DNA from: Kaistella polysaccharea | GTDB taxonomy: Bacteria; Bacteroidota; Bacteroidia; Flavobacteriales; Weeksellaceae | Assembly: GCF_020410745.1 (NCBI RefSeq) | Contig: NZ_CP084528.1 | Coordinates: 1,550,001-1,614,000, forward strand | Direction: 5' to 3' | Length of the DNA: 64,000 nt | In this document: positions 1 through 64,000 of the stretch, piece after piece | Layout: each line of letters begins with the position of its first letter | How positions within the stretch are numbered: the first letter of the stretch is position 1 | Made by a program: the position numbers and the translations under genes | The notes under the pieces: generated by a model | The model's input: only the letters and a program-made list of their open reading frames with translations | What the model was told of the DNA's origin: nothing | Database searches by the model: none

Positions 1-2440
1 TTGGATCATAGCCTTTGTTGGTGATATAAGTAATCGCATCTTCTGTAGCAGTCATTATAATTCCCCGTTTTGCAAGCATTTCGTTAAAACCTCTTAACTG
101 ATAATGAACGATTTTGCCGATTTCTTTTTTATTTAAAGGTTGGAAAAGTACCGTCTCATCAATCCTGTTTAAAAACTCCGGACGTAATGTTTGTTTGAGT
201 AAACTGAAAACTTCTTCTTTTGTTTTTGCAACCACTTCTTCAACATTCTCATCGGTAATCTTTTCAAAATTTTCCTGTATCAAATGAGATCCTAAATTAG
301 AAGTCATAATAATAATCGAATTTTTAAAGTTTACGACTCTACCTTTATTATCCGTTAACCTTCCATCATCTAAAACCTGAAGTAATGTATTGAAAACATC
401 GGGATGCGCTTTTTCAATTTCATCTAAAAGGATCACGGAATAAGGTCTTCTGCGGACCGCTTCGGTTAGTTGTCCGCCTTCATCATAACCCACATATCCC
501 GGAGGCGCGCCGACTAATCGTGAAACAGAATGTCTTTCCTGATATTCACTCATATCAATTCGGGTCATGTTATTTTCGTCATCGAAGAGATATTCCGCAA
601 GTGCTTTTGCCAATTCGGTTTTTCCCACACCTGTTGTTCCCAGGAATAAGAAACTTCCAATGGGTTTTTTCTCATCGTTTAATCCGGCACGATTTCGGCG
701 GATAGCATCGGCGACTGATTCAATCGCTTCTTCCTGACCGACAACTCTTTTATGAAGTTCATCTTCAAGATGTAATAATTTTTCACGTTCAGACTGCAGT
801 AATTTCGTGACCGGAATTCCTGTCCATTTAGAAATAACTTCTGAAATATTTTCCGCAGTGACTTCTTCTTTAATTAATTCGTTTTGATGGTTTTGCATCT
901 CCAATTCCAGTTTTTGCAAATCACCTTCTTTTTCTTTAATTTTCCCGTATTGAATTTCTGCAACTTTCGCGTAATCGCCGGCTCTGGACGCGCGTTCAGC
1001 TTCTAATTTCAATGCTTCGATATCTTTTTTAATGCTCGTTAAATCTTCAGATTTTTGTTTTTCTTTGAGCCATTTCGCATTAATTTCATTGCGCTGTTCC
1101 GAAACTTTAGAAATATCTTCTTTCAAATGCTGAACTTTAATGTCGTTCCCTTCTCTGGAAATTGCTGCGAGTTCAATTTCCATCTGCATGAGTTTTCGAT
1201 CCAGAACATCAAGTTCTTCTGGTTTTGAATTGATTTCCATTCTCAATTTAGCAGAAGCCTCATCAATTAAATCGATGGCTTTGTCCGGTAAAAATCGGTC
1301 GGAAATATACCGCTGTGACATTTCCACCGCAGCAATAATCGCTTCGTCTTTGATTCGCACTTTATGGTGTGCTTCATATTTATCTTTAACTCCGCGCAAA
1401 ATAGAGATCGCAGATTCTGTGTCTGGCTCTTCAACCATCACTTTCTGAAAACGTCTCTCCAGCGCTTTATCCTTCTCAAAATACTTTTGATATTCATTTA
1501 AAGTAGTCGCTCCAATCGCCCGAAGTTCACCTCGTGCCAAGGCTGGTTTTAAGATATTTGCAGCATCCATCGCTCCATCACCACCGCCAGCTCCTACCAA
1601 AGTATGAATTTCATCGATGAAAAGAATAATTTGGCCTTCGGATTTGGTTACTTCATTAATGACCGATTTCAAACGTTCCTCAAATTCACCTTTGTATTTT
1701 GCGCCAGCGATTAATGCGCCCATATCCAAAGAATACAAAGTTTTATCCTGCAAATTTTCTGGAATATCACCAGAAATAATTCGATGCGCAATTCCTTCTG
1801 CAATCGCAGTTTTACCCACACCAGGTTCCCCAATTAAGATTGGATTATTTTTAGTTCTTCGGGAAAGAATCTGCAAAACGCGACGAATTTCTTCATCGCG
1901 TCCTATCACAGGATCGAGTTTTCCTTCTGCCGCGAGTTCGTTGAAATTTTTCGCGTATTTATTTAAACTTTGATAGGTTTCTTCAGAACTTGCAGACGTG
2001 GCTTTCGACCCCTTTCGCAGTTCTTTAATTGCAGTTTCTAAAGTATTTTTAGTAACGCCCATATCTTTCAACATTTGAGAAACCGGTGAAGAGACCTCAA
2101 ATAAAGAAAGCCAAAGATGTTCGATGGTCACAAATTCGTCGCCCATTTTCTTTGCCACGTTTGGAGCGTCGAGTAAAATTTTATTTGCAGTTTGGGACAG
2201 ATAAATATTTCCGCCTTCTACTTTGGGTAGTTTTTCCAGATTCTCACGATTTCTTTCGCGCACTAAAGTCAATTCAGCCTCGGATTTCTTCATTAAAAAT
2301 TCCGAAATATTTTCGTCTACCTGGAAAATTCCCTCTAACAAATGTTGAGGTTCAATACTTTGATTGCCAAATTCCATAGCGATTTGCTGTGCTTTCTGAA
2401 TGGCTTCCTGTGATTTTACGGTATATTGATTTAAGTTCAT
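1..2440 (-). CDS. clpB: ATP-dependent disaggregase ClpB (3' end cut by window)
   Basis: ClpB is a cytoplasmic hexameric AAA+ disaggregase that works with DnaK/DnaJ/GrpE to extract proteins from aggregates. Reading the minus strand from the ATG at 2438-2440 gives MNLNQYTVKSQEAIQKAQQI, a Clp_N start, then a first nucleotide-binding domain with Walker A GEPGVGKT (about 1807-1830), a long charged coiled-coil middle region, and a second Walker A GTTGVGKTELA (about 615-650). About 813 codons are present. The family is usually about 865 residues, so the last 50 or so lie left of the window. The ClpB middle domain separates it from ClpA/ClpC. It is divergent from paaE. Confidence 0.95.
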   Translation of the reverse strand, partial: MNLNQYTVKSQEAIQKAQQIAMEFGNQSIEPQHLLEGIFQVDENISEFLMKKSEAELTLVRERNRENLEKLPKVEGGNIYLSQTANKILLDAPNVAKKMGDEFVTIEHLWLSLFEVSSPVSQMLKDMGVTKNTLETAIKELRKGSKATSASSEETYQSLNKYAKNFNELAAEGKLDPVIGRDEEIRRVLQILSRRTKNNPILIGEPGVGKTAIAEGIAHRIISGDIPENLQDKTLYSLDMGALIAGAKYKGEFEERLKSVINEVTKSEGQIILFIDEIHTLVGAGGGDGAMDAANILKPALARGELRAIGATTLNEYQKYFEKDKALERRFQKVMVEEPDTESAISILRGVKDKYEAHHKVRIKDEAIIAAVEMSQRYISDRFLPDKAIDLIDEASAKLRMEINSKPEELDVLDRKLMQMEIELAAISREGNDIKVQHLKEDISKVSEQRNEINAKWLKEKQKSEDLTSIKKDIEALKLEAERASRAGDYAKVAEIQYGKIKEKEGDLQKLELEMQNHQNELIKEEVTAENISEVISKWTGIPVTKLLQSEREKLLHLEDELHKRVVGQEEAIESVADAIRRNRAGLNDEKKPIGSFLFLGTTGVGKTELAKALAEYLFDDENNMTRIDMSEYQERHSVSRLVGAPPGYVGYDEGGQLTEAVRRRPYSVILLDEIEKAHPDVFNTLLQVLDDGRLTDNKGRVVNFKNSIIIMTSNLGSHLIQENFEKITDENVEEVVAKTKEEVFSLLKQTLRPEFLNRIDETVLFQPLNKKEIGKIVHYQLRGFNEMLAKRGIIMTATEDAITYITNKGYDP

Positions 2441-2468
2441 AAGGTTATTTTTTAAGTTTAGAAACATA

Positions 2469-2493
2469 GGGAATTCACTACTTCTGAATTCCC
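2469..2493. promoter_or_regulatory. Inverted repeat in clpB leader
   Basis: GGGAATTC and GAATTCCC form perfect 8-base arms around a 9-base spacer, 28 bases upstream of the clpB start. The arm length and spacer resemble CIRCE geometry, but the sequence is not CIRCE. It could be an operator or a leader hairpin. No regulator is known for it here. Confidence 0.35.
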
Positions 2494-2734
2494 GATGTCT
2501 CCTTCAATCATTATTAATTCATATTTCTTCGCACAAAAAGTATTCTAATACCTGAGATTACGAATTATAGGACAATTTTACCGATTATTCGTTTTAAAAC
2601 CACCTTGAATCCGTCAAAATTTCCGATTTATCGTAAAAATCCATCTATAAAGTTACAAAAAATACAAATAAGTAGGTTGCTTTTAGGATGATTTTATCTC
2701 TGAGGTTTATAGTTTTCACCTTTCAAAAAATAAG

Positions 2735-2742
2735 TATATTTG
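2735..2742 (+). promoter_or_regulatory. Bacteroidota -7 box upstream of paaE
   Basis: TATATTTG matches the Bacteroidota -7 consensus TAnnTTTG and lies 32 bases before the paaE ATG. The rest of the 334-base clpB-paaE gap is AT-rich, with nothing else recognised except the clpB leader repeat. Confidence 0.55.
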
Positions 2743-2774
2743 TTGAACTCACTTTTTTGAGATTGTAAAATACT

Positions 2775-3863
2775 ATGCATCATTTCCATCAATTAAAAAC
2801 TACGAAAGTTACGCGTGAAACCAACGATTGCGTTCATATCGCCTTTGAAATACCAGAACAACTACGTCATGAATTCTCCTTCAAACAGGGCCAATATTTG
2901 AATGTAAGATTTCTTTTTGGGGAAGAAGATTTGCGTCGTAGCTATTCTATTATTAATGCTCCGAGTGAAGAAAATTCCGATCTGGAAATTCTGGTAAAGC
3001 ATTTGGAATACGGTAAAGTTTCCAGTTATCTAAACCAGCAGCTAAAAGTTGGTGATGTGATAGAAGTAATGGCGCCCTCTGGACATTTCTATACGCATTA
3101 TCACCCTTCTAATAAAAAGAATTACATCGGTTTGGCGGCCGGAAGCGGTATTTCTCCGGTATTATCAAATATCAAAGAAGCACTTTTTCAGGAACCACAA
3201 AGTTCTGCTTATCTTTTTTTTAGCAACAAAAGCTTTAATGACATTATCTTTAAAAAAGAGATCGATGAGTTGGTGGAAAAATTTGAAGGCCGTTTAAAAG
3301 TAATATTCCTTCTTTCCCGAGAAAAACATTTTGAAGATGAACTTTTTGAAGGCCGTATTTCCGCAGAAAAACTGGACCTCTTATTCCAAAGGTTTGATGA
3401 TATTCCAGTGCAGGATTCAACGTATTTTATTTGTGGACCTTCTGAAATGATTAAAGGAATTTCGGATTACCTAAAAAAAGACAAGAAAGTTCCCTCACTT
3501 CAAATCATGTATGAATATTATGCAGCGCCAGATGACGCAGGCAATGCAGAAATGAGCGACGAATTTAAAGCCATTCCCAATCTGGAAAGTATGGTCACTT
3601 TAATCATCGATGACGATGAATATTCTTTCCACTTAAACTCCAAGAAAAAAAGTATTCTTGATCATGCTTTAGATGAAAAACTTCCCGTACCCTTTGCGTG
3701 TAAAGGCGGCGTGTGCTGTACTTGCAAAGCACAAGTTATGGAAGGAGAAGTATTTATGGAAAAAAACTTTGCTTTAACTGATGACGAAGTTGAGCGCGGT
3801 TTTGTGCTAACGTGCCAGTGTCACCCGACGACCAATGTGGTGATGTTGAATTATGACGTTTAA
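2775..3863 (+). CDS. paaE: Phenylacetyl-CoA epoxidase reductase-type protein (PaaE-like)
   Basis: PaaE passes electrons from NADPH through FAD and a 2Fe-2S cluster to the di-iron epoxidase subunit PaaA. The 362-residue protein has the full family layout: an FAD-binding fold with RRSYSI (about residues 55-60), an NAD-binding region with GLAAGSGISPV (about 118-128), and a C-terminal plant-type ferredoxin domain with the cysteine pattern CKGGVCCTCKAQ plus a later CQC. It starts a plus-strand run with a small unknown gene and paaA. Other flavin/ferredoxin reductases share this layout, but the neighbouring paaA supports the PaaE assignment. Confidence 0.85.
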   Translation: MHHFHQLKTTKVTRETNDCVHIAFEIPEQLRHEFSFKQGQYLNVRFLFGEEDLRRSYSIINAPSEENSDLEILVKHLEYGKVSSYLNQQLKVGDVIEVMAPSGHFYTHYHPSNKKNYIGLAAGSGISPVLSNIKEALFQEPQSSAYLFFSNKSFNDIIFKKEIDELVEKFEGRLKVIFLLSREKHFEDELFEGRISAEKLDLLFQRFDDIPVQDSTYFICGPSEMIKGISDYLKKDKKVPSLQIMYEYYAAPDDAGNAEMSDEFKAIPNLESMVTLIIDDDEYSFHLNSKKKSILDHALDEKLPVPFACKGGVCCTCKAQVMEGEVFMEKNFALTDDEVERGFVLTCQCHPTTNVVMLNYDV

Positions 3864-3893
3864 TTAATTTCAGATTTAAAAAAAACAGAAAAA

Positions 3894-4151
3894 ATGAAAA
3901 CCTGGAAATTTGCTTCAATAGTAGAAGAAGAAAAAGAATATAAAGTAGAAGGATTAAATATCTGGAACTTTTATTGGCATTGTTCTGACCGCAAACAAGA
4001 GGTTATTGGCCCGCGCAGCGGGAACCCTTATCAGTTCAATGAATATGAAATCCGAAGTCCAGAAAAAACCGTAACTTTTGTAGCCGGAGAATTTTCGGAT
4101 GGGCGAATTGGTCTTTATTTAAAGGACGAAAACGGAATTGATACTCATTAA
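3894..4151 (+). CDS. Small hypothetical protein between paaE and paaA
   Basis: This 85-residue soluble protein has no signal peptide or membrane segment. It starts MKTWKFASIVEEEKEYKVEG and contains two tryptophan/aromatic clusters (NIWNFYWHC) and a C-terminal EFSDGRIGLYLKDENG strand pattern. It does not resemble PaaB, which normally occupies the small-subunit role in this operon. Spacing is 30 bases after paaE and 35 before paaA, so it is probably co-transcribed. I do not recognise its function. Confidence 0.7.
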   Translation: MKTWKFASIVEEEKEYKVEGLNIWNFYWHCSDRKQEVIGPRSGNPYQFNEYEIRSPEKTVTFVAGEFSDGRIGLYLKDENGIDTH

Positions 4152-4186
4152 TTTCGGTAAATTAAATTTAACTCAACACAACGATT

Positions 4187-5131
4187 ATGAATCAAGATAA
4201 ATTTTTAGATTACGTACAGGCAGAAAATAAAGTAGAACCGAAAGATGTAATGCCAGACGATTACAGAAAACTTTTGGTAAGACAAATTTCGCAACACGCC
4301 CATTCTGAAATCGTGGGAATGCTGCCGGAAGCCAACTGGATTTCACGAGCTCCAACATTGAGAAGGAAAATGGCGTTGCTCGCTAAAATTCAAGATGAAG
4401 CTGGACACGGCCTTTATTTATATGCCGCCACAGAAACTTTGAATAACGGCGAGATCGCTGCGGACAGAGATTCTACTTATAATGACATGCTTTCCGGAAA
4501 AGCAAAATATTCCAGCATCTTCAATTATCCTGCACTTTCTTGGGCAGATATTGGTGCAATCGGCTGGCTCGTAGATGGCGCGGCGATTATGAATCAGGTG
4601 ATGTTGATGGGAAATTCTTACGGACCTTATTCCAGAGCGATGGTGCGAATTTGTAAAGAAGAGTCTTTTCATCAAAGACAAGGTTATGAAATTCTGATGA
4701 CGCTTTGTCGCGGAACGAAAGAACAAAAAGATTTAGCACAAGAAGCCCTAAACCGTTTCTGGTGGCCGGCACTGATGATGTTTGGTCCAAATGATGCAGA
4801 TTCTCCTAACTCACAGAAATCGATGAATTATCGAGTGAAAAGAGAGAGCAACGATGATCTGCGCCAGAGATTTGTAGATGTGACGGTTTCCCAGGCGGAT
4901 TTTCTAGGATTAAAAGTCCCTGATGAAAATTTAAAATGGAATGAAGAAACCCAACATTACGATTTCGGGGAATTGCCGTGGGATGAATTCATGGAAGTTT
5001 TAAAGGGAAACGGACCTTGTAATAAAAAGCGGTTGGAAACGAAGCGAAAAGCCCAACGTGAACATTCTTGGGTAAAAGATGCCGCGATGGCGTTTGCTGA
5101 AAATACAAAAGAAGAAACTGTAAATCATTAA
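4187..5131 (+). CDS. paaA: 1,2-phenylacetyl-CoA epoxidase subunit PaaA
   Basis: PaaA is the catalytic di-iron subunit that epoxidises the ring of phenylacetyl-CoA, normally in a complex with PaaC and supported by PaaB, PaaD and PaaE. At 314 residues it is full length. The di-iron ligand motifs are visible: QDEAGHG (E-x-x-H, about residue 68) and [10 protein letters not shown] (E-x-x-H, about 158), and the family sequence [20 protein letters not shown] is present. The gene that follows after 18 bases is hutG, not paaB. paaB, paaC and paaD are absent from this window, which is odd for a working epoxidase cluster. Confidence 0.92.
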
Positions 5132-5149
5132 ATCCTAAAAAATTAATTG

Positions 5150-6076
5150 ATGATTTGGCAAGGACGTTTCGATGGTAATGAACCTTTATATCACCGAGTT
5201 TTTCAAAGGGTTTCTCTGGAAGAGAATTATGAAGTCATTAAAAAAAATGATTTTGTTCTTCATGGTTTTGCCGTTGATGAAGGCGTAAAAAGGAATAAAG
5301 GACGAGAAGGCGCAAAAAATGCTCCAGACAACATTCGAAAAAATACCGCCAATTTTCCGATCGTAAATCCGCACTTTTCACTAAAAGATTACGGAAACAT
5401 CGTTTGTGAAGACCATGATTTAGAAAAAGCACAGGCGGAGCTTTCAGAAGCAGTTCAAAAGGTTCTTGAAGGAAATGGCAAATCGATTGTATTTGGCGGT
5501 GGCCATGAAGTAATGTTCGCCCATTATTCCGGAATTAAAAAAAATTTTCCGCAGAAAAAAATCGGCATCATAAATATTGACGCACATTTTGATAATCGGG
5601 AAATAGATCCAAAAATTGGCGCAAGTTCAGGTACTGGATTCTGGCAAATTAAGCAGGAAGGTGCGATTCATTCCTTACATGTCGGGATACAGCGGAATTC
5701 TAATACTTTGAAATTATTTGATACCGCCCATCAAAGTGGGATGAAATATATTTTAGCCGAAGAAGTTTTTTTCGAAAATTTGCCCAATCTCTATCTTAAA
5801 CTCGATGAATTTTTAGCAGAAGCTGATGTCGTTTATTTGACAATCTGCATGGATGTCTTCAATGTGGCTATTGCACCTGGCGTTTCTGCTTTGGCTTATA
5901 ATGGAATTTTTGCAGATGCAGCTTTTATGCATTTATATAAACACATTTTAAATTCAGAGAAACTCATTGCAATGGATGTAGCAGAAGTTAATCCAACATT
6001 CGACGAGGCGGAGAAAACTTCCAGATTAGCTGCAGCTTTGATAAATGAGTGGTTTATGACAAATTCTTTTTATTAA
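5150..6076 (+). CDS. hutG: Formimidoylglutamase (arginase family)
   Basis: HutG hydrolyses N-formimidoyl-glutamate to glutamate and formamide in histidine breakdown. The 308-residue protein has the ureohydrolase manganese motifs GGGHEVMFAHY, NIDAHFDNR and CMDVFNVAIAPGVSA in the usual order, and lacks agmatinase- or arginase-specific extensions. I use the ATG at 5150; a TTG sits immediately before it. It follows paaA by 18 bases and may share its transcript, although histidine and phenylacetate catabolism are not normally coupled. No hutH, hutU or hutI is present here. Confidence 0.85.
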   Translation: MIWQGRFDGNEPLYHRVFQRVSLEENYEVIKKNDFVLHGFAVDEGVKRNKGREGAKNAPDNIRKNTANFPIVNPHFSLKDYGNIVCEDHDLEKAQAELSEAVQKVLEGNGKSIVFGGGHEVMFAHYSGIKKNFPQKKIGIINIDAHFDNREIDPKIGASSGTGFWQIKQEGAIHSLHVGIQRNSNTLKLFDTAHQSGMKYILAEEVFFENLPNLYLKLDEFLAEADVVYLTICMDVFNVAIAPGVSALAYNGIFADAAFMHLYKHILNSEKLIAMDVAEVNPTFDEAEKTSRLAAALINEWFMTNSFY

Positions 6077-6318
6077 ACCGTACTATATAAGGAGCAAGAA
6101 TTCAACAGTTTAAGGTAGGTAATAGTATTTATTATTAAAATGTCTTTCAGCTCCATCAAATATAATATGAGTACGCTATTTTAGATTGCATTATTATTAC
6201 GATAAATAAAGTATATTAGCTCTCTTTTAGAAAAATAATAACATTTTCGGAATCATTAAAAAAGCTTCTTTTAGTAGGTAAAAATTACTAAAATAAGCGC
6301 TAATGATAAAGAATTTTA

Positions 6319-6326
6319 TATATTTG
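6319..6326 (+). promoter_or_regulatory. Bacteroidota -7 box for the acpP cluster
   Basis: TATATTTG matches TAnnTTTG, 33 bases upstream of the acpP start. It is the only clear signal in the 283-base, very AT-rich gap after hutG. Confidence 0.6.
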
Positions 6327-6359
6327 CAGCAACTAACAATTAATTAAAATTATAATACT

Positions 6360-6599
6360 ATGTCAGACATTGCATCAAGAGTAAAAGCGATTATCGCTGA
6401 TAAACTCGACGTTGAAGAAACAGAAGTTACTCCAGAAGCTAGCTTTACTAATGATTTAGGAGCAGATTCATTGGATACTGTTGAATTAATCATGGAATTC
6501 GAAAAAGAATTTAACATTCAGATTCCTGATGATCAGGCAGAAAAAATCACAACGGTAGGACACGCTATTGCTTATATTGAAGAAGTAGTGAACAAATAA
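6360..6599 (+). CDS. acpP: Acyl carrier protein
   Basis: ACP carries the growing acyl chain on a phosphopantetheine arm during type II fatty acid synthesis in the cytosol. At 79 residues it is the normal length. The phosphopantetheine serine lies in [18 protein letters not shown], and the protein is strongly acidic. It is first in a tight plus-strand run with fabF 24 bases downstream, the classic acpP-fabF pair, and is driven by the -7 box at 6319. Confidence 0.97.
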
Positions 6600-6623
6600 T
6601 ATTCTATCACAAAGAAAAAATTT

Positions 6624-7868
6624 ATGGAATTAAAAAGAGTAGTTGTTACCGGCTTCGGCGCTATTACACCCGTTGGAAAAAATGCCAAAGATTACTGGGA
6701 AAGCCTCGTGAGAGGTGAGAGCGGTGCTGCTCCTATTACTCTTTTTGATGCCAGAAATTTTAAAACCAAATTTGCGTGCGAAGTGAAAAACTTCGATCCA
6801 CTAGAGCATTTCGATAAGAAAGAAGCTAAGAAAATGGATAGAAATACGCAGTTGGGACTCGTTGCCGCACGTGAAGCGGTAACACATTCTAGAATTATGG
6901 AAGACGGGGTTGATAAAAACCGCGTTGGCGTAATCTGGGGTTCCGGAATTGGTGGTCTTGAAACTTTCGAACATGAAGTATTGGGTTGGGCAAACACGGA
7001 AATTCCGCGTTTTAATCCTTTCTTTATTCCGAAAATGATCGCGGATATTACGCCGGGACACATTTCTATAGAATATGGATTTCATGGTCCAAACTACACC
7101 ACTGTTTCTGCATGTGCCTCTTCGGCAAATGCAATTATAGATTCTAAAATGCTGATTCAACTCGGCAAAGCAGACGTCATTGTTTGTGGTGGTTCTGAAG
7201 CAGCCGTAACAGCCAGCGGTGTTGGTGGATTTAATGCGATGATGGCCTTATCAACACGAAATGATGATCCCACAACTGCATCCCGACCATTTGACAAAGA
7301 CAGAGATGGCTTTGTGTTGGGTGAAGGAGCAGGAACAATTATTTTAGAAGAGTACGAACATGCTATAAAGCGTGGCGCGACTATTTACGCTGAATTAAAA
7401 GGCGGTGGAATGAGCGCAGATGCTTATCACATGACAGCACCTCATCCGGAAGGATTGGGAGCGTACCTCGTAATGAAAAATTGCCTGGAAGATGCCGGAA
7501 TTACAGCTGATGAAGTCGATCACATCAATATGCATGGGACTTCTACTCCATTAGGTGATATTGCAGAATCTAATGCAATTTCCCGATTGCTGGGTGAGCA
7601 CGCATTTGATATTCAAATCAATTCCACGAAATCAATGACCGGTCACTTATTAGGTGCAGCGGGAGTTGTAGAAGCTATTGCTGCGATTCATACCATTATT
7701 CACAACATAGTTCCCCCAACGATCAATCACTTTACTGATGATGAGAAAATTGACAGCAGATTGAACTTTACGTTTCACCACGCGGTGAAAAAAGAAGTAA
7801 ATGTGGCTATGAGCAATACCTTTGGATTTGGCGGACATAATGCCTGCGTACTTTTTACTAAAATTTAA
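6624..7868 (+). CDS. fabF: Beta-ketoacyl-ACP synthase II
   Basis: FabF condenses malonyl-ACP with acyl-ACP to elongate fatty acids. The 414-residue thiolase-fold protein shows the Cys-His-His triad: the cysteine in TVSACASSANAI, the first histidine in NMHGTSTPLGD and the second in STKSMTGHLLGAAG. The C-terminus NTFGFGGHNACV is typical of the family. It follows acpP directly and is followed by rnc 13 bases later. Confidence 0.97.
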   Translation: MELKRVVVTGFGAITPVGKNAKDYWESLVRGESGAAPITLFDARNFKTKFACEVKNFDPLEHFDKKEAKKMDRNTQLGLVAAREAVTHSRIMEDGVDKNRVGVIWGSGIGGLETFEHEVLGWANTEIPRFNPFFIPKMIADITPGHISIEYGFHGPNYTTVSACASSANAIIDSKMLIQLGKADVIVCGGSEAAVTASGVGGFNAMMALSTRNDDPTTASRPFDKDRDGFVLGEGAGTIILEEYEHAIKRGATIYAELKGGGMSADAYHMTAPHPEGLGAYLVMKNCLEDAGITADEVDHINMHGTSTPLGDIAESNAISRLLGEHAFDIQINSTKSMTGHLLGAAGVVEAIAAIHTIIHNIVPPTINHFTDDEKIDSRLNFTFHHAVKKEVNVAMSNTFGFGGHNACVLFTKI

Positions 7869-7881
7869 GCACTTCAAATCA

Positions 7882-8646
7882 ATGGAGTTACAGAAGTACA
7901 TTTCTAAATTCCTAGCCAAAAGAAAAAAAAACCTCTCGGAGAAAGATTATCATTTAAGCAATGAGATTACCAAAATAATAGGTTATCCCATTCACAATAT
8001 CAATCTTTACCGTGAAGCTTTTTCTTTAAAGACTCCTTCAAAATTTAAGCAAAATAATAACTATGAACGCCTGGAGTTCTTAGGAGATTCTGTTTTGGGA
8101 ACCATTATTTCCTGTCATCTGTTTGCGACTTATCCAAATGCGAATGAAGGGTATTTAACACAGATGAAATCTAAAATTGTAAACCGAAAAAATCTCAATA
8201 AACTTGGGACAGAACTTGGTCTCGCCAATTTTCTTCAAAACGAATCCAATACAACATTAAGCGAAAATTTAGCGGGTAATCTATTTGAATCTCTGGTCGG
8301 CGCAATTTATTTGGATCTGGATTATGACACGTGTAAAAAAATTGTTCTGGAACGATTGCTTACGCCGTCGGAAATAAACAAATTGGAGAATAAAATTGTA
8401 AGTTATAAAGGTTTGCTGCTGGAATGGAGCCAGAAAAAGAAACTCTGCATACGTTATGAAACGGTTGAGGAAATGCAGGGAAATAAAAATTTAGTTTTTA
8501 GAACGCATGTTTGGTTAGAAGAGGAAAGGATTTCTAATGCGACCGATACCTCGAAGAAAAAAGCAGAGGAAAAAGCAGCACAGCGCGCCTTCTATATTTT
8601 AAATAAAAAACAATGTATCCTTGAAAACCCAAAAGATCATACTTGA
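7882..8646 (+). CDS. rnc: Ribonuclease III
   Basis: RNase III cleaves double-stranded RNA in rRNA processing and mRNA turnover. The signature NNYERLEFLGDSVLG is present, the second catalytic acidic motif is in NLFESLVGAIYLDLDYD, and a double-stranded RNA binding domain fills the C-terminus (about residues 170-245, ending KKKAEEKAAQRAFYIL). I chose the ATG at 7882 because it falls just after the fabF stop. An upstream in-frame ATG at 7822 would overlap fabF by 47 bases. Length from 7882 is 254 residues. Confidence 0.94.
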   Translation: MELQKYISKFLAKRKKNLSEKDYHLSNEITKIIGYPIHNINLYREAFSLKTPSKFKQNNNYERLEFLGDSVLGTIISCHLFATYPNANEGYLTQMKSKIVNRKNLNKLGTELGLANFLQNESNTTLSENLAGNLFESLVGAIYLDLDYDTCKKIVLERLLTPSEINKLENKIVSYKGLLLEWSQKKKLCIRYETVEEMQGNKNLVFRTHVWLEEERISNATDTSKKKAEEKAAQRAFYILNKKQCILENPKDHT

Positions 8647-9091
8647 TATTGACCATGACGAAGAAATTACCATTGGTTTAGTACGTTTTGCAAAGGAAGT
8701 TCCGGATCACGAAATTTTTTTCCATCTTAATTCTATTAATCCTTTTAATTTTACACGGATTACGGATTTTATTTATCGCGGTCAGTTTTCCGATTACTAT
8801 TTCCCACGTTTTCAGGCTTTTCATCATTCAACACAGGTTTGCATTCACTTTATTTCAAACCGTGCGACGCAGATTATTCAGAAAAAAACCTCATCAGAAC
8901 TGTTTACAGAAGACGAAGATTCCTCATTTCTACTTAAAAATTTTCAGGATGTTGACTATATTATCACGACATCGGAACCATTTGATGATTTTTCAGTAAT
9001 TTTGCTCCCTGAAAATCTGATGTTTCAGATTCAGGATTTTCTTATCAGCCCCGAAGAGGAGCTCTATCAATTAATTCAATATTATGAATAA
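8621..9091 (+). CDS. IPExxxVDY-family protein
   Basis: This 156-residue cytosolic protein matches the Bacteroidota-specific family named for a C-terminal IPExxxVDY-type motif; here the core reads LLKNFQDVDYIIT. Genes of this family usually lie between rnc and pyk in Flavobacteriia, as here. The start is a TTG at 8621, because there is no in-frame ATG between the upstream stop and the conserved start. That places the start 26 bases inside rnc, and its end overlaps the pyk start by 8 bases, so translation is probably coupled. Function is unknown. Confidence 0.8.
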   Translation: MKTQKIILDIDHDEEITIGLVRFAKEVPDHEIFFHLNSINPFNFTRITDFIYRGQFSDYYFPRFQAFHHSTQVCIHFISNRATQIIQKKTSSELFTEDEDSSFLLKNFQDVDYIITTSEPFDDFSVILLPENLMFQIQDFLISPEEELYQLIQYYE

Positions 9092-10529
9092 ATATTTAAA
9101 AAAGACAAAAATAATTGCAACCCTAGGACCTGCATCTTCTGATAAGGAGACGATGATTCAACTGGTACAGGCAGGTGTAGATATATTTCGGATAAATTTT
9201 TCGCATGCTGACTACGACATTGTAAAGACAAACATTCAAACGATCAGGGAAATCAATAAAGAACTTGGTTGTTCCGTAGGAATCTTGGGAGATTTACAAG
9301 GTCCAAAACTTCGTGTAGGTGTTGTAAAAGAAGGTTCGTACCTGAATCCTGGAGATATATTAACCTTTACCAATGAAAAAATTGAAGGAGATTCCACAAG
9401 AGTTTACATGACTTACCAGAAATTTCCGCAAGACGTAAAAGTTGGTGAAAGAATCTTGATCGATGACGGAAAACTTGTCTTAGAAGTTATTGAAACCAAT
9501 GAAATTGATACCGTTCGTGCAAAAACAATTCAAGGTGGACCGCTAAGTTCTAAAAAAGGAGTTAATCTTCCGAATACAAATGTTTCTTTGCCGGCACTGA
9601 CTGAAAAAGATGTTGAAGATGCGAACTTTATGCTTGATTTAGAGGTAGACTGGATCGCATTATCATTTGTCAGACATGCGCAGGATATTATAGATTTAAA
9701 AGAAATCATTAAAAATCATCCTACGAATAAACTCAAGACGCCGATTATCGCTAAAATTGAAAAACCCGAAGGTGTTCGAAATATCGAACAAATTTTAATG
9801 GAGTGCGACGGACTCATGGTAGCCCGTGGTGATTTAGGTGTAGAGGTTCCTATGGAAGAAGTTCCGGCTATTCAGAAAAATCTGGTGGCAATTGCCCGTA
9901 ATTATTCGAAACCAGTAATCATTGCGACCCAAATGATGGAAACCATGATTAACAGTTTAACACCGACAAGAGCGGAGGTTAATGATGTTGCCAACTCCGT
10001 TTTAGATGGCGCTGATGCGGTGATGCTTTCGGGGGAAACGTCTGTGGGGAAATATCCGGTAGATGTGGTGAAGAATATGGCAAAAATTGTAAAAAATATT
10101 GAACAAACTCATTTTTACAGAACTAAAAACTCACCTATTGAGCACAATTTCGAATGTATTGATGAGCGTTTTATTACGAATAGAATTTGTCTGGCTGCGG
10201 TGAGAATTGCGAAAACCACCAATGTTGAAGCGATCGTAACTTTAACCAATTCAGGTTATACTGCGTTCCAGATTTCGGCGCACCGACCTAATTCTAATAT
10301 CATCGTTTTCAGCTCTAATAAGCGCGTAATTACGATGTTAAATTTACTTTGGGGAGTTAGAGCATTCTATTATGACATGCAAAAATCTACGGATGAAACC
10401 ATTATTCAGGTTAACATGTTGGCGCACACCAACGGTTTTGTACAAAAAGGAGATTTTGTAATTAATCTAAATGCTACTCCAGCCTATGAAGATGGCAAAA
10501 CAAATACATTACGATTAACAACGATTTAA
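9084..10529 (+). CDS. pyk: Pyruvate kinase
   Basis: Pyruvate kinase converts phosphoenolpyruvate and ADP to pyruvate and ATP. The 481-residue protein begins with KTKIIATLGPASSDKETM and contains the active-site lysine motif TPIIAKIEKPEGV, the MVARGDLGVEVP metal/substrate motif and a C-terminal allosteric domain. Its ATG overlaps the end of the previous gene by 8 bases. A strong hairpin at 10551-10579 ends the acpP-to-pyk cluster. Confidence 0.97.
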   Translation: MNKYLKKTKIIATLGPASSDKETMIQLVQAGVDIFRINFSHADYDIVKTNIQTIREINKELGCSVGILGDLQGPKLRVGVVKEGSYLNPGDILTFTNEKIEGDSTRVYMTYQKFPQDVKVGERILIDDGKLVLEVIETNEIDTVRAKTIQGGPLSSKKGVNLPNTNVSLPALTEKDVEDANFMLDLEVDWIALSFVRHAQDIIDLKEIIKNHPTNKLKTPIIAKIEKPEGVRNIEQILMECDGLMVARGDLGVEVPMEEVPAIQKNLVAIARNYSKPVIIATQMMETMINSLTPTRAEVNDVANSVLDGADAVMLSGETSVGKYPVDVVKNMAKIVKNIEQTHFYRTKNSPIEHNFECIDERFITNRICLAAVRIAKTTNVEAIVTLTNSGYTAFQISAHRPNSNIIVFSSNKRVITMLNLLWGVRAFYYDMQKSTDETIIQVNMLAHTNGFVQKGDFVINLNATPAYEDGKTNTLRLTTI

Positions 10530-10550
10530 AGTCGTTATACTTATCATTGA

Positions 10551-10579
10551 AAAATGCGTTCTATTTGAACGCATTTTTT
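10551..10579 (+). terminator. Rho-independent terminator after pyk
   Basis: AAAATGCGTTC pairs with GAACGCATTTT across a 5-base loop and runs into a T tract, 21 bases after the pyk stop. Confidence 0.85.
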
Positions 10580-10800
10580 ATTTGTAAAATTTTAAAATTG
10601 ATATCGACTACAGTTTAGAAGAGGAAAAGACGAGTGGTTTCCTTACTAAAAAAGACGAAATAAAAATGATTTCGCTCATTCTTATCCGTCTTCTTTTTAA
10701 AACCTCTAATTCCGTCATTTGTACTTTCAGTGTCAAAGATAATATTTCAAATCAAATATAGAAAGTACAATTTTGTACAATATAATTTGTTAAATTTTGT

Positions 10801-10808
10801 TAAATTTG
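10801..10808 (+). promoter_or_regulatory. -7 box upstream of the predicted regulator
   Basis: TAAATTTG matches TAnnTTTG, 21 bases before the ATG at 10829. A short inverted repeat, GTAC-AATTTT-GTAC, lies at 10765-10778 just upstream and could bind a regulator. Confidence 0.5.
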
Positions 10809-10828
10809 TTTTTAATGTTTGTCAATAT

Positions 10829-12001
10829 ATGAATATCGAGGAGAGAAGTTTAAACCATTTGCGCGACGCTGTTTCAAAGCAATTTGGCAAAGAAGTCAGC
10901 ACAGCACTTCATTGCAATGAGTTGTCAATAGCTATTGAAAAAGATGGTCCGCTTATTAATCCGCAGACTTTCCGGAGATTTTTTGGTCTGATTAAAAGTA
11001 GTGGTGGATTTTCCGTTTATACTTTAGACACACTTGCTAAATATTGTGGATACACCGATTTTTCCACTTTTAAGAAATCACTTGTAGACAATGAACTTGA
11101 TTTATTTCTGGGTAACCTTGGAAAAAATTCATCATCGGAAGACTACTGGAAATTAAGCGAAGATTTATGCCAGAAAATTTTAGATTCACCTTCGCTACTG
11201 ACAAATGTTCACCACAAATTATTAAAATATCCGTTAGCCCGAACTTTTTTCATGGAGCATCATCCAATGCGCGATTTATCAGGAACGGTTTACTCTCAAT
11301 ATTTTCAGGACTATCTGAAGTATGAACGTTCTAATGAAGCAAAATTGTTCGCTTATGGTTTTCTTTACATGTGCGCCTTCTTAACTCAAAACGAAGAGTT
11401 CATGGCTATTTATTCAGAAAAAATTAAGGAAACAGAATTGAGTCCGGAAGTTTATATTTTGCCAGCAGGTCGAAAATTTGGAGTTCTGCTTCTTCAAAGT
11501 TGGTTAAAGAATTCCGGGGAAGATTTTGAGGAAATCTATTCTCAAATGCTAAAGGCTAGAGAAATTTATAAAGAAACCTCAGAAAAATCGGTTTGCAGCT
11601 TTGAATATGCTGTGCTCGAACATTTAATTTTTACCGATCGAACTGAAGAAATGCGTTTTCTCATTGAAAATAACACGTTCCAAATTTATAATGATCGAGA
11701 ATTTGTACCGCAGGATCGAAAAGAAAACCACGATGTTTGCTGGAATATCATGTGTGCGGTGGCTTATTTAAAAATGAAAGAATATGAATCGTGTAAAATA
11801 TATTTGAATTTGGTTCAATTAGATCATCTATCTGTGGGATGGAAAAAATACTACGCGATACTGTATTATTTTGTAAAATATGAACTTGAAGAAGGTGAAG
11901 AAAAATATAAAATTAAGAATGTTATCAAGCAATTGCTTGAAGAAACGCATTTTATTTACTTTTCAAATTTGTTACGTAATTTGGAGATGAGGTCTTCATA
12001 A
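10829..12001 (+). CDS. Hypothetical protein with predicted N-terminal helix-turn-helix
   Basis: This 390-residue protein has no signal peptide or membrane segment. Residues about 10-85 (PQTFRRFFGLIKSSGGFSVY, then TLDTLAKYCGYTDFSTF) fit a helix-turn-helix-like pattern common in Bacteroidota regulators, in which a gene-specific helix is followed by a GY-x-x-F segment. The remaining 300 residues are helical, rich in aromatic and charged residues, and resemble a TPR-like array, but I cannot name the family. I use the ATG at 10829; an upstream start at 10730 would cover the promoter. It is monocistronic and convergent with groEL. Confidence 0.7.
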   Translation: MNIEERSLNHLRDAVSKQFGKEVSTALHCNELSIAIEKDGPLINPQTFRRFFGLIKSSGGFSVYTLDTLAKYCGYTDFSTFKKSLVDNELDLFLGNLGKNSSSEDYWKLSEDLCQKILDSPSLLTNVHHKLLKYPLARTFFMEHHPMRDLSGTVYSQYFQDYLKYERSNEAKLFAYGFLYMCAFLTQNEEFMAIYSEKIKETELSPEVYILPAGRKFGVLLLQSWLKNSGEDFEEIYSQMLKAREIYKETSEKSVCSFEYAVLEHLIFTDRTEEMRFLIENNTFQIYNDREFVPQDRKENHDVCWNIMCAVAYLKMKEYESCKIYLNLVQLDHLSVGWKKYYAILYYFVKYELEEGEEKYKIKNVIKQLLEETHFIYFSNLLRNLEMRSS

Positions 12002-12030
12002 CACTACTCTCACTTTTGGATTTCACGTAA

Positions 12031-12066
12031 AAAATAATCCGTTCAAAAAATTGAACGGATTATTTT
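12031..12066. terminator. Bidirectional terminator between regulator and groEL
   Basis: AAAATAATCCGTTCAA pairs perfectly with TTGAACGGATTATTTT over a 4-base loop, with A/T tracts on both sides. It can serve the plus-strand gene ending at 12001 and groEL ending at 12097. Confidence 0.85.
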
Positions 12067-12096
12067 ATTTATAATGGTAACCTTTACGGTTTTTAA

Positions 12097-13728
<1,632 letters not shown>

Positions 13729-13812
13729 TTATTTTTTGTGCGTACATAAATTACGCGCACTTGATTTGTTACTTGTTAATTGCTAAAAATTTTAGTTTTC
13801 TCAGTGTATTAT

Positions 13813-14091
13813 TTACCCAAGAATCCCCAATATATCGCTTTCTTTTACGATTAGATAATCTTTACCATCTAACTTTAATTCGGATCCTGAATATTTTCCG
13901 TAAAGCACTTTATCACCAACTTTCACAGTGGTCGGCTCATCTATCTTACCGGGTCCTGCGGCTATTACAATACCTTCCTGTGGTTTTTCTTTTGCCGTAT
14001 CTGGGATAATAATTCCTGAGGCGGTCTTCGTTTCAGCAGCGGTTGGCTCTACCAATACTCGGTCTGCTAATGGTTTAAAGTTTACTGACAT
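13813..14091 (-). CDS. groS: 10 kDa co-chaperonin GroES
   Basis: GroES caps the GroEL cavity. The 92-residue protein begins [20 protein letters not shown] and contains the mobile loop [19 protein letters not shown] and the core motif [12 protein letters not shown]. It is first in the groESL operon. The upstream leader (14092-14203) contains no CIRCE element that I can see, so heat-shock control here probably uses another mechanism. Confidence 0.98.
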
Positions 14092-14203
14092 ATTTTTTAG
14101 TTTAAATTATTAATTATACTGCAGTGTTTTTGACGAAAATAATGCCAACGGTTGTTTTCTGCAAATCTGTCATGGTAAACATAATAGCATGAAATTATGG
14201 CAG

Positions 14204-14235
14204 AAAAAAGTCATCCGATGAGAGATGACTTTTTT
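14204..14235. terminator. Terminator after the M1 peptidase gene
   Basis: AAAAAAGTCATC pairs with GATGACTTTTTT across an 8-base loop, 16 bases beyond the peptidase stop. Its symmetric A/T flanks would work in either direction. Confidence 0.8.
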
Positions 14236-14250
14236 AATGCTGTGATTTTT

Positions 14251-16620
14251 TTAATTTTTCTTGCCTGCCGCTTGCATTGGATTTACTTTTCCGTTTGCTG
14301 CGCCACGTGATGCACCTTCGTGCTTTTGTTTGAATACCTGAAATTTCGAGGATGGTTCTGGTATTTCTCCCCAGAAATTATTTGAAGTATCAATATCTGC
14401 AGTTTCCCTCATTGGATCCAACTGGATAGATTTCAACTTTTTATCGAAATAATAAGTTTTCGAAACCTGTTTTTCATTTTTTCTCCAGATCTGGGCAGAT
14501 GATTTATCGTTCAATTTAGTCCCATCTTCGAATGTAAATTCTAAAATAATCGGCATTACCAAACCGCCTTTATTCACAAAATCTATTTGATAGGCGTAAA
14601 TATTTTCTAATTTTGATTTCTCTTTTTGCGGAACTTCCTGCAGATTATCTACTTTAATTCTGTATTCTTTTTTTGCATCTACTTTTTCCTGTCCGCGATT
14701 GTAACGCCAGTAGAAATCCTGGGTTTCTTTATCTTTATCGGTATAGAAACTAATACTTTTATCTTCTTTATTTCTAATTTTAGAAATATCTACAAACTCA
14801 TTCTGCATCGGCGCATCAATCGTATAAATAAATTCACGATTCTGCGGTACAGCACCGAATTCAGGTTTAACCACGGTCACTTTATCAATGGCAATATCTA
14901 CAGGATCAATTCCGTAAAACCAACCTCTCCAGAACCAATCCAGATTTTCGGCACTTGCATCATTCATACTACGGAAAAAATCTGCAGGTTCAGGATGTTT
15001 AAATGCCCATCTTTTTGAATAGGTTTTAAAAGCTTTATCAAATAAATCTCGACCAACGATTGTTTCACGAAGAATGTTTAATCCTGTTGCTGGTTTGGAA
15101 TAAGCATTCGGACCAAACTGAATGATGTTTTCAGAATTGGTCATTATCGGTTCCAACTGATCTTTTGGTAATTTCATATAATCCACGATGGTGTGCGCAG
15201 GACCTCTTCGGGAAGGGAATTTATTATCCCACTTTTCTTCGGTCAGATATTCTACAAAAGTATTTAAACCTTCGTCCATCCAGGACCATTGTCTTTCATC
15301 AGAGTTAATAATCATGGGAAAGAAATTGTGTCCAACTTCATGGATGATGACGCCAATCATTCCATTTTTTATTCCTTCAGAATAGGTTCCATCTTTTTCG
15401 GTTCTTCCGTAATTGAAACAAATCATCGGATATTCCATTCCATTGGCTGCTTCAATTGATTGTGCTACAGGATAAGGATAAGGAATCGTATACTCAGAAT
15501 AGGTTTTAATAGTATGTGCAATTACTTTCGTAGAAAACTTTCGGTATAGATTGTAGGCTTCTTTCGGATATAAGCTCATCGCCATCACTTCGTTTTTATT
15601 TTCCGGAATTATTACTTTCATTCCGTCCCAAATAAATTTACGGGAAGAGGTCCAGGCGAAATCACGTACATTATCGGCTTCGAATTTCCATATTTTTCTC
15701 TCTTTTGATTTTTTCTTTTCAGCATTTTTCGCTTCCTCAAGCGTTACAATTTCGATAGGTTCACTTGCAGTCTGCGCTTGTTTCCAGCGTGCAAGCTGTG
15801 CAGAAGTTAACACCTGATCAAAGTTTTTACCCGATCCTGTAGAAGCTACAATATGATCTGCTGGAACGTTCATTGAAACTTTAAAATCTCCAAAAGCTAG
15901 CGCAAATTCACCCCTTCCGGTAAATTGATTGTGTTGCCAACCTTTGAAATCACTGTATACACACATTCTCGGATACCACTGCGTAATGGTGTACAAATCA
16001 TTACCATCTTCGGGGAAAAATTCATAACCGCCTCGGCCTCCCATTTCTATTCGGTTGGGTATATTATAATTCCAATCTATTTTAAAAGTAAATTTCTCTC
16101 CTTTTTTCAAAATTTTAGGGAGATCGATTCGCATCATGGTTTTATTCACAATATAAGGAAGCGCCTTTCCAGAAGCATCTGTAACTTTCTCTAAATTTAC
16201 ACCGTAACCATTATTTTTTGCTGGCAGATCGGTCGTTTTTAAATCGTCAGAATTGGCACGTTTGGGTATAAAAGATTCATCCTGATAGCCTGCATTTTTC
16301 ATTGAAGACTGCTCATTTTCATCAAGCTGCAACCACAGATATTCTAAATCATCTGGCGAGTTGTTGTAATACGTTACGGTTTCGGAACCTTTTAAATTTC
16401 TTTTATCTTCATCCAGATAAGCAGTGATATCATAATCTGCACGGTTTTGCCAGTATCCCTGTCCAGGTGCACCAGAACCTGTTCTGTAAATATTGGGAGT
16501 GGGAAGAATGGTGCCAAGTTGTTCGAACTTGTTGCCGTGATTGCTGGTTGGATTGTTTTGAATATTCTGCGCAAAAAACACTGTAGAACACAAAATAAAT
16601 GCGAGTAATTTGATTTTCAT
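14251..16620 (-). CDS. M1-family metallopeptidase, exported
   Basis: This is a 789-residue zinc aminopeptidase-like enzyme with an N-terminal signal peptide (MKIKLLAFILCSTVFFAQN). The M1 zinc signature is exact: HEVGH, then 18 residues, then the glutamate of MDEGLNTF. Zinc ligands are therefore His, His, Glu, with the HEVGH glutamate as catalytic base. The N-terminal half is the beta-rich M1 substrate-recognition domain. After the catalytic domain (about residues 330-560) is a further beta-rich region. The GAMEN motif of classic aminopeptidases reads AANGMEYPM here. Peptide substrates are unknown. It is monocistronic. Confidence 0.9.
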   Translation of the reverse strand: MKIKLLAFILCSTVFFAQNIQNNPTSNHGNKFEQLGTILPTPNIYRTGSGAPGQGYWQNRADYDITAYLDEDKRNLKGSETVTYYNNSPDDLEYLWLQLDENEQSSMKNAGYQDESFIPKRANSDDLKTTDLPAKNNGYGVNLEKVTDASGKALPYIVNKTMMRIDLPKILKKGEKFTFKIDWNYNIPNRIEMGGRGGYEFFPEDGNDLYTITQWYPRMCVYSDFKGWQHNQFTGRGEFALAFGDFKVSMNVPADHIVASTGSGKNFDQVLTSAQLARWKQAQTASEPIEIVTLEEAKNAEKKKSKERKIWKFEADNVRDFAWTSSRKFIWDGMKVIIPENKNEVMAMSLYPKEAYNLYRKFSTKVIAHTIKTYSEYTIPYPYPVAQSIEAANGMEYPMICFNYGRTEKDGTYSEGIKNGMIGVIIHEVGHNFFPMIINSDERQWSWMDEGLNTFVEYLTEEKWDNKFPSRRGPAHTIVDYMKLPKDQLEPIMTNSENIIQFGPNAYSKPATGLNILRETIVGRDLFDKAFKTYSKRWAFKHPEPADFFRSMNDASAENLDWFWRGWFYGIDPVDIAIDKVTVVKPEFGAVPQNREFIYTIDAPMQNEFVDISKIRNKEDKSISFYTDKDKETQDFYWRYNRGQEKVDAKKEYRIKVDNLQEVPQKEKSKLENIYAYQIDFVNKGGLVMPIILEFTFEDGTKLNDKSSAQIWRKNEKQVSKTYYFDKKLKSIQLDPMRETADIDTSNNFWGEIPEPSSKFQVFKQKHEGASRGAANGKVNPMQAAGKKN

Positions 16621-16851
16621 GAGAAATAATTGGGGAATAAGTGAAATTTCAAATTTAATTATTTTTTTTGAATGAAATGTTTATTTTCTCATAAAAGACC
16701 TTCATTCTAAAAAAGGTATCGTAACCGACCTGAGTGGAACTCTTTGTAAAGAGATTTTGATGCTGGATTCAGCGGTGACAAATTCTATTAAAGAGAGGGA
16801 ATATTTTCGACCAGTTTGGCTTAATTAGGTCGAATAAAGGTGCCAAAAAAA

Positions 16852-17424
16852 CTAAATCCGTTCTAAAATCATTTGTCCGGAAAGAATGATTGCAAGAAAT
16901 GACACACCGATAATCCAATATTTTTGCTGGAATTTTAAAAACTTTGATAGCAGATATAATAAAGCCATAACGATTAAGACGACTGTAATTTGTCCCAATT
17001 CTAATCCGATATTAAAACCCAAAAGTGGAATGGCAATATTTTGTTCGGCAGCCATCGCCATTCGGGCGGTATTCGCGAATCCCATGCCGTGAATTAAGCC
17101 AAAAACAAGGGCTAAGAAATAATTAATTTTCATGAGTTGCTCGCGCTTTTCCCGGAATAATATATTATCCAGCGCCGTGAGCATAATGGTTACAGGAATT
17201 AGAGTTTCTACCAAAGCAGAAGGTAATCTGAAAACATCGAGCACGCTGAAAGCAAGCGTGACTGAATGACCAATGGTAAATGCGGTAACTAAAAGGAGAA
17301 TTTTTCGCCAGTCTTTATAGAAATATGCCGCGATCAAAACCAATATAAAAAGCTGATGGTCAAGAGCATCTAAAGAAATAATATGTTCCCAGCCGAGCTT
17401 TAGATAGAAAAAGAAATCTGTCAT
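16852..17424 (-). CDS. HupE/UreJ-family membrane protein
   Basis: This 190-residue protein has about six hydrophobic segments and conserved histidines (LDALDHQLF, FTIGHSVTLA, LIHGMGFANTARM), the pattern of the HupE/UreJ family of predicted nickel/cobalt-type permeases. The substrate is not shown by the sequence. It is divergent from the DUF6702 gene, with starts only 55 bases apart, so the two probably share a control region. The 231 bases between it and the M1 peptidase hold nothing recognised, only a short open frame without a start. Confidence 0.8.
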   Translation of the reverse strand: MTDFFFYLKLGWEHIISLDALDHQLFILVLIAAYFYKDWRKILLLVTAFTIGHSVTLAFSVLDVFRLPSALVETLIPVTIMLTALDNILFREKREQLMKINYFLALVFGLIHGMGFANTARMAMAAEQNIAIPLLGFNIGLELGQITVVLIVMALLYLLSKFLKFQQKYWIIGVSFLAIILSGQMILERI

Positions 17425-17479
17425 TCAAAAAAGTTTTTACGAAAATAATGATTAATTTCGTCATCTGAATTTTTAAAAT

Positions 17480-17983
17480 ATGCTTAAGAAAATTGTACTC
17501 TTATTCTCATTATTATTATTTTTTCTATCACCGGCAACAGAAATCCACCCTTATCATGTAGGTTCTGTAGAATTTAATTACAATTCAAAATCAAAAACTT
17601 TTGAAATTACAGGAAAATTCTTTTTGGATGATTTAGAAAATGCTTTGAAAGAAAAGTATGGAACAGCCGTTCACTTTAATGACCCGAAATATAAAGTTCA
17701 AATTAATGATTATCTGAAAAAGTATTGCGAAGAATATCTGAAGTTAAAAGCTGACAACAAATTTTTGAAAATAAATTATGTCGGTTTTGAAGAAGATAGT
17801 GAAGCCGTAAATATTTTTTTAGAATCTGAAACTTTAAACAAACCTCAAAAAGTGGAAACTGCGGTGAGCTTACTATATAATTTTTTCGATGATCAAATGA
17901 ACATCCTTCATATTGTTGTAGACGGAAAACGCCAAAGTGACCAACTGAATTACCCGAACCGCTACCTTTATAAAGTATTTTAA
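17480..17983 (+). CDS. DUF6702-family exported protein
   Basis: This 167-residue protein has an N-terminal signal peptide (KKIVLLFSLLLFFLSPATE) followed by HPYHVGSVEFNYNSKSKTFE, the hallmark start of DUF6702. The rest is an alpha/beta fold with no catalytic motif. DUF6702 genes commonly sit beside HupE/UreJ and M1 peptidase genes in Flavobacteriia, as here, which suggests a shared but unknown periplasmic role. Its stop overlaps the convergent acpH stop by 4 bases. Confidence 0.8.
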   Translation: MLKKIVLLFSLLLFFLSPATEIHPYHVGSVEFNYNSKSKTFEITGKFFLDDLENALKEKYGTAVHFNDPKYKVQINDYLKKYCEEYLKLKADNKFLKINYVGFEEDSEAVNIFLESETLNKPQKVETAVSLLYNFFDDQMNILHIVVDGKRQSDQLNYPNRYLYKVF

Positions 17984-18552
17984 AATTCGGAATTTACCCT
18001 CTGGACATGCGCTAAAAGATCTGGAAAGAAGATATCAAAATACTTTTGAAGTTGAGATTTGTTGTGGAGAAAAACCTTAAAAACCGCTAAATTTTTATCC
18101 AAATATTTGGCTTTATTCAAGACATTCTGCATGGAATATTTAATTCCCCAATCTTCTTTATAATTGTAAAGCCAATTGTCTTTTTCCATACCGTCGACCA
18201 TTCTGAGAAGTCTTTCGGGGAGAAACTCTTGATATTTCCGTAAAGCATGATATACTTTTTCAGCATGATTTTTTAAATCTTTATCGGATAGAGAATTTGC
18301 TAAAAAATAATCTAAGGAAACATCTACAAATGCGCCTGAATACAACCTAACCATTGGGCTGAAAATTTTCTTAGCCTCAGAAAGTACCGGATGAGCATCA
18401 GTAAAAGTATCGATTTCCCGGTGCAAAGTAATTCCCTCTTGCATTCCCGCGGGATAAGAAAACCGATCTCTATTGGGAATAAAATCCTCCAAAAATTGAC
18501 CGACAATTTGTTCGTCGGAGAAAGCGAGATAGGAATGGGCGAGGTAATTCAT
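17980..18552 (-). CDS. acpH: Acyl carrier protein phosphodiesterase-like protein
   Basis: AcpH removes the phosphopantetheine arm from holo-ACP. The 190-residue helical protein begins MNYLAHSYLAF, with GQFLEDFIPNRDR and the HREIDTFTDAHP motif whose His/Asp residues bind the metal in this HD-like family (DUF479). It is convergent with the DUF6702 gene. Annotation as ACP phosphodiesterase rests on family membership; activity in Bacteroidota members is less certain. Confidence 0.85.
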   Translation of the reverse strand: MNYLAHSYLAFSDEQIVGQFLEDFIPNRDRFSYPAGMQEGITLHREIDTFTDAHPVLSEAKKIFSPMVRLYSGAFVDVSLDYFLANSLSDKDLKNHAEKVYHALRKYQEFLPERLLRMVDGMEKDNWLYNYKEDWGIKYSMQNVLNKAKYLDKNLAVFKVFLHNKSQLQKYFDIFFPDLLAHVQRVNSEF

Positions 18553-18564
18553 TTTTTTTATAAA

Positions 18565-18648
18565 GGAGGAAGGTTGGAGGAGGAAGTATGAAGTATGAAG
18601 TTTGGAGTAGGATTAAGGTTGGAGGATGGAGGATGGAGGATGGAGGAT
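18565..18648 (+). repeat. Left heptanucleotide array (12 units)
   Basis: Twelve consecutive 7-base units can be read without loss of register, ending in four perfect GGAGGAT copies at 18621-18648. On the minus strand the unit is ATCCTCC, the same unit as the right array, so the two arrays are inverted about the four-helix-bundle gene. The array lies between acpH and that gene. Confidence 0.9.
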
Positions 18649-18658
18649 GCAGAGTTAA

Positions 18659-19018
18659 TTAAGTTTTGTTTAAGTTTTGTTTTTTGGAGAGAATAATACT
18701 TTTAATAATTTTTAATAAAGAAACAGCTTTTTCGTTTAATTCTTGAAAATCAGATTCTGATATGTATTCGGAAGCGAAAAGAAGTTCCAACCAATATATG
18801 GATTCATCACATTCTTTTTGCGCAATAGCATTTTTATGAATAAAATCCGCGGGAGATTGAGCGTTTTTTGCTTCTCGAAGATTCGCTCCCACAGAAGTTG
18901 CCGACCTTAAAAATTGCTTGCTCAACACAAACTCTTTTTTTTCAGAAATAAGAAATTTATAAAGTTTAATGGCATCTAAAGCGAATTGAAAACTTAATTC
19001 CCGAACAATATCACCCAT
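18659..19018 (-). CDS. Four-helix-bundle protein (23S rRNA intervening-sequence family)
   Basis: This 119-residue helical protein has the family signatures LYKFLISEKKEFVLSKQFLR, then SATSVGANLREAKNAQS, and a C-terminal LLKIIKSII. Family members are encoded in 23S rRNA intervening sequences and elsewhere, and are structurally related to the accessory protein Avd of diversity-generating retroelements. They probably form pentamers that bind nucleic acid. This copy is not in an rRNA gene; it sits alone between two inverted heptamer arrays, so it may be part of a small mobile or repeat-associated unit. Start is the ATG at 19016-19018. Confidence 0.85.
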   Translation of the reverse strand: MGDIVRELSFQFALDAIKLYKFLISEKKEFVLSKQFLRSATSVGANLREAKNAQSPADFIHKNAIAQKECDESIYWLELLFASEYISESDFQELNEKAVSLLKIIKSIILSKKQNLNKT

Positions 19019-19076
19019 AATTCTATTTGTAAATTAATACTTGATTATCCAATTTCCTTTTCCCTATCGTATCCCT

Positions 19077-19237
19077 CATCCTCCACACTTCTTACTCCAT
19101 CCTTCATACTTCCTCCTCCATCCTCCATACTCCATACTCCAAACTCCATCCTCCATCCTCCATCCTTCACACTACATACTCCATCCTTCACACTTCACAC
19201 TTCATACTCCACACTTCATCCTTCATCCTTCATACTC
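19077..19237 (+). repeat. Right heptanucleotide array (23 units)
   Basis: Twenty-three 7-base units with consensus CATNCTY (for example CATCCTC, CATACTC, CACACTT) run in perfect register from 19077 to 19237 and stop exactly at the radA stop codon (19238). The plus strand is almost pure pyrimidine with scattered A, so the tract could also adopt triplex structure. Confidence 0.92.
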
Positions 19238-20584
19238 TCAAAACAAAGCTTCATGAAAATCCTCGATCTTACTTACTTCCACAATAACGATTCCATATTT
19301 TTTCTTTGAAATTTTATTTAAGTTCGACACAAAAATCTTCTCGTAACCCAACTTTTCGGCTTCGGAAATCCTTTGCTCGATCTGCGGAATTGGTCGGATT
19401 TCTCCGCTCAAACCAATTTCTCCAGCGAAACAGAAATGCTCAGAAATTGCAATATCTTCATTTGAGGAAAGTATAGACGCAACAACCGCTAAATCCAAAG
19501 CGGGATCTCCCGTTTTTATTCCGCCGGTAATATTCAGGAAAACATCTTTTGCACCCAATTGAAATCCGGCTCTTTTTTCTAAAACTGCTAAGAGCATATT
19601 TAAACGTTTCGAGTCAAAACCAGTACAACTTCTCTGCGGCGTTCCATAAACTGCAGAACTTACCAAAGCCTGAATTTCGATTAACATGGGGCGATTCCCT
19701 TCCAATGTTACAGCCACTGAATTTCCCGAAAGTTCCTCGAATTTCTTGGTAATCAATATTTCTGACGGATTTTTTATTTCTTTCAAACCTTGGGAAACCA
19801 TTTCGTAAATTCCAATTTCCGCCGTGGAGCCGAAACGGTTTTTACTCGCTCTCAACAGTCTGAACAAATGATTTCGGTCGCCATCGAAGTTTAAAACAAC
19901 ATCGACCATATGTTCCAAAACTTTCGGTCCGGCAATCTGCCCGTCTTTGGTGATATGCCCGACTAAAAAAACCGGCGTATTGGTTTCTTTGGCGTATTTA
20001 ATAATTTCATTGGAGCATTCCCGAATCTGTGAAACTGTGCCTGGTGAACTTTCAATTGTTTGACTTTGTAATGTTTGAATTGAATCCACAATTACAAAAT
20101 CCGGTTTTAATTTTTTGGCTTCGTGTAAAATCTTTTCAACTGAAGTTTCTGTAAAAAGAAAACAGTTTGGATTCTGAAGTTCTGTCAGACGGTCTGCCCG
20201 CATTTTAATTTGCGAGGCACTTTCTTCACCTGAAACATAAAGAATTTTCTTCTTCATTTTCAGCGCCAGTTGCAGCAACAAAGTTGATTTCCCGATTCCA
20301 GGTTCCCCACCAATTAAAGTCACAGAACCCAAAACAATTCCGCCTCCTAAAACGCGATTCAATTCCTCAGATGGACTTATGATTCGAGGTTCTTCGAAAG
20401 TTTCAACCTCAATAATATTGATGATATGCTGTTTCGATTTATCGGTATAAGATTTCGCAGGCGATTTTTCTACGATCTCCTCTACCAAAGTATTCCATTC
20501 CCCACAATTCTTGCATTGTCCCAGCCACTGCGGATATTGCGACCCACAATTCTGACAGACGTATGCCGTTTTCACTTTTGCCAT
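19238..20584 (-). CDS. radA: DNA repair protein RadA
   Basis: RadA is a RecA-like branch-migration ATPase that helps process recombination intermediates. The 448-residue protein has, in order, a four-cysteine zinc finger (CQNCGSQYPQWLGQCKNCG), Walker A GGEPGIGKST, the RadA-specific SKNRFG motif and a C-terminal Lon-like domain (about residues 270-448). Its stop codon abuts the heptamer array, so the array replaces any ordinary terminator region. Confidence 0.96.
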   Translation of the reverse strand: MAKVKTAYVCQNCGSQYPQWLGQCKNCGEWNTLVEEIVEKSPAKSYTDKSKQHIINIIEVETFEEPRIISPSEELNRVLGGGIVLGSVTLIGGEPGIGKSTLLLQLALKMKKKILYVSGEESASQIKMRADRLTELQNPNCFLFTETSVEKILHEAKKLKPDFVIVDSIQTLQSQTIESSPGTVSQIRECSNEIIKYAKETNTPVFLVGHITKDGQIAGPKVLEHMVDVVLNFDGDRNHLFRLLRASKNRFGSTAEIGIYEMVSQGLKEIKNPSEILITKKFEELSGNSVAVTLEGNRPMLIEIQALVSSAVYGTPQRSCTGFDSKRLNMLLAVLEKRAGFQLGAKDVFLNITGGIKTGDPALDLAVVASILSSNEDIAISEHFCFAGEIGLSGEIRPIPQIEQRISEAEKLGYEKIFVSNLNKISKKKYGIVIVEVSKIEDFHEALF

Positions 20585-20627
20585 GGTGCGAATTTCCTTC
20601 TTTTTTTTGGATAATTAAATTTTTGCA

Positions 20628-20656
20628 AAAAAAATAACCGCATAAAGCGGCTATTT
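20628..20656 (-). terminator. Terminator after the YceI gene
   Basis: AAATAaCCGC and GCGGcTATTT form a hairpin with one mismatch. The A tract on the plus strand is the U tract of a minus-strand transcript, 19 bases past the YceI stop. Confidence 0.7.
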
Positions 20657-20674
20657 ATAAATGAAAATAGTTAA

Positions 20675-21202
20675 TTAATTCGCTACTATATTTACCGTCA
20701 CCTGAACAGCATCACCGGTTTTCACACCCAAGAAACCAGGTCTCTCCATACCATAATCTGATAATTTTATATTTTCAGTTCCCGTAATTTGATATGAATT
20801 ACCATTTTTAATAACCGTAACAGGGAAATTAATTGCTTTGCTAAATCCCGCAATAGTGAGAGTTCCCGCCAAATTTTCTTTACCCACCGTTAAAATTGGT
20901 GCTGTGAAAGTAATGTTTGGACTCTTTTTATATTTCAACGCGTTGTAAGCTTTGTTATCCATCATGCTGCCTTTCGTACTTTTCAAATTCTTAGCAGGCA
21001 TGCTGAATTTTACATTGGTAATGGTATTTCCTTTCACCGTTCCGCTAAAATTTGCAGCATTTCCATTCATGACCCAATCGTGTACCGGCGAAGTTCCCGC
21101 GATATTAACAGTTGTAGATTTTCCGGTAATGTTTTGGGCACTGACCAAACCAGAAAGAGTAACAGCAAACAAAACCAAAATAGATTTCAATGTGTTTTTC
21201 AT
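20675..21202 (-). CDS. YceI-family periplasmic protein
   Basis: This 175-residue protein has a signal peptide (MKNTLKSILVLFAVTLSGLV, cleavage probably near SAQ) and the YceI lipocalin-like barrel pattern, with SPVHDWVMNGNAANFSGTVK and a C-terminal KTGDAVQVTVNIVAN. YceI proteins bind isoprenoid-type lipids; the ligand here is unknown. A perfect inverted repeat lies 15 bases upstream of the start and probably controls it. Confidence 0.88.
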   Translation of the reverse strand: MKNTLKSILVLFAVTLSGLVSAQNITGKSTTVNIAGTSPVHDWVMNGNAANFSGTVKGNTITNVKFSMPAKNLKSTKGSMMDNKAYNALKYKKSPNITFTAPILTVGKENLAGTLTIAGFSKAINFPVTVIKNGNSYQITGTENIKLSDYGMERPGFLGVKTGDAVQVTVNIVAN

Positions 21203-21216
21203 TTTTTTAATATTTT

Positions 21217-21238
21217 ACAGTTACTTAATTGTAACTGT
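21217..21238. promoter_or_regulatory. Candidate operator upstream of the YceI gene
   Basis: ACAGTTAC and GTAACTGT are perfect 8-base arms around TTAATT, 15 bases before the YceI start codon. Arm length and spacing suit a dimeric repressor such as a MarR-type protein. No such regulator is encoded next to it. Confidence 0.5.
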
Positions 21239-21346
21239 TCGTTGGAGACGAATCCCTACGTGAAGTTAAGCCACTTTAAACGTTATTAATATGACAACCA
21301 TCATGTTTAGATTATTAACCATTTATAAAAAATGAATTCCTTTTTT

Positions 21347-21455
21347 AGGAGCAACAAAATTTCAGCTTCTTACAAGATCAAACGCGCTGTCCGTTATATC
21401 TTTTCCTTTTTTTTATTGAAAAAAAAAGAAAAAGGATGCCACTTCCATCGCGGCT
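21347..21455 (-). repeat. Structured dispersed repeat, copy B
   Basis: Read on the minus strand it begins AGCCGCGATGGAAGTGGCAT, has a poly-A/poly-T hairpin centre, continues ATAACGGACAGCGCG, and ends TTTTGTTGCTCCTAA. The same landmarks occur in copy A at 34797-34920. The 359-base YceI-lipoprotein gap holds this element and the candidate operator, nothing else. Confidence 0.7.
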
Positions 21456-21561
21456 AGAATACAGACATTTTTACAGTTCGAGTTAAGCTTTTTTCGAAAT
21501 GCATCTGCGATTTATAAAAAACATTAAATTTGAATAAAACGGAAAAATTTGGTATTTATCC

Positions 21562-22293
21562 TTAATTATTCGTGCTAACATTTCCTCTGACTATTAATAT
21601 ACTGGCGATAGAAGAAACCAGGAGTTGATCTTCATGACTCAAATTGTTTTTAATCCAAACCTTACCGTTTCCAATAACAGACACCGCCGCTATTGCTTCG
21701 CCATTTTTACTCAGTTCGAAACCAAACGTTTTGGTATCATCCGTTAAAAACTGTTTTTCCTGTAATTGCTTTGTACCTTTAATAAAAATAGAATTTCCTG
21801 CTTCATCTTGAGCGATACCATTGTCAGTATCACTTTTTAAAGCAGAGGTAGCACTGCTATTTTGGATAAATACTTTCCACACTGGCGTTTTACCATTTGG
21901 AATAATTACGCCGAAAAATCCATTAGAATAATTATTAATGAAGTGATCTAAACCTTTAAACAAATCAAACATATTCAAGTTATAATTGCTTGCACCTACA
22001 ATATCGGCCGATAAGTTATTGGCAGAAAACTGCGTAAATTCTATCGGTTGCTGCGCTTTAGAATGTTTAATACCGAGCACCTCCAATTCTGTTCTTTCAG
22101 TCCAGCCCCGTTTGATCGGAGAAGTATAATAGTTTCCGAAAGATACTTTCTGATTAATTAATAATCCGGCGTTGCCGTTTACGTCCATCACAGAGGTATT
22201 CTGTTTTAGATTGTCGGACACTGCAATATTTGAAGTTTTGCACGAAATCAGCACTGCGGCTATAAGCGCAGCTGATATTAATTTAAATTTCAT
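21562..22293 (-). CDS. Hypothetical lipoprotein
   Basis: This 243-residue protein has a lipoprotein signal (KFKLISAALIAAVLISC, lipobox LISC) so it is probably anchored in a membrane facing the periplasm or surface. The mature part is beta-rich, with no motif I recognise; it includes the repeated-glycine element GNGKVWIKNNLS near the end. It is divergent from pyrG and stands alone. Function is unknown. Confidence 0.75.
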   Translation of the reverse strand: MKFKLISAALIAAVLISCKTSNIAVSDNLKQNTSVMDVNGNAGLLINQKVSFGNYYTSPIKRGWTERTELEVLGIKHSKAQQPIEFTQFSANNLSADIVGASNYNLNMFDLFKGLDHFINNYSNGFFGVIIPNGKTPVWKVFIQNSSATSALKSDTDNGIAQDEAGNSIFIKGTKQLQEKQFLTDDTKTFGFELSKNGEAIAAVSVIGNGKVWIKNNLSHEDQLLVSSIASILIVRGNVSTNN

Positions 22294-22471
22294 AGTTTAT
22301 TATTTGAGTTTTGATAATTTTGTAATATTAAAGTTAAAAGGGTAACAGTTCCATTCATCATCTTTATTACATATTTTTTCAGCTTCTACAGTAAGGTTAA
22401 AATCTTTTGAACTTCCCCGGCTCCTAAAAAATATTAGTTAACCTTTATTTGCCCTGTCTTTCAAAATCCAT

Positions 22472-22479
22472 TAACTTTG
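22472..22479 (+). promoter_or_regulatory. -7 box for pyrG
   Basis: TAACTTTG matches TAnnTTTG. A TTTG at about 22448 sits at a -33-like distance. Only 15 bases separate the box from the ATG at 22495, implying a very short leader. Confidence 0.6.
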
Positions 22480-22494
22480 CACAAACCTAAACTA

Positions 22495-24102
22495 ATGAGT
22501 AAAAAGAACACGAAATACATCTTCGTAACCGGCGGTGTAACTTCTTCTTTAGGCAAAGGAATCGTCTCTGCTTCATTGGGCTTACTGCTCAAATCGAGAG
22601 GATTTAATGTCACCATCCAAAAACTTGACCCTTACATAAATATTGATCCGGGAACGCTAAATCCTTATGAGCACGGCGAATGCTATGTTACGGACGACGG
22701 CGCAGAAACCGATTTGGACTTAGGACATTATGAAAGATTTCTGGATTCTAAAACTTCACAAAATAACAATGTAACGACAGGTAAAATTTACCAAACCGTT
22801 ATTGAAAAAGAAAGAAAAGGAGATTTCTTAGGAAAAACTGTGCAGGTAATTCCGCATATCACGAACGAAATTAAGCGCCGGATTAAAATGTTGGCGAAAC
22901 AAAACTACGATATCATCATCACCGAAATCGGCGGCACTGTCGGCGACATTGAATCCCTTCCTTATATAGAAAGCGTTCGTCAGTTGAAATGGGAATTGGG
23001 CGAACATAATTCGATGGTGATTCATTTAACTTTATTGCCTTATTTGGCGTCGAGCGGTGAATTAAAAACAAAACCTTCTCAACATTCTGTTCGCCAGTTA
23101 ATGGAATCTGGAATTCAGGCTGATGTATTGGTCTGCAGAACAGAACATATCATTCCGAAAGAACAACGGATGAAACTGGCGCAGTTCTGTAACGTAGCCT
23201 TGGAAAACGTAATCGAATGTAAAGATTTGGAGACGATTTACGAAGTTCCTCTTTATTTGCAGAAACAAAATTTTGATGATGTTGTTTTAAAGGAACTCAA
23301 TTTAAAATCTGAGAAACAAGCCGACTTAAAAGACTGGAAAACCTTCCTTAAAAAATATCAAAACCCGAAGAAAAAGGTAGAAATTGCTTTAATCGGGAAA
23401 TATGTTTCCTTGCAGGATTCTTATAAATCCATCGCAGAATCTTTCATTCATGCAGGTGCAGATTTAGAAACAGAAGTGAAAATTCGATGGGTTTACAGCG
23501 GTGAACTTACAGAGGAAAACATTGCAGAAACATTAGAAGGAATTGATGGTATGCTGATCGCTCCCGGATTTGGCGATCGCGGCATTGAAGGTAAAATTGA
23601 AGCAGCAAAATATGCACGTGTAAATAATATTCCGCTTTTGGGGATTTGTTTGGGAATGCAGATTATGACGATTGAATTTGCCAGAAATGTGCTGGATTAC
23701 AAGAAAGCAAACTCGATGGAATTTGACACTTCTACGCCTGAACCCGTAATATCATTGATGGAAGATCAGAAAAATGTTGTGGAAAAAGGCGGAACCATGC
23801 GTTTAGGAGCTTGGAAATGTACTTTGAAATCCGGATCGAAACTTCAGGAAATTTACGGTGCAAAAAACATTTCGGAAAGACACCGTCACCGGTATGAATT
23901 CAACTCCGAATACCGAGATGAATTTGAAAAAAATGGTTTAGTTCCGACCGGTTTCAATCCCGAAACAGATTTGGTAGAAACCCTCGAATTAAAAGATCAT
24001 CCTTTTTATATAGGAGTACAATATCACCCGGAATATAAGAGTACCGTTGCCTCGCCCCATCCTTTATTTAAGGCATTGATAAAAGCGTCAACAAAAAAAT
24101 AA
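22495..24102 (+). CDS. pyrG: CTP synthase
   Basis: PyrG aminates UTP to CTP using glutamine. The protein has the synthase domain start KYIFVTGGVTSSLGKGIVSA and a C-terminal class I glutamine amidotransferase domain with the nucleophilic cysteine in LLGICLGMQIM and the catalytic His/Glu in QYHPEYKS. I start at the ATG at 22495 (535 residues); an upstream TTG at 22477 would overlap the -7 box. A hairpin follows at 24110. Confidence 0.97.
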   Translation: MSKKNTKYIFVTGGVTSSLGKGIVSASLGLLLKSRGFNVTIQKLDPYINIDPGTLNPYEHGECYVTDDGAETDLDLGHYERFLDSKTSQNNNVTTGKIYQTVIEKERKGDFLGKTVQVIPHITNEIKRRIKMLAKQNYDIIITEIGGTVGDIESLPYIESVRQLKWELGEHNSMVIHLTLLPYLASSGELKTKPSQHSVRQLMESGIQADVLVCRTEHIIPKEQRMKLAQFCNVALENVIECKDLETIYEVPLYLQKQNFDDVVLKELNLKSEKQADLKDWKTFLKKYQNPKKKVEIALIGKYVSLQDSYKSIAESFIHAGADLETEVKIRWVYSGELTEENIAETLEGIDGMLIAPGFGDRGIEGKIEAAKYARVNNIPLLGICLGMQIMTIEFARNVLDYKKANSMEFDTSTPEPVISLMEDQKNVVEKGGTMRLGAWKCTLKSGSKLQEIYGAKNISERHRHRYEFNSEYRDEFEKNGLVPTGFNPETDLVETLELKDHPFYIGVQYHPEYKSTVASPHPLFKALIKASTKK

Positions 24103-24109
24103 ACAGGAC

Positions 24110-24147
24110 GAGATAAAAGACCATTGTTTTTTATCTCTTTTGTTTTT
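24110..24147 (+). terminator. Terminator after pyrG
   Basis: GAGATAAAA pairs with TTTTATCTC and is followed by T-rich sequence, 7 bases past the pyrG stop. Confidence 0.65.
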
Positions 24148-24189
24148 TAAATGAATACTTAAAATATTCTTCATTGCCAAAAATTTCAG

Positions 24190-24197
24190 TATTTTTG
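24190..24197 (+). promoter_or_regulatory. -7 box for yidC
   Basis: TATTTTTG matches TAnnTTTG, 70 bases upstream of the yidC start, leaving room for a leader that holds a 12-codon open frame. Confidence 0.5.
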
Positions 24198-24222
24198 TCA
24201 CCCAAAATTAAGAGGTCAAAAA

Positions 24223-24261
24223 ATGAGCTATTTCAAACCTCTAAATTTAAATTTCAAATAA
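24223..24261 (+). other. Possible 12-codon leader ORF before yidC
   Basis: ATG to TAA encodes MSYFKPLNLNFK and ends 6 bases before the yidC ATG. It lies inside the predicted leader. Its position suits translational coupling or attenuation, but a chance frame in AT-rich DNA cannot be excluded. Confidence 0.3.
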
Positions 24262-24267
24262 ATTATA

Positions 24268-26079
24268 ATGCAGCAAAATAACGGTTTAGATAAAAACCAA
24301 TTGATCAGTTTCGTTTTGTTTTCTGTCCTGATCTTCGGCGCCATGTTTTATTTCAATACAAAGCAGACCGCTGAACAACAACTTAAAAACGCGCAGAGTA
24401 CAAATCAAGTTACCCAAACCGCGCCTAATCCTGTTACAAAACCTGCAATTGTCGCCAATCTTAACGACAGTGTTAAAACAACTTCCATTCAGCAGGTCCA
24501 ATTAAAGAATAAGGAACTTACGGTTGCAATCTCTACTCTAGGCGGTCAGCTTTCTACAGTTGAACTGAACGAGTACAAAGCCTACAACAAAAAAAGCGAT
24601 GTTAATGATAAGAAACTTCTACTCTTTGATCAGAATAACTCATCTTATGGTTTTCAGTTTAAAGATAAGACCGGTAAAACATTTAATACGAAAGACTTAG
24701 TATTTACTCCAACACAAAGCGGAAATACAGTAACAATGCAAGCCAATGTAAATGGCGCGGTTATTCAATTTATCTACACTTTGTTAGGGAAATATACGGT
24801 TGATTTTAATGTAAAAACACAAGGTTTATCTCAACTGGTTGCCGATTCGAACGCGGAATTTGTTTGGGATTACACCGCGCGCCAGCATGAAAAAGGCCGC
24901 TCGCAAGAACAAACCCATACCGAATTTAATTATGCCTTCGACAATTACAGCAATTTCGACTATGACGGGAGAACGACCATGGAAGAGCCAGATGAAACGC
25001 TTAACTGGTTATCTGTAAAGCAGCAGTTTTTTGCGATGGTAATTGAGCCAAAGAATGGTTTCAAAAAATCTCACGGTAATCAGGATATGATTGAGGAAGG
25101 TGATTTTTTGAAAAAATTCAATTTCAATGGACAAGTTGATTTGGCAGGTGGTGAATTAAATGAGGATTTTAAATGGTATTTTATGCCTTTGGATTTGCCA
25201 TTATTAAAATCGTATGATAAAAATTTCGATGAATTGCTTCCTTTAGGTTGGTCGTTTATCGGTTCGTTAAACAGATGGTTTTTCATCCCGATGTATAATT
25301 TAATTTCCAGTTGGGGAATTGCTGCAGGTTGGGTTATTTTCTTAATGACAATTATTGTGAAAATCATTTTGTCACCGGTCATGTTTAAACAACATAAACT
25401 GAGTGCGATGATGCGGGTAATTCGTCCGGAAATTGATGAAGTTAACGCCAAATACAAAGGCGCCGACGCCATGAAAAAGCAACAGGAAACCATGGCAGTC
25501 TATCGGAAAGCCGGAGTCAACCAGATGGCGGGCTGTTTGCCGGGTCTTCTACAGGTACCTATTTTCTATGCTTTGTTCCGGTTCTTCCCGAATATGATTG
25601 ATTTGCGTGGCAAGAGTTTTTGGTTTGCGAAAGATTTAACTGCATACGACGACGTTATCAAGTTGCCTTTCTCAATACCATTATTAGGAGACCATTTAAG
25701 TATCTTCGCTATTGCGTGTACCGTTGTTATTTTAATATACACCGTAATGACCGCAGGAAATATTCAGCAACCTACCCAAGAAGGGATGCCGAACATGAAA
25801 GTGATCATGTACATTTTCCCGATAACGTTCCTTTTCTTTTTGAATACTTCAGCTTCTGGACTTTCTTGGTATTATTTCGTATCCAATGCAATTAATATTT
25901 TAATTATTCTGGTTATTAAATACTGGATTTTGGATGAGAAGAAAATACATGCGCAGATCCAGGCGAATAAACTGAAAGAGCCGAAGAAGGAAGGCAAGCT
26001 TCAAAAGAGAATGCGCGACATGATGGAAAAAGCACAGGAGCAGCAAAAAATTCAGCAGCAACAAGCAAAGAAAAAATAA
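24268..26079 (+). CDS. yidC: Membrane protein insertase YidC
   Basis: YidC inserts and folds inner-membrane proteins alone or with Sec. The 603-residue protein has an N-terminal membrane anchor (residues about 9-26), a periplasmic beta-sandwich domain, and the conserved core of five C-terminal helices beginning near IISSWGIAAGWVIFLMTIIV, including GCLPGLLQVPIFYALFRFFP. The lysine/glutamine-rich tail is normal for the family. It has its own promoter and terminator. Confidence 0.97.
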   Translation: MQQNNGLDKNQLISFVLFSVLIFGAMFYFNTKQTAEQQLKNAQSTNQVTQTAPNPVTKPAIVANLNDSVKTTSIQQVQLKNKELTVAISTLGGQLSTVELNEYKAYNKKSDVNDKKLLLFDQNNSSYGFQFKDKTGKTFNTKDLVFTPTQSGNTVTMQANVNGAVIQFIYTLLGKYTVDFNVKTQGLSQLVADSNAEFVWDYTARQHEKGRSQEQTHTEFNYAFDNYSNFDYDGRTTMEEPDETLNWLSVKQQFFAMVIEPKNGFKKSHGNQDMIEEGDFLKKFNFNGQVDLAGGELNEDFKWYFMPLDLPLLKSYDKNFDELLPLGWSFIGSLNRWFFIPMYNLISSWGIAAGWVIFLMTIIVKIILSPVMFKQHKLSAMMRVIRPEIDEVNAKYKGADAMKKQQETMAVYRKAGVNQMAGCLPGLLQVPIFYALFRFFPNMIDLRGKSFWFAKDLTAYDDVIKLPFSIPLLGDHLSIFAIACTVVILIYTVMTAGNIQQPTQEGMPNMKVIMYIFPITFLFFLNTSASGLSWYYFVSNAINILIILVIKYWILDEKKIHAQIQANKLKEPKKEGKLQKRMRDMMEKAQEQQKIQQQQAKKK

Positions 26080-26092
26080 TTCAATAATAATG

Positions 26093-26124
26093 AAAACGGA
26101 AGAAAATCTCTTCCGTTTTTTTTT
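26093..26124 (+). terminator. Terminator after yidC
   Basis: AAAACGGAAGA pairs with TCTTCCGTTTT across a 5-base loop and ends in a T run. It lies between yidC and the convergent rnhB. Confidence 0.85.
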
Positions 26125-26752
26125 ATATATCTAATAAAGACAGATCAGTTTCGCCTTCAGCCATTTTACCAGTGTAGTCTAACCGGAAAGATCGACGATG
26201 ATGAATCGTTGGCCCAAACTCAATCAAAGCGTCGCGGTGCATCTTGGTAGCATAACCCATATTTTTATTCCAGCCATATTGCGGAAAATCGTTATGAAGT
26301 TTTATCATGAGTTGATCGCGGTAATTTTTGGCTAATATGGAGGCACACGCAATAGAAAGAAATTTTGCATCACCTTTAATAATGCATTGATGAGAAATCC
26401 AGGGGTAAGGATGAAAGCGATTTCCGTCCACAAGTATTAATTCCGGGCGGTTCACGAGCTGATCCAGTGCGCGGTGCATCGCGTGAATACTGGCATTCAG
26501 TATATTATGTTCATCGATAAAAGACGGTGGCAGTTCTGCAATAGCAAACTCCATTACATTTTCTTTAATGTAGGAGTCTAATTCTAATCTCGTCTTAAAC
26601 GTTAATTTTTTAGAATCATTAACTAAATTTTGCTTAAATTTCTTTGGTAGAATAACGGCTGCAGCTACGACTGGGCCAGAAAGACATCCTCTACCAACTT
26701 CATCGCAACCTGCCTCTAAATAGACACTTGACCAGCTTTTGCGCAACTTCAT
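26123..26752 (-). CDS. rnhB: Ribonuclease HII
   Basis: RNase HII cuts RNA in RNA-DNA hybrids and removes single ribonucleotides. The protein has the catalytic motif EAGCDEVGRGCLSGPVVAAA, LVDGNRFHPY and SIACASILAKNYRD, with the acidic residues expected. I prefer the ATG at 26752 (209 residues), which puts EAGCDEVGRG at the usual distance from the N-terminus; an ATG at 26779 would add nine residues. Confidence 0.94.
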   Translation of the reverse strand: MKLRKSWSSVYLEAGCDEVGRGCLSGPVVAAAVILPKKFKQNLVNDSKKLTFKTRLELDSYIKENVMEFAIAELPPSFIDEHNILNASIHAMHRALDQLVNRPELILVDGNRFHPYPWISHQCIIKGDAKFLSIACASILAKNYRDQLMIKLHNDFPQYGWNKNMGYATKMHRDALIEFGPTIHHRRSFRLDYTGKMAEGETDLSLLDI

Positions 26753-26829
26753 TTTACTGCCTTTTTGATAATTAATCACATATTAAGATGTTAAAAATAC
26801 AAATTAATTAAGAATTTATTAACAAATAA

Positions 26830-26861
26830 TTTGGTTATATAAATTAAAGTGTGCACTTTTG
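26830..26861 (+). promoter_or_regulatory. Promoter of the SusC/SusD pair
   Basis: TTTG at 26830-26833 and CACTTTTG at 26854-26861 (seven of eight matches to TAnnTTTG) are separated by 20 bases, the Bacteroidota -33/-7 spacing. The box lies 25 bases before the SusC ATG. Confidence 0.5.
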
Positions 26862-26886
26862 TTGTAATGAAAAAATTTAATTTGAT

Positions 26887-29800
26887 ATGAAGAAACTAAC
26901 AACAAGCGTTTTAGCTGTAGTTTTGACTGCGTCATTTGCTTTGGTGAATGCACAGAAAAAAGACACTATTAAAACGCAAGATATCGAAGGTGTCGTAGTA
27001 ACGGCTTTGGGTATTAAAAGAGAGAAAAAATCACTAGGTTATTCTTCTCAAGAGGTTAAGGCTGACGCTTTGTCCGAGGGAACAACAAACACTGGAAACA
27101 TTGCTTCTCAACTTTCTGGAAAAGTAGCGGGTCTTAATGTTACTACTACCAGTAACTTTGGAGGTTCTGCAAGTATGGTAATTAGAGGGATTAAATCCGT
27201 TGACGGAGCGAGCCCTTTAGTAGTTATTGATGGATCACCGGTAAATAACACGGTATCCAACTACGGTAACACGGATTACGGAAATGCATTATCTGATATC
27301 AATCAAGAAGATATCGCTTCAATCAACGTATTGAAAGGTGCAGCAGCATCTGCACTATACGGTGAAAGAGGTTTGAATGGTGTAATTTTGATTACCACCA
27401 AAAATGGTAGAGGTAATGATGACGGATCTTGGGGCGTAACCTGGTCAACAGGTATTCAAGCTGGATTCATTGACAAAAGTACGTTCGCAGAATACCAAGA
27501 CAAATATGGTGCTGGTTACGATCAATCTTTCTACACAGAAGCTCCTGCAGCAGACGGTAATTACTACGCTAACTTTGCAGAAGATGCTTCTTGGGGACCT
27601 AAGTTCGATCCGAATTTGATGGTCTACCAATGGGAATCTTTAGATCCTACGTCACCAACGTTCGGTAAAGCAACACCTTGGGTAGCGGCGAAGAATGGTC
27701 CAGTTGAATTTTTCGAAACACCATTTACTTTTTCAAACACAGTATCATTACAGAAAGGGAATAAAAATTCAAATATTTTGTTCTCTTATGATAACATGAC
27801 TTCTAGTGGTTTGATGCCAAACTCAAAACTGACTAAAAATACCTTCTCTTTAAAAGCAAATTACGATTTTACAGATAAGCTACATGCTTCATTCTATACA
27901 ACGTTAACTTTACAAGACACGAAAGGTAGAGCGATTGGTGCTTATAGCGACAATATCGCAACCAACTTCAGACAGTGGTGGCAAACGAATGTAGATGTTC
28001 TTTCTCTAAGAGACGCTTACACAAGAAATATTGCAAATCCTACTCCAGCTAATAATTACGGTAACGTAACCTGGAATCCTTATGAGTCAGGTGATTTACG
28101 ACCTATTTTCTGGAACAACCCTTACTTCCAGGCGTATGAAAATGCACCTAAAGATAAGAGAAACAGAAGTTTCAACGTTGCAAGTTTAACATACGACTTT
28201 ACCAAAAACATCAATGTAATGGGTAGAGTTTCTTATGATAAAAGCGACTTGAAAGTTGAACAGAAAATGGCCATTGGAACTCTTGCAACAGGATTTGGAG
28301 CATCTGGAAATGATGTAGGATCTGGGTTCGCAAGAAGAGATGTACAAAGAACTGAAACGAATTACGATATCATCGGTAACTACAAATTCGACATTACTGA
28401 TAACATTAATGTTAGTGGTTTAGTTGGAGGTACTGTAAGAAGAAATTATTTAAGCGCTCTATATGCCTCAACTGAAGGTGGATTGGTAATTAGAAATATT
28501 TACAGTCTTGGTAACAGTGCTGCGCCAACTCTAGCTCCATCTGAGACTGAGTACACGTATCAGACCAACTCTGGGTATGCTTCTGCTTCCTTTGATTTCT
28601 ACAAAATTTTGTATGTCGATGGAACGTATAGAGTAGACCAAAGTTCAACACTTCCTGCAGGAAACAACGTTTACGGTTATGGTTCAATCACAGGTGCCTT
28701 GATCTTGTCTGAATTGATTAAACCAAGTTTCTTGAAATTTTGGAAATTAAGAGCTAACTACGCTGAAGTTGGTGGAACTGCAGATCCTTATCAATTGCAG
28801 TACTATTATTCTCCAGCAGGTTTCTTTGGTGATGTAGGTTTATCTTCATCTCAAACAAGACAGCCAAATGCTAACTTATTGCCACAAAGAGCAAAAGAAT
28901 TTGAAGTAGGTACTGAAGGTAGTTTGTTTAACAACAGATTCACTTTTGATGTTGCTTACTACAAAACAAAAACCATCAACCAAATTCTTCCTACCCTTCC
29001 TATCTCTTCAGCGTCTGGACTTAGTTCAGCTTCTGTAAATGCAGGACAAATTGATAACTGGGGTTATGAAGTTGCCTTGGGTATAGTACCTGTTAAAACA
29101 GCGAACTTTACCTGGAATATGGACATCAACTGGTCACAGAATAAAAATAAAGTAGTTGAGCTTCTTCATAATGAAGTTTCTGACGTTTCAAACGTACTAC
29201 TTGATTCTTACCAAGGTGGTGTATCACTTAACGCAAGAGAAGGTGAAGCTTGGGGTACTTTAGTAGGTTCAGATTACGTTTACCTAAATGGTCAACCGGT
29301 TGTGAATGCAAGTACAGGCTATTACTTAAGACAAGGAAATCAAATTATTGGTAATGCAACACCAGATTGGATTGGTGGGGTAAGAAACAGCATGAACTAC
29401 AAAGGTCTTTCTGTAAGCTTCCTAATTGATGTAAGACAAGGTGGTGATGTATTCTCTACCGATTTATATTACGGTTTAGCGACAGGATTATATCCTGAAA
29501 CAGCTGTAGGTGATATCAGAGAAAAAGGAACAGTTTGGCCAGGTGTAAATCCAGATGGTAACCCAAATACAACCAACACTCGTAACCCTAGCGCTTTTGG
29601 TTCATTAGACGGTTACTCTAGAATGCCAGCGAGCCGTTTCGTTTATGACGGATCATTCGTGAAACTGAGAGAAGCTTCTATCGGATATACCCTTCCACAA
29701 TCTGTATTGGCAGGAACTTTCGTAAGAGATGCTAAAATCTCTTTAGTAGGAAGAAACTTATGGATTATCAGCAAAAACTTACCTTACGCAGATCCTGAAA

Positions 29801-29895
29801 ACATGGTCGGCGGCGGTCTAAGATCATACGGATGGTCAATCGGTTCTCTACCAACTACAAGAGACATCGGATTAAATGTTACTTTAAAATTCTAA
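26887..29895 (+). CDS. SusC/RagA-family TonB-linked outer membrane protein
   Basis: This 1002-residue outer-membrane barrel imports oligomers (glycans, peptides or other nutrients) with a SusD lipoprotein lid. It has a signal peptide ending near VNAQ, a TonB box-like segment (IEGVVVTALGIKREKKSLGY), the plug domain with IRGIKSVDGASPLVVIDG and VLKGAAASALYGERGLNGVI, and a C-terminal strand ending DIGLNVTLKF. The carboxypeptidase-regulatory-like domain often found at the N-terminus of the family is absent. SusD follows after 10 bases. No enzyme genes nearby indicate the substrate. Confidence 0.93.
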   Translation: MKKLTTSVLAVVLTASFALVNAQKKDTIKTQDIEGVVVTALGIKREKKSLGYSSQEVKADALSEGTTNTGNIASQLSGKVAGLNVTTTSNFGGSASMVIRGIKSVDGASPLVVIDGSPVNNTVSNYGNTDYGNALSDINQEDIASINVLKGAAASALYGERGLNGVILITTKNGRGNDDGSWGVTWSTGIQAGFIDKSTFAEYQDKYGAGYDQSFYTEAPAADGNYYANFAEDASWGPKFDPNLMVYQWESLDPTSPTFGKATPWVAAKNGPVEFFETPFTFSNTVSLQKGNKNSNILFSYDNMTSSGLMPNSKLTKNTFSLKANYDFTDKLHASFYTTLTLQDTKGRAIGAYSDNIATNFRQWWQTNVDVLSLRDAYTRNIANPTPANNYGNVTWNPYESGDLRPIFWNNPYFQAYENAPKDKRNRSFNVASLTYDFTKNINVMGRVSYDKSDLKVEQKMAIGTLATGFGASGNDVGSGFARRDVQRTETNYDIIGNYKFDITDNINVSGLVGGTVRRNYLSALYASTEGGLVIRNIYSLGNSAAPTLAPSETEYTYQTNSGYASASFDFYKILYVDGTYRVDQSSTLPAGNNVYGYGSITGALILSELIKPSFLKFWKLRANYAEVGGTADPYQLQYYYSPAGFFGDVGLSSSQTRQPNANLLPQRAKEFEVGTEGSLFNNRFTFDVAYYKTKTINQILPTLPISSASGLSSASVNAGQIDNWGYEVALGIVPVKTANFTWNMDINWSQNKNKVVELLHNEVSDVSNVLLDSYQGGVSLNAREGEAWGTLVGSDYVYLNGQPVVNASTGYYLRQGNQIIGNATPDWIGGVRNSMNYKGLSVSFLIDVRQGGDVFSTDLYYGLATGLYPETAVGDIREKGTVWPGVNPDGNPNTTNTRNPSAFGSLDGYSRMPASRFVYDGSFVKLREASIGYTLPQSVLAGTFVRDAKISLVGRNLWIISKNLPYADPENMVGGGLRSYGWSIGSLPTTRDIGLNVTLKF

Positions 29896-29905
29896 GATTA
29901 CAACA

Positions 29906-31333
29906 ATGAAAAAAATACTTAATAAACTTATCATAGGTGCGCTGGCTGCAATCAGTCTTACGTCGTGCCAGAGAGATTTGCTTTCTCTAAACGAAAATGT
30001 GAAAGCACCCTCTGTATTGCCTTCTGAGACGCTATTGGCGATGGGGCAAGAAAGGTTTTTCTACTCTACTTTTACAGGGAGTGTAAACTTTAACAACTAC
30101 CGTTTCTTTGTTCAGCAGTGGGCAGAAACTACGTATACTGATGAAACCAATTACGATCTCGTTACGCGTAACCAGCCTCGTAATCACTGGAACAGAATGT
30201 ATGTAAACTCATTGAATAACTATGAGCAAGCGAAAAAAAATCTTGTTAATGAAGCTGCTGCTTCTGAAACAGAGAGAAGCAACAAATTGGCTACGCTAGA
30301 AGTTTCTCAGATTGTAGTTTGGGAGAACTTGGTAGACACGTACGGAAACGTTCCTTATACCGATGCTTTACAGGCACAAGATGGTAATTACGCACCAAAA
30401 TATGATGATGCGAAAGCTATTTATGCAGACCTTTTGAAAAGAATTGATGCAGTTGTAGCAAAAATTGATGAAGGTGGAAGTGGTTACGGAAGCGGAGACT
30501 TGGTTTATGGCGGAGATATGACAAAATGGAAACATTTGGCAAACTCTGTGAAACTGAGATTAGCACTTAATCTATCTGATGTAGATGCGGCAACGTCTAA
30601 ATCTGCAGCAGAAGCAGCAGTTGCATCCGGTGTAATTTCTTCAGATGATGAATCTTATACTTTGGATTTTGCAGGCGGAACTTACAGCAATCCTATTTAT
30701 GATGATTTAGTAGCATCACAAAGAAATGACTTTGTTCCTACTGAACTTGTTATCAACATGATGAATGCAAAGAATGACCCACGAAGAGAAGTTTGGTTTA
30801 CGAAAGTAGATGGTAAATTTGTAGGTGGTGTTTTTGGAGCTTTAAATCCATTTAACAGCAAATCACACATGAGTGATTTCTGGTTAGCACCTACTGCGCC
30901 AGCTCATTACTTGAGCTATGTAGAAGTGTTGTTTATGAAAGCTGAAGCAGCTGCAAGAGGTTACTCTGTAGGAGGAACTGCTACTGAATTGTACAACAAA
31001 GCAGTAACAACTTCAATGACCTTAAATATGGTAAGCGCTGCTGATGCTACTGCTTATTTAGCTGCACACCCTTACAATGCTGCAAACTGGAAAAAATCAA
31101 TCGGTGAAGAAGCGTATATCGCTTTATTTAACCAACCATTTAGCGCTTGGTTATTCTCCAGAAGATTAGACCAGCCAGTATTTGTAAATCCTACCAACTC
31201 TAAAATTGATGGAGTACCGGTAAGAATGCCTTATTCTGATCAGGAATATGTACTTAACAAAGCAAATGTAACTGCTGCCGCCACCGCTATCGGAGGAGAC
31301 AAAGCTACAACCAAGCTTTTCTGGGATAAATAA
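29906..31333 (+). CDS. SusD/RagB-family lipoprotein
   Basis: This 475-residue surface lipoprotein should be the lid of the adjacent SusC channel. The signal sequence ends in the lipobox LTSC (residue about 21). The TPR-like helical core carries the family pattern WENLVDTYGNVPYTDALQ and the C-terminal YLSYVEVLFMKAEAAARGY. It belongs to the SusD-like group with tryptophan-rich early helices (FFVQQWAETTYTDE). It is cotranscribed with susC and ended by a UUCG hairpin. Confidence 0.93.
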   Translation: MKKILNKLIIGALAAISLTSCQRDLLSLNENVKAPSVLPSETLLAMGQERFFYSTFTGSVNFNNYRFFVQQWAETTYTDETNYDLVTRNQPRNHWNRMYVNSLNNYEQAKKNLVNEAAASETERSNKLATLEVSQIVVWENLVDTYGNVPYTDALQAQDGNYAPKYDDAKAIYADLLKRIDAVVAKIDEGGSGYGSGDLVYGGDMTKWKHLANSVKLRLALNLSDVDAATSKSAAEAAVASGVISSDDESYTLDFAGGTYSNPIYDDLVASQRNDFVPTELVINMMNAKNDPRREVWFTKVDGKFVGGVFGALNPFNSKSHMSDFWLAPTAPAHYLSYVEVLFMKAEAAARGYSVGGTATELYNKAVTTSMTLNMVSAADATAYLAAHPYNAANWKKSIGEEAYIALFNQPFSAWLFSRRLDQPVFVNPTNSKIDGVPVRMPYSDQEYVLNKANVTAAATAIGGDKATTKLFWDK

Positions 31334-31355
31334 TATTTATCGCTCAGTTTTATAT

Positions 31356-31383
31356 AAGCCACTCTTCGGAGTGGCTTTTTTAT
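31356..31383 (+). terminator. Terminator after the SusD gene
   Basis: AAGCCACTC and GAGTGGCTT are closed by a TTCG tetraloop and followed by a T run, 22 bases beyond the stop. Confidence 0.92.
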
Positions 31384-31388
31384 TTCTG

Positions 31389-31396
31389 TATATTTG
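31389..31396 (+). promoter_or_regulatory. -7 box for argS
   Basis: TATATTTG matches TAnnTTTG, 17 bases before the argS ATG and directly after the previous terminator. Confidence 0.6.
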
Positions 31397-31413
31397 TACT
31401 TCAAAAATAAACC

Positions 31414-33192
31414 ATGAATATTAAAGATATCATCCAAACCAAACTCGCGGATATTGTTGCCACTGTTTTCCAAATTAACGATGTCAATAAAACAAATCAT
31501 GTAACGCTGGATGTTCAACAAAACAAAACAGAATTTGAAGGTGACTTTACCATCGTTACTTTTCCTCTCGTGAAAGTATTGAAAAAAAGTCCTGATAACA
31601 TCGCCATGGAACTTGGCGACGCCTTTACGACTCAATCAGATTTTGTAGAAAGTTATCATGTTGTAAAAGGATTTCTCAATTTAAAAATCAAGAATAAATT
31701 TTTTCTGGAAAACTTTCATCATACTCAAGAATCTTTTGACGAAAAAAAGCCTAGAAATCAAACGGTGATGGTGGAATATTCTTCCCCAAATACCAATAAG
31801 CCTTTACACCTTGGTCATATCCGAAATAATCTCTTGGGATATTCTGTCGCACAGATTTTAAAAGAAGATGGTTACAATGTTATCAAAACCCAAATCATCA
31901 ACGACCGCGGAATCCATATCTGCAAATCAATGCTTGCCTGGGAAAAATCTGGAACCAACGAAACACCTGAATCTACAGGGATTAAAGGTGATAAACTCGT
32001 AGGAAACTATTATGTAGCATTTGATAAAGCCTACAAAAAAGAAATCGCAGAACTCGTTGAAAAAGGGTACGAAGAAGACGTGGCTAAAAAACAAGCACCA
32101 ATCATTCTCGAAGCTCAAAAAATGCTCTTGGATTGGGAGAAAGGTGATGACACTGTACGCAATCTATGGGCAGAAATGAATTCTTGGGTTTATGCCGGTT
32201 TTGCCGATACTTACAAAAGATTAGGTGTTGATTTCGATCAGGTTCAGTATGAAAGTAATACGTACTTACTAGGAAAAGATCTCATTCAGGAAGGTTTGTT
32301 AAAAGGTGTTCTATACAAAAAGGAAGATGGCTCTGTTTGGTGTGATTTGTCCGATGAAGGTTTGGATCATAAACTACTTTTGCGCGGCGACGGAACTTCC
32401 GTTTACATGACGCAGGATTTAGGAACCGCTGTTCAAAGATTTCAGGAAAATAATATTCAGAAATTAATTTATACGGTAGGAAATGAACAGGATTACCACT
32501 TCGATGTCTTAATCAAAATTCTTAAAAAATTAGGCTATAGCTGGGCAGAAAACCTTTTTCATCTTTCTTACGGAATGGTAGAACTGCCAGCAGGTAAAAT
32601 GAAATCTCGGGAAGGAACTGTGGTCGATGCAGATGATTTGATGCAGGAAATGTACATTACTGCAAAAGAAAAAGCGCAAGAACTCGGGAAACTTGAAAAT
32701 CTTTCCGACGAGGAGAAAGAAAAATCATATGAAACAGTCGGTATTGGCGCTTTGAAATATTTCATGCTGAAAGTGGATCCTAAAAAGAAAATGCTCTTCA
32801 ATCCGGCAGAAAGTATTGATTTCGCGGGAAATACAGGACCGTTTATTCAATACACCTACGCAAGAATTCAATCTTTGGTTACAAAAGCCAACTATCAACC
32901 GACCAAAATTTCCGCGTACGACATTAATGCGTCAGAAAAAGAATTGGTTATGAATCTCGCTAATTTCAAAGAAACGATTGCTCGTGCGGCAGAAACCCTT
33001 TCGCCAGCGCTTGTGGCAAACTATATTTATGAAGTGGTAAAATCGTATAACTCTTTCTATCAAAACAACCCGATTCTTAGTCAGGAAGATGAGAACACGA
33101 AGAATTTCCGCTTACAACTTTCAGATTTAACGGGGAAAACCATCAAAAAAGGTTTAGAATTGTTAGGAATTGGAACGGTAAATAGAATGTAA
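31414..33192 (+). CDS. argS: Arginyl-tRNA synthetase
   Basis: ArgRS charges tRNA-Arg. The 592-residue class I synthetase has an N-terminal tRNA-binding domain, the HIGH-type motif NKPLHLGHIRNNLLG, the KMSKS-equivalent AGKMKSREGTVV and a C-terminal anticodon-binding domain ending LLGIGTVNRM. Length and order are normal. The MenE-like gene starts 9 bases after its stop. Confidence 0.97.
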   Translation: MNIKDIIQTKLADIVATVFQINDVNKTNHVTLDVQQNKTEFEGDFTIVTFPLVKVLKKSPDNIAMELGDAFTTQSDFVESYHVVKGFLNLKIKNKFFLENFHHTQESFDEKKPRNQTVMVEYSSPNTNKPLHLGHIRNNLLGYSVAQILKEDGYNVIKTQIINDRGIHICKSMLAWEKSGTNETPESTGIKGDKLVGNYYVAFDKAYKKEIAELVEKGYEEDVAKKQAPIILEAQKMLLDWEKGDDTVRNLWAEMNSWVYAGFADTYKRLGVDFDQVQYESNTYLLGKDLIQEGLLKGVLYKKEDGSVWCDLSDEGLDHKLLLRGDGTSVYMTQDLGTAVQRFQENNIQKLIYTVGNEQDYHFDVLIKILKKLGYSWAENLFHLSYGMVELPAGKMKSREGTVVDADDLMQEMYITAKEKAQELGKLENLSDEEKEKSYETVGIGALKYFMLKVDPKKKMLFNPAESIDFAGNTGPFIQYTYARIQSLVTKANYQPTKISAYDINASEKELVMNLANFKETIARAAETLSPALVANYIYEVVKSYNSFYQNNPILSQEDENTKNFRLQLSDLTGKTIKKGLELLGIGTVNRM

Positions 33193-33201
33193 ATTCGAAA
33201 A

Positions 33202-34239
33202 ATGAACATCGACTTTTCTCTTTTAAATTTATCCGAAACGTTTGCAGATACCGAATTTGAGAAGAAAGTTCTTGATTTTATTGCAGAATGGCTGAGCGAA
33301 TCAAAAACTGTAAAAGTTCAAACTTCCGGTTCTACGGGAACTCCGAAAATTTTTGAGATCGAAAAAGAAAGAATGCGTCATTCCGCAAAAATGACATGTC
33401 ACCTATTAGGATTGAAAGAAGGCGATTCTGCCCTGCTTTGTCTTCCCGTCGATTATATCTCCGGAAAAATGATGGCTGTTCGAGCTATTGAAAGAAAGCT
33501 GAATTTGATTGTAAAAACACCCTCTATAAATCCACTTTCTAATTTAAAGGAAGTAATTGATTTCTGTGCGATGTCGCCACTTCAAGTTGAAAATTCGCTG
33601 CACGAAATACACTTGATTAAAAATATAATTATTGGTGGCGCTGCAGTTTCAGAATCTTTAAAAATCAAAATCTTTCAACAGCTCAAAAACTCGTCCACGC
33701 AATCACGTATTTTTGAAACCTACGGAATGTCGGAAACCCTTTCTCACATTGCTTTAAAACAAATTTACCCCGTCTCAGAAGATTATTTCAAAGTCTTAGA
33801 TGGTGTGGAAATTTCTTTAGATGAAAGAAGCTGCTTACAGATTTTTGCGCCAAGTTTAAATGCAGAAGTTCTTATAACGAATGATTTAGTTGAAATTTAT
33901 AGTCGTAGAGAATTTAAATTTTTGGGTAGAATTGACAACGTCATAAATTCTGCAGGATTAAAAATTTATCCAGAACAACTGGAAAGTTTGGTTAAAAAAG
34001 TAATCCCAAATGAAGTTGTATTCCTAGGAATTGCAGACGAATCACTCGGACAAAAATTGGTACTCATAGTTGAAGGCGGAGAAAATGACATGATTAATGC
34101 ACAGTTAAAATCGATCGAATTTCCCTCAAAAAATCACCAACCAAAAGAAATTTTATTCATCGGAGAATTTCCGCGCATTCCCAATGGAAAGATTGATCGT
34201 AAAACTTTAGAAAAATTAGTCAAAAAAAATTACAGATAA
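33202..34239 (+). CDS. menE: O-succinylbenzoate-CoA ligase-like protein (MenE-like)
   Basis: This is an adenylate-forming acyl-CoA ligase that would activate o-succinylbenzoate in menaquinone synthesis. At 345 residues it is shorter than typical MenE (about 450), as is usual for Bacteroidota members. The P-loop-like motif VQTSGSTGTPKIFEI is present, followed by FETYGMSETLSHIALK, FKFLGRIDNVINSAGLKIYP, and the catalytic lysine motif PNGKIDRKTL near the end. No other men genes are in the window, so the substrate is inferred from family. Confidence 0.82.
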   Translation: MNIDFSLLNLSETFADTEFEKKVLDFIAEWLSESKTVKVQTSGSTGTPKIFEIEKERMRHSAKMTCHLLGLKEGDSALLCLPVDYISGKMMAVRAIERKLNLIVKTPSINPLSNLKEVIDFCAMSPLQVENSLHEIHLIKNIIIGGAAVSESLKIKIFQQLKNSSTQSRIFETYGMSETLSHIALKQIYPVSEDYFKVLDGVEISLDERSCLQIFAPSLNAEVLITNDLVEIYSRREFKFLGRIDNVINSAGLKIYPEQLESLVKKVIPNEVVFLGIADESLGQKLVLIVEGGENDMINAQLKSIEFPSKNHQPKEILFIGEFPRIPNGKIDRKTLEKLVKKNYR

Positions 34240-34348
34240 CCAGTTTGCAACTTTTGATCAATTTTTAAGTTGGTCATTTTACTTGGCTCTTTTTACTTTT
34301 TACTTGGCTCTTGAAAATTTTCCTATTATATTTAACTTTTCTATTTCC

Positions 34349-34744
34349 ATGAAAGACTTTACCAAAGAGCTTACTTACAAAACTTCCCGCAGCAGTGGCG
34401 CGGGTGGACAAAACGTGAATAAAGTCGAAACTTCGGTAACCGTAATGTGGAACGTTGCTGAAAGTGAATATTTTTCAATCGAAGGGAAAGAGATGATATT
34501 CGAAAAGCTCAAAAACCGCATCAACGCAGAAGGTATTTTGCAACTCACCGTTTCTGAAAGTCGAACTCAACTCCAGAACAAAAAAATAGCGACCGACAAG
34601 ATTTTAGATATGGTCAAAAAATCTTTATTTATTCCGAAATCCCGGAAAGCTACAAAACCGTCGCGCTCTAAAATTGAAAAAAGAATCAAAGCCAAAAAAC
34701 AACTTTCGGAGAAGAAGGAAAATCGCAGGTTTAAAGGCGAGTAA
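34349..34744 (+). CDS. arfB: Ribosome-rescue peptidyl-tRNA hydrolase ArfB
   Basis: ArfB rescues stalled ribosomes by hydrolysing peptidyl-tRNA. The 131-residue protein has the catalytic GGQ motif (residues 19-21, in SSGAGGQNVNKVET) and the lysine/arginine-rich C-terminal tail that enters the mRNA channel. I start at the ATG at 34349, which gives the standard MKDFTKELTYKTSRSSG; an upstream ATG at 34283 would add a hydrophobic segment unlike the family. A 14-base direct repeat (TTTACTTGGCTCTT) lies just upstream. Confidence 0.93.
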   Translation: MKDFTKELTYKTSRSSGAGGQNVNKVETSVTVMWNVAESEYFSIEGKEMIFEKLKNRINAEGILQLTVSESRTQLQNKKIATDKILDMVKKSLFIPKSRKATKPSRSKIEKRIKAKKQLSEKKENRRFKGE

Positions 34745-34796
34745 TTTGGACGTTGTTTAATAGTTGATCATTGGCAGAAAAGAATCGCTTTCTTTT

Positions 34797-34920
34797 AGCC
34801 CCGATTGGAGTGGAAATCCCGGAATGAGATGCGATCCGCCTTGGCGGATCGCACCGAAATGAGGAATTGCAACGGAAAGCGGGACAGATTTTCGCACAAA
34901 AGCAAAATCTGGTTGCTCCT
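34797..34920 (+). repeat. Structured dispersed repeat, copy A
   Basis: It begins AGCCCCGATTGGAGTGGAAA, has an 11-base-pair hairpin TGCGATCCGCC/GGCGGATCGCA with a 2-base loop at 34830-34853, then CAACGGAAAGCGGGAC, a second hairpin AGATTTT/AAAATCT at 34886-34910, and ends GGTTGCTCCT. The outer landmarks match copy B at 21347-21455, while the hairpin sequence differs. It is intergenic and conserved in architecture. Confidence 0.75.
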
Positions 34921-34942
34921 TAAAAAAATTCTTTAAATTGAT

Positions 34943-34950
34943 TATCTTTG
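34943..34950 (+). promoter_or_regulatory. -7 box upstream of the DHS-like gene
   Basis: TATCTTTG matches TAnnTTTG, 16 bases before the ATG at 34967. Confidence 0.5.
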
Positions 34951-34966
34951 CTCAAATCAAAAAATA

Positions 34967-35941
34967 ATGAGTAAACCGATTACCGAATTTATCGAAAAAT
35001 ATTACCTGCATTTTAATTCTGCAGCTTTAGTTGATGCCTCAAAAGGATATGTCGCCCACTTGAAAGATGGGGGAAAAATGATGATTACTTTGGCTGGTGC
35101 AATGTCCACCGCAGAGATTGGAAAAATTTTAGCTGAAATGATTCGTCAGGATAAAGTAGATATTATCTCTTGTACCGGAGCGAATTTAGAGGAAGATTTA
35201 ATGAACTTGGTTGCGCATTCGCATTATGAAAGAGTGCCACATTACCGTGATTTGACCGCACAAGACGAATGGGCTTTGTTAGAAAGAGGCCTGAATCGTG
35301 TTACTGATACGTGTATTCCAGAAGAGGAAGCGTTTCGTAGATTGCAGGAACATATCGTGAAAATTTGGAAAGATGCGGAGGCGAAAGGTGAGCGATTTTT
35401 CCCGCATGAGTATATGTACAAAATGATTTTATCCGGAGTTTTGGAGCAGTATTATGAAATTCCAAGGGAAAATTCTTGGATGATTGCGGCGGCCGAGAAA
35501 AACTTGCCAATTGTTGTTCCAGGCTGGGAAGATTCTACCATGGGAAATATCTTCTCAAGCTATTGTATTAAAGGAGAATTGAAACCTTCAACCGTAAAAT
35601 CGGGAATAGAATATATGATGTTTTTAGCGGATTGGTATCCGAAAAATTCAGTTGGTAAAGGTGTTGGATTCTTCCAAGTAGGAGGTGGAATCGCGGGTGA
35701 TTTCCCAATTTGTGTAGTGCCGATGTTGTACCAAGATTTAGAAATGACCGATACGCCATTCTGGTCCTATTTCTGTCAGATTTCTGATTCTACGACTTCT
35801 TATGGGTCATATTCGGGAGCTGTTCCAAACGAGAAAATCACGTGGGGAAAACTGGATATTAATACACCGAAATATATCGTTGAAAGTGATGCAACTATTT
35901 GTGTACCGCTAATGTTCTCTTATATATTGGAGAATTCTTAA
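34967..35941 (+). CDS. Deoxyhypusine-synthase-family protein lacking the expected lysine
   Basis: Eukaryotic deoxyhypusine synthase transfers an aminobutyl group from spermidine; bacterial relatives are thought to act in polyamine metabolism. The 324-residue protein has the family fold markers (MMITLAGAMSTAEIG, SCTGANLEEDL, VVPGWEDSTMGN, SYSGAVPNEKITWGKL). The eukaryotic catalytic lysine follows a GGG motif (GGGVVKHH). Here the segment at residues 239-246 is GGGIAGDF, with glycine at the lysine position. Substrate and activity are therefore uncertain. It is followed by a heptad repeat and a terminator. Confidence 0.8.
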   Translation: MSKPITEFIEKYYLHFNSAALVDASKGYVAHLKDGGKMMITLAGAMSTAEIGKILAEMIRQDKVDIISCTGANLEEDLMNLVAHSHYERVPHYRDLTAQDEWALLERGLNRVTDTCIPEEEAFRRLQEHIVKIWKDAEAKGERFFPHEYMYKMILSGVLEQYYEIPRENSWMIAAAEKNLPIVVPGWEDSTMGNIFSSYCIKGELKPSTVKSGIEYMMFLADWYPKNSVGKGVGFFQVGGGIAGDFPICVVPMLYQDLEMTDTPFWSYFCQISDSTTSYGSYSGAVPNEKITWGKLDINTPKYIVESDATICVPLMFSYILENS

Positions 35942-35944
35942 AAT

Positions 35945-35986
35945 TTAGATGGTAGATGTTAGATGTTAGATGTTAGATGTTAGATG
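35945..35986 (+). repeat. TTAGATG heptad array
   Basis: Six 7-base units (TTAGATG, with one GTAGATG) are in register. The array is bracketed by AAATTTAGAT (35941-35950) and its complement ATCTAAATTT (35993-36002), which could close the array as a hairpin stem. It lies between the DHS-like gene and its terminator. Confidence 0.9.
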
Positions 35987-36013
35987 TTAGAAATCTAAAT
36001 TTTAAATTATAAT

Positions 36014-36039
36014 AACGCCTTTAAATAGGCGTTTTTTTT
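36014..36039 (+). terminator. Terminator after the DHS-like gene
   Basis: AACGCCT pairs with AGGCGTT across TTAAAT and continues into eight T's. Confidence 0.85.
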
Positions 36040-36098
36040 GTCGTATTTTCTTGTGCTGTTTTTAGTTTCCTGCTTGACGTATGATGCAGCTAAAACAA

Positions 36099-36245
36099 CT
36101 AATCCAAAGAATTAATCACCACATAATACCGATAAGCCAATATTCCTTTTTGAAATTTGTTCATTTTCAAGGGATCTTGTCCACCAAGCTTTGGAAAAAC
36201 CTTCTTATTGAATTTATTAAGAATTATAAAGAATTTCTTTTTCAT
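36099..36245 (-). CDS. Small 48-residue conserved-type protein
   Basis: The minus strand from the ATG at 36243-36245 to the TAG at 36099-36101 encodes a 48-residue basic protein starting MKKKFFIILNKFNKKVFPKL and ending GILAYRYYVVINSLD. This pattern (basic N-terminus, KKxxPK-type centre, ALxAYR/W-Y-V-x-N-LD end) recalls a short protein often found in Flavobacteriia and sometimes labelled SsrA-binding; that label is not supported here. A CAAAATTA box (36274-36281) is a -7 on this strand. Confidence 0.6.
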   Translation of the reverse strand: MKKKFFIILNKFNKKVFPKLGGQDPLKMNKFQKGILAYRYYVVINSLD

Positions 36246-36252
36246 GCGTTTA

Positions 36253-36281
36253 TATATTTGTAATTTCAATGTACAAAATTA
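36253..36281. promoter_or_regulatory. Overlapping divergent -7 boxes
   Basis: On the plus strand TATATTTG (36253-36260) lies 37 bases upstream of the GTG of the alkyltransferase-like gene. On the minus strand TAATTTTG (reverse of CAAAATTA at 36274-36281) lies 28 bases before the small gene. The two promoters face each other within 29 bases. Confidence 0.45.
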
Positions 36282-36297
36282 CCATTAAATTAATCAA

Positions 36298-36603
36298 GTG
36301 AACGAGCTATTCAAAAAACAGGTTTTTGAAATCATAATGCTGATTCCGGAAGGAAGAGTGACGAGTTATGGCGCGATTGCAAAAGCGGTTGGGTATCCGA
36401 ATCATGCAAGACTTGTCGGAAACGCCTTGCGGAATTATGAGGAAGATTTCCCGGCTCATCGCGTTTGTAATGCTTCAGGGAGAATTACGGCAAGTTGCGT
36501 ACGGGATTTTGTGGGAAAATTAGGAGCGGAAGGTGTTGAAGTTAAAGAAGGAAAAATTCAGAATTTTAAAAATATATTTTGGAATCCATTAGAGGAATTA
36601 TAG
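36298..36603 (+). CDS. Alkyltransferase-like protein (MGMT-family, no acceptor cysteine)
   Basis: This 101-residue protein has the DNA-binding half of O6-alkylguanine-DNA alkyltransferase: RVTSYGAIAKAVGYPNHARL with the arginine finger region VGNALRN. The active-site PCHRV is replaced by PAHRV (residues 52-56, Ala53), as in the alkyltransferase-like proteins that bind O6-alkylguanine and pass it to nucleotide excision repair rather than removing the alkyl group. The start is a GTG at 36298; no in-frame ATG fits better. Confidence 0.85.
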   Translation: MNELFKKQVFEIIMLIPEGRVTSYGAIAKAVGYPNHARLVGNALRNYEEDFPAHRVCNASGRITASCVRDFVGKLGAEGVEVKEGKIQNFKNIFWNPLEEL

Positions 36604-36617
36604 TTTAGGATTCAGGA

Positions 36618-36658
36618 ATAAAAAAAACCTTGTCAGGGTTTTAAACCCTGACAAGGTT
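36618..36658 (-). terminator. Terminator after htpG
   Basis: AACCTTGTCAGGGTTT pairs with AAACCCTGACAAGGTT (16 base pairs) around a single T, and the plus-strand A tract before it is the U tract for the minus strand. A perfect palindrome this long is also consistent with a dispersed palindromic repeat. Confidence 0.8.
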
Positions 36659-36706
36659 ATATTAGAAAATAAAAAAGTCTTTTCTCTTTATTCTTTTCTC
36701 TTTAAT

Positions 36707-38602
36707 CTATTTACTCAACTGCTGGTAACTTCTCTGAATAAATTCAGTCAAGTCTTTTCCTTTCAACAAATTCTGAGAAAGTTTCGCTAAGTCTAAAGCG
36801 TATTTAATTTTCGTATTCTTCTCCTCAGCATTTTCGTTTTTCAGAATTTCTGCTGCTAATTCGCTGTTAGAGTTCACGACCAAATTATACATTTCCGGGA
36901 AGCCACTCATTCCAAACATTCCGCCACCGCCACCGGTTGCCTGCATGTCTTTCATTCTTCGCATAAACTCAGGTTGCGTAATCATGAACGGCGCTTCCGT
37001 ACTTTCCAAATCTTCAACCTGAATAGAGAATTTTTTATCGTTTACCGCTTCTTCAATATTTTTCTTCAAAGATTCTTTTTCCTCCTCAGTCAGTTTAGAA
37101 ATCGCAGTATCTTCTTTTTTAATCAAGTTATTCACGTGATCAGCATCAACTCTGGCGAACGAAATTTTATCTTTCGAAGTTTCTAATTTCTGAATTAAAT
37201 GGGGCACAATTGGAGAATCTAAAAGAAGAACTTCATACCCTTTATCTTTCGCTGCCTGAATATAACTGTGCTGTTCATCGGCATTTGTTGCGTAAAGAAT
37301 TACAAAGTTTCCGTCCTTGTCAGTTTGCATTGGTTTTACTTTCTCTTCCAATTCAGACCATAAATAATATTTACCGTCGGTTGTTGGATACAACGCAAAC
37401 TTGTCTGATTTGTCAAAGAATTTATCTTCGGAAATCATTCCGTATTCGATAACGATTTTAATGTCGTTCCATTTTTTCTCGTAATCTTCACGGTTTTCAT
37501 TAAATAAAGAAACCATTTTGTCGGCTACTTTTTTCGTGATGTATGAAGAGATTTTCTTCACCGCACCGTCGGCCTGCAAATAAGAACGCGAAACATTCAA
37601 CGGAATATCCGGAGAATCAATTACACCGCGCAATAACATTAAGAAATCCGGCACAATTCCTTTCACCTCATCGGTTACATAAACCTGATTTTGGTACAGC
37701 TGAATTTTATCTTTCTCGATATTTAAACCGTTCGTCAATTTCGGGAAGTAGAGAATTCCCGTTAAATTAAACGGATAATCTACGTTCAAATGAATATTAA
37801 ATAACGGCTCCTCAAACTGCATTGGATACAATTCGTGATAGAATTCTTTATAATCTGAATCACTTAGTTCACTTGGCGATTTCGTCCAAGCTGGTGTCGG
37901 ATTATTAATGATATTATCAACTTCTACCGTTTCAGCTTTTGCATCTTCTGCAGCATCTTCCGGTAAAGGCAAGGTTTCTTTTTTCGTTCCAAATTTAATC
38001 GGAACAGGCATGAATTTATTATATTTTAATAACAATTCACGGATTCGGGATTCCTCCAAAAATTCGGTAGAATCATCTGCAATATGAAGAATTATTTCTG
38101 TTCCTCGATCTGTTTTGTCAGTCGTTTCCTCCAAAGAATATTGTGGACTTCCATCACAGATCCACCGAACCGCGGGTTCATCTTTATAAGATTTAGTTAA
38201 GATTTCCACTTTTTCAGCCACCATAAAGGCAGAGTAAAAACCAAGCCCGAAATGACCAATAATTCCTGAATCCTTTGAAGTATCCTTGTATTTTTCCAAA
38301 AATTCTTCTGCGCCAGAAAATGCAATCTGATTGATATATTTTTCAACTTCTTCTCCCGTCATCCCAATTCCCTGGTCAATAATTGTCAAAGTTTTCACGT
38401 CTTTATCTACTTTAACTTCGATTTTCGGTTGCCCGTAATCGGTTTTAATTTCCCCGATGCTCGTCAAATGTTTCAACTTCAAAGTCGCATCCGTCGCATT
38501 AGAAATCAGTTCACGCAAAAATATTTCGTGATCGCTGTACAAAAACTTCTTAATTAAGGGAAAAATATTTTCCACCGATACATTAATATTTCCTTTTGTC
38601 AT
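36707..38602 (-). CDS. htpG: Molecular chaperone HtpG (Hsp90)
   Basis: HtpG is a cytoplasmic ATP-dependent Hsp90. The 631-residue protein begins with the N-terminal ATPase domain (FLRELISNATDATLKLKHLT, DQGIGMTGEEV, GHFGLGFYSAFMV) and has the middle and C-terminal domains. A short charged insert (EDAAEDAKAETVEV) lies near residue 210. It is monocistronic. Confidence 0.97.
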   Translation of the reverse strand: MTKGNINVSVENIFPLIKKFLYSDHEIFLRELISNATDATLKLKHLTSIGEIKTDYGQPKIEVKVDKDVKTLTIIDQGIGMTGEEVEKYINQIAFSGAEEFLEKYKDTSKDSGIIGHFGLGFYSAFMVAEKVEILTKSYKDEPAVRWICDGSPQYSLEETTDKTDRGTEIILHIADDSTEFLEESRIRELLLKYNKFMPVPIKFGTKKETLPLPEDAAEDAKAETVEVDNIINNPTPAWTKSPSELSDSDYKEFYHELYPMQFEEPLFNIHLNVDYPFNLTGILYFPKLTNGLNIEKDKIQLYQNQVYVTDEVKGIVPDFLMLLRGVIDSPDIPLNVSRSYLQADGAVKKISSYITKKVADKMVSLFNENREDYEKKWNDIKIVIEYGMISEDKFFDKSDKFALYPTTDGKYYLWSELEEKVKPMQTDKDGNFVILYATNADEQHSYIQAAKDKGYEVLLLDSPIVPHLIQKLETSKDKISFARVDADHVNNLIKKEDTAISKLTEEEKESLKKNIEEAVNDKKFSIQVEDLESTEAPFMITQPEFMRRMKDMQATGGGGGMFGMSGFPEMYNLVVNSNSELAAEILKNENAEEKNTKIKYALDLAKLSQNLLKGKDLTEFIQRSYQQLSK

Positions 38603-38924
38603 GTTAATTGATTTTTAAATTATGCAGTTGAGTTCTCAAATAAAACACCATTTAGAAGAAAGTGACAGATTGTCAATTTTTTTGGGCAATCCCCTCGCAC
38701 CTCACCCCAAATCCCTCTCCATAAGGAGAGCGACTCCAGCCACTGCTCGGGTCGGGCTATCCACTGCAACTCCTCAAGCCATTCCTTTCCCACCGCTTTT
38801 TCCGGGGTTTCCGTTTCTATCCCTATTGCGAAGACCGCTCTTAAAGGGAGAGTTGCGAAAAGTACAGCAGTTTCATTGATAACAAAATCGAAAGATTTTA
38901 TCTTATGGTAAAACAAATTGTCAC
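38603..38924. repeat. Non-coding htpG-recA gap with hairpins and a possible third repeat copy
   Basis: The gap is richer in C than its surroundings. It holds a hairpin CTCTCC-ATAA-GGAGAG at 38715-38730. Around 38751-38780 (TCGGGCTATCCACTGCAAC) it resembles the 3' half of the dispersed repeat in copies A and B, in inverted orientation. Open frames over it are repeat translation and not called as genes. The match is weak. Confidence 0.4.
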
Positions 38925-38953
38925 AAAAAAGACAGCGATATCGCTGTCTTTTT
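38925..38953 (-). terminator. Terminator after recA
   Basis: The perfect palindrome GACAGCGATATCGCTGTC is flanked by A6 and T5, 32 bases past the recA stop. Confidence 0.85.
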
Positions 38954-38984
38954 CTATAAAATGTTTTAAATATCAGACCGAATT

Positions 38985-39992
38985 TTATCCTTTCTTATTT
39001 TTAATCTCTTCTCTGATTTTACCTTCAAGTTCGTCGGATAGTTCCGGATTGTCTTTCAACATATCTCTTACGGCATCTCGACCTTGACCAAGTTTCGTAT
39101 CTGCATAACTGAACCAAGAACCGCTTTTTTTCACAATTCCCATATCAACTGCAGCATCTAGAATTTCGCCCGTTTTAGAAATTCCTTCACCGTACATAAT
39201 ATCAAATTCTGCCATTTTGAAAGGAGGTGCCACTTTATTTTTCACGATCTTCACTTTCACACGACTACCTACCGCTTCATCACCCGTTTTAATCGGCGCA
39301 CTCGCTTTTCTGATATCAATTCTAACGGAGGCATAAAACTTCAAGGCATTTCCACCTGTAGTCGTTTCTGGGTTTCCGAACATGACCCCGATTTTTTCTC
39401 TCAATTGATTGATAAAAATTACGGTACATTTTGTTTTAGAAATTGTTCCGGTTAACTTTCTTAAAGCCTGAGACATCAATCTCGCATGAAGTCCCATTTT
39501 AGAGTCGCCCATTTCACCTTCGATCTCCGCTTTGGGAGTCAAGGCAGCAACAGAGTCAATCACAACGATATCAACTGCTCCAGAACGAATCAAGTTATCT
39601 GCAATTTCTAAAGCCTGTTCCCCATTATCGGGTTGAGAAATAATTAAATCTTCTAAATTAATCCCTAATTTCCTGGCGTAACCTCTGTCGAAAGCATGTT
39701 CTGCATCAATAAAGGCGGCAATTCCACCTGCTTTTTGTGCTTCGGCGATTGCGTGTAATGTTAAAGTCGTTTTACCAGAAGATTCTGGACCATAAATTTC
39801 AATAACTCTTCCTCTCGGATAACCACCAACTCCTAATGCCAAATCAATCCCCAATGATCCCGACGGAATCACTTCGATTGTGGTATCAACAGAGGCGTCA
39901 CCCAAAGTCATTACGGTACCTTTACCGTAGGTTTTATCTAGCTTATCAAGCACCAAAGCCAGTGCTTTTTTCTTATCTTCGATACTGCTCAT
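38985..39992 (-). CDS. recA: Recombinase RecA
   Basis: RecA forms filaments on single-stranded DNA for homologous recombination and SOS induction. The 335-residue protein has Walker [11 protein letters not shown], the motif [20 protein letters not shown] and the L2 loop [20 protein letters not shown]. Length is normal. It is transcribed away from the tRNA-Gln gene. Confidence 0.98.
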
Positions 39993-40112
39993 TTGTAATA
40001 TTATTTTTTCAAAAATACGGAATTATAGTGTGAAAAAAAACTCTAAAAAAGATAATTTCTACTTTTGCGAAATAATTTTTGGAAATAATTTTTTAATTAA
40101 AAATAATTGTTT

Positions 40113-40120
40113 TAGATTTG
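40113..40120 (+). promoter_or_regulatory. -7 box for tRNA-Gln
   Basis: TAGATTTG matches TAnnTTTG, 17 bases before the mature tRNA 5' end. Confidence 0.5.
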
Positions 40121-40137
40121 CACCACCAAAATAAGCA

Positions 40138-40211
40138 TAGACCCATGGTGTAATTGGTAACACACCGGTTTTTGGTACCGACATTCGGGGTTCGAGTCCC
40201 TGTGGGTCTAC
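40138..40211 (+). tRNA. tRNA-Gln (anticodon TTG)
   Basis: The acceptor stem is TAGACCC (40138-40144) pairing with GGGTCTA (40204-40210). The D arm is GTGTAATTGGTAACAC, the anticodon loop TTTTGGT gives anticodon TTG, and the T arm contains GGTTCGAGTCCC. The 27:43 pair is C-A, a mismatch. The CCA end is not encoded. An integrase gene lies immediately downstream, so the tRNA 3' end is the probable attachment site of the island. Confidence 0.93.
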
Positions 40212-40216
40212 TCAGA

Positions 40217-40492
40217 ATGAGATAACTTAACTCATTTTAAGTCGTAAAACACTTCTAATCAATTATTAGAAGTGTTTTTTATTTATCCAAAATATTCATA
40301 TCAACTTATTAGAACTCATTTTTTGGTAGCACCGATGGTAGCATCTTTAAAAAATGAGATAATTATATGTTTTAGTTCATCACTCACCTACTATTTCAAC
40401 TCATTTTGATGTAAATCATCTCATTTAATTTTTCATGCATTGCCGTGTTATAAATATGGCTCATTTTAGCCTTAAAGAATTAAAAAAATGAG
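40217..40492. repeat. Eight CTCATTTT/AAAATGAG boxes next to the integrase
   Basis: CTCATTTT-like octamers occur at about 40217 (as AATGAG, reversed), 40231, 40315, 40351 (reversed), 40400, 40420, 40460 and 40485 (reversed). The last overlaps the integrase start codon. Their density next to the tRNA suggests arm-type binding sites for the integrase or an excisionase, and possible autoregulation. Confidence 0.65.
40246..40280 (+). terminator. Terminator after tRNA-Gln
   Basis: AAAACACTTCTAAT pairs with ATTAGAAGTGTTTT and is followed by T's. It lies 35 bases past the tRNA end, inside the box array. Confidence 0.8.
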
Positions 40493-41792
40493 TTTAACGT
40501 ATAGAATTAGGAATAAAAGCGGGACGGTAAAAATTTACTTAAGATACCGACCGAACGCAAAAACAGACATTTGGATTGTTACGCCTTTTTCAGTTCTTGC
40601 TGAACATTGGGATCAAGAAAATCAATGTTATAGCAGAAATAAATTGGTAAAAATGCCTCGAAACGATGTTGACAAGAATAGAAATGAAAAAATAAAAACA
40701 CTTAACCGAGAACTTGAAAAATTTGCTGATGAAGTGGATACGTTTGTTTGCAATAACGGTTATGAAATTGATTCTCAGAAATTGAAAAGTCTTATCGATG
40801 AAAAATTTGGCAAAAAGAAACCTAAGAATGTAAAAGAAGTCACCATATCAAATCTAATGACTAACCTCATTGATCGTTATATCGAGCAAAAATCAGAAAC
40901 AATTCTTGGAGTCCAACAAGAACTGAGTAGTTCCACTATTAGAACATATAATACATTGAAAAACAGGATCCAAAAATTCGACAAAAACCTCAAAGTCGAA
41001 GACGTAGATGATGATTTCAGAATAGCGTATATTAAATGGGCAACAAAACTGTATACCGAAACGACAATCCATAATAACCTAAAAAAAATTAAGACATTTA
41101 TAAAATACGCAGAAGGAAAAAACATGAATATTAATAAGAGTGTTCTTAATTGGCGTTTCATGGAACCTGAGAGAAAGTATCCCGAGCCTGTAATTAGTTT
41201 CGAAGAACAACATCGTATTAAGAATCTAACATTACATGGTACACTTGATAACTCACGAGATTGGATTCTTATTGCTTGTCAACTTAGTTTACGAATTTCG
41301 GATTTGCTACCTCTAAAAAAGGAAATGATTGTAGATGGTTGGTTTGTCCCTCTAACTCAGAAGAAAGTCAAAAAGCAGGTTCTGATACCGCTTCCTGAAA
41401 ATGTGATTGAAATTCTGAACAAAAGAAATGGGGAATTCCCACCGAGAGTTTCGGATCAGAAATATAATCAACATATTAAGAAAATTTGCCGCCTCGCAAA
41501 AATGAACGAAAGGATTATGGGTGGAAAAAGATCTTCCCAAAGTAAAAAAGTGGATGGAATTTATGAAAAATGGGAACTAATCACCTCTCATAGTTGCAGA
41601 AGAACTTTTGTTACATTGTTTAGAAAAGAATTTAAAGATGATGTATTGATATCAAACAATACAGGACACGCTTCGACAAAAACTATGGATGGCTACGACT
41701 TTTCTCCCCCGTCCTTAAAAACACCTGCTACTTTGAAAAAGAAAATTGATGAACTCTACATATCACAGCAAAAAGAACGAATGACAAATTAA
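40488..41792 (+). CDS. Tyrosine-type site-specific integrase
   Basis: This 434-residue recombinase should insert and excise the island at the tRNA-Gln gene. It has an N-terminal arm-binding-like domain (residues about 1-110), a core-binding helical domain (about 118-225) and the catalytic domain. Catalytic residues visible are Arg269 (LSLRISDL), His368 and Arg371 (SHSCRRTF), His394 (NTGHAS) and Tyr403 (MDGYDF). It is monocistronic with a terminator at 41806. Confidence 0.93.
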   Translation: MSLTYRIRNKSGTVKIYLRYRPNAKTDIWIVTPFSVLAEHWDQENQCYSRNKLVKMPRNDVDKNRNEKIKTLNRELEKFADEVDTFVCNNGYEIDSQKLKSLIDEKFGKKKPKNVKEVTISNLMTNLIDRYIEQKSETILGVQQELSSSTIRTYNTLKNRIQKFDKNLKVEDVDDDFRIAYIKWATKLYTETTIHNNLKKIKTFIKYAEGKNMNINKSVLNWRFMEPERKYPEPVISFEEQHRIKNLTLHGTLDNSRDWILIACQLSLRISDLLPLKKEMIVDGWFVPLTQKKVKKQVLIPLPENVIEILNKRNGEFPPRVSDQKYNQHIKKICRLAKMNERIMGGKRSSQSKKVDGIYEKWELITSHSCRRTFVTLFRKEFKDDVLISNNTGHASTKTMDGYDFSPPSLKTPATLKKKIDELYISQQKERMTN

Positions 41793-41805
41793 TAATGAAC
41801 CAACA

Positions 41806-41834
41806 CCGACTCAAAACAATGGGTCGGTTTTTTT
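41806..41834 (+). terminator. Terminator after the integrase
   Basis: CCGACTC pairs with GGGTCGG (one G-T pair) across 8 bases and runs into seven T's. Confidence 0.8.
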
Positions 41835-41942
41835 ATGTTCACTGTACAGGAGTAAAATAATTATAAAAACATAAGTTCAGACCTAAACTCAACTGAACTA
41901 TTGCGGGTCTGTGGTTTTCTTGCTACTTTTCCTAAAAAAAGT

Positions 41943-43040
41943 ATGGATGTTTACATTACTACATTAGATAGGAAATCGGAAAAAACAGTGAAGATGATTT
42001 TAAATTTATTCTCTCAAGATGAAGGAGAACTTAAATTTAAACCCCTGAAATTAAATCAAAACTCTCTTTACAACAAAGAGTACCATGACATTACTGAATT
42101 CCATTATGACCAAATAGGTAGTATATGCAGTATGATTAAAAGTGAACATAAAATTTTCGAAGAATACATTGTACTAATTACAGATAAAATATTGGATATA
42201 CCTTCTACCCCTTCATTACATCAAAAGGATTGGAATAGTGCTTACATTTTAAAAAATATAATTGTTAAAAGTACAGGATATGAAAAATTAACAGAAAATC
42301 GTCCCTACCTAGGGATTGCTCATCAAGTGATAGAAAATATTTTCCAATCACTTATTAAAATGGTTATAAACTCACCTCAATTATATAAATCAGTACACAT
42401 AGATAGTATTGGATGTATTAATGATTACTGTAAGGACTTTAAGGATATAAAGACAAAAATAATGTCAGGAAGAATCTGTAAAAAGTGCCAAGAACGCACG
42501 GTTCAAGAGAACGTTTCACCTGTGGTAGTCAAGCAAATCAAAAATATTTTACAGAGGATCAACAATGTATTTAATGATAACTTTGAATTTCAAAATGCAA
42601 AAATAAAAATTGAATCGCATGGCAAACTTTTTATCGGTGATACAAAAGTAGATTTTGGAAGATCAACCGTATCTAAACTTGTTTACATGTTCTATTTAAT
42701 CAATTATAATAAAATAATTACTAAAGATGATTTACTCAATAACGAAAGTGTGAGAAGTAAATTCATTCAACTTGGACTCTTGTTCGATGAAGAATACAAA
42801 AAAGAAAATAATGGTGCTGTAGATTACAGTAGACTACACAAACTGATTGGTAAACTGTCAACACCTGTCAGGAGGATTAAGGATGAATTGGAATTATATA
42901 CATTCAATGATTCCCTTCGACAAACACTTTTAATCCAAAGTAAAAAAACTTCCGAATACGGTCACTATTATCAAATACAGATACCCGATGAACAGGAGAT
43001 TGAGATCCATAATTCTTTATGGAAATATCAGATCTCATAA
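41943..43040 (+). CDS. Unrecognised cysteine-motif protein
   Basis: This 365-residue soluble protein is not one I can name. I start at the ATG at 41943 (MDVYITTLDRKSEK), because the alternative TTG at 41901 adds a non-conserved leader. A central segment (about residues 170-190) has a four-cysteine pattern GCINDYC...GRICKKC, probably binding zinc. The C-terminal part (KLFIGDTKVDFGRSTVSKLV, then MFYLINYNKIITKDDLL) resembles a winged-helix DNA-binding domain. It precedes the methyltransferase gene by 79 bases on the same strand and may act with it. Confidence 0.65.
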   Translation: MDVYITTLDRKSEKTVKMILNLFSQDEGELKFKPLKLNQNSLYNKEYHDITEFHYDQIGSICSMIKSEHKIFEEYIVLITDKILDIPSTPSLHQKDWNSAYILKNIIVKSTGYEKLTENRPYLGIAHQVIENIFQSLIKMVINSPQLYKSVHIDSIGCINDYCKDFKDIKTKIMSGRICKKCQERTVQENVSPVVVKQIKNILQRINNVFNDNFEFQNAKIKIESHGKLFIGDTKVDFGRSTVSKLVYMFYLINYNKIITKDDLLNNESVRSKFIQLGLLFDEEYKKENNGAVDYSRLHKLIGKLSTPVRRIKDELELYTFNDSLRQTLLIQSKKTSEYGHYYQIQIPDEQEIEIHNSLWKYQIS

Positions 43041-43119
43041 AGTGTAGCGCTACAGTTAAAAGAAAAAAATATCCGATTTTTTGAGATTTGTCCCATAATT
43101 AACAATTAAAAAATTTATT

Positions 43120-44868
43120 ATGAGAACTCAAAAGATTAAGGCAGATGTAGTGTTTGCACTTCAAACAAGAAAAGTTTCAAAAATTTCAACCAACTTAATT
43201 GAAATACCTGAAGAATGGTACCAATTAAATGTGGAGTCGTCGAAATTAGATTTTAGGGGTGAACTCAAAACTTCTATTCAAAAGACAAAATCCTGTACAC
43301 CCATAAATGTTTTTGAACGTAATGGCAAATACGTTATCACTGACGGAGTCTCAAGATTTATAGTTCTTCAAGATTTAGGTTTAAACCAAATCGACTGTTA
43401 TATTCTAAATATTAAACCGCAATCATCGAATGAAATTAAAGATTTAATAATCGAATCCCAATTAAGATCCCAATTATCCTCAGAAGGAATTAAAAAATAC
43501 ATAGTTCATTACCTACGTATTGGTGTAGACCATAATTTCAGTAATTCTACCCTTAACGAACGAGTAAATTATCTCGCAGAAATACTTCCACGTGGTTGGG
43601 GCAGAAGTAATATCTTTCAATTTAAGAGCCTACTTGAATGGGAACTTCAAAACCCAAGCAATCCCTTTAACATGTCGGAAAAAATACTTGACGAAAACCA
43701 TTCTATGACAGTCAACAAATCAATTGATGTCAGATGTTACTTCGATAATCAATTCAATCAGTACACTATGGAAAAAGAGGTTGAGAGTCGTATCATTCAA
43801 AAATATGTAGATGGAGAAATTAGGTTAAAAAAAGAAGTTGATAATTTAATAGATGCCTACCTTCATAAGGCCGAAAACCGTGCAGACCTAATTAATGTTC
43901 CTCCAATAATGACTGCGGACAGATATCTAATTATGTACTCCGACAGTAGTAAGGTTAAGTTTCCAAAAAACACCATTATCGATGGAATTTTCACTTCTCC
44001 TCCGTACTTTAATCAAATTAGATACTCAAAAATTGGAGATCCTGAATATGCAAATGAACTCGGATGGGAAGCAACTCCCGAAGAATATGTAAAGAAAATT
44101 GTTGATACCATCCTTCTCGGAGCAGAGGTGATGGATGATAAGGGAGTTATAATGATTAATATTAATGAAACTTACATTAAAGGGGAATGTATGGGAATCA
44201 TTGCTCTTTACATTACGGAAATGAAAAAACATTTCCACTTTATCCAATCTTGCATGTGGGTAAAAGAAGATGGCAAACCAAACGGTGAAAACGTAAAAAG
44301 ATTAATGAATAACTGCGAACATATTTTAATATTCAGTAAAACTCGTAAGTATAATTTCAATAAATTTAAGTTATTAAATCCTGATAAATATGCACGTATT
44401 ACTAAAGGATGTTCCGAACAAAAAAAGAGTAAAGACCCCAAGACAATTGGACTAAAACAGACCTCAGGATACCATATTTCCAATCCCTTTGATCAGTGCA
44501 AGGAATTTACGTTCGAGAATGATTTCATGAACTATTTGGTCTTAAATCAACGAACAGGAAGATCACAAGACGAGAATCTTAAGACCTCGTTTTTCGGGTC
44601 ATTTCCAACCCTCTTACCAATTCCGTTCATTATGTCATTCGTTCCTGAAAACGGTACTGTGTGGGATCCATTCGGTGGTACAGGAACTACAGGGAGAACC
44701 GTACTCTCACTTAACCGTAAAGTTATTATCACTGAACTTTTGGCAAAGAATATCCCAAATATTAAGATGATGTTGGAAACGGGAATTTCCGAATTCAACG
44801 CCGACAATTACGAACAAATGAAAAAAGATTCATCGTACTTAGAAGGTATGGTGGACATGGCGGCATAA
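43120..44868 (+). CDS. ParB-domain/DNA methyltransferase fusion
   Basis: This 582-residue protein joins a ParB/Srx-like N-terminal domain (residues about 20-110, with KYVITDGVSRFIVLQDLG) to a DNA methyltransferase. The catalytic SPPY motif (residues 293-296) precedes the SAM-binding motif WDPFGGTGTTG (515-525), the order of beta-class amino-methyltransferases (N6-adenine or N4-cytosine). No restriction endonuclease is obvious beside it. Such ParB-methyltransferase fusions are common on phages and mobile elements. The target site is unknown. Confidence 0.85.
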   Translation: MRTQKIKADVVFALQTRKVSKISTNLIEIPEEWYQLNVESSKLDFRGELKTSIQKTKSCTPINVFERNGKYVITDGVSRFIVLQDLGLNQIDCYILNIKPQSSNEIKDLIIESQLRSQLSSEGIKKYIVHYLRIGVDHNFSNSTLNERVNYLAEILPRGWGRSNIFQFKSLLEWELQNPSNPFNMSEKILDENHSMTVNKSIDVRCYFDNQFNQYTMEKEVESRIIQKYVDGEIRLKKEVDNLIDAYLHKAENRADLINVPPIMTADRYLIMYSDSSKVKFPKNTIIDGIFTSPPYFNQIRYSKIGDPEYANELGWEATPEEYVKKIVDTILLGAEVMDDKGVIMININETYIKGECMGIIALYITEMKKHFHFIQSCMWVKEDGKPNGENVKRLMNNCEHILIFSKTRKYNFNKFKLLNPDKYARITKGCSEQKKSKDPKTIGLKQTSGYHISNPFDQCKEFTFENDFMNYLVLNQRTGRSQDENLKTSFFGSFPTLLPIPFIMSFVPENGTVWDPFGGTGTTGRTVLSLNRKVIITELLAKNIPNIKMMLETGISEFNADNYEQMKKDSSYLEGMVDMAA

Positions 44869-45015
44869 CCGTACTAAAACAAAGTCACCGTTTCGGGTGC
44901 AATAATTCCAAAACCTTTACCTAAAACTGAATTCACGAAACCGTGAACAGGAATTCTTGTGATCAAAATGAACTGTGACTTATTAAAAATTTAAATCAAT
45001 TAAAATCAAACTCAA

Positions 45016-45261
45016 ATGGAAATCATAACAATTTCTAAAGAAGAACTATTCAGTGGAATCCGTACCCTTTTAGCAGAAGTTTTAGCAACACAAGTTAATG
45101 AGATACAACCAAAAGAACAACTCTTAACCAAGAAAGATCTTGCAACTCTCTTTCAAGTCGATATATCGACGATTGGAAGATGGATGAATGAAAACAAATT
45201 AAAACCATACTACCAAGGCGGTAAAGTTTATTTCAAAAACTCAGAATTACCTTTTAACTAA
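45016..45261 (+). CDS. Small helix-turn-helix protein (excisionase-like)
   Basis: This 81-residue protein ends with a MerR/excisionase-type helix-turn-helix (LLTKKDLATLFQVDISTIGR, WMNENKLKPYYQGGKVYF). It could be the excisionase or a regulator of the primase gene that follows after 16 bases. The 147-base gap before it has a short hairpin TTCACG-AAAC-CGTGAA at 44934-44949. Confidence 0.8.
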   Translation: MEIITISKEELFSGIRTLLAEVLATQVNEIQPKEQLLTKKDLATLFQVDISTIGRWMNENKLKPYYQGGKVYFKNSELPFN

Positions 45262-45277
45262 TTATAATATAGAAAAA

Positions 45278-47731
45278 ATGGAAAAGAAAATATATAAGTT
45301 GTCTATTACACAACAAACTTTCAACTATAGACTTGCTCAGAACGATTTTGGCCAAGTAAACAAATCACTAAGAAATACAGAAACAACAATAGAAGATTTT
45401 TCACAATTAATACTAAAACCAAACGCACACTCGTGGAGCGGTGGCATATTTTCTAATGGGATAATCGACAATAAAAGTTGGATTAGTTCTCAGGTTATCG
45501 GTTTAGATTTCGATACAGGAAAACAAACAATTGAGGAAGTTTATAAAATTTTTAATGACAATAATATATACCCCAACCTTACTTATAATACATTCCGAAA
45601 CACGCCTCAATGGAGAAGGTTTAGAGTAGTATTGTTTTTTGATGAGCCTATAAGAGAGAGGGGTTTGTATAGTAAAATAATGAATACGTTAGAGAAGTTA
45701 TTTTTAATTGATGTACAGTGTAAAAACTGTTCAAGAATATTTTATGGGGGAACTGACGTTAATATCACAAATCAATTCCCAATAATTTTAAAGAACTTTG
45801 TAGATTTCATTAATTTAACAATTATATCTACTGATAAGGGTTTAACAAGATCTGTTATTCCTTACGGAGCAATAGATGCTAATTTACGTGCAACTGTATA
45901 TTCTAATAATACAACTTACCCTTTTTTAGCACAACAAGATGATGCAGAAGAAGAAGATCAAGGAAGGTTTTTTTCTTTTTTACCTACTTCAATAATGGGG
46001 GGTCAAAAGATCAAATGGGATGTTGCAGAAGAACGAATAAAAATTTGGAGTGAGTTTCTGAGTGGTAGATGGTTGCATCAAAATGAACTTTTTGGTTTGG
46101 CGACCAATCTCATATATATTAAAGGAGGGATCAAGAGAATGAAAGAAACTATGCAGCATTATAATTCTATTGGTAAGACTGAGTATACCCCTAATAATTT
46201 CGCTGTAATGCCTTATGTAAAAAAGAAAAAGTACAACCCTGTTCCGATTTATAAATTCTCAACATATACCGAAGATGCCGAGATATATGATTTTATATCA
46301 GAGGTTAGTAACATACGAGGAAACATTACCGAACTGATAACTAAGGAGAAAACATCACTTTTAAATGCTCAAAAACAATTTAAAGAAAAGTTTACTGAAA
46401 CAATAAATGATACCGATTTTAACAAAACAACATTGATTTTGGTTCCTACTGCCCTGGGTAAAACTGAATTCTTAACGAAGGTTGAAAAAACAGCATGTGC
46501 TCTACCCACCCATGATTTGAAAGATGAAGTCAGAGAACGAATGAAGGTAAACCACACCTTTACCCCAAATACGATTAAATTTTCCGACGAGAATTTACAG
46601 AAAAGAATTGCTAATTTTTATCGGGTGGGATTACCAAAGAAAGCCATGGAATTAATTCATTCTATTGCAGAAAATAGGGGTGGTGGTTCTAACGATGATA
46701 TATTAACTGCTACTCAATATTTAGGACATTTAGCAAACTGTAGTGATATAAATTCGTCACAACTTACAACTCATAAAAGGTTGTTGAATTCCGATGATAT
46801 TTTACACCGAACTATAATATTTGACGAAGACCCACTTAACACACTTGTGGAAATTCAAAAGACAAAGATTGCAGAACTATCAAAGTTGTATTTTATGCAT
46901 CCACCAATGGAGGAAGTTATCAACTATTTAAACACTTTGGAAGATGGCGACCATGAACTTCCAAGTTTTAAATTAGATATTTCTAATCTAATAAAAGACT
47001 GTTATGACATCAGAGAAATTAATTCAAACGTATTTGATTTTTTTAACTGCAAACATTTCCTTTTAGATAATGGGACTATCCACTATATTATAAAAAAAGA
47101 ATTACCAATGGATAGAAAGAATATCATAATGTCAGCAACACTTTCACCGAATATATATCAAAAACTATATCCCAACATACAGTTTGATGTTTTAAATATA
47201 AAAAATGTCATACAAAAAGGTCGAGTAATACAATATACAGGTCGTTCCTGTTCGCGAACATCTCTCAAGAATTATGGAGCTGAAATAGGTGAACAGGTTG
47301 GTGATAAGAAAGTCATCACCTTTCAAAAATATCGTCATTTATTTAAAAATGCTGATGAACAGGCATACTTTGGAAACTGTTCAGGTTACGACCACCTGAA
47401 TGGGCAAGACATAGTTGTGGTTGGAACACCGCACCGATCAATGACTCAATATTTCCTTCTCGGAAAATTGATGGGGGTAGATTTCGATAGTAAAAACTCA
47501 CCAATGAAGTATCAGAAGGTTCAGTACAATGGGTTTGAGTTTATGTTTTACTGTTTCGATAATGAAGATTTGAGAAACATACAGTTGAACTTAATAGAAT
47601 CGGATTTAATCCAAGCAATCGGACGAGCAAGGACTCTTAGGAACGACAATGTAGTAGAAGTATATTCCAACCTTCCTTTGGATATTACGAATGAATTTCA
47701 CATCAAAAAACCAAAACAATCAGATATTTAA
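45278..47731 (+). CDS. Primase-like/SF2-helicase replication protein
   Basis: This 817-residue protein is probably the element's replication protein. The N-terminal third has a primase-polymerase-like acidic motif (GLDFDTG, residues 75-81) and FRVVLFFDEPI, resembling archaeo-eukaryotic primase domains of mobile elements. The C-terminal half is a superfamily 2 helicase: motif I VPTALGKTE (389-397), motif II DEDP (516-519), motif III SATLS (619-623) and motif VI QAIGRAR (779-785). The primase call is less secure than the helicase call. Confidence 0.72.
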   Translation: MEKKIYKLSITQQTFNYRLAQNDFGQVNKSLRNTETTIEDFSQLILKPNAHSWSGGIFSNGIIDNKSWISSQVIGLDFDTGKQTIEEVYKIFNDNNIYPNLTYNTFRNTPQWRRFRVVLFFDEPIRERGLYSKIMNTLEKLFLIDVQCKNCSRIFYGGTDVNITNQFPIILKNFVDFINLTIISTDKGLTRSVIPYGAIDANLRATVYSNNTTYPFLAQQDDAEEEDQGRFFSFLPTSIMGGQKIKWDVAEERIKIWSEFLSGRWLHQNELFGLATNLIYIKGGIKRMKETMQHYNSIGKTEYTPNNFAVMPYVKKKKYNPVPIYKFSTYTEDAEIYDFISEVSNIRGNITELITKEKTSLLNAQKQFKEKFTETINDTDFNKTTLILVPTALGKTEFLTKVEKTACALPTHDLKDEVRERMKVNHTFTPNTIKFSDENLQKRIANFYRVGLPKKAMELIHSIAENRGGGSNDDILTATQYLGHLANCSDINSSQLTTHKRLLNSDDILHRTIIFDEDPLNTLVEIQKTKIAELSKLYFMHPPMEEVINYLNTLEDGDHELPSFKLDISNLIKDCYDIREINSNVFDFFNCKHFLLDNGTIHYIIKKELPMDRKNIIMSATLSPNIYQKLYPNIQFDVLNIKNVIQKGRVIQYTGRSCSRTSLKNYGAEIGEQVGDKKVITFQKYRHLFKNADEQAYFGNCSGYDHLNGQDIVVVGTPHRSMTQYFLLGKLMGVDFDSKNSPMKYQKVQYNGFEFMFYCFDNEDLRNIQLNLIESDLIQAIGRARTLRNDNVVEVYSNLPLDITNEFHIKKPKQSDI

Positions 47732-47743
47732 TAGTACAAATGT

Positions 47744-47796
47744 GGGGTGCTAATGTACTTTAATGGTACAGAAGTTTACTTGTAGCACCCCTTTTT
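47744..47796 (+). terminator. Terminator after the primase-helicase
   Basis: GGGGTGCTA pairs with TAGCACCCC, enclosing an inner GTAC/GTAC hairpin, and is followed by five T's. It begins 13 bases past the stop. Confidence 0.75.
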
Positions 47797-48240
47797 CGTC
47801 GTAAAAGTTGAAACTACACTTTGATTGGAATGGAACAACCGAAATTCAAGCAAGTGTTTAGTAATGGGATGCGCCTTAGGTTTAGCTGAAGATTAAACCA
47901 TTTTGTTTTGCTTTAAAAACATAGACTTAGCCCTGAAAATGAGGGGATTTTTGATCGTTTTTCTACAGACGGGACGAAATTAAGTTGGTTTGCTTAAATC
48001 ACTAAATGATTTACTTCTAATGGTATTTCTCTCCCAACTTTGAAATGAATAGTAAATTGACAATTTTCTTGTATTTATCACTACTAAAATTTAACTGCAC
48101 CACTAATAGATTATAGTCTAAATTGAATGCGGTGAGAGCATTTTTACACACCTAACTAAAGTAGATAAGGCGTACCAAATAAGGATACCCTAAATTTTGC
48201 ACACTTGCCCTTTAGCGTTACCTTAGCCTAAAGAGTTTAT
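47797..48240. other. Non-coding gap before the resolvase
   Basis: No open frame here is convincing. A near-match to the -7 box (TACCTTAG, about 48220) with TTTTG about 20 bases upstream may drive the resolvase gene. A small CCC/GGG hairpin lies near 47932-47955. I see no second copy of the tRNA-Gln 3' end. Confidence 0.4.
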
Positions 48241-48831
48241 ATGAAAGCACGATATGTTAGAATTAGTACAGGAAATCAAAACGTAGCAAGGCAACTTGCA
48301 AAATCTTATCCTGATGAAAAGATATACATAGATATAATTTCGGGAACAGTTCCATTTGCCAAAAGACCTATGGGAGAAAAAGTAATTGAGGATATTAAAA
48401 ATAAAAACATTACATATCTAACAGTTGCTTCGATCGACCGTCTTGGAAGGAGCCTAATAAATATTTTATCCACCATTTCAGTTCTAAATGAAGCAAACAT
48501 TGTTCTAAAGGTTGACAATCTTGGTTTGGAAAGTTTAATTAATGGTAAACCAAATTCAGCCTTCAAATTGATTATTTCCGTCATGGCAAATATCGCTGAA
48601 ATGGAAAAAGACACTTTACTTGAAAGACAGGCACAGGGAATCGCCATAGCAAAAGCACAAGGAAAATATACAGGTCGTGAAAAAGGTTCTGTTGAGTCGG
48701 ATGATGTATTTTTAAGAAGGCACAATGAGGTGGTTAAAAATTTGAAAAAAGGGACTTCTATCCGAGATGTAGCAAAAATTTGTAAAGTAAGTCCTTCGAC
48801 TGTCCAAAAAGTGAAAAATAAAATTGGATAA
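48241..48831 (+). CDS. Serine recombinase (resolvase/invertase family)
   Basis: This 196-residue small serine recombinase has the nucleophile motif YVRISTGNQN, ASIDRLGRSL, and a C-terminal helix-turn-helix (SIRDVAKICKVSPSTVQKVK) for site binding. Its sites could be within the island, for resolution of replicated copies or for DNA inversion. No clear inverted site is visible next to it. Confidence 0.9.
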   Translation: MKARYVRISTGNQNVARQLAKSYPDEKIYIDIISGTVPFAKRPMGEKVIEDIKNKNITYLTVASIDRLGRSLINILSTISVLNEANIVLKVDNLGLESLINGKPNSAFKLIISVMANIAEMEKDTLLERQAQGIAIAKAQGKYTGREKGSVESDDVFLRRHNEVVKNLKKGTSIRDVAKICKVSPSTVQKVKNKIG

Positions 48832-49059
48832 CTTTATCCAACACAACTTATAAGCATAACAAAATTGAAAGGATCGTAGTATGATTTGAAAGGCAAATTT
48901 GGTGCGGGTAGATTAGATTTTAGAGCAGACCAAATCAAAAGAGATCTACAGTACCAAATATGATAACTGTTTTGGTGCAAAGTTTTATCAAGATAGAAGA
49001 CAACAATTTCAATGTTCTAAAAAAAATGCTATTTTAGTTCCACATCAAAATCATGCTCA

Positions 49060-49806
49060 ATGTTTGACGAAAAAACACAACAGGAATTATTATCCTATGT
49101 ATACATCCTTTTTGATCCAAGAGACAGCAAACCATTCTATGTCGGAAAAGGAACTCAAAATAGGGTGTTTGATCATTTGAATTGTGCATTAATTGATATA
49201 GATATTTCAACTGCAAAATATGATACTATAAGAGAAATTGTTAGTGAAGGAAAGATGATCAAACATATTATTGTTAGACATGGTCTTACCGAGAGTGAAG
49301 CATATAAGATAGAAGCATCATTGATCGACGCCTTTATATATTGTGGACTTTTACTTTCCAACCAAGTGGGTGGACATAACTCAATAGGAAAAGGATTAAT
49401 GACTACTGATGAACTAATCAGACTTTACAATGCGAAACCACTTCATGAAATTGGTTCAGACTGCATCATGATCAATATCAATCGGAAGTATCAACGAGGA
49501 AATAGCGTACAATCGATTCAAGATGCGACGAAAGAAACGTGGACTATACGAAAATCTCGACTGAACCAAATCAAGTTCGTTTTAAGTGAATATAGAGGCT
49601 TAATTGTGGAAGTTTTTGAGGTTATTAATTGGTACGAAAAAGAAAGAGGCTTTCTTCCAACATCTAAGAGATACGGAGAAACCAAAATTGGGTTTGGATT
49701 CAATATGAAAATAGCAAGTGAAGAAATTAGAAATCTGTATATAAACAAATCGGTTGCTCATACTAAAAAGAAAGGTGCGGCATCTGCAATTAGATATAAT
49801 TTATAG
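49060..49806 (+). CDS. GIY-YIG domain protein
   Basis: This 248-residue protein begins with a GIY-YIG nuclease-type domain: YVYILFDPRDSKPFYVGKGT, then NRVFDHL, and a glutamate in the EASLIDAF helix. This resembles the LEM-3-type subgroup. The C-terminal half (about residues 130-248) has no motif I recognise. The 228-base gap before it holds nothing recognised. It could be a nuclease of the element or a homing-type insertion. Confidence 0.78.
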   Translation: MFDEKTQQELLSYVYILFDPRDSKPFYVGKGTQNRVFDHLNCALIDIDISTAKYDTIREIVSEGKMIKHIIVRHGLTESEAYKIEASLIDAFIYCGLLLSNQVGGHNSIGKGLMTTDELIRLYNAKPLHEIGSDCIMININRKYQRGNSVQSIQDATKETWTIRKSRLNQIKFVLSEYRGLIVEVFEVINWYEKERGFLPTSKRYGETKIGFGFNMKIASEEIRNLYINKSVAHTKKKGAASAIRYNL

Positions 49807-50114
49807 TGAGTAAGTGCTTGAATTGGGTGTTAAAAAGAACCTGTTTTACGCTCACCGACCTAAAAAACACTTCCCTACCCCTATAATTACGGTGTGGTGA
49901 GGTTAGGTATATCCGCCCTCCTTACCTCCCTGCATAACTTAAACTGTATATTGGCTTCAGAATGCTAAAAGAAATTTTTGGCATAAAATGGGTCGAAATT
50001 CCAACTATGCTCCCTTCAGAATCGTTAATCGTCTTCAGAAATTTTAGAATTTTTTTTTCAAATTTTCCAAAATACATTGTTAACTATGTATGAGATTAGT
50101 CAATTAAGAAAAGA
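49807..50114. other. Gap between the GIY-YIG gene and the BREX operon
   Basis: This 308-base convergent gap has no credible open frame. It contains two CTTCAGAAT copies (about 49957 and 50017) and a long T run near 50050. No terminator hairpin is clear and no tRNA-like attachment sequence is seen. Confidence 0.4.
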
Positions 50115-50387
50115 TCAGTCTTCCACACTTTTCGTAGAACTGTTTTGATACATCCTTAATAATTTACCATCCATATCACCGTAATCTACTTTGTTGTTAA
50201 GAATATCTTTGATGTAGTCAAGTAATTTAGGAAATTGTCTTTGGTGAATTTTACAATGAGAATAGTGTTCTTCATAGTGCCACCACATATGCCTATTGAG
50301 GTTTAAGTCTTCGTCTTTAGTGAAAGGATTTGTCTTTTCACTGTTGTAATATAAGCATTGATTTTCCGAATCTATTAGTCTCTGCAA
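50115..50387 (-). CDS. Hypothetical protein at the end of the BREX operon
   Basis: This 90-residue protein is charged and aromatic, with RHMWWHYEEHYSHCKIHQRQ near its centre, so metal binding through histidines and cysteine is possible. It has no signal peptide or membrane segment. It is the last gene of the minus-strand BREX operon, 31 bases after the previous one. I do not recognise it. Confidence 0.55.
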   Translation of the reverse strand: MQRLIDSENQCLYYNSEKTNPFTKDEDLNLNRHMWWHYEEHYSHCKIHQRQFPKLLDYIKDILNNKVDYGDMDGKLLRMYQNSSTKSVED

Positions 50388-50418
50388 AATTAAATTTTAT
50401 TATAATTAAAATATTCTT

Positions 50419-50700
50419 TTATTTCCAACCTGAATAATAATCATATTTAATTTTATGGAGATTTAAAAAATCAGTAAATAAATCAAAAGCGTTCTTTTTA
50501 TTCTTTACCATACGATGAAGTTTTGATTCCAAATTTTTAAAATCCACTTCTAAAGCCATAAATACTTCCTCAACATCGTGAACTGTTGCGCATCTTTCAT
50601 ATTCTGAATCAGGATTTAAATCTTGTAAATCCATTCTAATTTCTGCTGAACTTACCTTTAACCAAATACAACGCCCGAATTTATCTGAAAATATCTCCAT
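50419..50700 (-). CDS. Hypothetical protein in the BREX operon tail
   Basis: This 93-residue acidic, helical protein begins MEIFSDKFGRCIWLKVSS and ends LHKIKYDYYSGWK. It has no recognised domain. It starts 15 bases after the zinc-ribbon gene and is probably cotranscribed with it. Confidence 0.6.
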   Translation of the reverse strand: MEIFSDKFGRCIWLKVSSAEIRMDLQDLNPDSEYERCATVHDVEEVFMALEVDFKNLESKLHRMVKNKKNAFDLFTDFLNLHKIKYDYYSGWK

Positions 50701-50715
50701 AATAGTTTGTCCCTT

Positions 50716-51315
50716 TTAGTTACAGTCTGTTTCAACAAACTGCTTCAACTCGACCTCAGATATTTTAAGAACATCACTCCAAGATCTATAATCTAATTTA
50801 AAACCTGAGTTATCTTTCATTAATCGTAATACTGAAATAACATCTTGTTGGAAGTCTTCATCAATTAATAAAGGATATAATCTAAAGAAGTTTGGTTTGT
50901 CTTCTCTCAATCTTATCAGTGCCTCCCAAAAGGTATAAGAGTATTCAGATTTTCTTTGGGTCGGTGGGATATCTTCCTCTTCAAAACCCATGTCATTTAT
51001 CTCAAAATAATACCATGAGGTATAAGTTTCGTTATTATGAACTGAATAGATTGCAATCGAACCACCTTCAGCACCCAATTCAAAAACCTTTTGTTGATCT
51101 CTTAGTTTAGATAGTTGATAGTTTAGGAGAACTTTACTGTCCGTAATTGCGCCCTGACTGCTACCCATTACTTCAAAACATTTCGGACAATCCAATTCTA
51201 CGATTGCAGAATCCATGTAGATTTCACCTAACCCAAGATCAGAACCTTTTCCTTCCCATTCACACTTTTTACAGGTGTAATTTTTTGTTTTGTAATCATC
51301 AAGATCTATACGCAT
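50716..51315 (-). CDS. Zinc-ribbon protein downstream of brxL
   Basis: From the ATG at 51315 this 199-residue protein has an N-terminal zinc ribbon (Cys15, Cys18, Cys43, Cys46 in TCKKCEW and DCPKC). Its remaining alpha/beta domain includes GGSIAIYSVHNNETYTSWYY. The start at 51315 leaves a 16-base gap after brxL; a start at 51369 would overlap brxL. I do not know its function. Its position suggests a BREX accessory, or a passenger of the island. Confidence 0.65.
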   Translation of the reverse strand: MRIDLDDYKTKNYTCKKCEWEGKGSDLGLGEIYMDSAIVELDCPKCFEVMGSSQGAITDSKVLLNYQLSKLRDQQKVFELGAEGGSIAIYSVHNNETYTSWYYFEINDMGFEEEDIPPTQRKSEYSYTFWEALIRLREDKPNFFRLYPLLIDEDFQQDVISVLRLMKDNSGFKLDYRSWSDVLKISEVELKQFVETDCN

Positions 51316-51331
51316 AAGTAGTGTGCATCTA

Positions 51332-53725
51332 TTAGCAATTTTTCTTCTCCAAAATATCCCCGAGAACAATTACAAAGTGACAGTTATCCGTTGTTAATTG
51401 GTCACAGTCCTCATCCTGCATTTCGATATAAACTTCTTTTACTTCCACAATCATTTGCGGTGCATCTTTGGTGTAACCAAGTTGGAATTTAACCGTCTCA
51501 TATTGTTTACAGTCAATAAACTCTCCATCGTCACATATTGCAAGACGACTGATGTTATGATCAGTAAAAGCACGATACTCTTCAGTTTTCGTTCCCTCGA
51601 GAATTTCATTAAACCATTGTTTGGCTAAAACCAAATACAATTGTTTACCACTCTTTTCTTTGGGAGCAGTACTTTTCATTTTTCCTATATTATCTTTTAC
51701 TCTTGGGGTGCTAACTTTTTTTTTTACAAATGTAACTTCACAAGCCTTACAGAGTCTTTTTTCCTGAACGTATTCATTGATATCATACCAACCACCTGTT
51801 TTCTGCCAAATGTCGAGACCTCGTCCTAATACGATCTTCCAACCGTTATTTAACTCGATGGAACGGTCATGAATAAAGTTGTCGAATTCATAAGTAAATA
51901 AGATCCCAACTGATTCTAAAGACATGGTCATCTGTTCGAAAGCATCTTTTGAATCCTGAACAAAATCTTCGTTGTTTATCGTTATAAGATGAACTTTCAC
52001 TTCTTCATCCTGAGTTTTTTTCTCAGAAATAAGTTTGAGTAGTTCCATCAAATTTCTCAGTTGGTAAGGAAGCCTTACGTAAGGATCTATGATTTGGATA
52101 TCCGTAGCACCAACTAAATAATTCCCGAATAAATTGTTGAAGGAAATCCCTGTTTGATTATCTCGAAGAATTTTCTGTCCTTCAACTAATTCTACTTTAA
52201 GTTGGATTTCAGAATTGAAATCACTTATCGATTCTGTATCATTGAATATTTCTGCTGACGGAGCGGTTGTAAGATGCTCCAACACTTCTAACGTCTCAAC
52301 GGTAACAACTTTCCCTGATCCTTTAACCGTATAACTAAAATCAACTTCCTCAAAGGTTTCATCCATCACTTGAAGTTGGAGTTTTACCCTTTTTCTGCAT
52401 TCTATCGCGAACTCTAAAAGTTCACGAACTTCCTCTTCAGTGTAAATTCCATGTGGATATATTACTTTCAGTAAACCACCTAATGTTTTGGTAACACCAT
52501 CTTTATCTCTTGTGGTAATGGTATTTGATAGTTCAAAATATTTACTGTACTCGTTGTTCCAATCTTCTTTACGTAACTCTTTCAGAATCTCTGCAAGATA
52601 ATCTACGATAAATCCATAGTTGGAAGTAAACATATCATTTCTTAATTTCTGAACTTCCCATCCTGGGAGATAGGCGTGGATTCTGTCCAAAAATGCGGTG
52701 TCATAATAATCTTTTGGAAGTGCATCAAACAGGTTGGAATGTTTTAACATATAGGAAACACTGTGATCTGTATTGCCAACAAAAACCATTGAAGCAGAAG
52801 CACCATAAACTTGAGTTCCACGGGAGAAACTCTTGTTTGCCATGTAATTCTTCATGATGTCGACCATACCACGGTCAACATTTTTAGATTTTCCTGCAAA
52901 TTCATCATAAGCCACCACATCCCAATAACCAACCAAACCAATTTCTCCTGAACTGTTATTTACGAATAGTTTTGCTTTGGTAACTTCACCTCCTGAGATC
53001 AAAATTCCATGGGGAGAAAGTTCTGAGAAAATATGAGATTTACCTGTTCCTTTCGGACCGAGTTCTATAAGGTTATAATTGTTTTCTACAAACGGAACAA
53101 GACGACTTAACTGTAATAGTTTAGATCTGTACGTAAATTCATCAGGATTTAAACCCATCGTTTGCAAAAGGATATCAACCCATTCTTCTTTGGTGAAATT
53201 TGATCTTGCTTCCTTGAACTCCGCTATGTTTATGTTCGAAATCTGAATTGGTTTCAAAGACTCAATGATCCAAGGAGTGGAACCTTTCTCATCAGTTGAG
53301 ACATAAGCCAAAGTTAGAATACACCAAACTCCATGAGTAAGAAGTTTCTGAAAATCAGTAACCACTTCTGCGGAAATCGGAACTGCATTTAGTCCCAAGT
53401 TCGCAAACGACGCCTCATACTGATCTTTCTTATCGTTCAGTTTAACCGAAACTTTATCAATAATTCGATGAGATCCTTTTTCACGAACCATCGATTTAAT
53501 AATTTGTGCTTCATCTCGGTGTACAAAGTGTTTAGAGATTACAGATTTCACCGTTTCTACTCCCTGTACGATGGTCTCGGGATCATCGGTTGCACAATAT
53601 TGACCAAGTAGATATTCCAACACATACATGGGTACAATGGCGTTTCCTTTTACCAATTTCGTAAGGTCTTTTCTTACAACCTTCCCAGGGAAATATTGGT
53701 TAAGTTTTATATCAAGTGCGTTCAT
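51332..53725 (-). CDS. brxL: BREX protein BrxL, with MIT_C and ASCH domains in place of Lon
   Basis: BrxL is an AAA+ protein needed for BREX phage resistance in type 1 systems. In this 797-residue copy the N-terminal region (1-200) and AAA+ core are typical: Walker A GPKGTGKS (223-230), Walker B VVAYDEF (270-276), and FLDRIHAYLPGW (345-356). After about residue 480 it departs from canonical BrxL, which has a Lon-like protease domain. Residues about 510-670 match the MITD1 C-terminal phospholipase-D-like domain (IIDPYVRLPYQL, then IHDRSIELNNGWK and GRGLDIW). Residues about 694-794 look like an ASCH domain (LVLAKQWFNEILEGTKTEEY). Confidence 0.88.
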   Translation of the reverse strand: MNALDIKLNQYFPGKVVRKDLTKLVKGNAIVPMYVLEYLLGQYCATDDPETIVQGVETVKSVISKHFVHRDEAQIIKSMVREKGSHRIIDKVSVKLNDKKDQYEASFANLGLNAVPISAEVVTDFQKLLTHGVWCILTLAYVSTDEKGSTPWIIESLKPIQISNINIAEFKEARSNFTKEEWVDILLQTMGLNPDEFTYRSKLLQLSRLVPFVENNYNLIELGPKGTGKSHIFSELSPHGILISGGEVTKAKLFVNNSSGEIGLVGYWDVVAYDEFAGKSKNVDRGMVDIMKNYMANKSFSRGTQVYGASASMVFVGNTDHSVSYMLKHSNLFDALPKDYYDTAFLDRIHAYLPGWEVQKLRNDMFTSNYGFIVDYLAEILKELRKEDWNNEYSKYFELSNTITTRDKDGVTKTLGGLLKVIYPHGIYTEEEVRELLEFAIECRKRVKLQLQVMDETFEEVDFSYTVKGSGKVVTVETLEVLEHLTTAPSAEIFNDTESISDFNSEIQLKVELVEGQKILRDNQTGISFNNLFGNYLVGATDIQIIDPYVRLPYQLRNLMELLKLISEKKTQDEEVKVHLITINNEDFVQDSKDAFEQMTMSLESVGILFTYEFDNFIHDRSIELNNGWKIVLGRGLDIWQKTGGWYDINEYVQEKRLCKACEVTFVKKKVSTPRVKDNIGKMKSTAPKEKSGKQLYLVLAKQWFNEILEGTKTEEYRAFTDHNISRLAICDDGEFIDCKQYETVKFQLGYTKDAPQMIVEVKEVYIEMQDEDCDQLTTDNCHFVIVLGDILEKKNC

Positions 53726-53736
53726 AGTTTTATCTT

Positions 53737-56223
53737 TTAATCATCGAAGTCGTTGGTAAATGAAATGTTTAAAGTGTAATAAAACTCTTTATATTCTTTC
53801 CACTTGGTAGAATTCTCCACAGGTTCTTCTAAAACCAACCGAACTGTTTGGTTCTTATATTTTCCACTTGCCTTAGATGACAGTTGGAAACGGTATTTTA
53901 CCTCTTTTTGTCGTTCGCTACCTTCTTCGATATCGAATTTAAATTTAAACTGATCACTTAATTCTTCACCATCATCTGCCACAATTACCGCACGGATAAA
54001 TCTCGGTAACATCTGTTCAGTGACCAATTCTTTTTGCATAAAAGAAACTGCCAAAATATTAGTCGTGATCTTATCAGTTGATTTTATGATATCAATTTCG
54101 ACGTTACTTGTCGTAGAAACATCTTTAACCGAAACTTTAATTACAGGAATTACGATTTCCTGCAAAGTAGAACCTCCATGTATAAATCTCGATCCTGAAC
54201 CCTTTACTCTTAATCTATTAATAGACTTAGGAATTAACACATCAATTCCTGATTGTAAACCTAAATCTTCACCATTAAATTTCTTGGTTGCATTGTCATT
54301 AATCAAATTCTTCCCGATGATAAATCTCCTGTTTATGCTCCATAGTTCACCTGAATGATCTGATCTACTATAATCACTTTCATCAATTTTATTATCTTGA
54401 TAGATAAATCCATGATCGGAAGTAATAATCATATTTTTTCCATTCATGGCATTAACTTTCCTCGTCATTTTCATGAGAAACGCAATTTCTTCCTCCACCG
54501 CATCAAACCCCTTTCTTTCCGTAACTTTATCGTCCCCCGTATTGTCAATGCGATTGTGATAAATATAGATAAGATCGTACTGCTTTACAAATTCCCTTCC
54601 TTCTTTTGCAGAATTCATACTCATAAAATCTTCAGCTCCAATTGCAGTTGTACGAGAGCCTGCGTTAGTCTGCAGAACTTTTGTTCTGCCTTGCACACCT
54701 TCCGTTGACATTCCGTCCGCCAACACAAAATCTGATCCTTCCTTAATGGTTAAATTATTATGTGGCAGTAACGAAGCCATGCCAAGTTTGGTATAAGACG
54801 GTAAACTTGAAACCATTGTTGATATAGTGGCTTCAAATCTATTTTCCGCCTGTAATCTTTTGGTAAATTCTACACCACATTCGTATCTAAAGGCATCAGA
54901 GATAATGACGAATAATCTGCGTTGCTTTTCAAATGATGATTTTATGTAGGTATTGTAAAAGTCCGACTGACTATTTTGTGGTTCCCACTTGGTCGTTTTA
55001 TCGATTACTTTCTGCCAATTATTTCCATAAACCATCAACCAATCGTTGGAATATACTTTGTCAATCTTCTCCGATAATTCAGATAGTATTTTATTCTGAT
55101 TCGTTTTTCTGTAACTCCAAACAAACTTCCTGTACGTTTGATCGATCTCATACAAAACATCGGAGTAATTAGTCACTCCTTCGTTGAAACTTTCGTATTT
55201 CGTATTACCGTATTTACGGATTAATGAGATGAGTTGGGAAGCATAAAGCAAACACAGATAGAAATTTTCATACTCCTGAAACCAAAACTTATTTTCTCTT
55301 TCCTTCACCATCTGTCCAACTCTTTCCACAGAAATATCTTCTTCAGAAATCAGATGCACCAACTCATGAATAATCTTCAGGTCAATCAATTTATAGGTGT
55401 CATCACTCAGAATATCTTCGATCACCGCTGAATTTAGTTTTGCTTCAACATCGGTATCGGTGGAAATCTTATCGGAAATCTTACCAAAATATTCTCTGTA
55501 CTGAAAAGTATCTTTCCATAGAGAAAGTAAGAGTCGGGATTCTTTGGAGAGTTCAGTTTTCTTCCCCAAAGAAAAATTGTTGGAGAATACCTCCAAAAGA
55601 AAATCATAGATCGTTGGGGTTTCATTGAAATACTTGTACTTTCTTTCAATCTCTTTCCAAAAGAATTCTGTTAGATTGTAACGTTCAAGTTCCTTTTCAT
55701 ATCGATCACTGTTATCAATATATGCTGAACCGAAAGTGTGAACAAAGGTTGGAAGACTAATGTTTTCTGTCCCGAAAACCACTGCTAACATTTTATATCG
55801 AATGGTCAAGAAATCATCATCTTTATCTATGTATTCTTTTAATTTATTTCGTCTGTCTTTTGCTTTGAAGAACTCAAGATGTTCACCCACCAATTCTTTG
55901 AGATGATAACTCAATCCCATTTCCTGTAAGAACATGGCTTCCTGATCAGTTTGGAAAATGTAGTTTGCTAACTCTAAATCCAATAACCAATTCTCTTCAT
56001 TCAATGGTTTTTTATCATTGAAGTATAATAAGAACTGATCCGTTGGAAACTGCTTAACCACGATGTGTTTTACTTCAAACTCATTTCCCTGCACGTGAAT
56101 TTTTTTCACGTTTTCAAGTGACAGTTCGTTGTACTGATCCATGAGTTCTTGGTTCTCATCGTACCAAAAAATAAGTCGGTGTTTCCCGAAAAGTTTATGG
56201 AGTGCCTCTTCTATCTTGTTCAT
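53737..56223 (-). CDS. pglZ: BREX alkaline-phosphatase-superfamily protein PglZ
   Basis: PglZ is the alkaline-phosphatase-fold protein of BREX; its exact reaction is not established. This 828-residue copy shows the metal-binding motifs SDAFRYE (442-448), YIYHNRIDNTGD (553-564) and TSDHGF (601-606) in the expected order, with a helical N-terminal half. Its start overlaps the pglX end by 4 bases, and brxL begins 11 bases after it. Confidence 0.95.
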   Translation of the reverse strand: MNKIEEALHKLFGKHRLIFWYDENQELMDQYNELSLENVKKIHVQGNEFEVKHIVVKQFPTDQFLLYFNDKKPLNEENWLLDLELANYIFQTDQEAMFLQEMGLSYHLKELVGEHLEFFKAKDRRNKLKEYIDKDDDFLTIRYKMLAVVFGTENISLPTFVHTFGSAYIDNSDRYEKELERYNLTEFFWKEIERKYKYFNETPTIYDFLLEVFSNNFSLGKKTELSKESRLLLSLWKDTFQYREYFGKISDKISTDTDVEAKLNSAVIEDILSDDTYKLIDLKIIHELVHLISEEDISVERVGQMVKERENKFWFQEYENFYLCLLYASQLISLIRKYGNTKYESFNEGVTNYSDVLYEIDQTYRKFVWSYRKTNQNKILSELSEKIDKVYSNDWLMVYGNNWQKVIDKTTKWEPQNSQSDFYNTYIKSSFEKQRRLFVIISDAFRYECGVEFTKRLQAENRFEATISTMVSSLPSYTKLGMASLLPHNNLTIKEGSDFVLADGMSTEGVQGRTKVLQTNAGSRTTAIGAEDFMSMNSAKEGREFVKQYDLIYIYHNRIDNTGDDKVTERKGFDAVEEEIAFLMKMTRKVNAMNGKNMIITSDHGFIYQDNKIDESDYSRSDHSGELWSINRRFIIGKNLINDNATKKFNGEDLGLQSGIDVLIPKSINRLRVKGSGSRFIHGGSTLQEIVIPVIKVSVKDVSTTSNVEIDIIKSTDKITTNILAVSFMQKELVTEQMLPRFIRAVIVADDGEELSDQFKFKFDIEEGSERQKEVKYRFQLSSKASGKYKNQTVRLVLEEPVENSTKWKEYKEFYYTLNISFTNDFDD

Positions 56224-59200
56224 CGTATTTCTGCTGTACTAATCCAATCAAATTCTCTCACCTTTTTCTTGGTCTTGGCATCATTTAAACCTGCAACATC
56301 TTTGATTGCTTTACCAAACTTATTGTAGTTTACCAATACACCATCATCTAAATCAATGCTAATTCTTTCGATAGCAAGGGGACGTAATATTTCTCTTTCG
56401 TAATCTACCAATTCCATGATGACCAATTTCAGGCGGTCTTTTTCTTTCTGTGCTTTGGTTTGCTCGGCGGAAGATCCTGTTACGATGATGTGATCTAAGT
56501 TTTCAATTTTGGTATTGAGTTTTTCTCGGTACTGAACCAAATAGCCGTTCAATATTTTATTTAATGAATCCTGGGTGTATCGGTGCATGTAGATCAAAAC
56601 GTTGAACGATCCTTTTGGGGAAGAGAACATCCAATAGATGGGTCTTTTCTTGTATCGTTTGATGTGGTCTTCATAGAAATCTTTGATAAAATATTTACGA
56701 ATATCTTTGCCCAAAGACTCTTCTAAAAAGGCAAGATTTTTATCGAAATATTGCACCCCGAAACTTGCTTTTAAAAATGCATAGAAACGGTTGACGATAT
56801 CATCCTCAAACCATTCATCATCTAAGACAGGGATAATATTATCTGCATCAGGAACAAAGGTTAAATGACCTTTTTCTTTACCAACTTTCTCTATATAGTC
56901 TTCTAAAGTTTCTCCCTGATTGGCGAGAATTAACCCTTCTTGATCTAAAGAATACCGACCAAACATGCAACCCACCGCATAAGAAATGAACTGTGCCATT
57001 ATCTCTTTGGCTTGAAATACCAACTCACCATCTACTATTTTGGTCTCTTCTTTTAGAATGGTGATATCTTCGAAGGTAACCTCAGGTGTCAACTCATCTT
57101 GTAAACCATAAATCTCTATAAACTGACGGTTAAGTTCTTCCTCATTTTTATGTAACTGTGTGAATTTGTTTTTCCAATACAATTGGTAGAGATCGTAGGT
57201 TTCTTCTAATTCTTGAGATTTTAAACGAATGAATTCATTTTGTTGGAAGTCCCAGGAAGTTTCGTGGGAATTCCATTCTTGTTTTGAGATAGAAATCAAT
57301 GATAAAACTTTACTATCAATATCAACTTGGTTCGAAAATATAATAGGTAATTTAGCAATATCGCCACTTAGCACTGATAATGTAGGCGAAAACACTTCTA
57401 AAATTTTTGCACTTATCTTTGAATTTAAGAAGCCTAATATATAGTTTAGGTCGCTTTCTTTCGGAAATGCCGACGGTCCCGAGGAAGAGAATATTACACC
57501 TTCACCAAAATACCTAAAAGTTGGAATGCCTGAAGTTATTCCTCCCCACGTTATTCCTTTTTTGAAATATAAATTTTCACTTCTTATCTCCTTAGTATAA
57601 CTTCCCCCTTTATACTTTTTTACTATATATCTTTTGAGTTCATCACCATTATTAGACCAATTAATTACAAAGTGATTCATACCGTACCATTTGCATTTAC
57701 CTCCACCTTTATTGATGATATTCCACTTTTTGTTTTCGGTTAATGAAATGTCTTTAGAATTACCCTCAAAATTTGTTCGCTCCCGTGACATCTCAAACCA
57801 CAATTTTATAAATCTTGTATCATCCAAAGTAACAAGGCCTTTCCTTGGATTGGCTATTTCTTTTAATTTGTCAGATGAATGAAGTTTATCAATAAAGTTT
57901 TGATTCAACCAATATCCAATTGGACTCCCAGGAATTTTTTTAAAGTCGTTTTGATTGGCGGTATAAGAAATTTGTAATCCTTTTTCATCCACAAGTTCTA
58001 CCACAGACGAAATTACGTCACCTTCACGATATTTATCAAAATTTATTTTTATTGTATTGTCTTGTTTTACTTTAAGAAAAATATCTCTTATATCTTCAGG
58101 ATATAGATGTTGAAAATTTCTTTTATGTAGTTTAAAATAATTTGAATCTCTAAATAATATTTGATTTTGAATAATAAATGCAGTTGAACCCCAATCTATT
58201 CCAAATATTCCACGACCCATATGAAGTAAAGAATCAATATATTTTTCTTTAATTATTTTTACTCTCAATTTTTCAAAAGATGATAAAAAAAGCCAAGATG
58301 GAAGGTTAATCATGCCTAAAATACCTTTAGGTAAAAGCATATTTAATCCCGCTTCCATAAAACAAGTCATTAAATCCGCTTTACTATCAGGATAATTTTT
58401 CTTTACAAATTCACCCAAAACTTTGTTCATGTTTCCACCACCCATGTAAGGAGGGTTATCAACAATACAATGGTATTTTTTACTTAATGGTAAAAGTTGA
58501 TTAACTGCCAATTTCAATCTTTCCAAAAGTTCTGCCTGAAAGACATCGGCTTTAGGATAAACTTTTTCTATTTGTAATAAAGCATTTTCGAGAAACTCCT
58601 CAGAAGATTTTGCTATCATTAAAGAACCGTAATTGGTTGCCTGTTCCATTACTTCAAGATCATACTGAAATTTAGATGATTTATCTAAATAAGTTAAAAC
58701 CAAAACACTCATCAGTTCCTCTTTGGTAAAAGAAACATCCTGATATTGAAGAATATTTGGTTCAACTTCTTTCTTGAAAAATCTACGGTGGTAACTTCTT
58801 GCTTTCATCATGAGTGCCATTCCCGCTAATTGGGAAGCACGTTCATCGATTTCAAAACCGTGTAAATTTTTGGTAATAATCAGTTCAGGGATTTCGGTTG
58901 GGTTGTAACCTTCCTCTTCATAGATTTTATAAAGCAAATCAAAACCGTACACTAAAATATGTCCACTTCCACACGCCTGATCCAATAAGGTCAATTCTTC
59001 TATGGAATTTAAATTTAAATAATCCTCAGAAGTTACAGACGGTGACTCAATAAAATACGGCATGTGTTCCCGCAGTTTGGAATTGGGCTTGTTCTGTAAC
59101 CACAATTTCCCAACCGTATTTTGTACCATATATTCTACGATCCATCGTGGAGTAAACAACTGTGTTGCGGCAGGAATATCTTCTTTCTCAACGGCACTCT

Positions 59201-59846
59201 TTGAAGCGAAAACTTCATCTTTCCTTTCAGAAATATAAAACTGATACAACCAACCAATGATTTCAACTTCCGCACAATCTTCGGCAGACATTCCATCCCT
59301 AAAATCCTGAATAACGGATAATTCAGACGTTAAATCATCAGGAAGAAGGAGTTCGGTGTAATCGTTAATCCGTTCAAAAAGGAAAGGAAATACGGAACTT
59401 AAATGATTACAGGAAGCGATTAAAAGATTTCGGTATGCTTCATTCTGAGAATCATTACTTGGGATTTTCCCATCTAAAATATCAAAAATCTTTTGACGGT
59501 CTAATTTCAGATCATCAGAAATATGACCTCTTTTTGCTTCGTCCAAAATCTCAGGTAAAGTATAACCATCATTGGGAGTTACGACTTTCGTTCCGATCGG
59601 TTGGTAATCGTTCACATCCATAAAACGCAACGCCATCAACCTGTTGAACCAAGTGTATGACACCCGATCCACGATTTCCTGTTTGGTGGATTTAGACAGG
59701 ATTTCTTTTAATTTACTGACCTGTTCACTCTTTTCCCGAAGTTCAGGGGAATCTGTATTCAGAACATACTCCAACTTGGAACTGATTTGTTCCATGAGTT
59801 TGAGTCGGGTTTGTTGAGCGAACTTTTTTAAAATATTAGTATTCAT
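56220..59846 (-). CDS. pglX: BREX adenine-specific DNA methyltransferase PglX
   Basis: PglX methylates host DNA at an adenine so that BREX can tell self from phage. The 1208-residue protein has SAM-binding motif DQACGSGH (289-296) and the catalytic NPPY motif (464-467), then a long target-recognition region. Length is typical of type 1 PglX. It overlaps pglZ by 4 bases and follows brxC by 3 bases. Confidence 0.96.
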   Translation of the reverse strand: MNTNILKKFAQQTRLKLMEQISSKLEYVLNTDSPELREKSEQVSKLKEILSKSTKQEIVDRVSYTWFNRLMALRFMDVNDYQPIGTKVVTPNDGYTLPEILDEAKRGHISDDLKLDRQKIFDILDGKIPSNDSQNEAYRNLLIASCNHLSSVFPFLFERINDYTELLLPDDLTSELSVIQDFRDGMSAEDCAEVEIIGWLYQFYISERKDEVFASKSAVEKEDIPAATQLFTPRWIVEYMVQNTVGKLWLQNKPNSKLREHMPYFIESPSVTSEDYLNLNSIEELTLLDQACGSGHILVYGFDLLYKIYEEEGYNPTEIPELIITKNLHGFEIDERASQLAGMALMMKARSYHRRFFKKEVEPNILQYQDVSFTKEELMSVLVLTYLDKSSKFQYDLEVMEQATNYGSLMIAKSSEEFLENALLQIEKVYPKADVFQAELLERLKLAVNQLLPLSKKYHCIVDNPPYMGGGNMNKVLGEFVKKNYPDSKADLMTCFMEAGLNMLLPKGILGMINLPSWLFLSSFEKLRVKIIKEKYIDSLLHMGRGIFGIDWGSTAFIIQNQILFRDSNYFKLHKRNFQHLYPEDIRDIFLKVKQDNTIKINFDKYREGDVISSVVELVDEKGLQISYTANQNDFKKIPGSPIGYWLNQNFIDKLHSSDKLKEIANPRKGLVTLDDTRFIKLWFEMSRERTNFEGNSKDISLTENKKWNIINKGGGKCKWYGMNHFVINWSNNGDELKRYIVKKYKGGSYTKEIRSENLYFKKGITWGGITSGIPTFRYFGEGVIFSSSGPSAFPKESDLNYILGFLNSKISAKILEVFSPTLSVLSGDIAKLPIIFSNQVDIDSKVLSLISISKQEWNSHETSWDFQQNEFIRLKSQELEETYDLYQLYWKNKFTQLHKNEEELNRQFIEIYGLQDELTPEVTFEDITILKEETKIVDGELVFQAKEIMAQFISYAVGCMFGRYSLDQEGLILANQGETLEDYIEKVGKEKGHLTFVPDADNIIPVLDDEWFEDDIVNRFYAFLKASFGVQYFDKNLAFLEESLGKDIRKYFIKDFYEDHIKRYKKRPIYWMFSSPKGSFNVLIYMHRYTQDSLNKILNGYLVQYREKLNTKIENLDHIIVTGSSAEQTKAQKEKDRLKLVIMELVDYEREILRPLAIERISIDLDDGVLVNYNKFGKAIKDVAGLNDAKTKKKVREFDWISTAEIR

Positions 59847-59849
59847 GCC

Positions 59850-62800
59850 TTACAGGGAAATTCGTTTGTTTTCTTTGATTTTGTCCGCAAACGCTTTTCT
59901 AATGGCTTCTACGTATTCGTTTACATCATCTTCCGTTTTCAGTTCCGTTTTATTAAAGGTAGGTTTGATGGAAGATCCTCTTATGTATTGAATGTGTTTG
60001 ATGACAGGTTTAGGTTGATCATCGTCATCCGTGCCGTCAGGATCAGGAGTAGGCTCCGGCGTTGCAAGGCGAATCATTTCGTTTAACTGCTTGGTGTACA
60101 GTTCATCTGATACGTAAACAACCGTATTTCTCATATTTCCAATATACCGCTGTCCTTTCAATTTGTTAATTTCATCTTCAAAAGGAGAAATAATTGCGTT
60201 CTGATCTGAATCTGAAAGACGGCTGAATTCCTCTTTTGATTTTATAATGGTTATAACCTCTTCCGTTTTTTGAATGGCTTTATTACGCTCTTCATTAATC
60301 TTATCCTGTAACTTTGTGGTGATGTTCTCGTGTAAAACTTTTGCTTCTCTTACCGTATTCCCTTTGTAAGGTGCTCGGTCTTCCATAACACCTTTTATTT
60401 CCGCAAACTCATTTCCCTCCACATATTCCACGTTGGATAAATCACTTTTAAGGAAGTTTGTAATTTTCTCATAGATCTTCAGTTGATCACCATTGATAAA
60501 CTTCTTGATTGGATCTAAGATATTTTCTTTGGTATCCAACAGTTCGTCTTCAAAATCCTTAAGATTGGTTAAATAATAACTGTATTCATTATTTTTTAAT
60601 TTATATAATTGATCTCTGAAATCAGATAGCACCTCAACAAATGGAAGTTCAGTTTTTCGCACCACCAAATTGGAAACATCGTTATACATTTCACCCAATT
60701 TCTCTTTAAATTCATTGGCAACTTCCTTGGCCTCAATCTTGGAAGGGTTTTCATCAAACGCTTCGGAGTAGGTTTGTTTTAGTTTGATAACCAATTTGGG
60801 ATCGATCACTGCTTGAGGTTCTAACATCACATTGGCGTACGATGCTGAATTCAGTAACGCCTGAACCACTTCATTATCTTCAAGTTGATTAGAATCTTTT
60901 TTTAATTCAACTTTCCCTCTTTTGTAGAGTTGGGCAACCAAAGTCCAAACTGCATTCTGATACCATCCGTATGGTTTTTTAGCGAAATGGTTTTTTAAAT
61001 CATTCAAAGAAGTACGATCTGACTGTCCTTTTCTTCTGTTGATAATATTTAATATTTCAGACTCACCTTCGGTCATGGTGTTATCATCGGTGGTAAACAA
61101 ACTGTCTTTTCCACCAAAAATAACTGACTTAAAAGTATCCTCAGAGTATTGAACATTCCCCAACATTCTTAAATTGGTATAGACCGTTTTAACCAAATTT
61201 TGGAAAGAATTCACCACCATTGTTTTGCCGTCGGCTACATTTCCTGTTTGGATTTTTTCCCCGTTCATGTAAACCGAAGAATCTGAAAGGAGTTTGTTAC
61301 CGAGGAGAACTAAGTTTCTTCTTCTGTCCACATTTTGGATTGCTTTCTCCTGAAGAATTCTCTTTACTTCTACTTTGTTGGAAGTGGATTGATTTTGTTT
61401 GCTGTACGTATCTGTCCGCAAATACATTTTCAAATCCTTCATAAAAGTTACGTTGGACGGCAGAACAATTTTCATCCCCGTGCTTCCCATCGTTTGTCCT
61501 TGGATCAGGACTGTTTTCGTATAATCAGAATAATTTTCTGTAATTATTTCTATGGCAAGTTCCTTTTCTCTGCCGAGCAAAATGCCGTCGATCTTACTTG
61601 TGAACTCATAATCTTGTTTAGTATCAAAGTATTTGATTTTACTGTCTCGAATTATTTCATCAAAGAAAATTTCCTTTAATAGTTGGGTTACTTTCTGTTC
61701 TTCGACATCGGTGTTTTTAATTTCCTGTTCAATGTCTTTTTCTTCATCGGTTAGGAACTCATACACATCACCGTTTCTCTGAACGTAGCTTTGATTCTCT
61801 AAAAGGTTTAGGGCTTCATCGATATCTTTTTCATGATTTTTAAGATCTATATCAATTTTATTGATCATTAATACTGAAATATTTCTTTTGGTTGTTTTAA
61901 AATTGCCGTAATACTTTACAAGGAATAAGGTTTTCAGAACTTTAATGGCAAAGTCGTTATCAATATTTCTTTCAGCCAATTGAATGGTATTTTGGATTTG
62001 CCCTTTCAGTTCGTTTCGTAAACCATCAAACATCAAATCAAAACTCACCAAAGTATTTTCCCCTTTCTCTTCAATATTCTGAATCACTTGTTGAAAAACG
62101 CCCAACATACTTCTTTCCCCGACTGAAGCATGTTTTCCCTGAAATGCATTATGCATTGCTAAAGCAATCCTACATTGTTGGAACAGATCAAACTGATACG
62201 GTATGAAGGGTAATTTATTGGCGAAATCGGTTTCCCCTTTAAATCCTTTGAACTGTACTCCTGAATCTGAGAAACTCAATAAAGTGTCTAAATGCGCACT
62301 TTCTTTTTTGAAGGTGTTCGCAAGATGTTGATGTGCTTCGGGTTTCTTTTTTAATAACCTTTTCTCAATAACTTCATCCACGTTTGCAGAAGTTAACGGT
62401 ACTTTGATTCTAAAACGAGCCTGAATACGGGAGAAGTCATTCTGTTGACTTCTATTCATATCACCTACAATCTTCTCCATATCCTCCTGAGAGGTCACCA
62501 AAATCCATGAATGACCGTGTGTCACCGTCGTAAGAGATTCCGCAATGGTTTGAAGATTCAACATCAATTTGGTATTCTCTGAAATGAACTGACCTACTTC
62601 ATCAACGAAGAAATTTAATCTAAAACCTGATGCTTTAGTTTTAACGTATTCATTTACTTTTTGAGCGAAGTCTTCGATGGATTGTTTCTGTTTACTTTCT
62701 AAGACATCCAAGATATCATCGTAATCGGACGGATTGGTGTCAAAAATTCCGCCTAATACTTCTGATATAGATTTGGTTATCCTTGGGTCAAAGTAATCGA

Positions 62801-63377
62801 TTCTTGCTGTGTTCCAATCACTTCCAAGATTTTCTTCGAATTTAGATCTGAACTCATCATACTTTCCTTGCTTATCTAACCACATCTCAAATTCTGCCAC
62901 GTGAGGTTGGAAACCGTAATACCCAACGTGGTCATAAAACACCTTATAAAATACTTTTAAAATAGCGGAAGGATCATCTTTGGTGGTGATCTGTGCTTGT
63001 TGATCAATGTTAAAAAGAATTGATTCTGATGGAATACGAGTTGAGGATACAATGTCACCTTTAAGCAAAACATCATCTTCTATTTTCTCTGCGAATAGTT
63101 CACCACATTTATATCCATCAACTTCCTTATTTTCTAAAACATAAGAAAGGATCTTCAATAAGTGAGATTTACCACTTCCGAAGAAACCTGAAATCCACAC
63201 TCCGTTTGAACCACTATAACTTTTATAATTACTGAACAGTTCACCGATCTTTTTTGCAATTTCTTTGGTAATTACGTATTCCGCAACCTCTGTTGAAATG
63301 TGATCTCTGTCATCTGCCTTGATTACCGTTTCAATATTACGGTTGATGTCTTTCTCGAAAAAGTTTTTAATGATCAT
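59850..63377 (-). CDS. brxC: BREX P-loop protein BrxC
   Basis: BrxC is a large ATPase-like core protein of BREX, required for resistance. This 1175-residue copy has Walker A GFFGSGKS (64-71) and a Walker B-like segment FRLNFFVDEVGQFIS. The C-terminal half is coiled-coil-rich. Its start overlaps the brxB end by 4 bases. Confidence 0.95.
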   Translation of the reverse strand: MIIKNFFEKDINRNIETVIKADDRDHISTEVAEYVITKEIAKKIGELFSNYKSYSGSNGVWISGFFGSGKSHLLKILSYVLENKEVDGYKCGELFAEKIEDDVLLKGDIVSSTRIPSESILFNIDQQAQITTKDDPSAILKVFYKVFYDHVGYYGFQPHVAEFEMWLDKQGKYDEFRSKFEENLGSDWNTARIDYFDPRITKSISEVLGGIFDTNPSDYDDILDVLESKQKQSIEDFAQKVNEYVKTKASGFRLNFFVDEVGQFISENTKLMLNLQTIAESLTTVTHGHSWILVTSQEDMEKIVGDMNRSQQNDFSRIQARFRIKVPLTSANVDEVIEKRLLKKKPEAHQHLANTFKKESAHLDTLLSFSDSGVQFKGFKGETDFANKLPFIPYQFDLFQQCRIALAMHNAFQGKHASVGERSMLGVFQQVIQNIEEKGENTLVSFDLMFDGLRNELKGQIQNTIQLAERNIDNDFAIKVLKTLFLVKYYGNFKTTKRNISVLMINKIDIDLKNHEKDIDEALNLLENQSYVQRNGDVYEFLTDEEKDIEQEIKNTDVEEQKVTQLLKEIFFDEIIRDSKIKYFDTKQDYEFTSKIDGILLGREKELAIEIITENYSDYTKTVLIQGQTMGSTGMKIVLPSNVTFMKDLKMYLRTDTYSKQNQSTSNKVEVKRILQEKAIQNVDRRRNLVLLGNKLLSDSSVYMNGEKIQTGNVADGKTMVVNSFQNLVKTVYTNLRMLGNVQYSEDTFKSVIFGGKDSLFTTDDNTMTEGESEILNIINRRKGQSDRTSLNDLKNHFAKKPYGWYQNAVWTLVAQLYKRGKVELKKDSNQLEDNEVVQALLNSASYANVMLEPQAVIDPKLVIKLKQTYSEAFDENPSKIEAKEVANEFKEKLGEMYNDVSNLVVRKTELPFVEVLSDFRDQLYKLKNNEYSYYLTNLKDFEDELLDTKENILDPIKKFINGDQLKIYEKITNFLKSDLSNVEYVEGNEFAEIKGVMEDRAPYKGNTVREAKVLHENITTKLQDKINEERNKAIQKTEEVITIIKSKEEFSRLSDSDQNAIISPFEDEINKLKGQRYIGNMRNTVVYVSDELYTKQLNEMIRLATPEPTPDPDGTDDDDQPKPVIKHIQYIRGSSIKPTFNKTELKTEDDVNEYVEAIRKAFADKIKENKRISL

Positions 63378-63958
63378 GGTTTTGCGTTGATTAAGTCAAT
63401 GTTAAATGCTCGGTAATAATTGTCGTCTTTCATGGCACCGAAAAGATTCAGTGATGTTCCATTATAATCCCCAGGGAAGAAAATAACGGTTGGTGAATCT
63501 TTGGCGATATTCTGTAAATTGTTTAAAATCGTGTGAGATCTGATGTAAGGAAACACCAACCCAATGCCCGTCAAAAAATAAACACTCGATGGATTTTGGT
63601 CAATGATTTCTTTAATTTTGGGAGTCAGCACCTGATGGATGTTCAAGGTGGATTGTAACGCATTCAGAAACTTATCCTTCTTTTTCACCTTCTCAATTTC
63701 AAACATTCTTTCTACACCACCTTTGGACTCCAAAATATCACATACAATGTCGTAGAGATTCAATTCTAAAACACTTACTCCCGAGTTCTCCAATTTATTT
63801 TTTAGACCCTTTATTGAGTCACTTACTTCGGTCTCCATTGCAGGATCGTAAGCACTTATAAAAAAAGGAATTTCACCACCCAATGACTCTTTCTTTAGAA
63901 AGTTCGGTGATGAAATGATGTTGTATAAATGTGTAAATTTCTTTTTAATATCTTCCAT
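63374..63958 (-). CDS. brxB: BREX protein BrxB (DUF1788)
   Basis: BrxB is a small core protein of BREX with unknown biochemistry. From the ATG at 63956-63958 the protein is 194 residues (MEDIKKKFTHLYNII), the normal size, with IPFFISAYDPAMETEV and the DUF1788 region FLTGIGLVFPYIRSHTIL. An in-frame TTG at 63985 would add nine residues. brxA should lie just beyond the right edge of the window. Confidence 0.93.
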   Translation of the reverse strand: MEDIKKKFTHLYNIISSPNFLKKESLGGEIPFFISAYDPAMETEVSDSIKGLKNKLENSGVSVLELNLYDIVCDILESKGGVERMFEIEKVKKKDKFLNALQSTLNIHQVLTPKIKEIIDQNPSSVYFLTGIGLVFPYIRSHTILNNLQNIAKDSPTVIFFPGDYNGTSLNLFGAMKDDNYYRAFNIDLINAKP

Positions 63959-64000
63959 TTTTAAATTATACTCTTTTAATATCAATATCAGAAATCAAAA

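Follow-up and report, generated by a model that had tools for sequence, protein, structure and literature searches.

The brxL gene of a type 1 BREX locus in the window, the whole stretch of 64,000 nucleotides analysed here, encodes a protein in which an ordinary BrxL core is followed by a PLD-like MIT_C domain and then by an ASCH tail of a phage-type family, joined to BrxL at a slippage-prone A tract. We favour, with a probability of roughly 0.6, the reading that this protein is a restriction-side BREX effector acting on DNA and that slippage switches its phage-type ASCH tail. Neither the phage-type family of the tail nor the A tract was part of the original prediction, which had been made from the sequence alone. 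The new part of the protein is the ASCH tail and its junction, while the MIT_C replacement is mostly known already. In a literature search of open-licence papers, no report of an ASCH-tailed or tract-switched BrxL was found. If the switch operates as proposed, it would represent phase variation of the recognition module of an effector, rather than of the on/off state of a methyltransferase.

Domain architecture of BrxL and its BREX locus

The brxL open reading frame encodes 797 aa (Table 1). The protein belongs to the BrxL family by its matches to PF20442 and PF13337 and by TIGR02688, which scored 605.5 bits versus 329.3. As had been predicted, approximately the first 480 residues are ordinary BrxL with an AAA+ ATPase. 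The canonical Lon-like BrxL model TIGR02653 was covered over profile positions 3-470 of 675 and fell below its cut-off, and the 698-position PADLOC BrxL model spanned residues 1-670. PDB sequence matches were to BrxL at residues 4-466 and to human MITD1 at residues 519-669. In the structure model of full-length BrxL, the AAA+ part was poorly predicted (mean pLDDT 67.6).

The type 1 BREX core is complete, with brxA, brxB, brxC, pglX, pglZ and brxL contiguous on one strand, and the six genes are assumed to form one transcript. The brxA/brxB pair drew the Pfam matches PF08747 (E 2.5e-42) and PF08849 (E 2.9e-36). The 199-aa ORF that directly follows brxL had no Pfam match at E 0.01; a homologue with 57.7% identity also lies downstream of brxL in Kaistella treverensis (G094, protein P0005), which belongs to the same genus as the window genome. 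Beside the BREX genes, window positions 43120-49806 on the plus strand hold an N6/N4 methyltransferase, an 817-aa ORF for which no Pfam match was found, a serine resolvase and a GIY-YIG ORF, and these genes may share one island with BREX.

Table 1. Features of brxL and the surrounding BREX genes, in window coordinates except for brxA
Feature	Position	Strand	Basis
brxL: BrxL_N, AAA+ ATPase, MIT_C (PLD-like) and ASCH	51332..53725	-	ORF list; Pfam, NCBIfam and PADLOC matches
BrxL_N, residues 10-141	53303..53698	-	PF20442, E 5.9e-48
BrxL AAA+ ATPase (BrxL_ATPase), residues 152-464	52334..53272	-	PF13337, E 1.7e-132
MIT_C, PLD-like, residues 526-668; H619-x-R621-x4-N626 and GRGLD at 634-638	51722..52150	-	Pfam, E 3.3e-41
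A10 tract, MIT_C/ASCH join at the usual end of BrxL	51716..51725	-	Sequence run search
ASCH-fold tail, residues 691-797, with G-x-K-x-x-E-x-R motif	51335..51655	-	phrog_625, E 6.3e-15
199-aa ORF with Cys (CxxC) pairs, directly after brxL	50716..51315	-	ORF list
pglZ (BREX-1 type A)	53737..56223	-	TIGR02687, E 7.4e-206
pglX (BREX-1 adenine methyltransferase)	56220..59846	-	NF033452, 1263 bits
brxC	59850..63377	-	NF033441, 1047 bits
brxB (longest ORF)	63374..63985	-	Pfam; position from locus L014
brxA, after brxB, past the window end	L014:3967-4563	-	Pfam; position from locus L014

MIT_C at the position of the Lon-like domain

The original prediction that MIT_C and then ASCH replace the Lon-like region of BrxL was borne out by a Pfam MIT_C (PF16565) score above the curated cut-off (E 3.3e-41), with the MITD1 fold, and by the ASCH fold of the tail. 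The alternative that residues 510-670 adopt a Lon fold was ruled out by the Pfam MIT_C, TIGR02653, PDB sequence and structural-neighbour results. No Lon protein appeared among the 50 structural neighbours listed, an absence that would not by itself be proof. The same prediction had assumed a working protease at this position in canonical BrxL, and this part did not hold. The Lon-like domain of BrxL is described without a Ser-Lys catalytic dyad in the available text of PMC12839542, and in that of PMC10164562 the C-terminal domain of Acinetobacter BrxL forms the tail-to-tail contact between two rings. The contrast implied by the phrase "in place of a protease" falls because the Lon-like domain is without the dyad and serves ring contact.

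The MIT_C replacement appears to correspond to a published variant. According to the available text of a 2026 paper (PMC12839542), 1030 of the 2913 type 1 BREX taxa that have BrxL carry, instead of the Lon-like domain, an HKD-endoDNase in which K is changed to R, and Li et al. 2025 (Menshen) are cited there for an earlier report of the HKD form. From position, motif and frequency, we infer that the published HKD-endoDNase of BrxL is MIT_C, a name absent from the main text of that paper. If the two are the same, MIT_C in BrxL is a common published variant, and it was therefore dropped as a novelty; the claim of novelty survives for the ASCH tail. This identity would tie the HKD-endoDNase of BrxL to a domain of eukaryotic MITD1.

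The window BrxL has in common with the HKD-endoDNase form (PMC12839542) the BrxL core, a PLD-like H-x-R domain replacing the Lon-like domain, the type 1 BREX setting and the retention of PglZ. However, the available text of that paper mentions neither an ASCH tail nor an A tract, and the third motif position of the window BrxL is N rather than D. Acinetobacter BrxL (8emc, 8emh; PMC10164562) is alike in its N-terminal and AAA+ domains, with 44% identity over approximately 345 aligned residues, but its C-terminal domain is reported to be an inactive Lon-like domain where the window protein has MIT_C. In a phylum sample of 395 genomes, taken by inference to be Bacteroidota, BrxL_ATPase scored above its cut-off in 41 genomes, of which 23 had a strong MIT_C match (E under 1e-30) as well. 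Region 471-797 of the window protein was matched by 1260 database proteins.

The catalytic motif of PLD/HKD nucleases is H-x-K-x4-D. Across 56 aligned sequences, H619 and R621 were invariant (56/56), with K replaced by R, while the third position was D in 32, N in 23 and S in one. In the window BrxL, the third position is N626. Because of this N626, catalysis by MIT_C is doubtful on the motif residues. The fused protein P0006, which the identity filter had removed from the 56 sequences counted, is without the HDR residues and has FIEPS where others have IHDRS.

MIT_C had also been read, by its likeness to MITD1, as a domain that works at membranes or on lipids. MITD1 has an ESCRT role, and the human MITD1 C-terminal domain (2ymb, 4a5z) has the same PLD-like fold and motif residues in common with the window protein. 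MITD1 is a eukaryotic MIT-domain protein without BrxL parts. Against a membrane or lipid role, the remainder of the window protein is BrxL, a DNA-binding AAA+ family. In addition, the structural neighbours of the MIT_C region include PLD nucleases, MIT_C is joined elsewhere to AbiEii, HTH and Sel1 parts, and the published reading, in the available text of PMC12839542, is that of an endoDNase. A membrane or lipid role is therefore unsupported, and we regard it as very improbable. In the favoured reading, of an effector acting on DNA, the AAA+ core would load on DNA as BrxL does in solved structures, and MIT_C, at the Lon-like position, would lie at the ring-ring contact. On DNA, MIT_C could be either a PLD-type nuclease or a dimer that binds without activity.

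MIT_C was also observed outside BrxL. In K. treverensis, MIT_C is fused to an AbiEii nucleotidyltransferase in a protein of 371 aa (L013:817-1932, G094:C7; P0151), a second defence-type protein with this domain. A 201-aa ORF, antitoxin-like by eye, overlaps the start of the AbiEii-MIT_C gene by 4 bases. In another genome, G450 (L165:805-3414), eleven matched Sel1 repeats come after MIT_C; the frame continues past the fetched end, and the BrxL ATPase match is absent from this genome. The 255-aa protein P0166 joins a Cro-type HTH to MIT_C.

The A tract at the BrxL/ASCH junction

The ASCH tail joins BrxL at its ordinary C-terminus, as the unfused close relatives listed mostly end right after CE-[VI]-T-x-x-K. 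In the window, the junction reads GTA AAA AAA AAA GTT, with ten A. The fusion is rare: among the 320 genomes of the family it was found in two, G000 and G094, and, as judged by open-frame length, in 1 of the 24 genomes of the phylum sample with a strong MIT_C match. Among the best 120 of the 1260 hits to region 471-797, six proteins of 796-797 aa carry the tail.

All three junctions that were read as DNA retain the tract, with ten A in the window and K. treverensis and eleven in Chryseobacterium taklimakanense (G027, protein P0010), so that a long homopolymer stands at a place that decides the frame. The window as a whole contains one run of at least ten A, compared with 9.5 (sd 4.4) in shuffles, and the whole genome contains 18 runs of exactly ten A on both strands. 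Across the coding sequence of the window and of 31 further loci, runs of at least ten A occurred at three distinct sites, all of them the BrxL/ASCH junction (window, G094 and G027), an enrichment that is not unbiased, as the 31 loci had been picked for BrxL or ASCH genes or, for L014 and L015, for lying beside the window's genes. Both L014 and L015 overlap the window, and L015 repeats its junction site. In the same sequences, KKK was encoded as nine A in 7 of 82 cases versus 36.9 expected from codon use, a count that includes the junction sites and takes in some cases twice via the L014/L015 overlap. At 22 distinct BrxL-end sites, obtained from 37 loci by requiring an exact GRGLD and then a stop within 220 residues (12 loci gave none), at least ten A were present in two (G094 and G027) and at most nine in the other 20.

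Close relatives of the C. taklimakanense protein include both fused and split forms. In the DNA of G027, which has 11 A, the brxL product terminates with KKKIDDPN; ASCH is encoded by a separate 126-aa ORF, which overlaps the end of brxL by 17 bases. Seven proteins of this lineage (P0007, P0010-P0012 and P0015-P0017) are 99.4-100% identical over the core. Their ends equal those of the G027 sequence with 11 A (P0010 and P0011, 674 aa, ending IDDPN), 12 A (P0015-P0017, 670 aa, ending KKKN), 13 A (P0007, 796 aa, reading on into ASCH) and 14 A (P0012, 675 aa, ending KKKKIDDPN), and only the implied 13 A gives the fused form. Over the core, identity is 100.0% between P0007 and P0016 and likewise between P0010 and P0012; two proteins identical over approximately 665 residues thus differ in implied tract length. 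In the other lineage, P0001-P0006 are fused, and P0008 (87-97% identical to these six) and P0009 (86-93%) are unfused at 675 aa, the length that the window gene would give with nine A. P0122 (136 aa) and P0127, which has 126 aa and 99% identity to the P0007 tail, look like the separate ASCH frames of the two lineages; an ASCH frame following the unfused brxL genes other than that of G027 is assumed. The product therefore differs between near-identical relatives as tract length would dictate, with the tract read as DNA at three junctions (window, G094 and G027) and deduced elsewhere from protein records, in which sequence errors are possible.

Homopolymer sequencing error is the main rival to a slippage switch. 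By this account, the ASCH tail is a plain fixed fusion, and the tract lengths reflect sequencing or assembly errors or neutral frameshifts without regulatory use. Homopolymers are error-prone, such errors could mimic the length variation in protein records on which the readings beyond three loci depend, and both same-genus genomes with the gene show the fused form as DNA. However, four tract lengths occur in records otherwise 99.4-100% identical, and the split form of G027 was seen at the DNA level. Further, nine-A KKK is under-represented relative to codon use, but 3/3 junctions read as DNA retain the tract. We consider a fixed fusion with erroneous or neutral tract lengths unlikely, though an explanation of some weight.

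Under the slippage reading, slippage of the A tract in replication or transcription would yield two products from one locus, an ordinary BrxL of approximately 670-675 aa and an ASCH-tailed BrxL of approximately 797 aa. The population would then hold two BrxL forms, with the DNA-loading part intact in both. A runs slip in bacterial transcription (PMC1088944, available text), and therefore a single gene may give both products even if its tract length is fixed. Homopolymer or other phase variation of brxX/pglX is reported for BREX in the available texts of PMC6326788 and PMC9122589, and the likeness is that a homopolymer may switch a BREX gene. In contrast to that case, in which the methyltransferase is switched, the window case would switch only an extra domain of BrxL. 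Tentatively, and at somewhat less than even confidence, we propose that conserved A-tract slippage adds and removes a phage-derived ASCH sensor or decoy, such that a clone holds two BREX forms with different targets or triggers. A natural BrxL pair differing only by the tail, within the same operon, would offer a direct test of what BrxL acts on. A real switch would show that phase variation of defence effectors can affect one domain only, and that this domain can come from phage-type genes.

Origin and possible role of the ASCH tail

The tail has an ASCH/PUA-like fold and the G-x-K-x-x-E-x-R motif, which is the ASCH motif. The Pfam ASCH match (PF04266) at residues 702-767 was sub-threshold, at 20.0 bits versus a cut-off of 21.2, and 21 of 24 relatives matched at E up to 0.1. 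A PDB search with the ASCH profile returned seven rows, none of them named ASCH: four were ubiquitins, and AlkD2 was among the other three. Modified-base readers (YTH, THYN1 and VcaM4I rows) also have the ASCH/PUA-like fold, and the tail may likewise read a nucleic-acid feature, perhaps a modified base. This argues against the alternative that the tail is an enzyme, an RNase or N4-acyl-cytosine hydrolase that would make it a second effector on BrxL and not a reader; we consider such an activity improbable.

The tail belongs to the phage family phrog_625, annotated as of unknown function, and is approximately 70% identical to the standalone ASCH protein of six Riemerella phages. In phages such as vB_RanS_CRP6 this family is encoded by a standalone gene, whereas the window copy is fused to BrxL. 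A scan of viral contigs with the single tail sequence found no relative, and a scan with the alignment found 41 loci. In two phages, CRP6 and GDF21 (gene labels mostly from the GDF21 annotation), and in at least 7 of 20 genome loci (L125, L128-L131, L139 and L141), the standalone gene has a NinG-like gene on one side and PAPS-reductase-like and ParB-like genes on the other, and it precedes terminase or portal genes. In the genome G168 (L031), a different BREX locus, whose BrxL has MIT_C but is unfused, is followed by a standalone ASCH gene and an ORF with a HIRAN domain (Pfam).

Twelve rows of the ASCH tree, nine BREX-linked and three of unknown context, grouped together (support 96/88) within the standalone rows. 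The BREX-linked rows were not one clade, requiring 3 changes and forming a clade in 0% of 200 bootstrap trees (109 columns). Since the BREX-linked rows are grouped among standalone rows, the ASCH tail was likely captured from a standalone gene, which in the proposed mechanism would be of the phage type.

The phage relationship bears on a further alternative, that the tail is a decoy which senses or blocks phage ASCH proteins acting on BREX or on its DNA target. The identity to the Riemerella phage protein, the repeated place of the phage-type gene beside NinG, PAPS-reductase-like and ParB-like genes, and the standalone ASCH gene adjoining BREX in G168 are consistent with this account. However, the phage protein may serve another task, and its contact with BREX is hypothetical; we judge a decoy function quite improbable.

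Several other ASCH contexts were observed among the loci collected. A HIRAN-like ORF and standalone ASCH recur together in L031, L124, L126 and L127, next to BREX in L031 and L124. In C. taklimakanense, a second standalone ASCH gene (L124:10688-11020), of 110 aa and 70% identical to the tail, lies downstream of the first. Putative type I restriction-modification genes, judged by eye and by BLAST among themselves, are present in L032 and L127. In L034 (4981-7419), L035, L138 and L142, an ASCH domain 33-36% identical to the tail opens a protein of approximately 810 aa; that of L034 matches DEAD/ResIII helicases and adjoins an ORF with T5orf172/MUG113 matches. L142 also contains an MmeI-type methyltransferase, and both L138 and L142 have a nearby short ORF resembling the start of the 199-aa ORF that follows brxL in the window.
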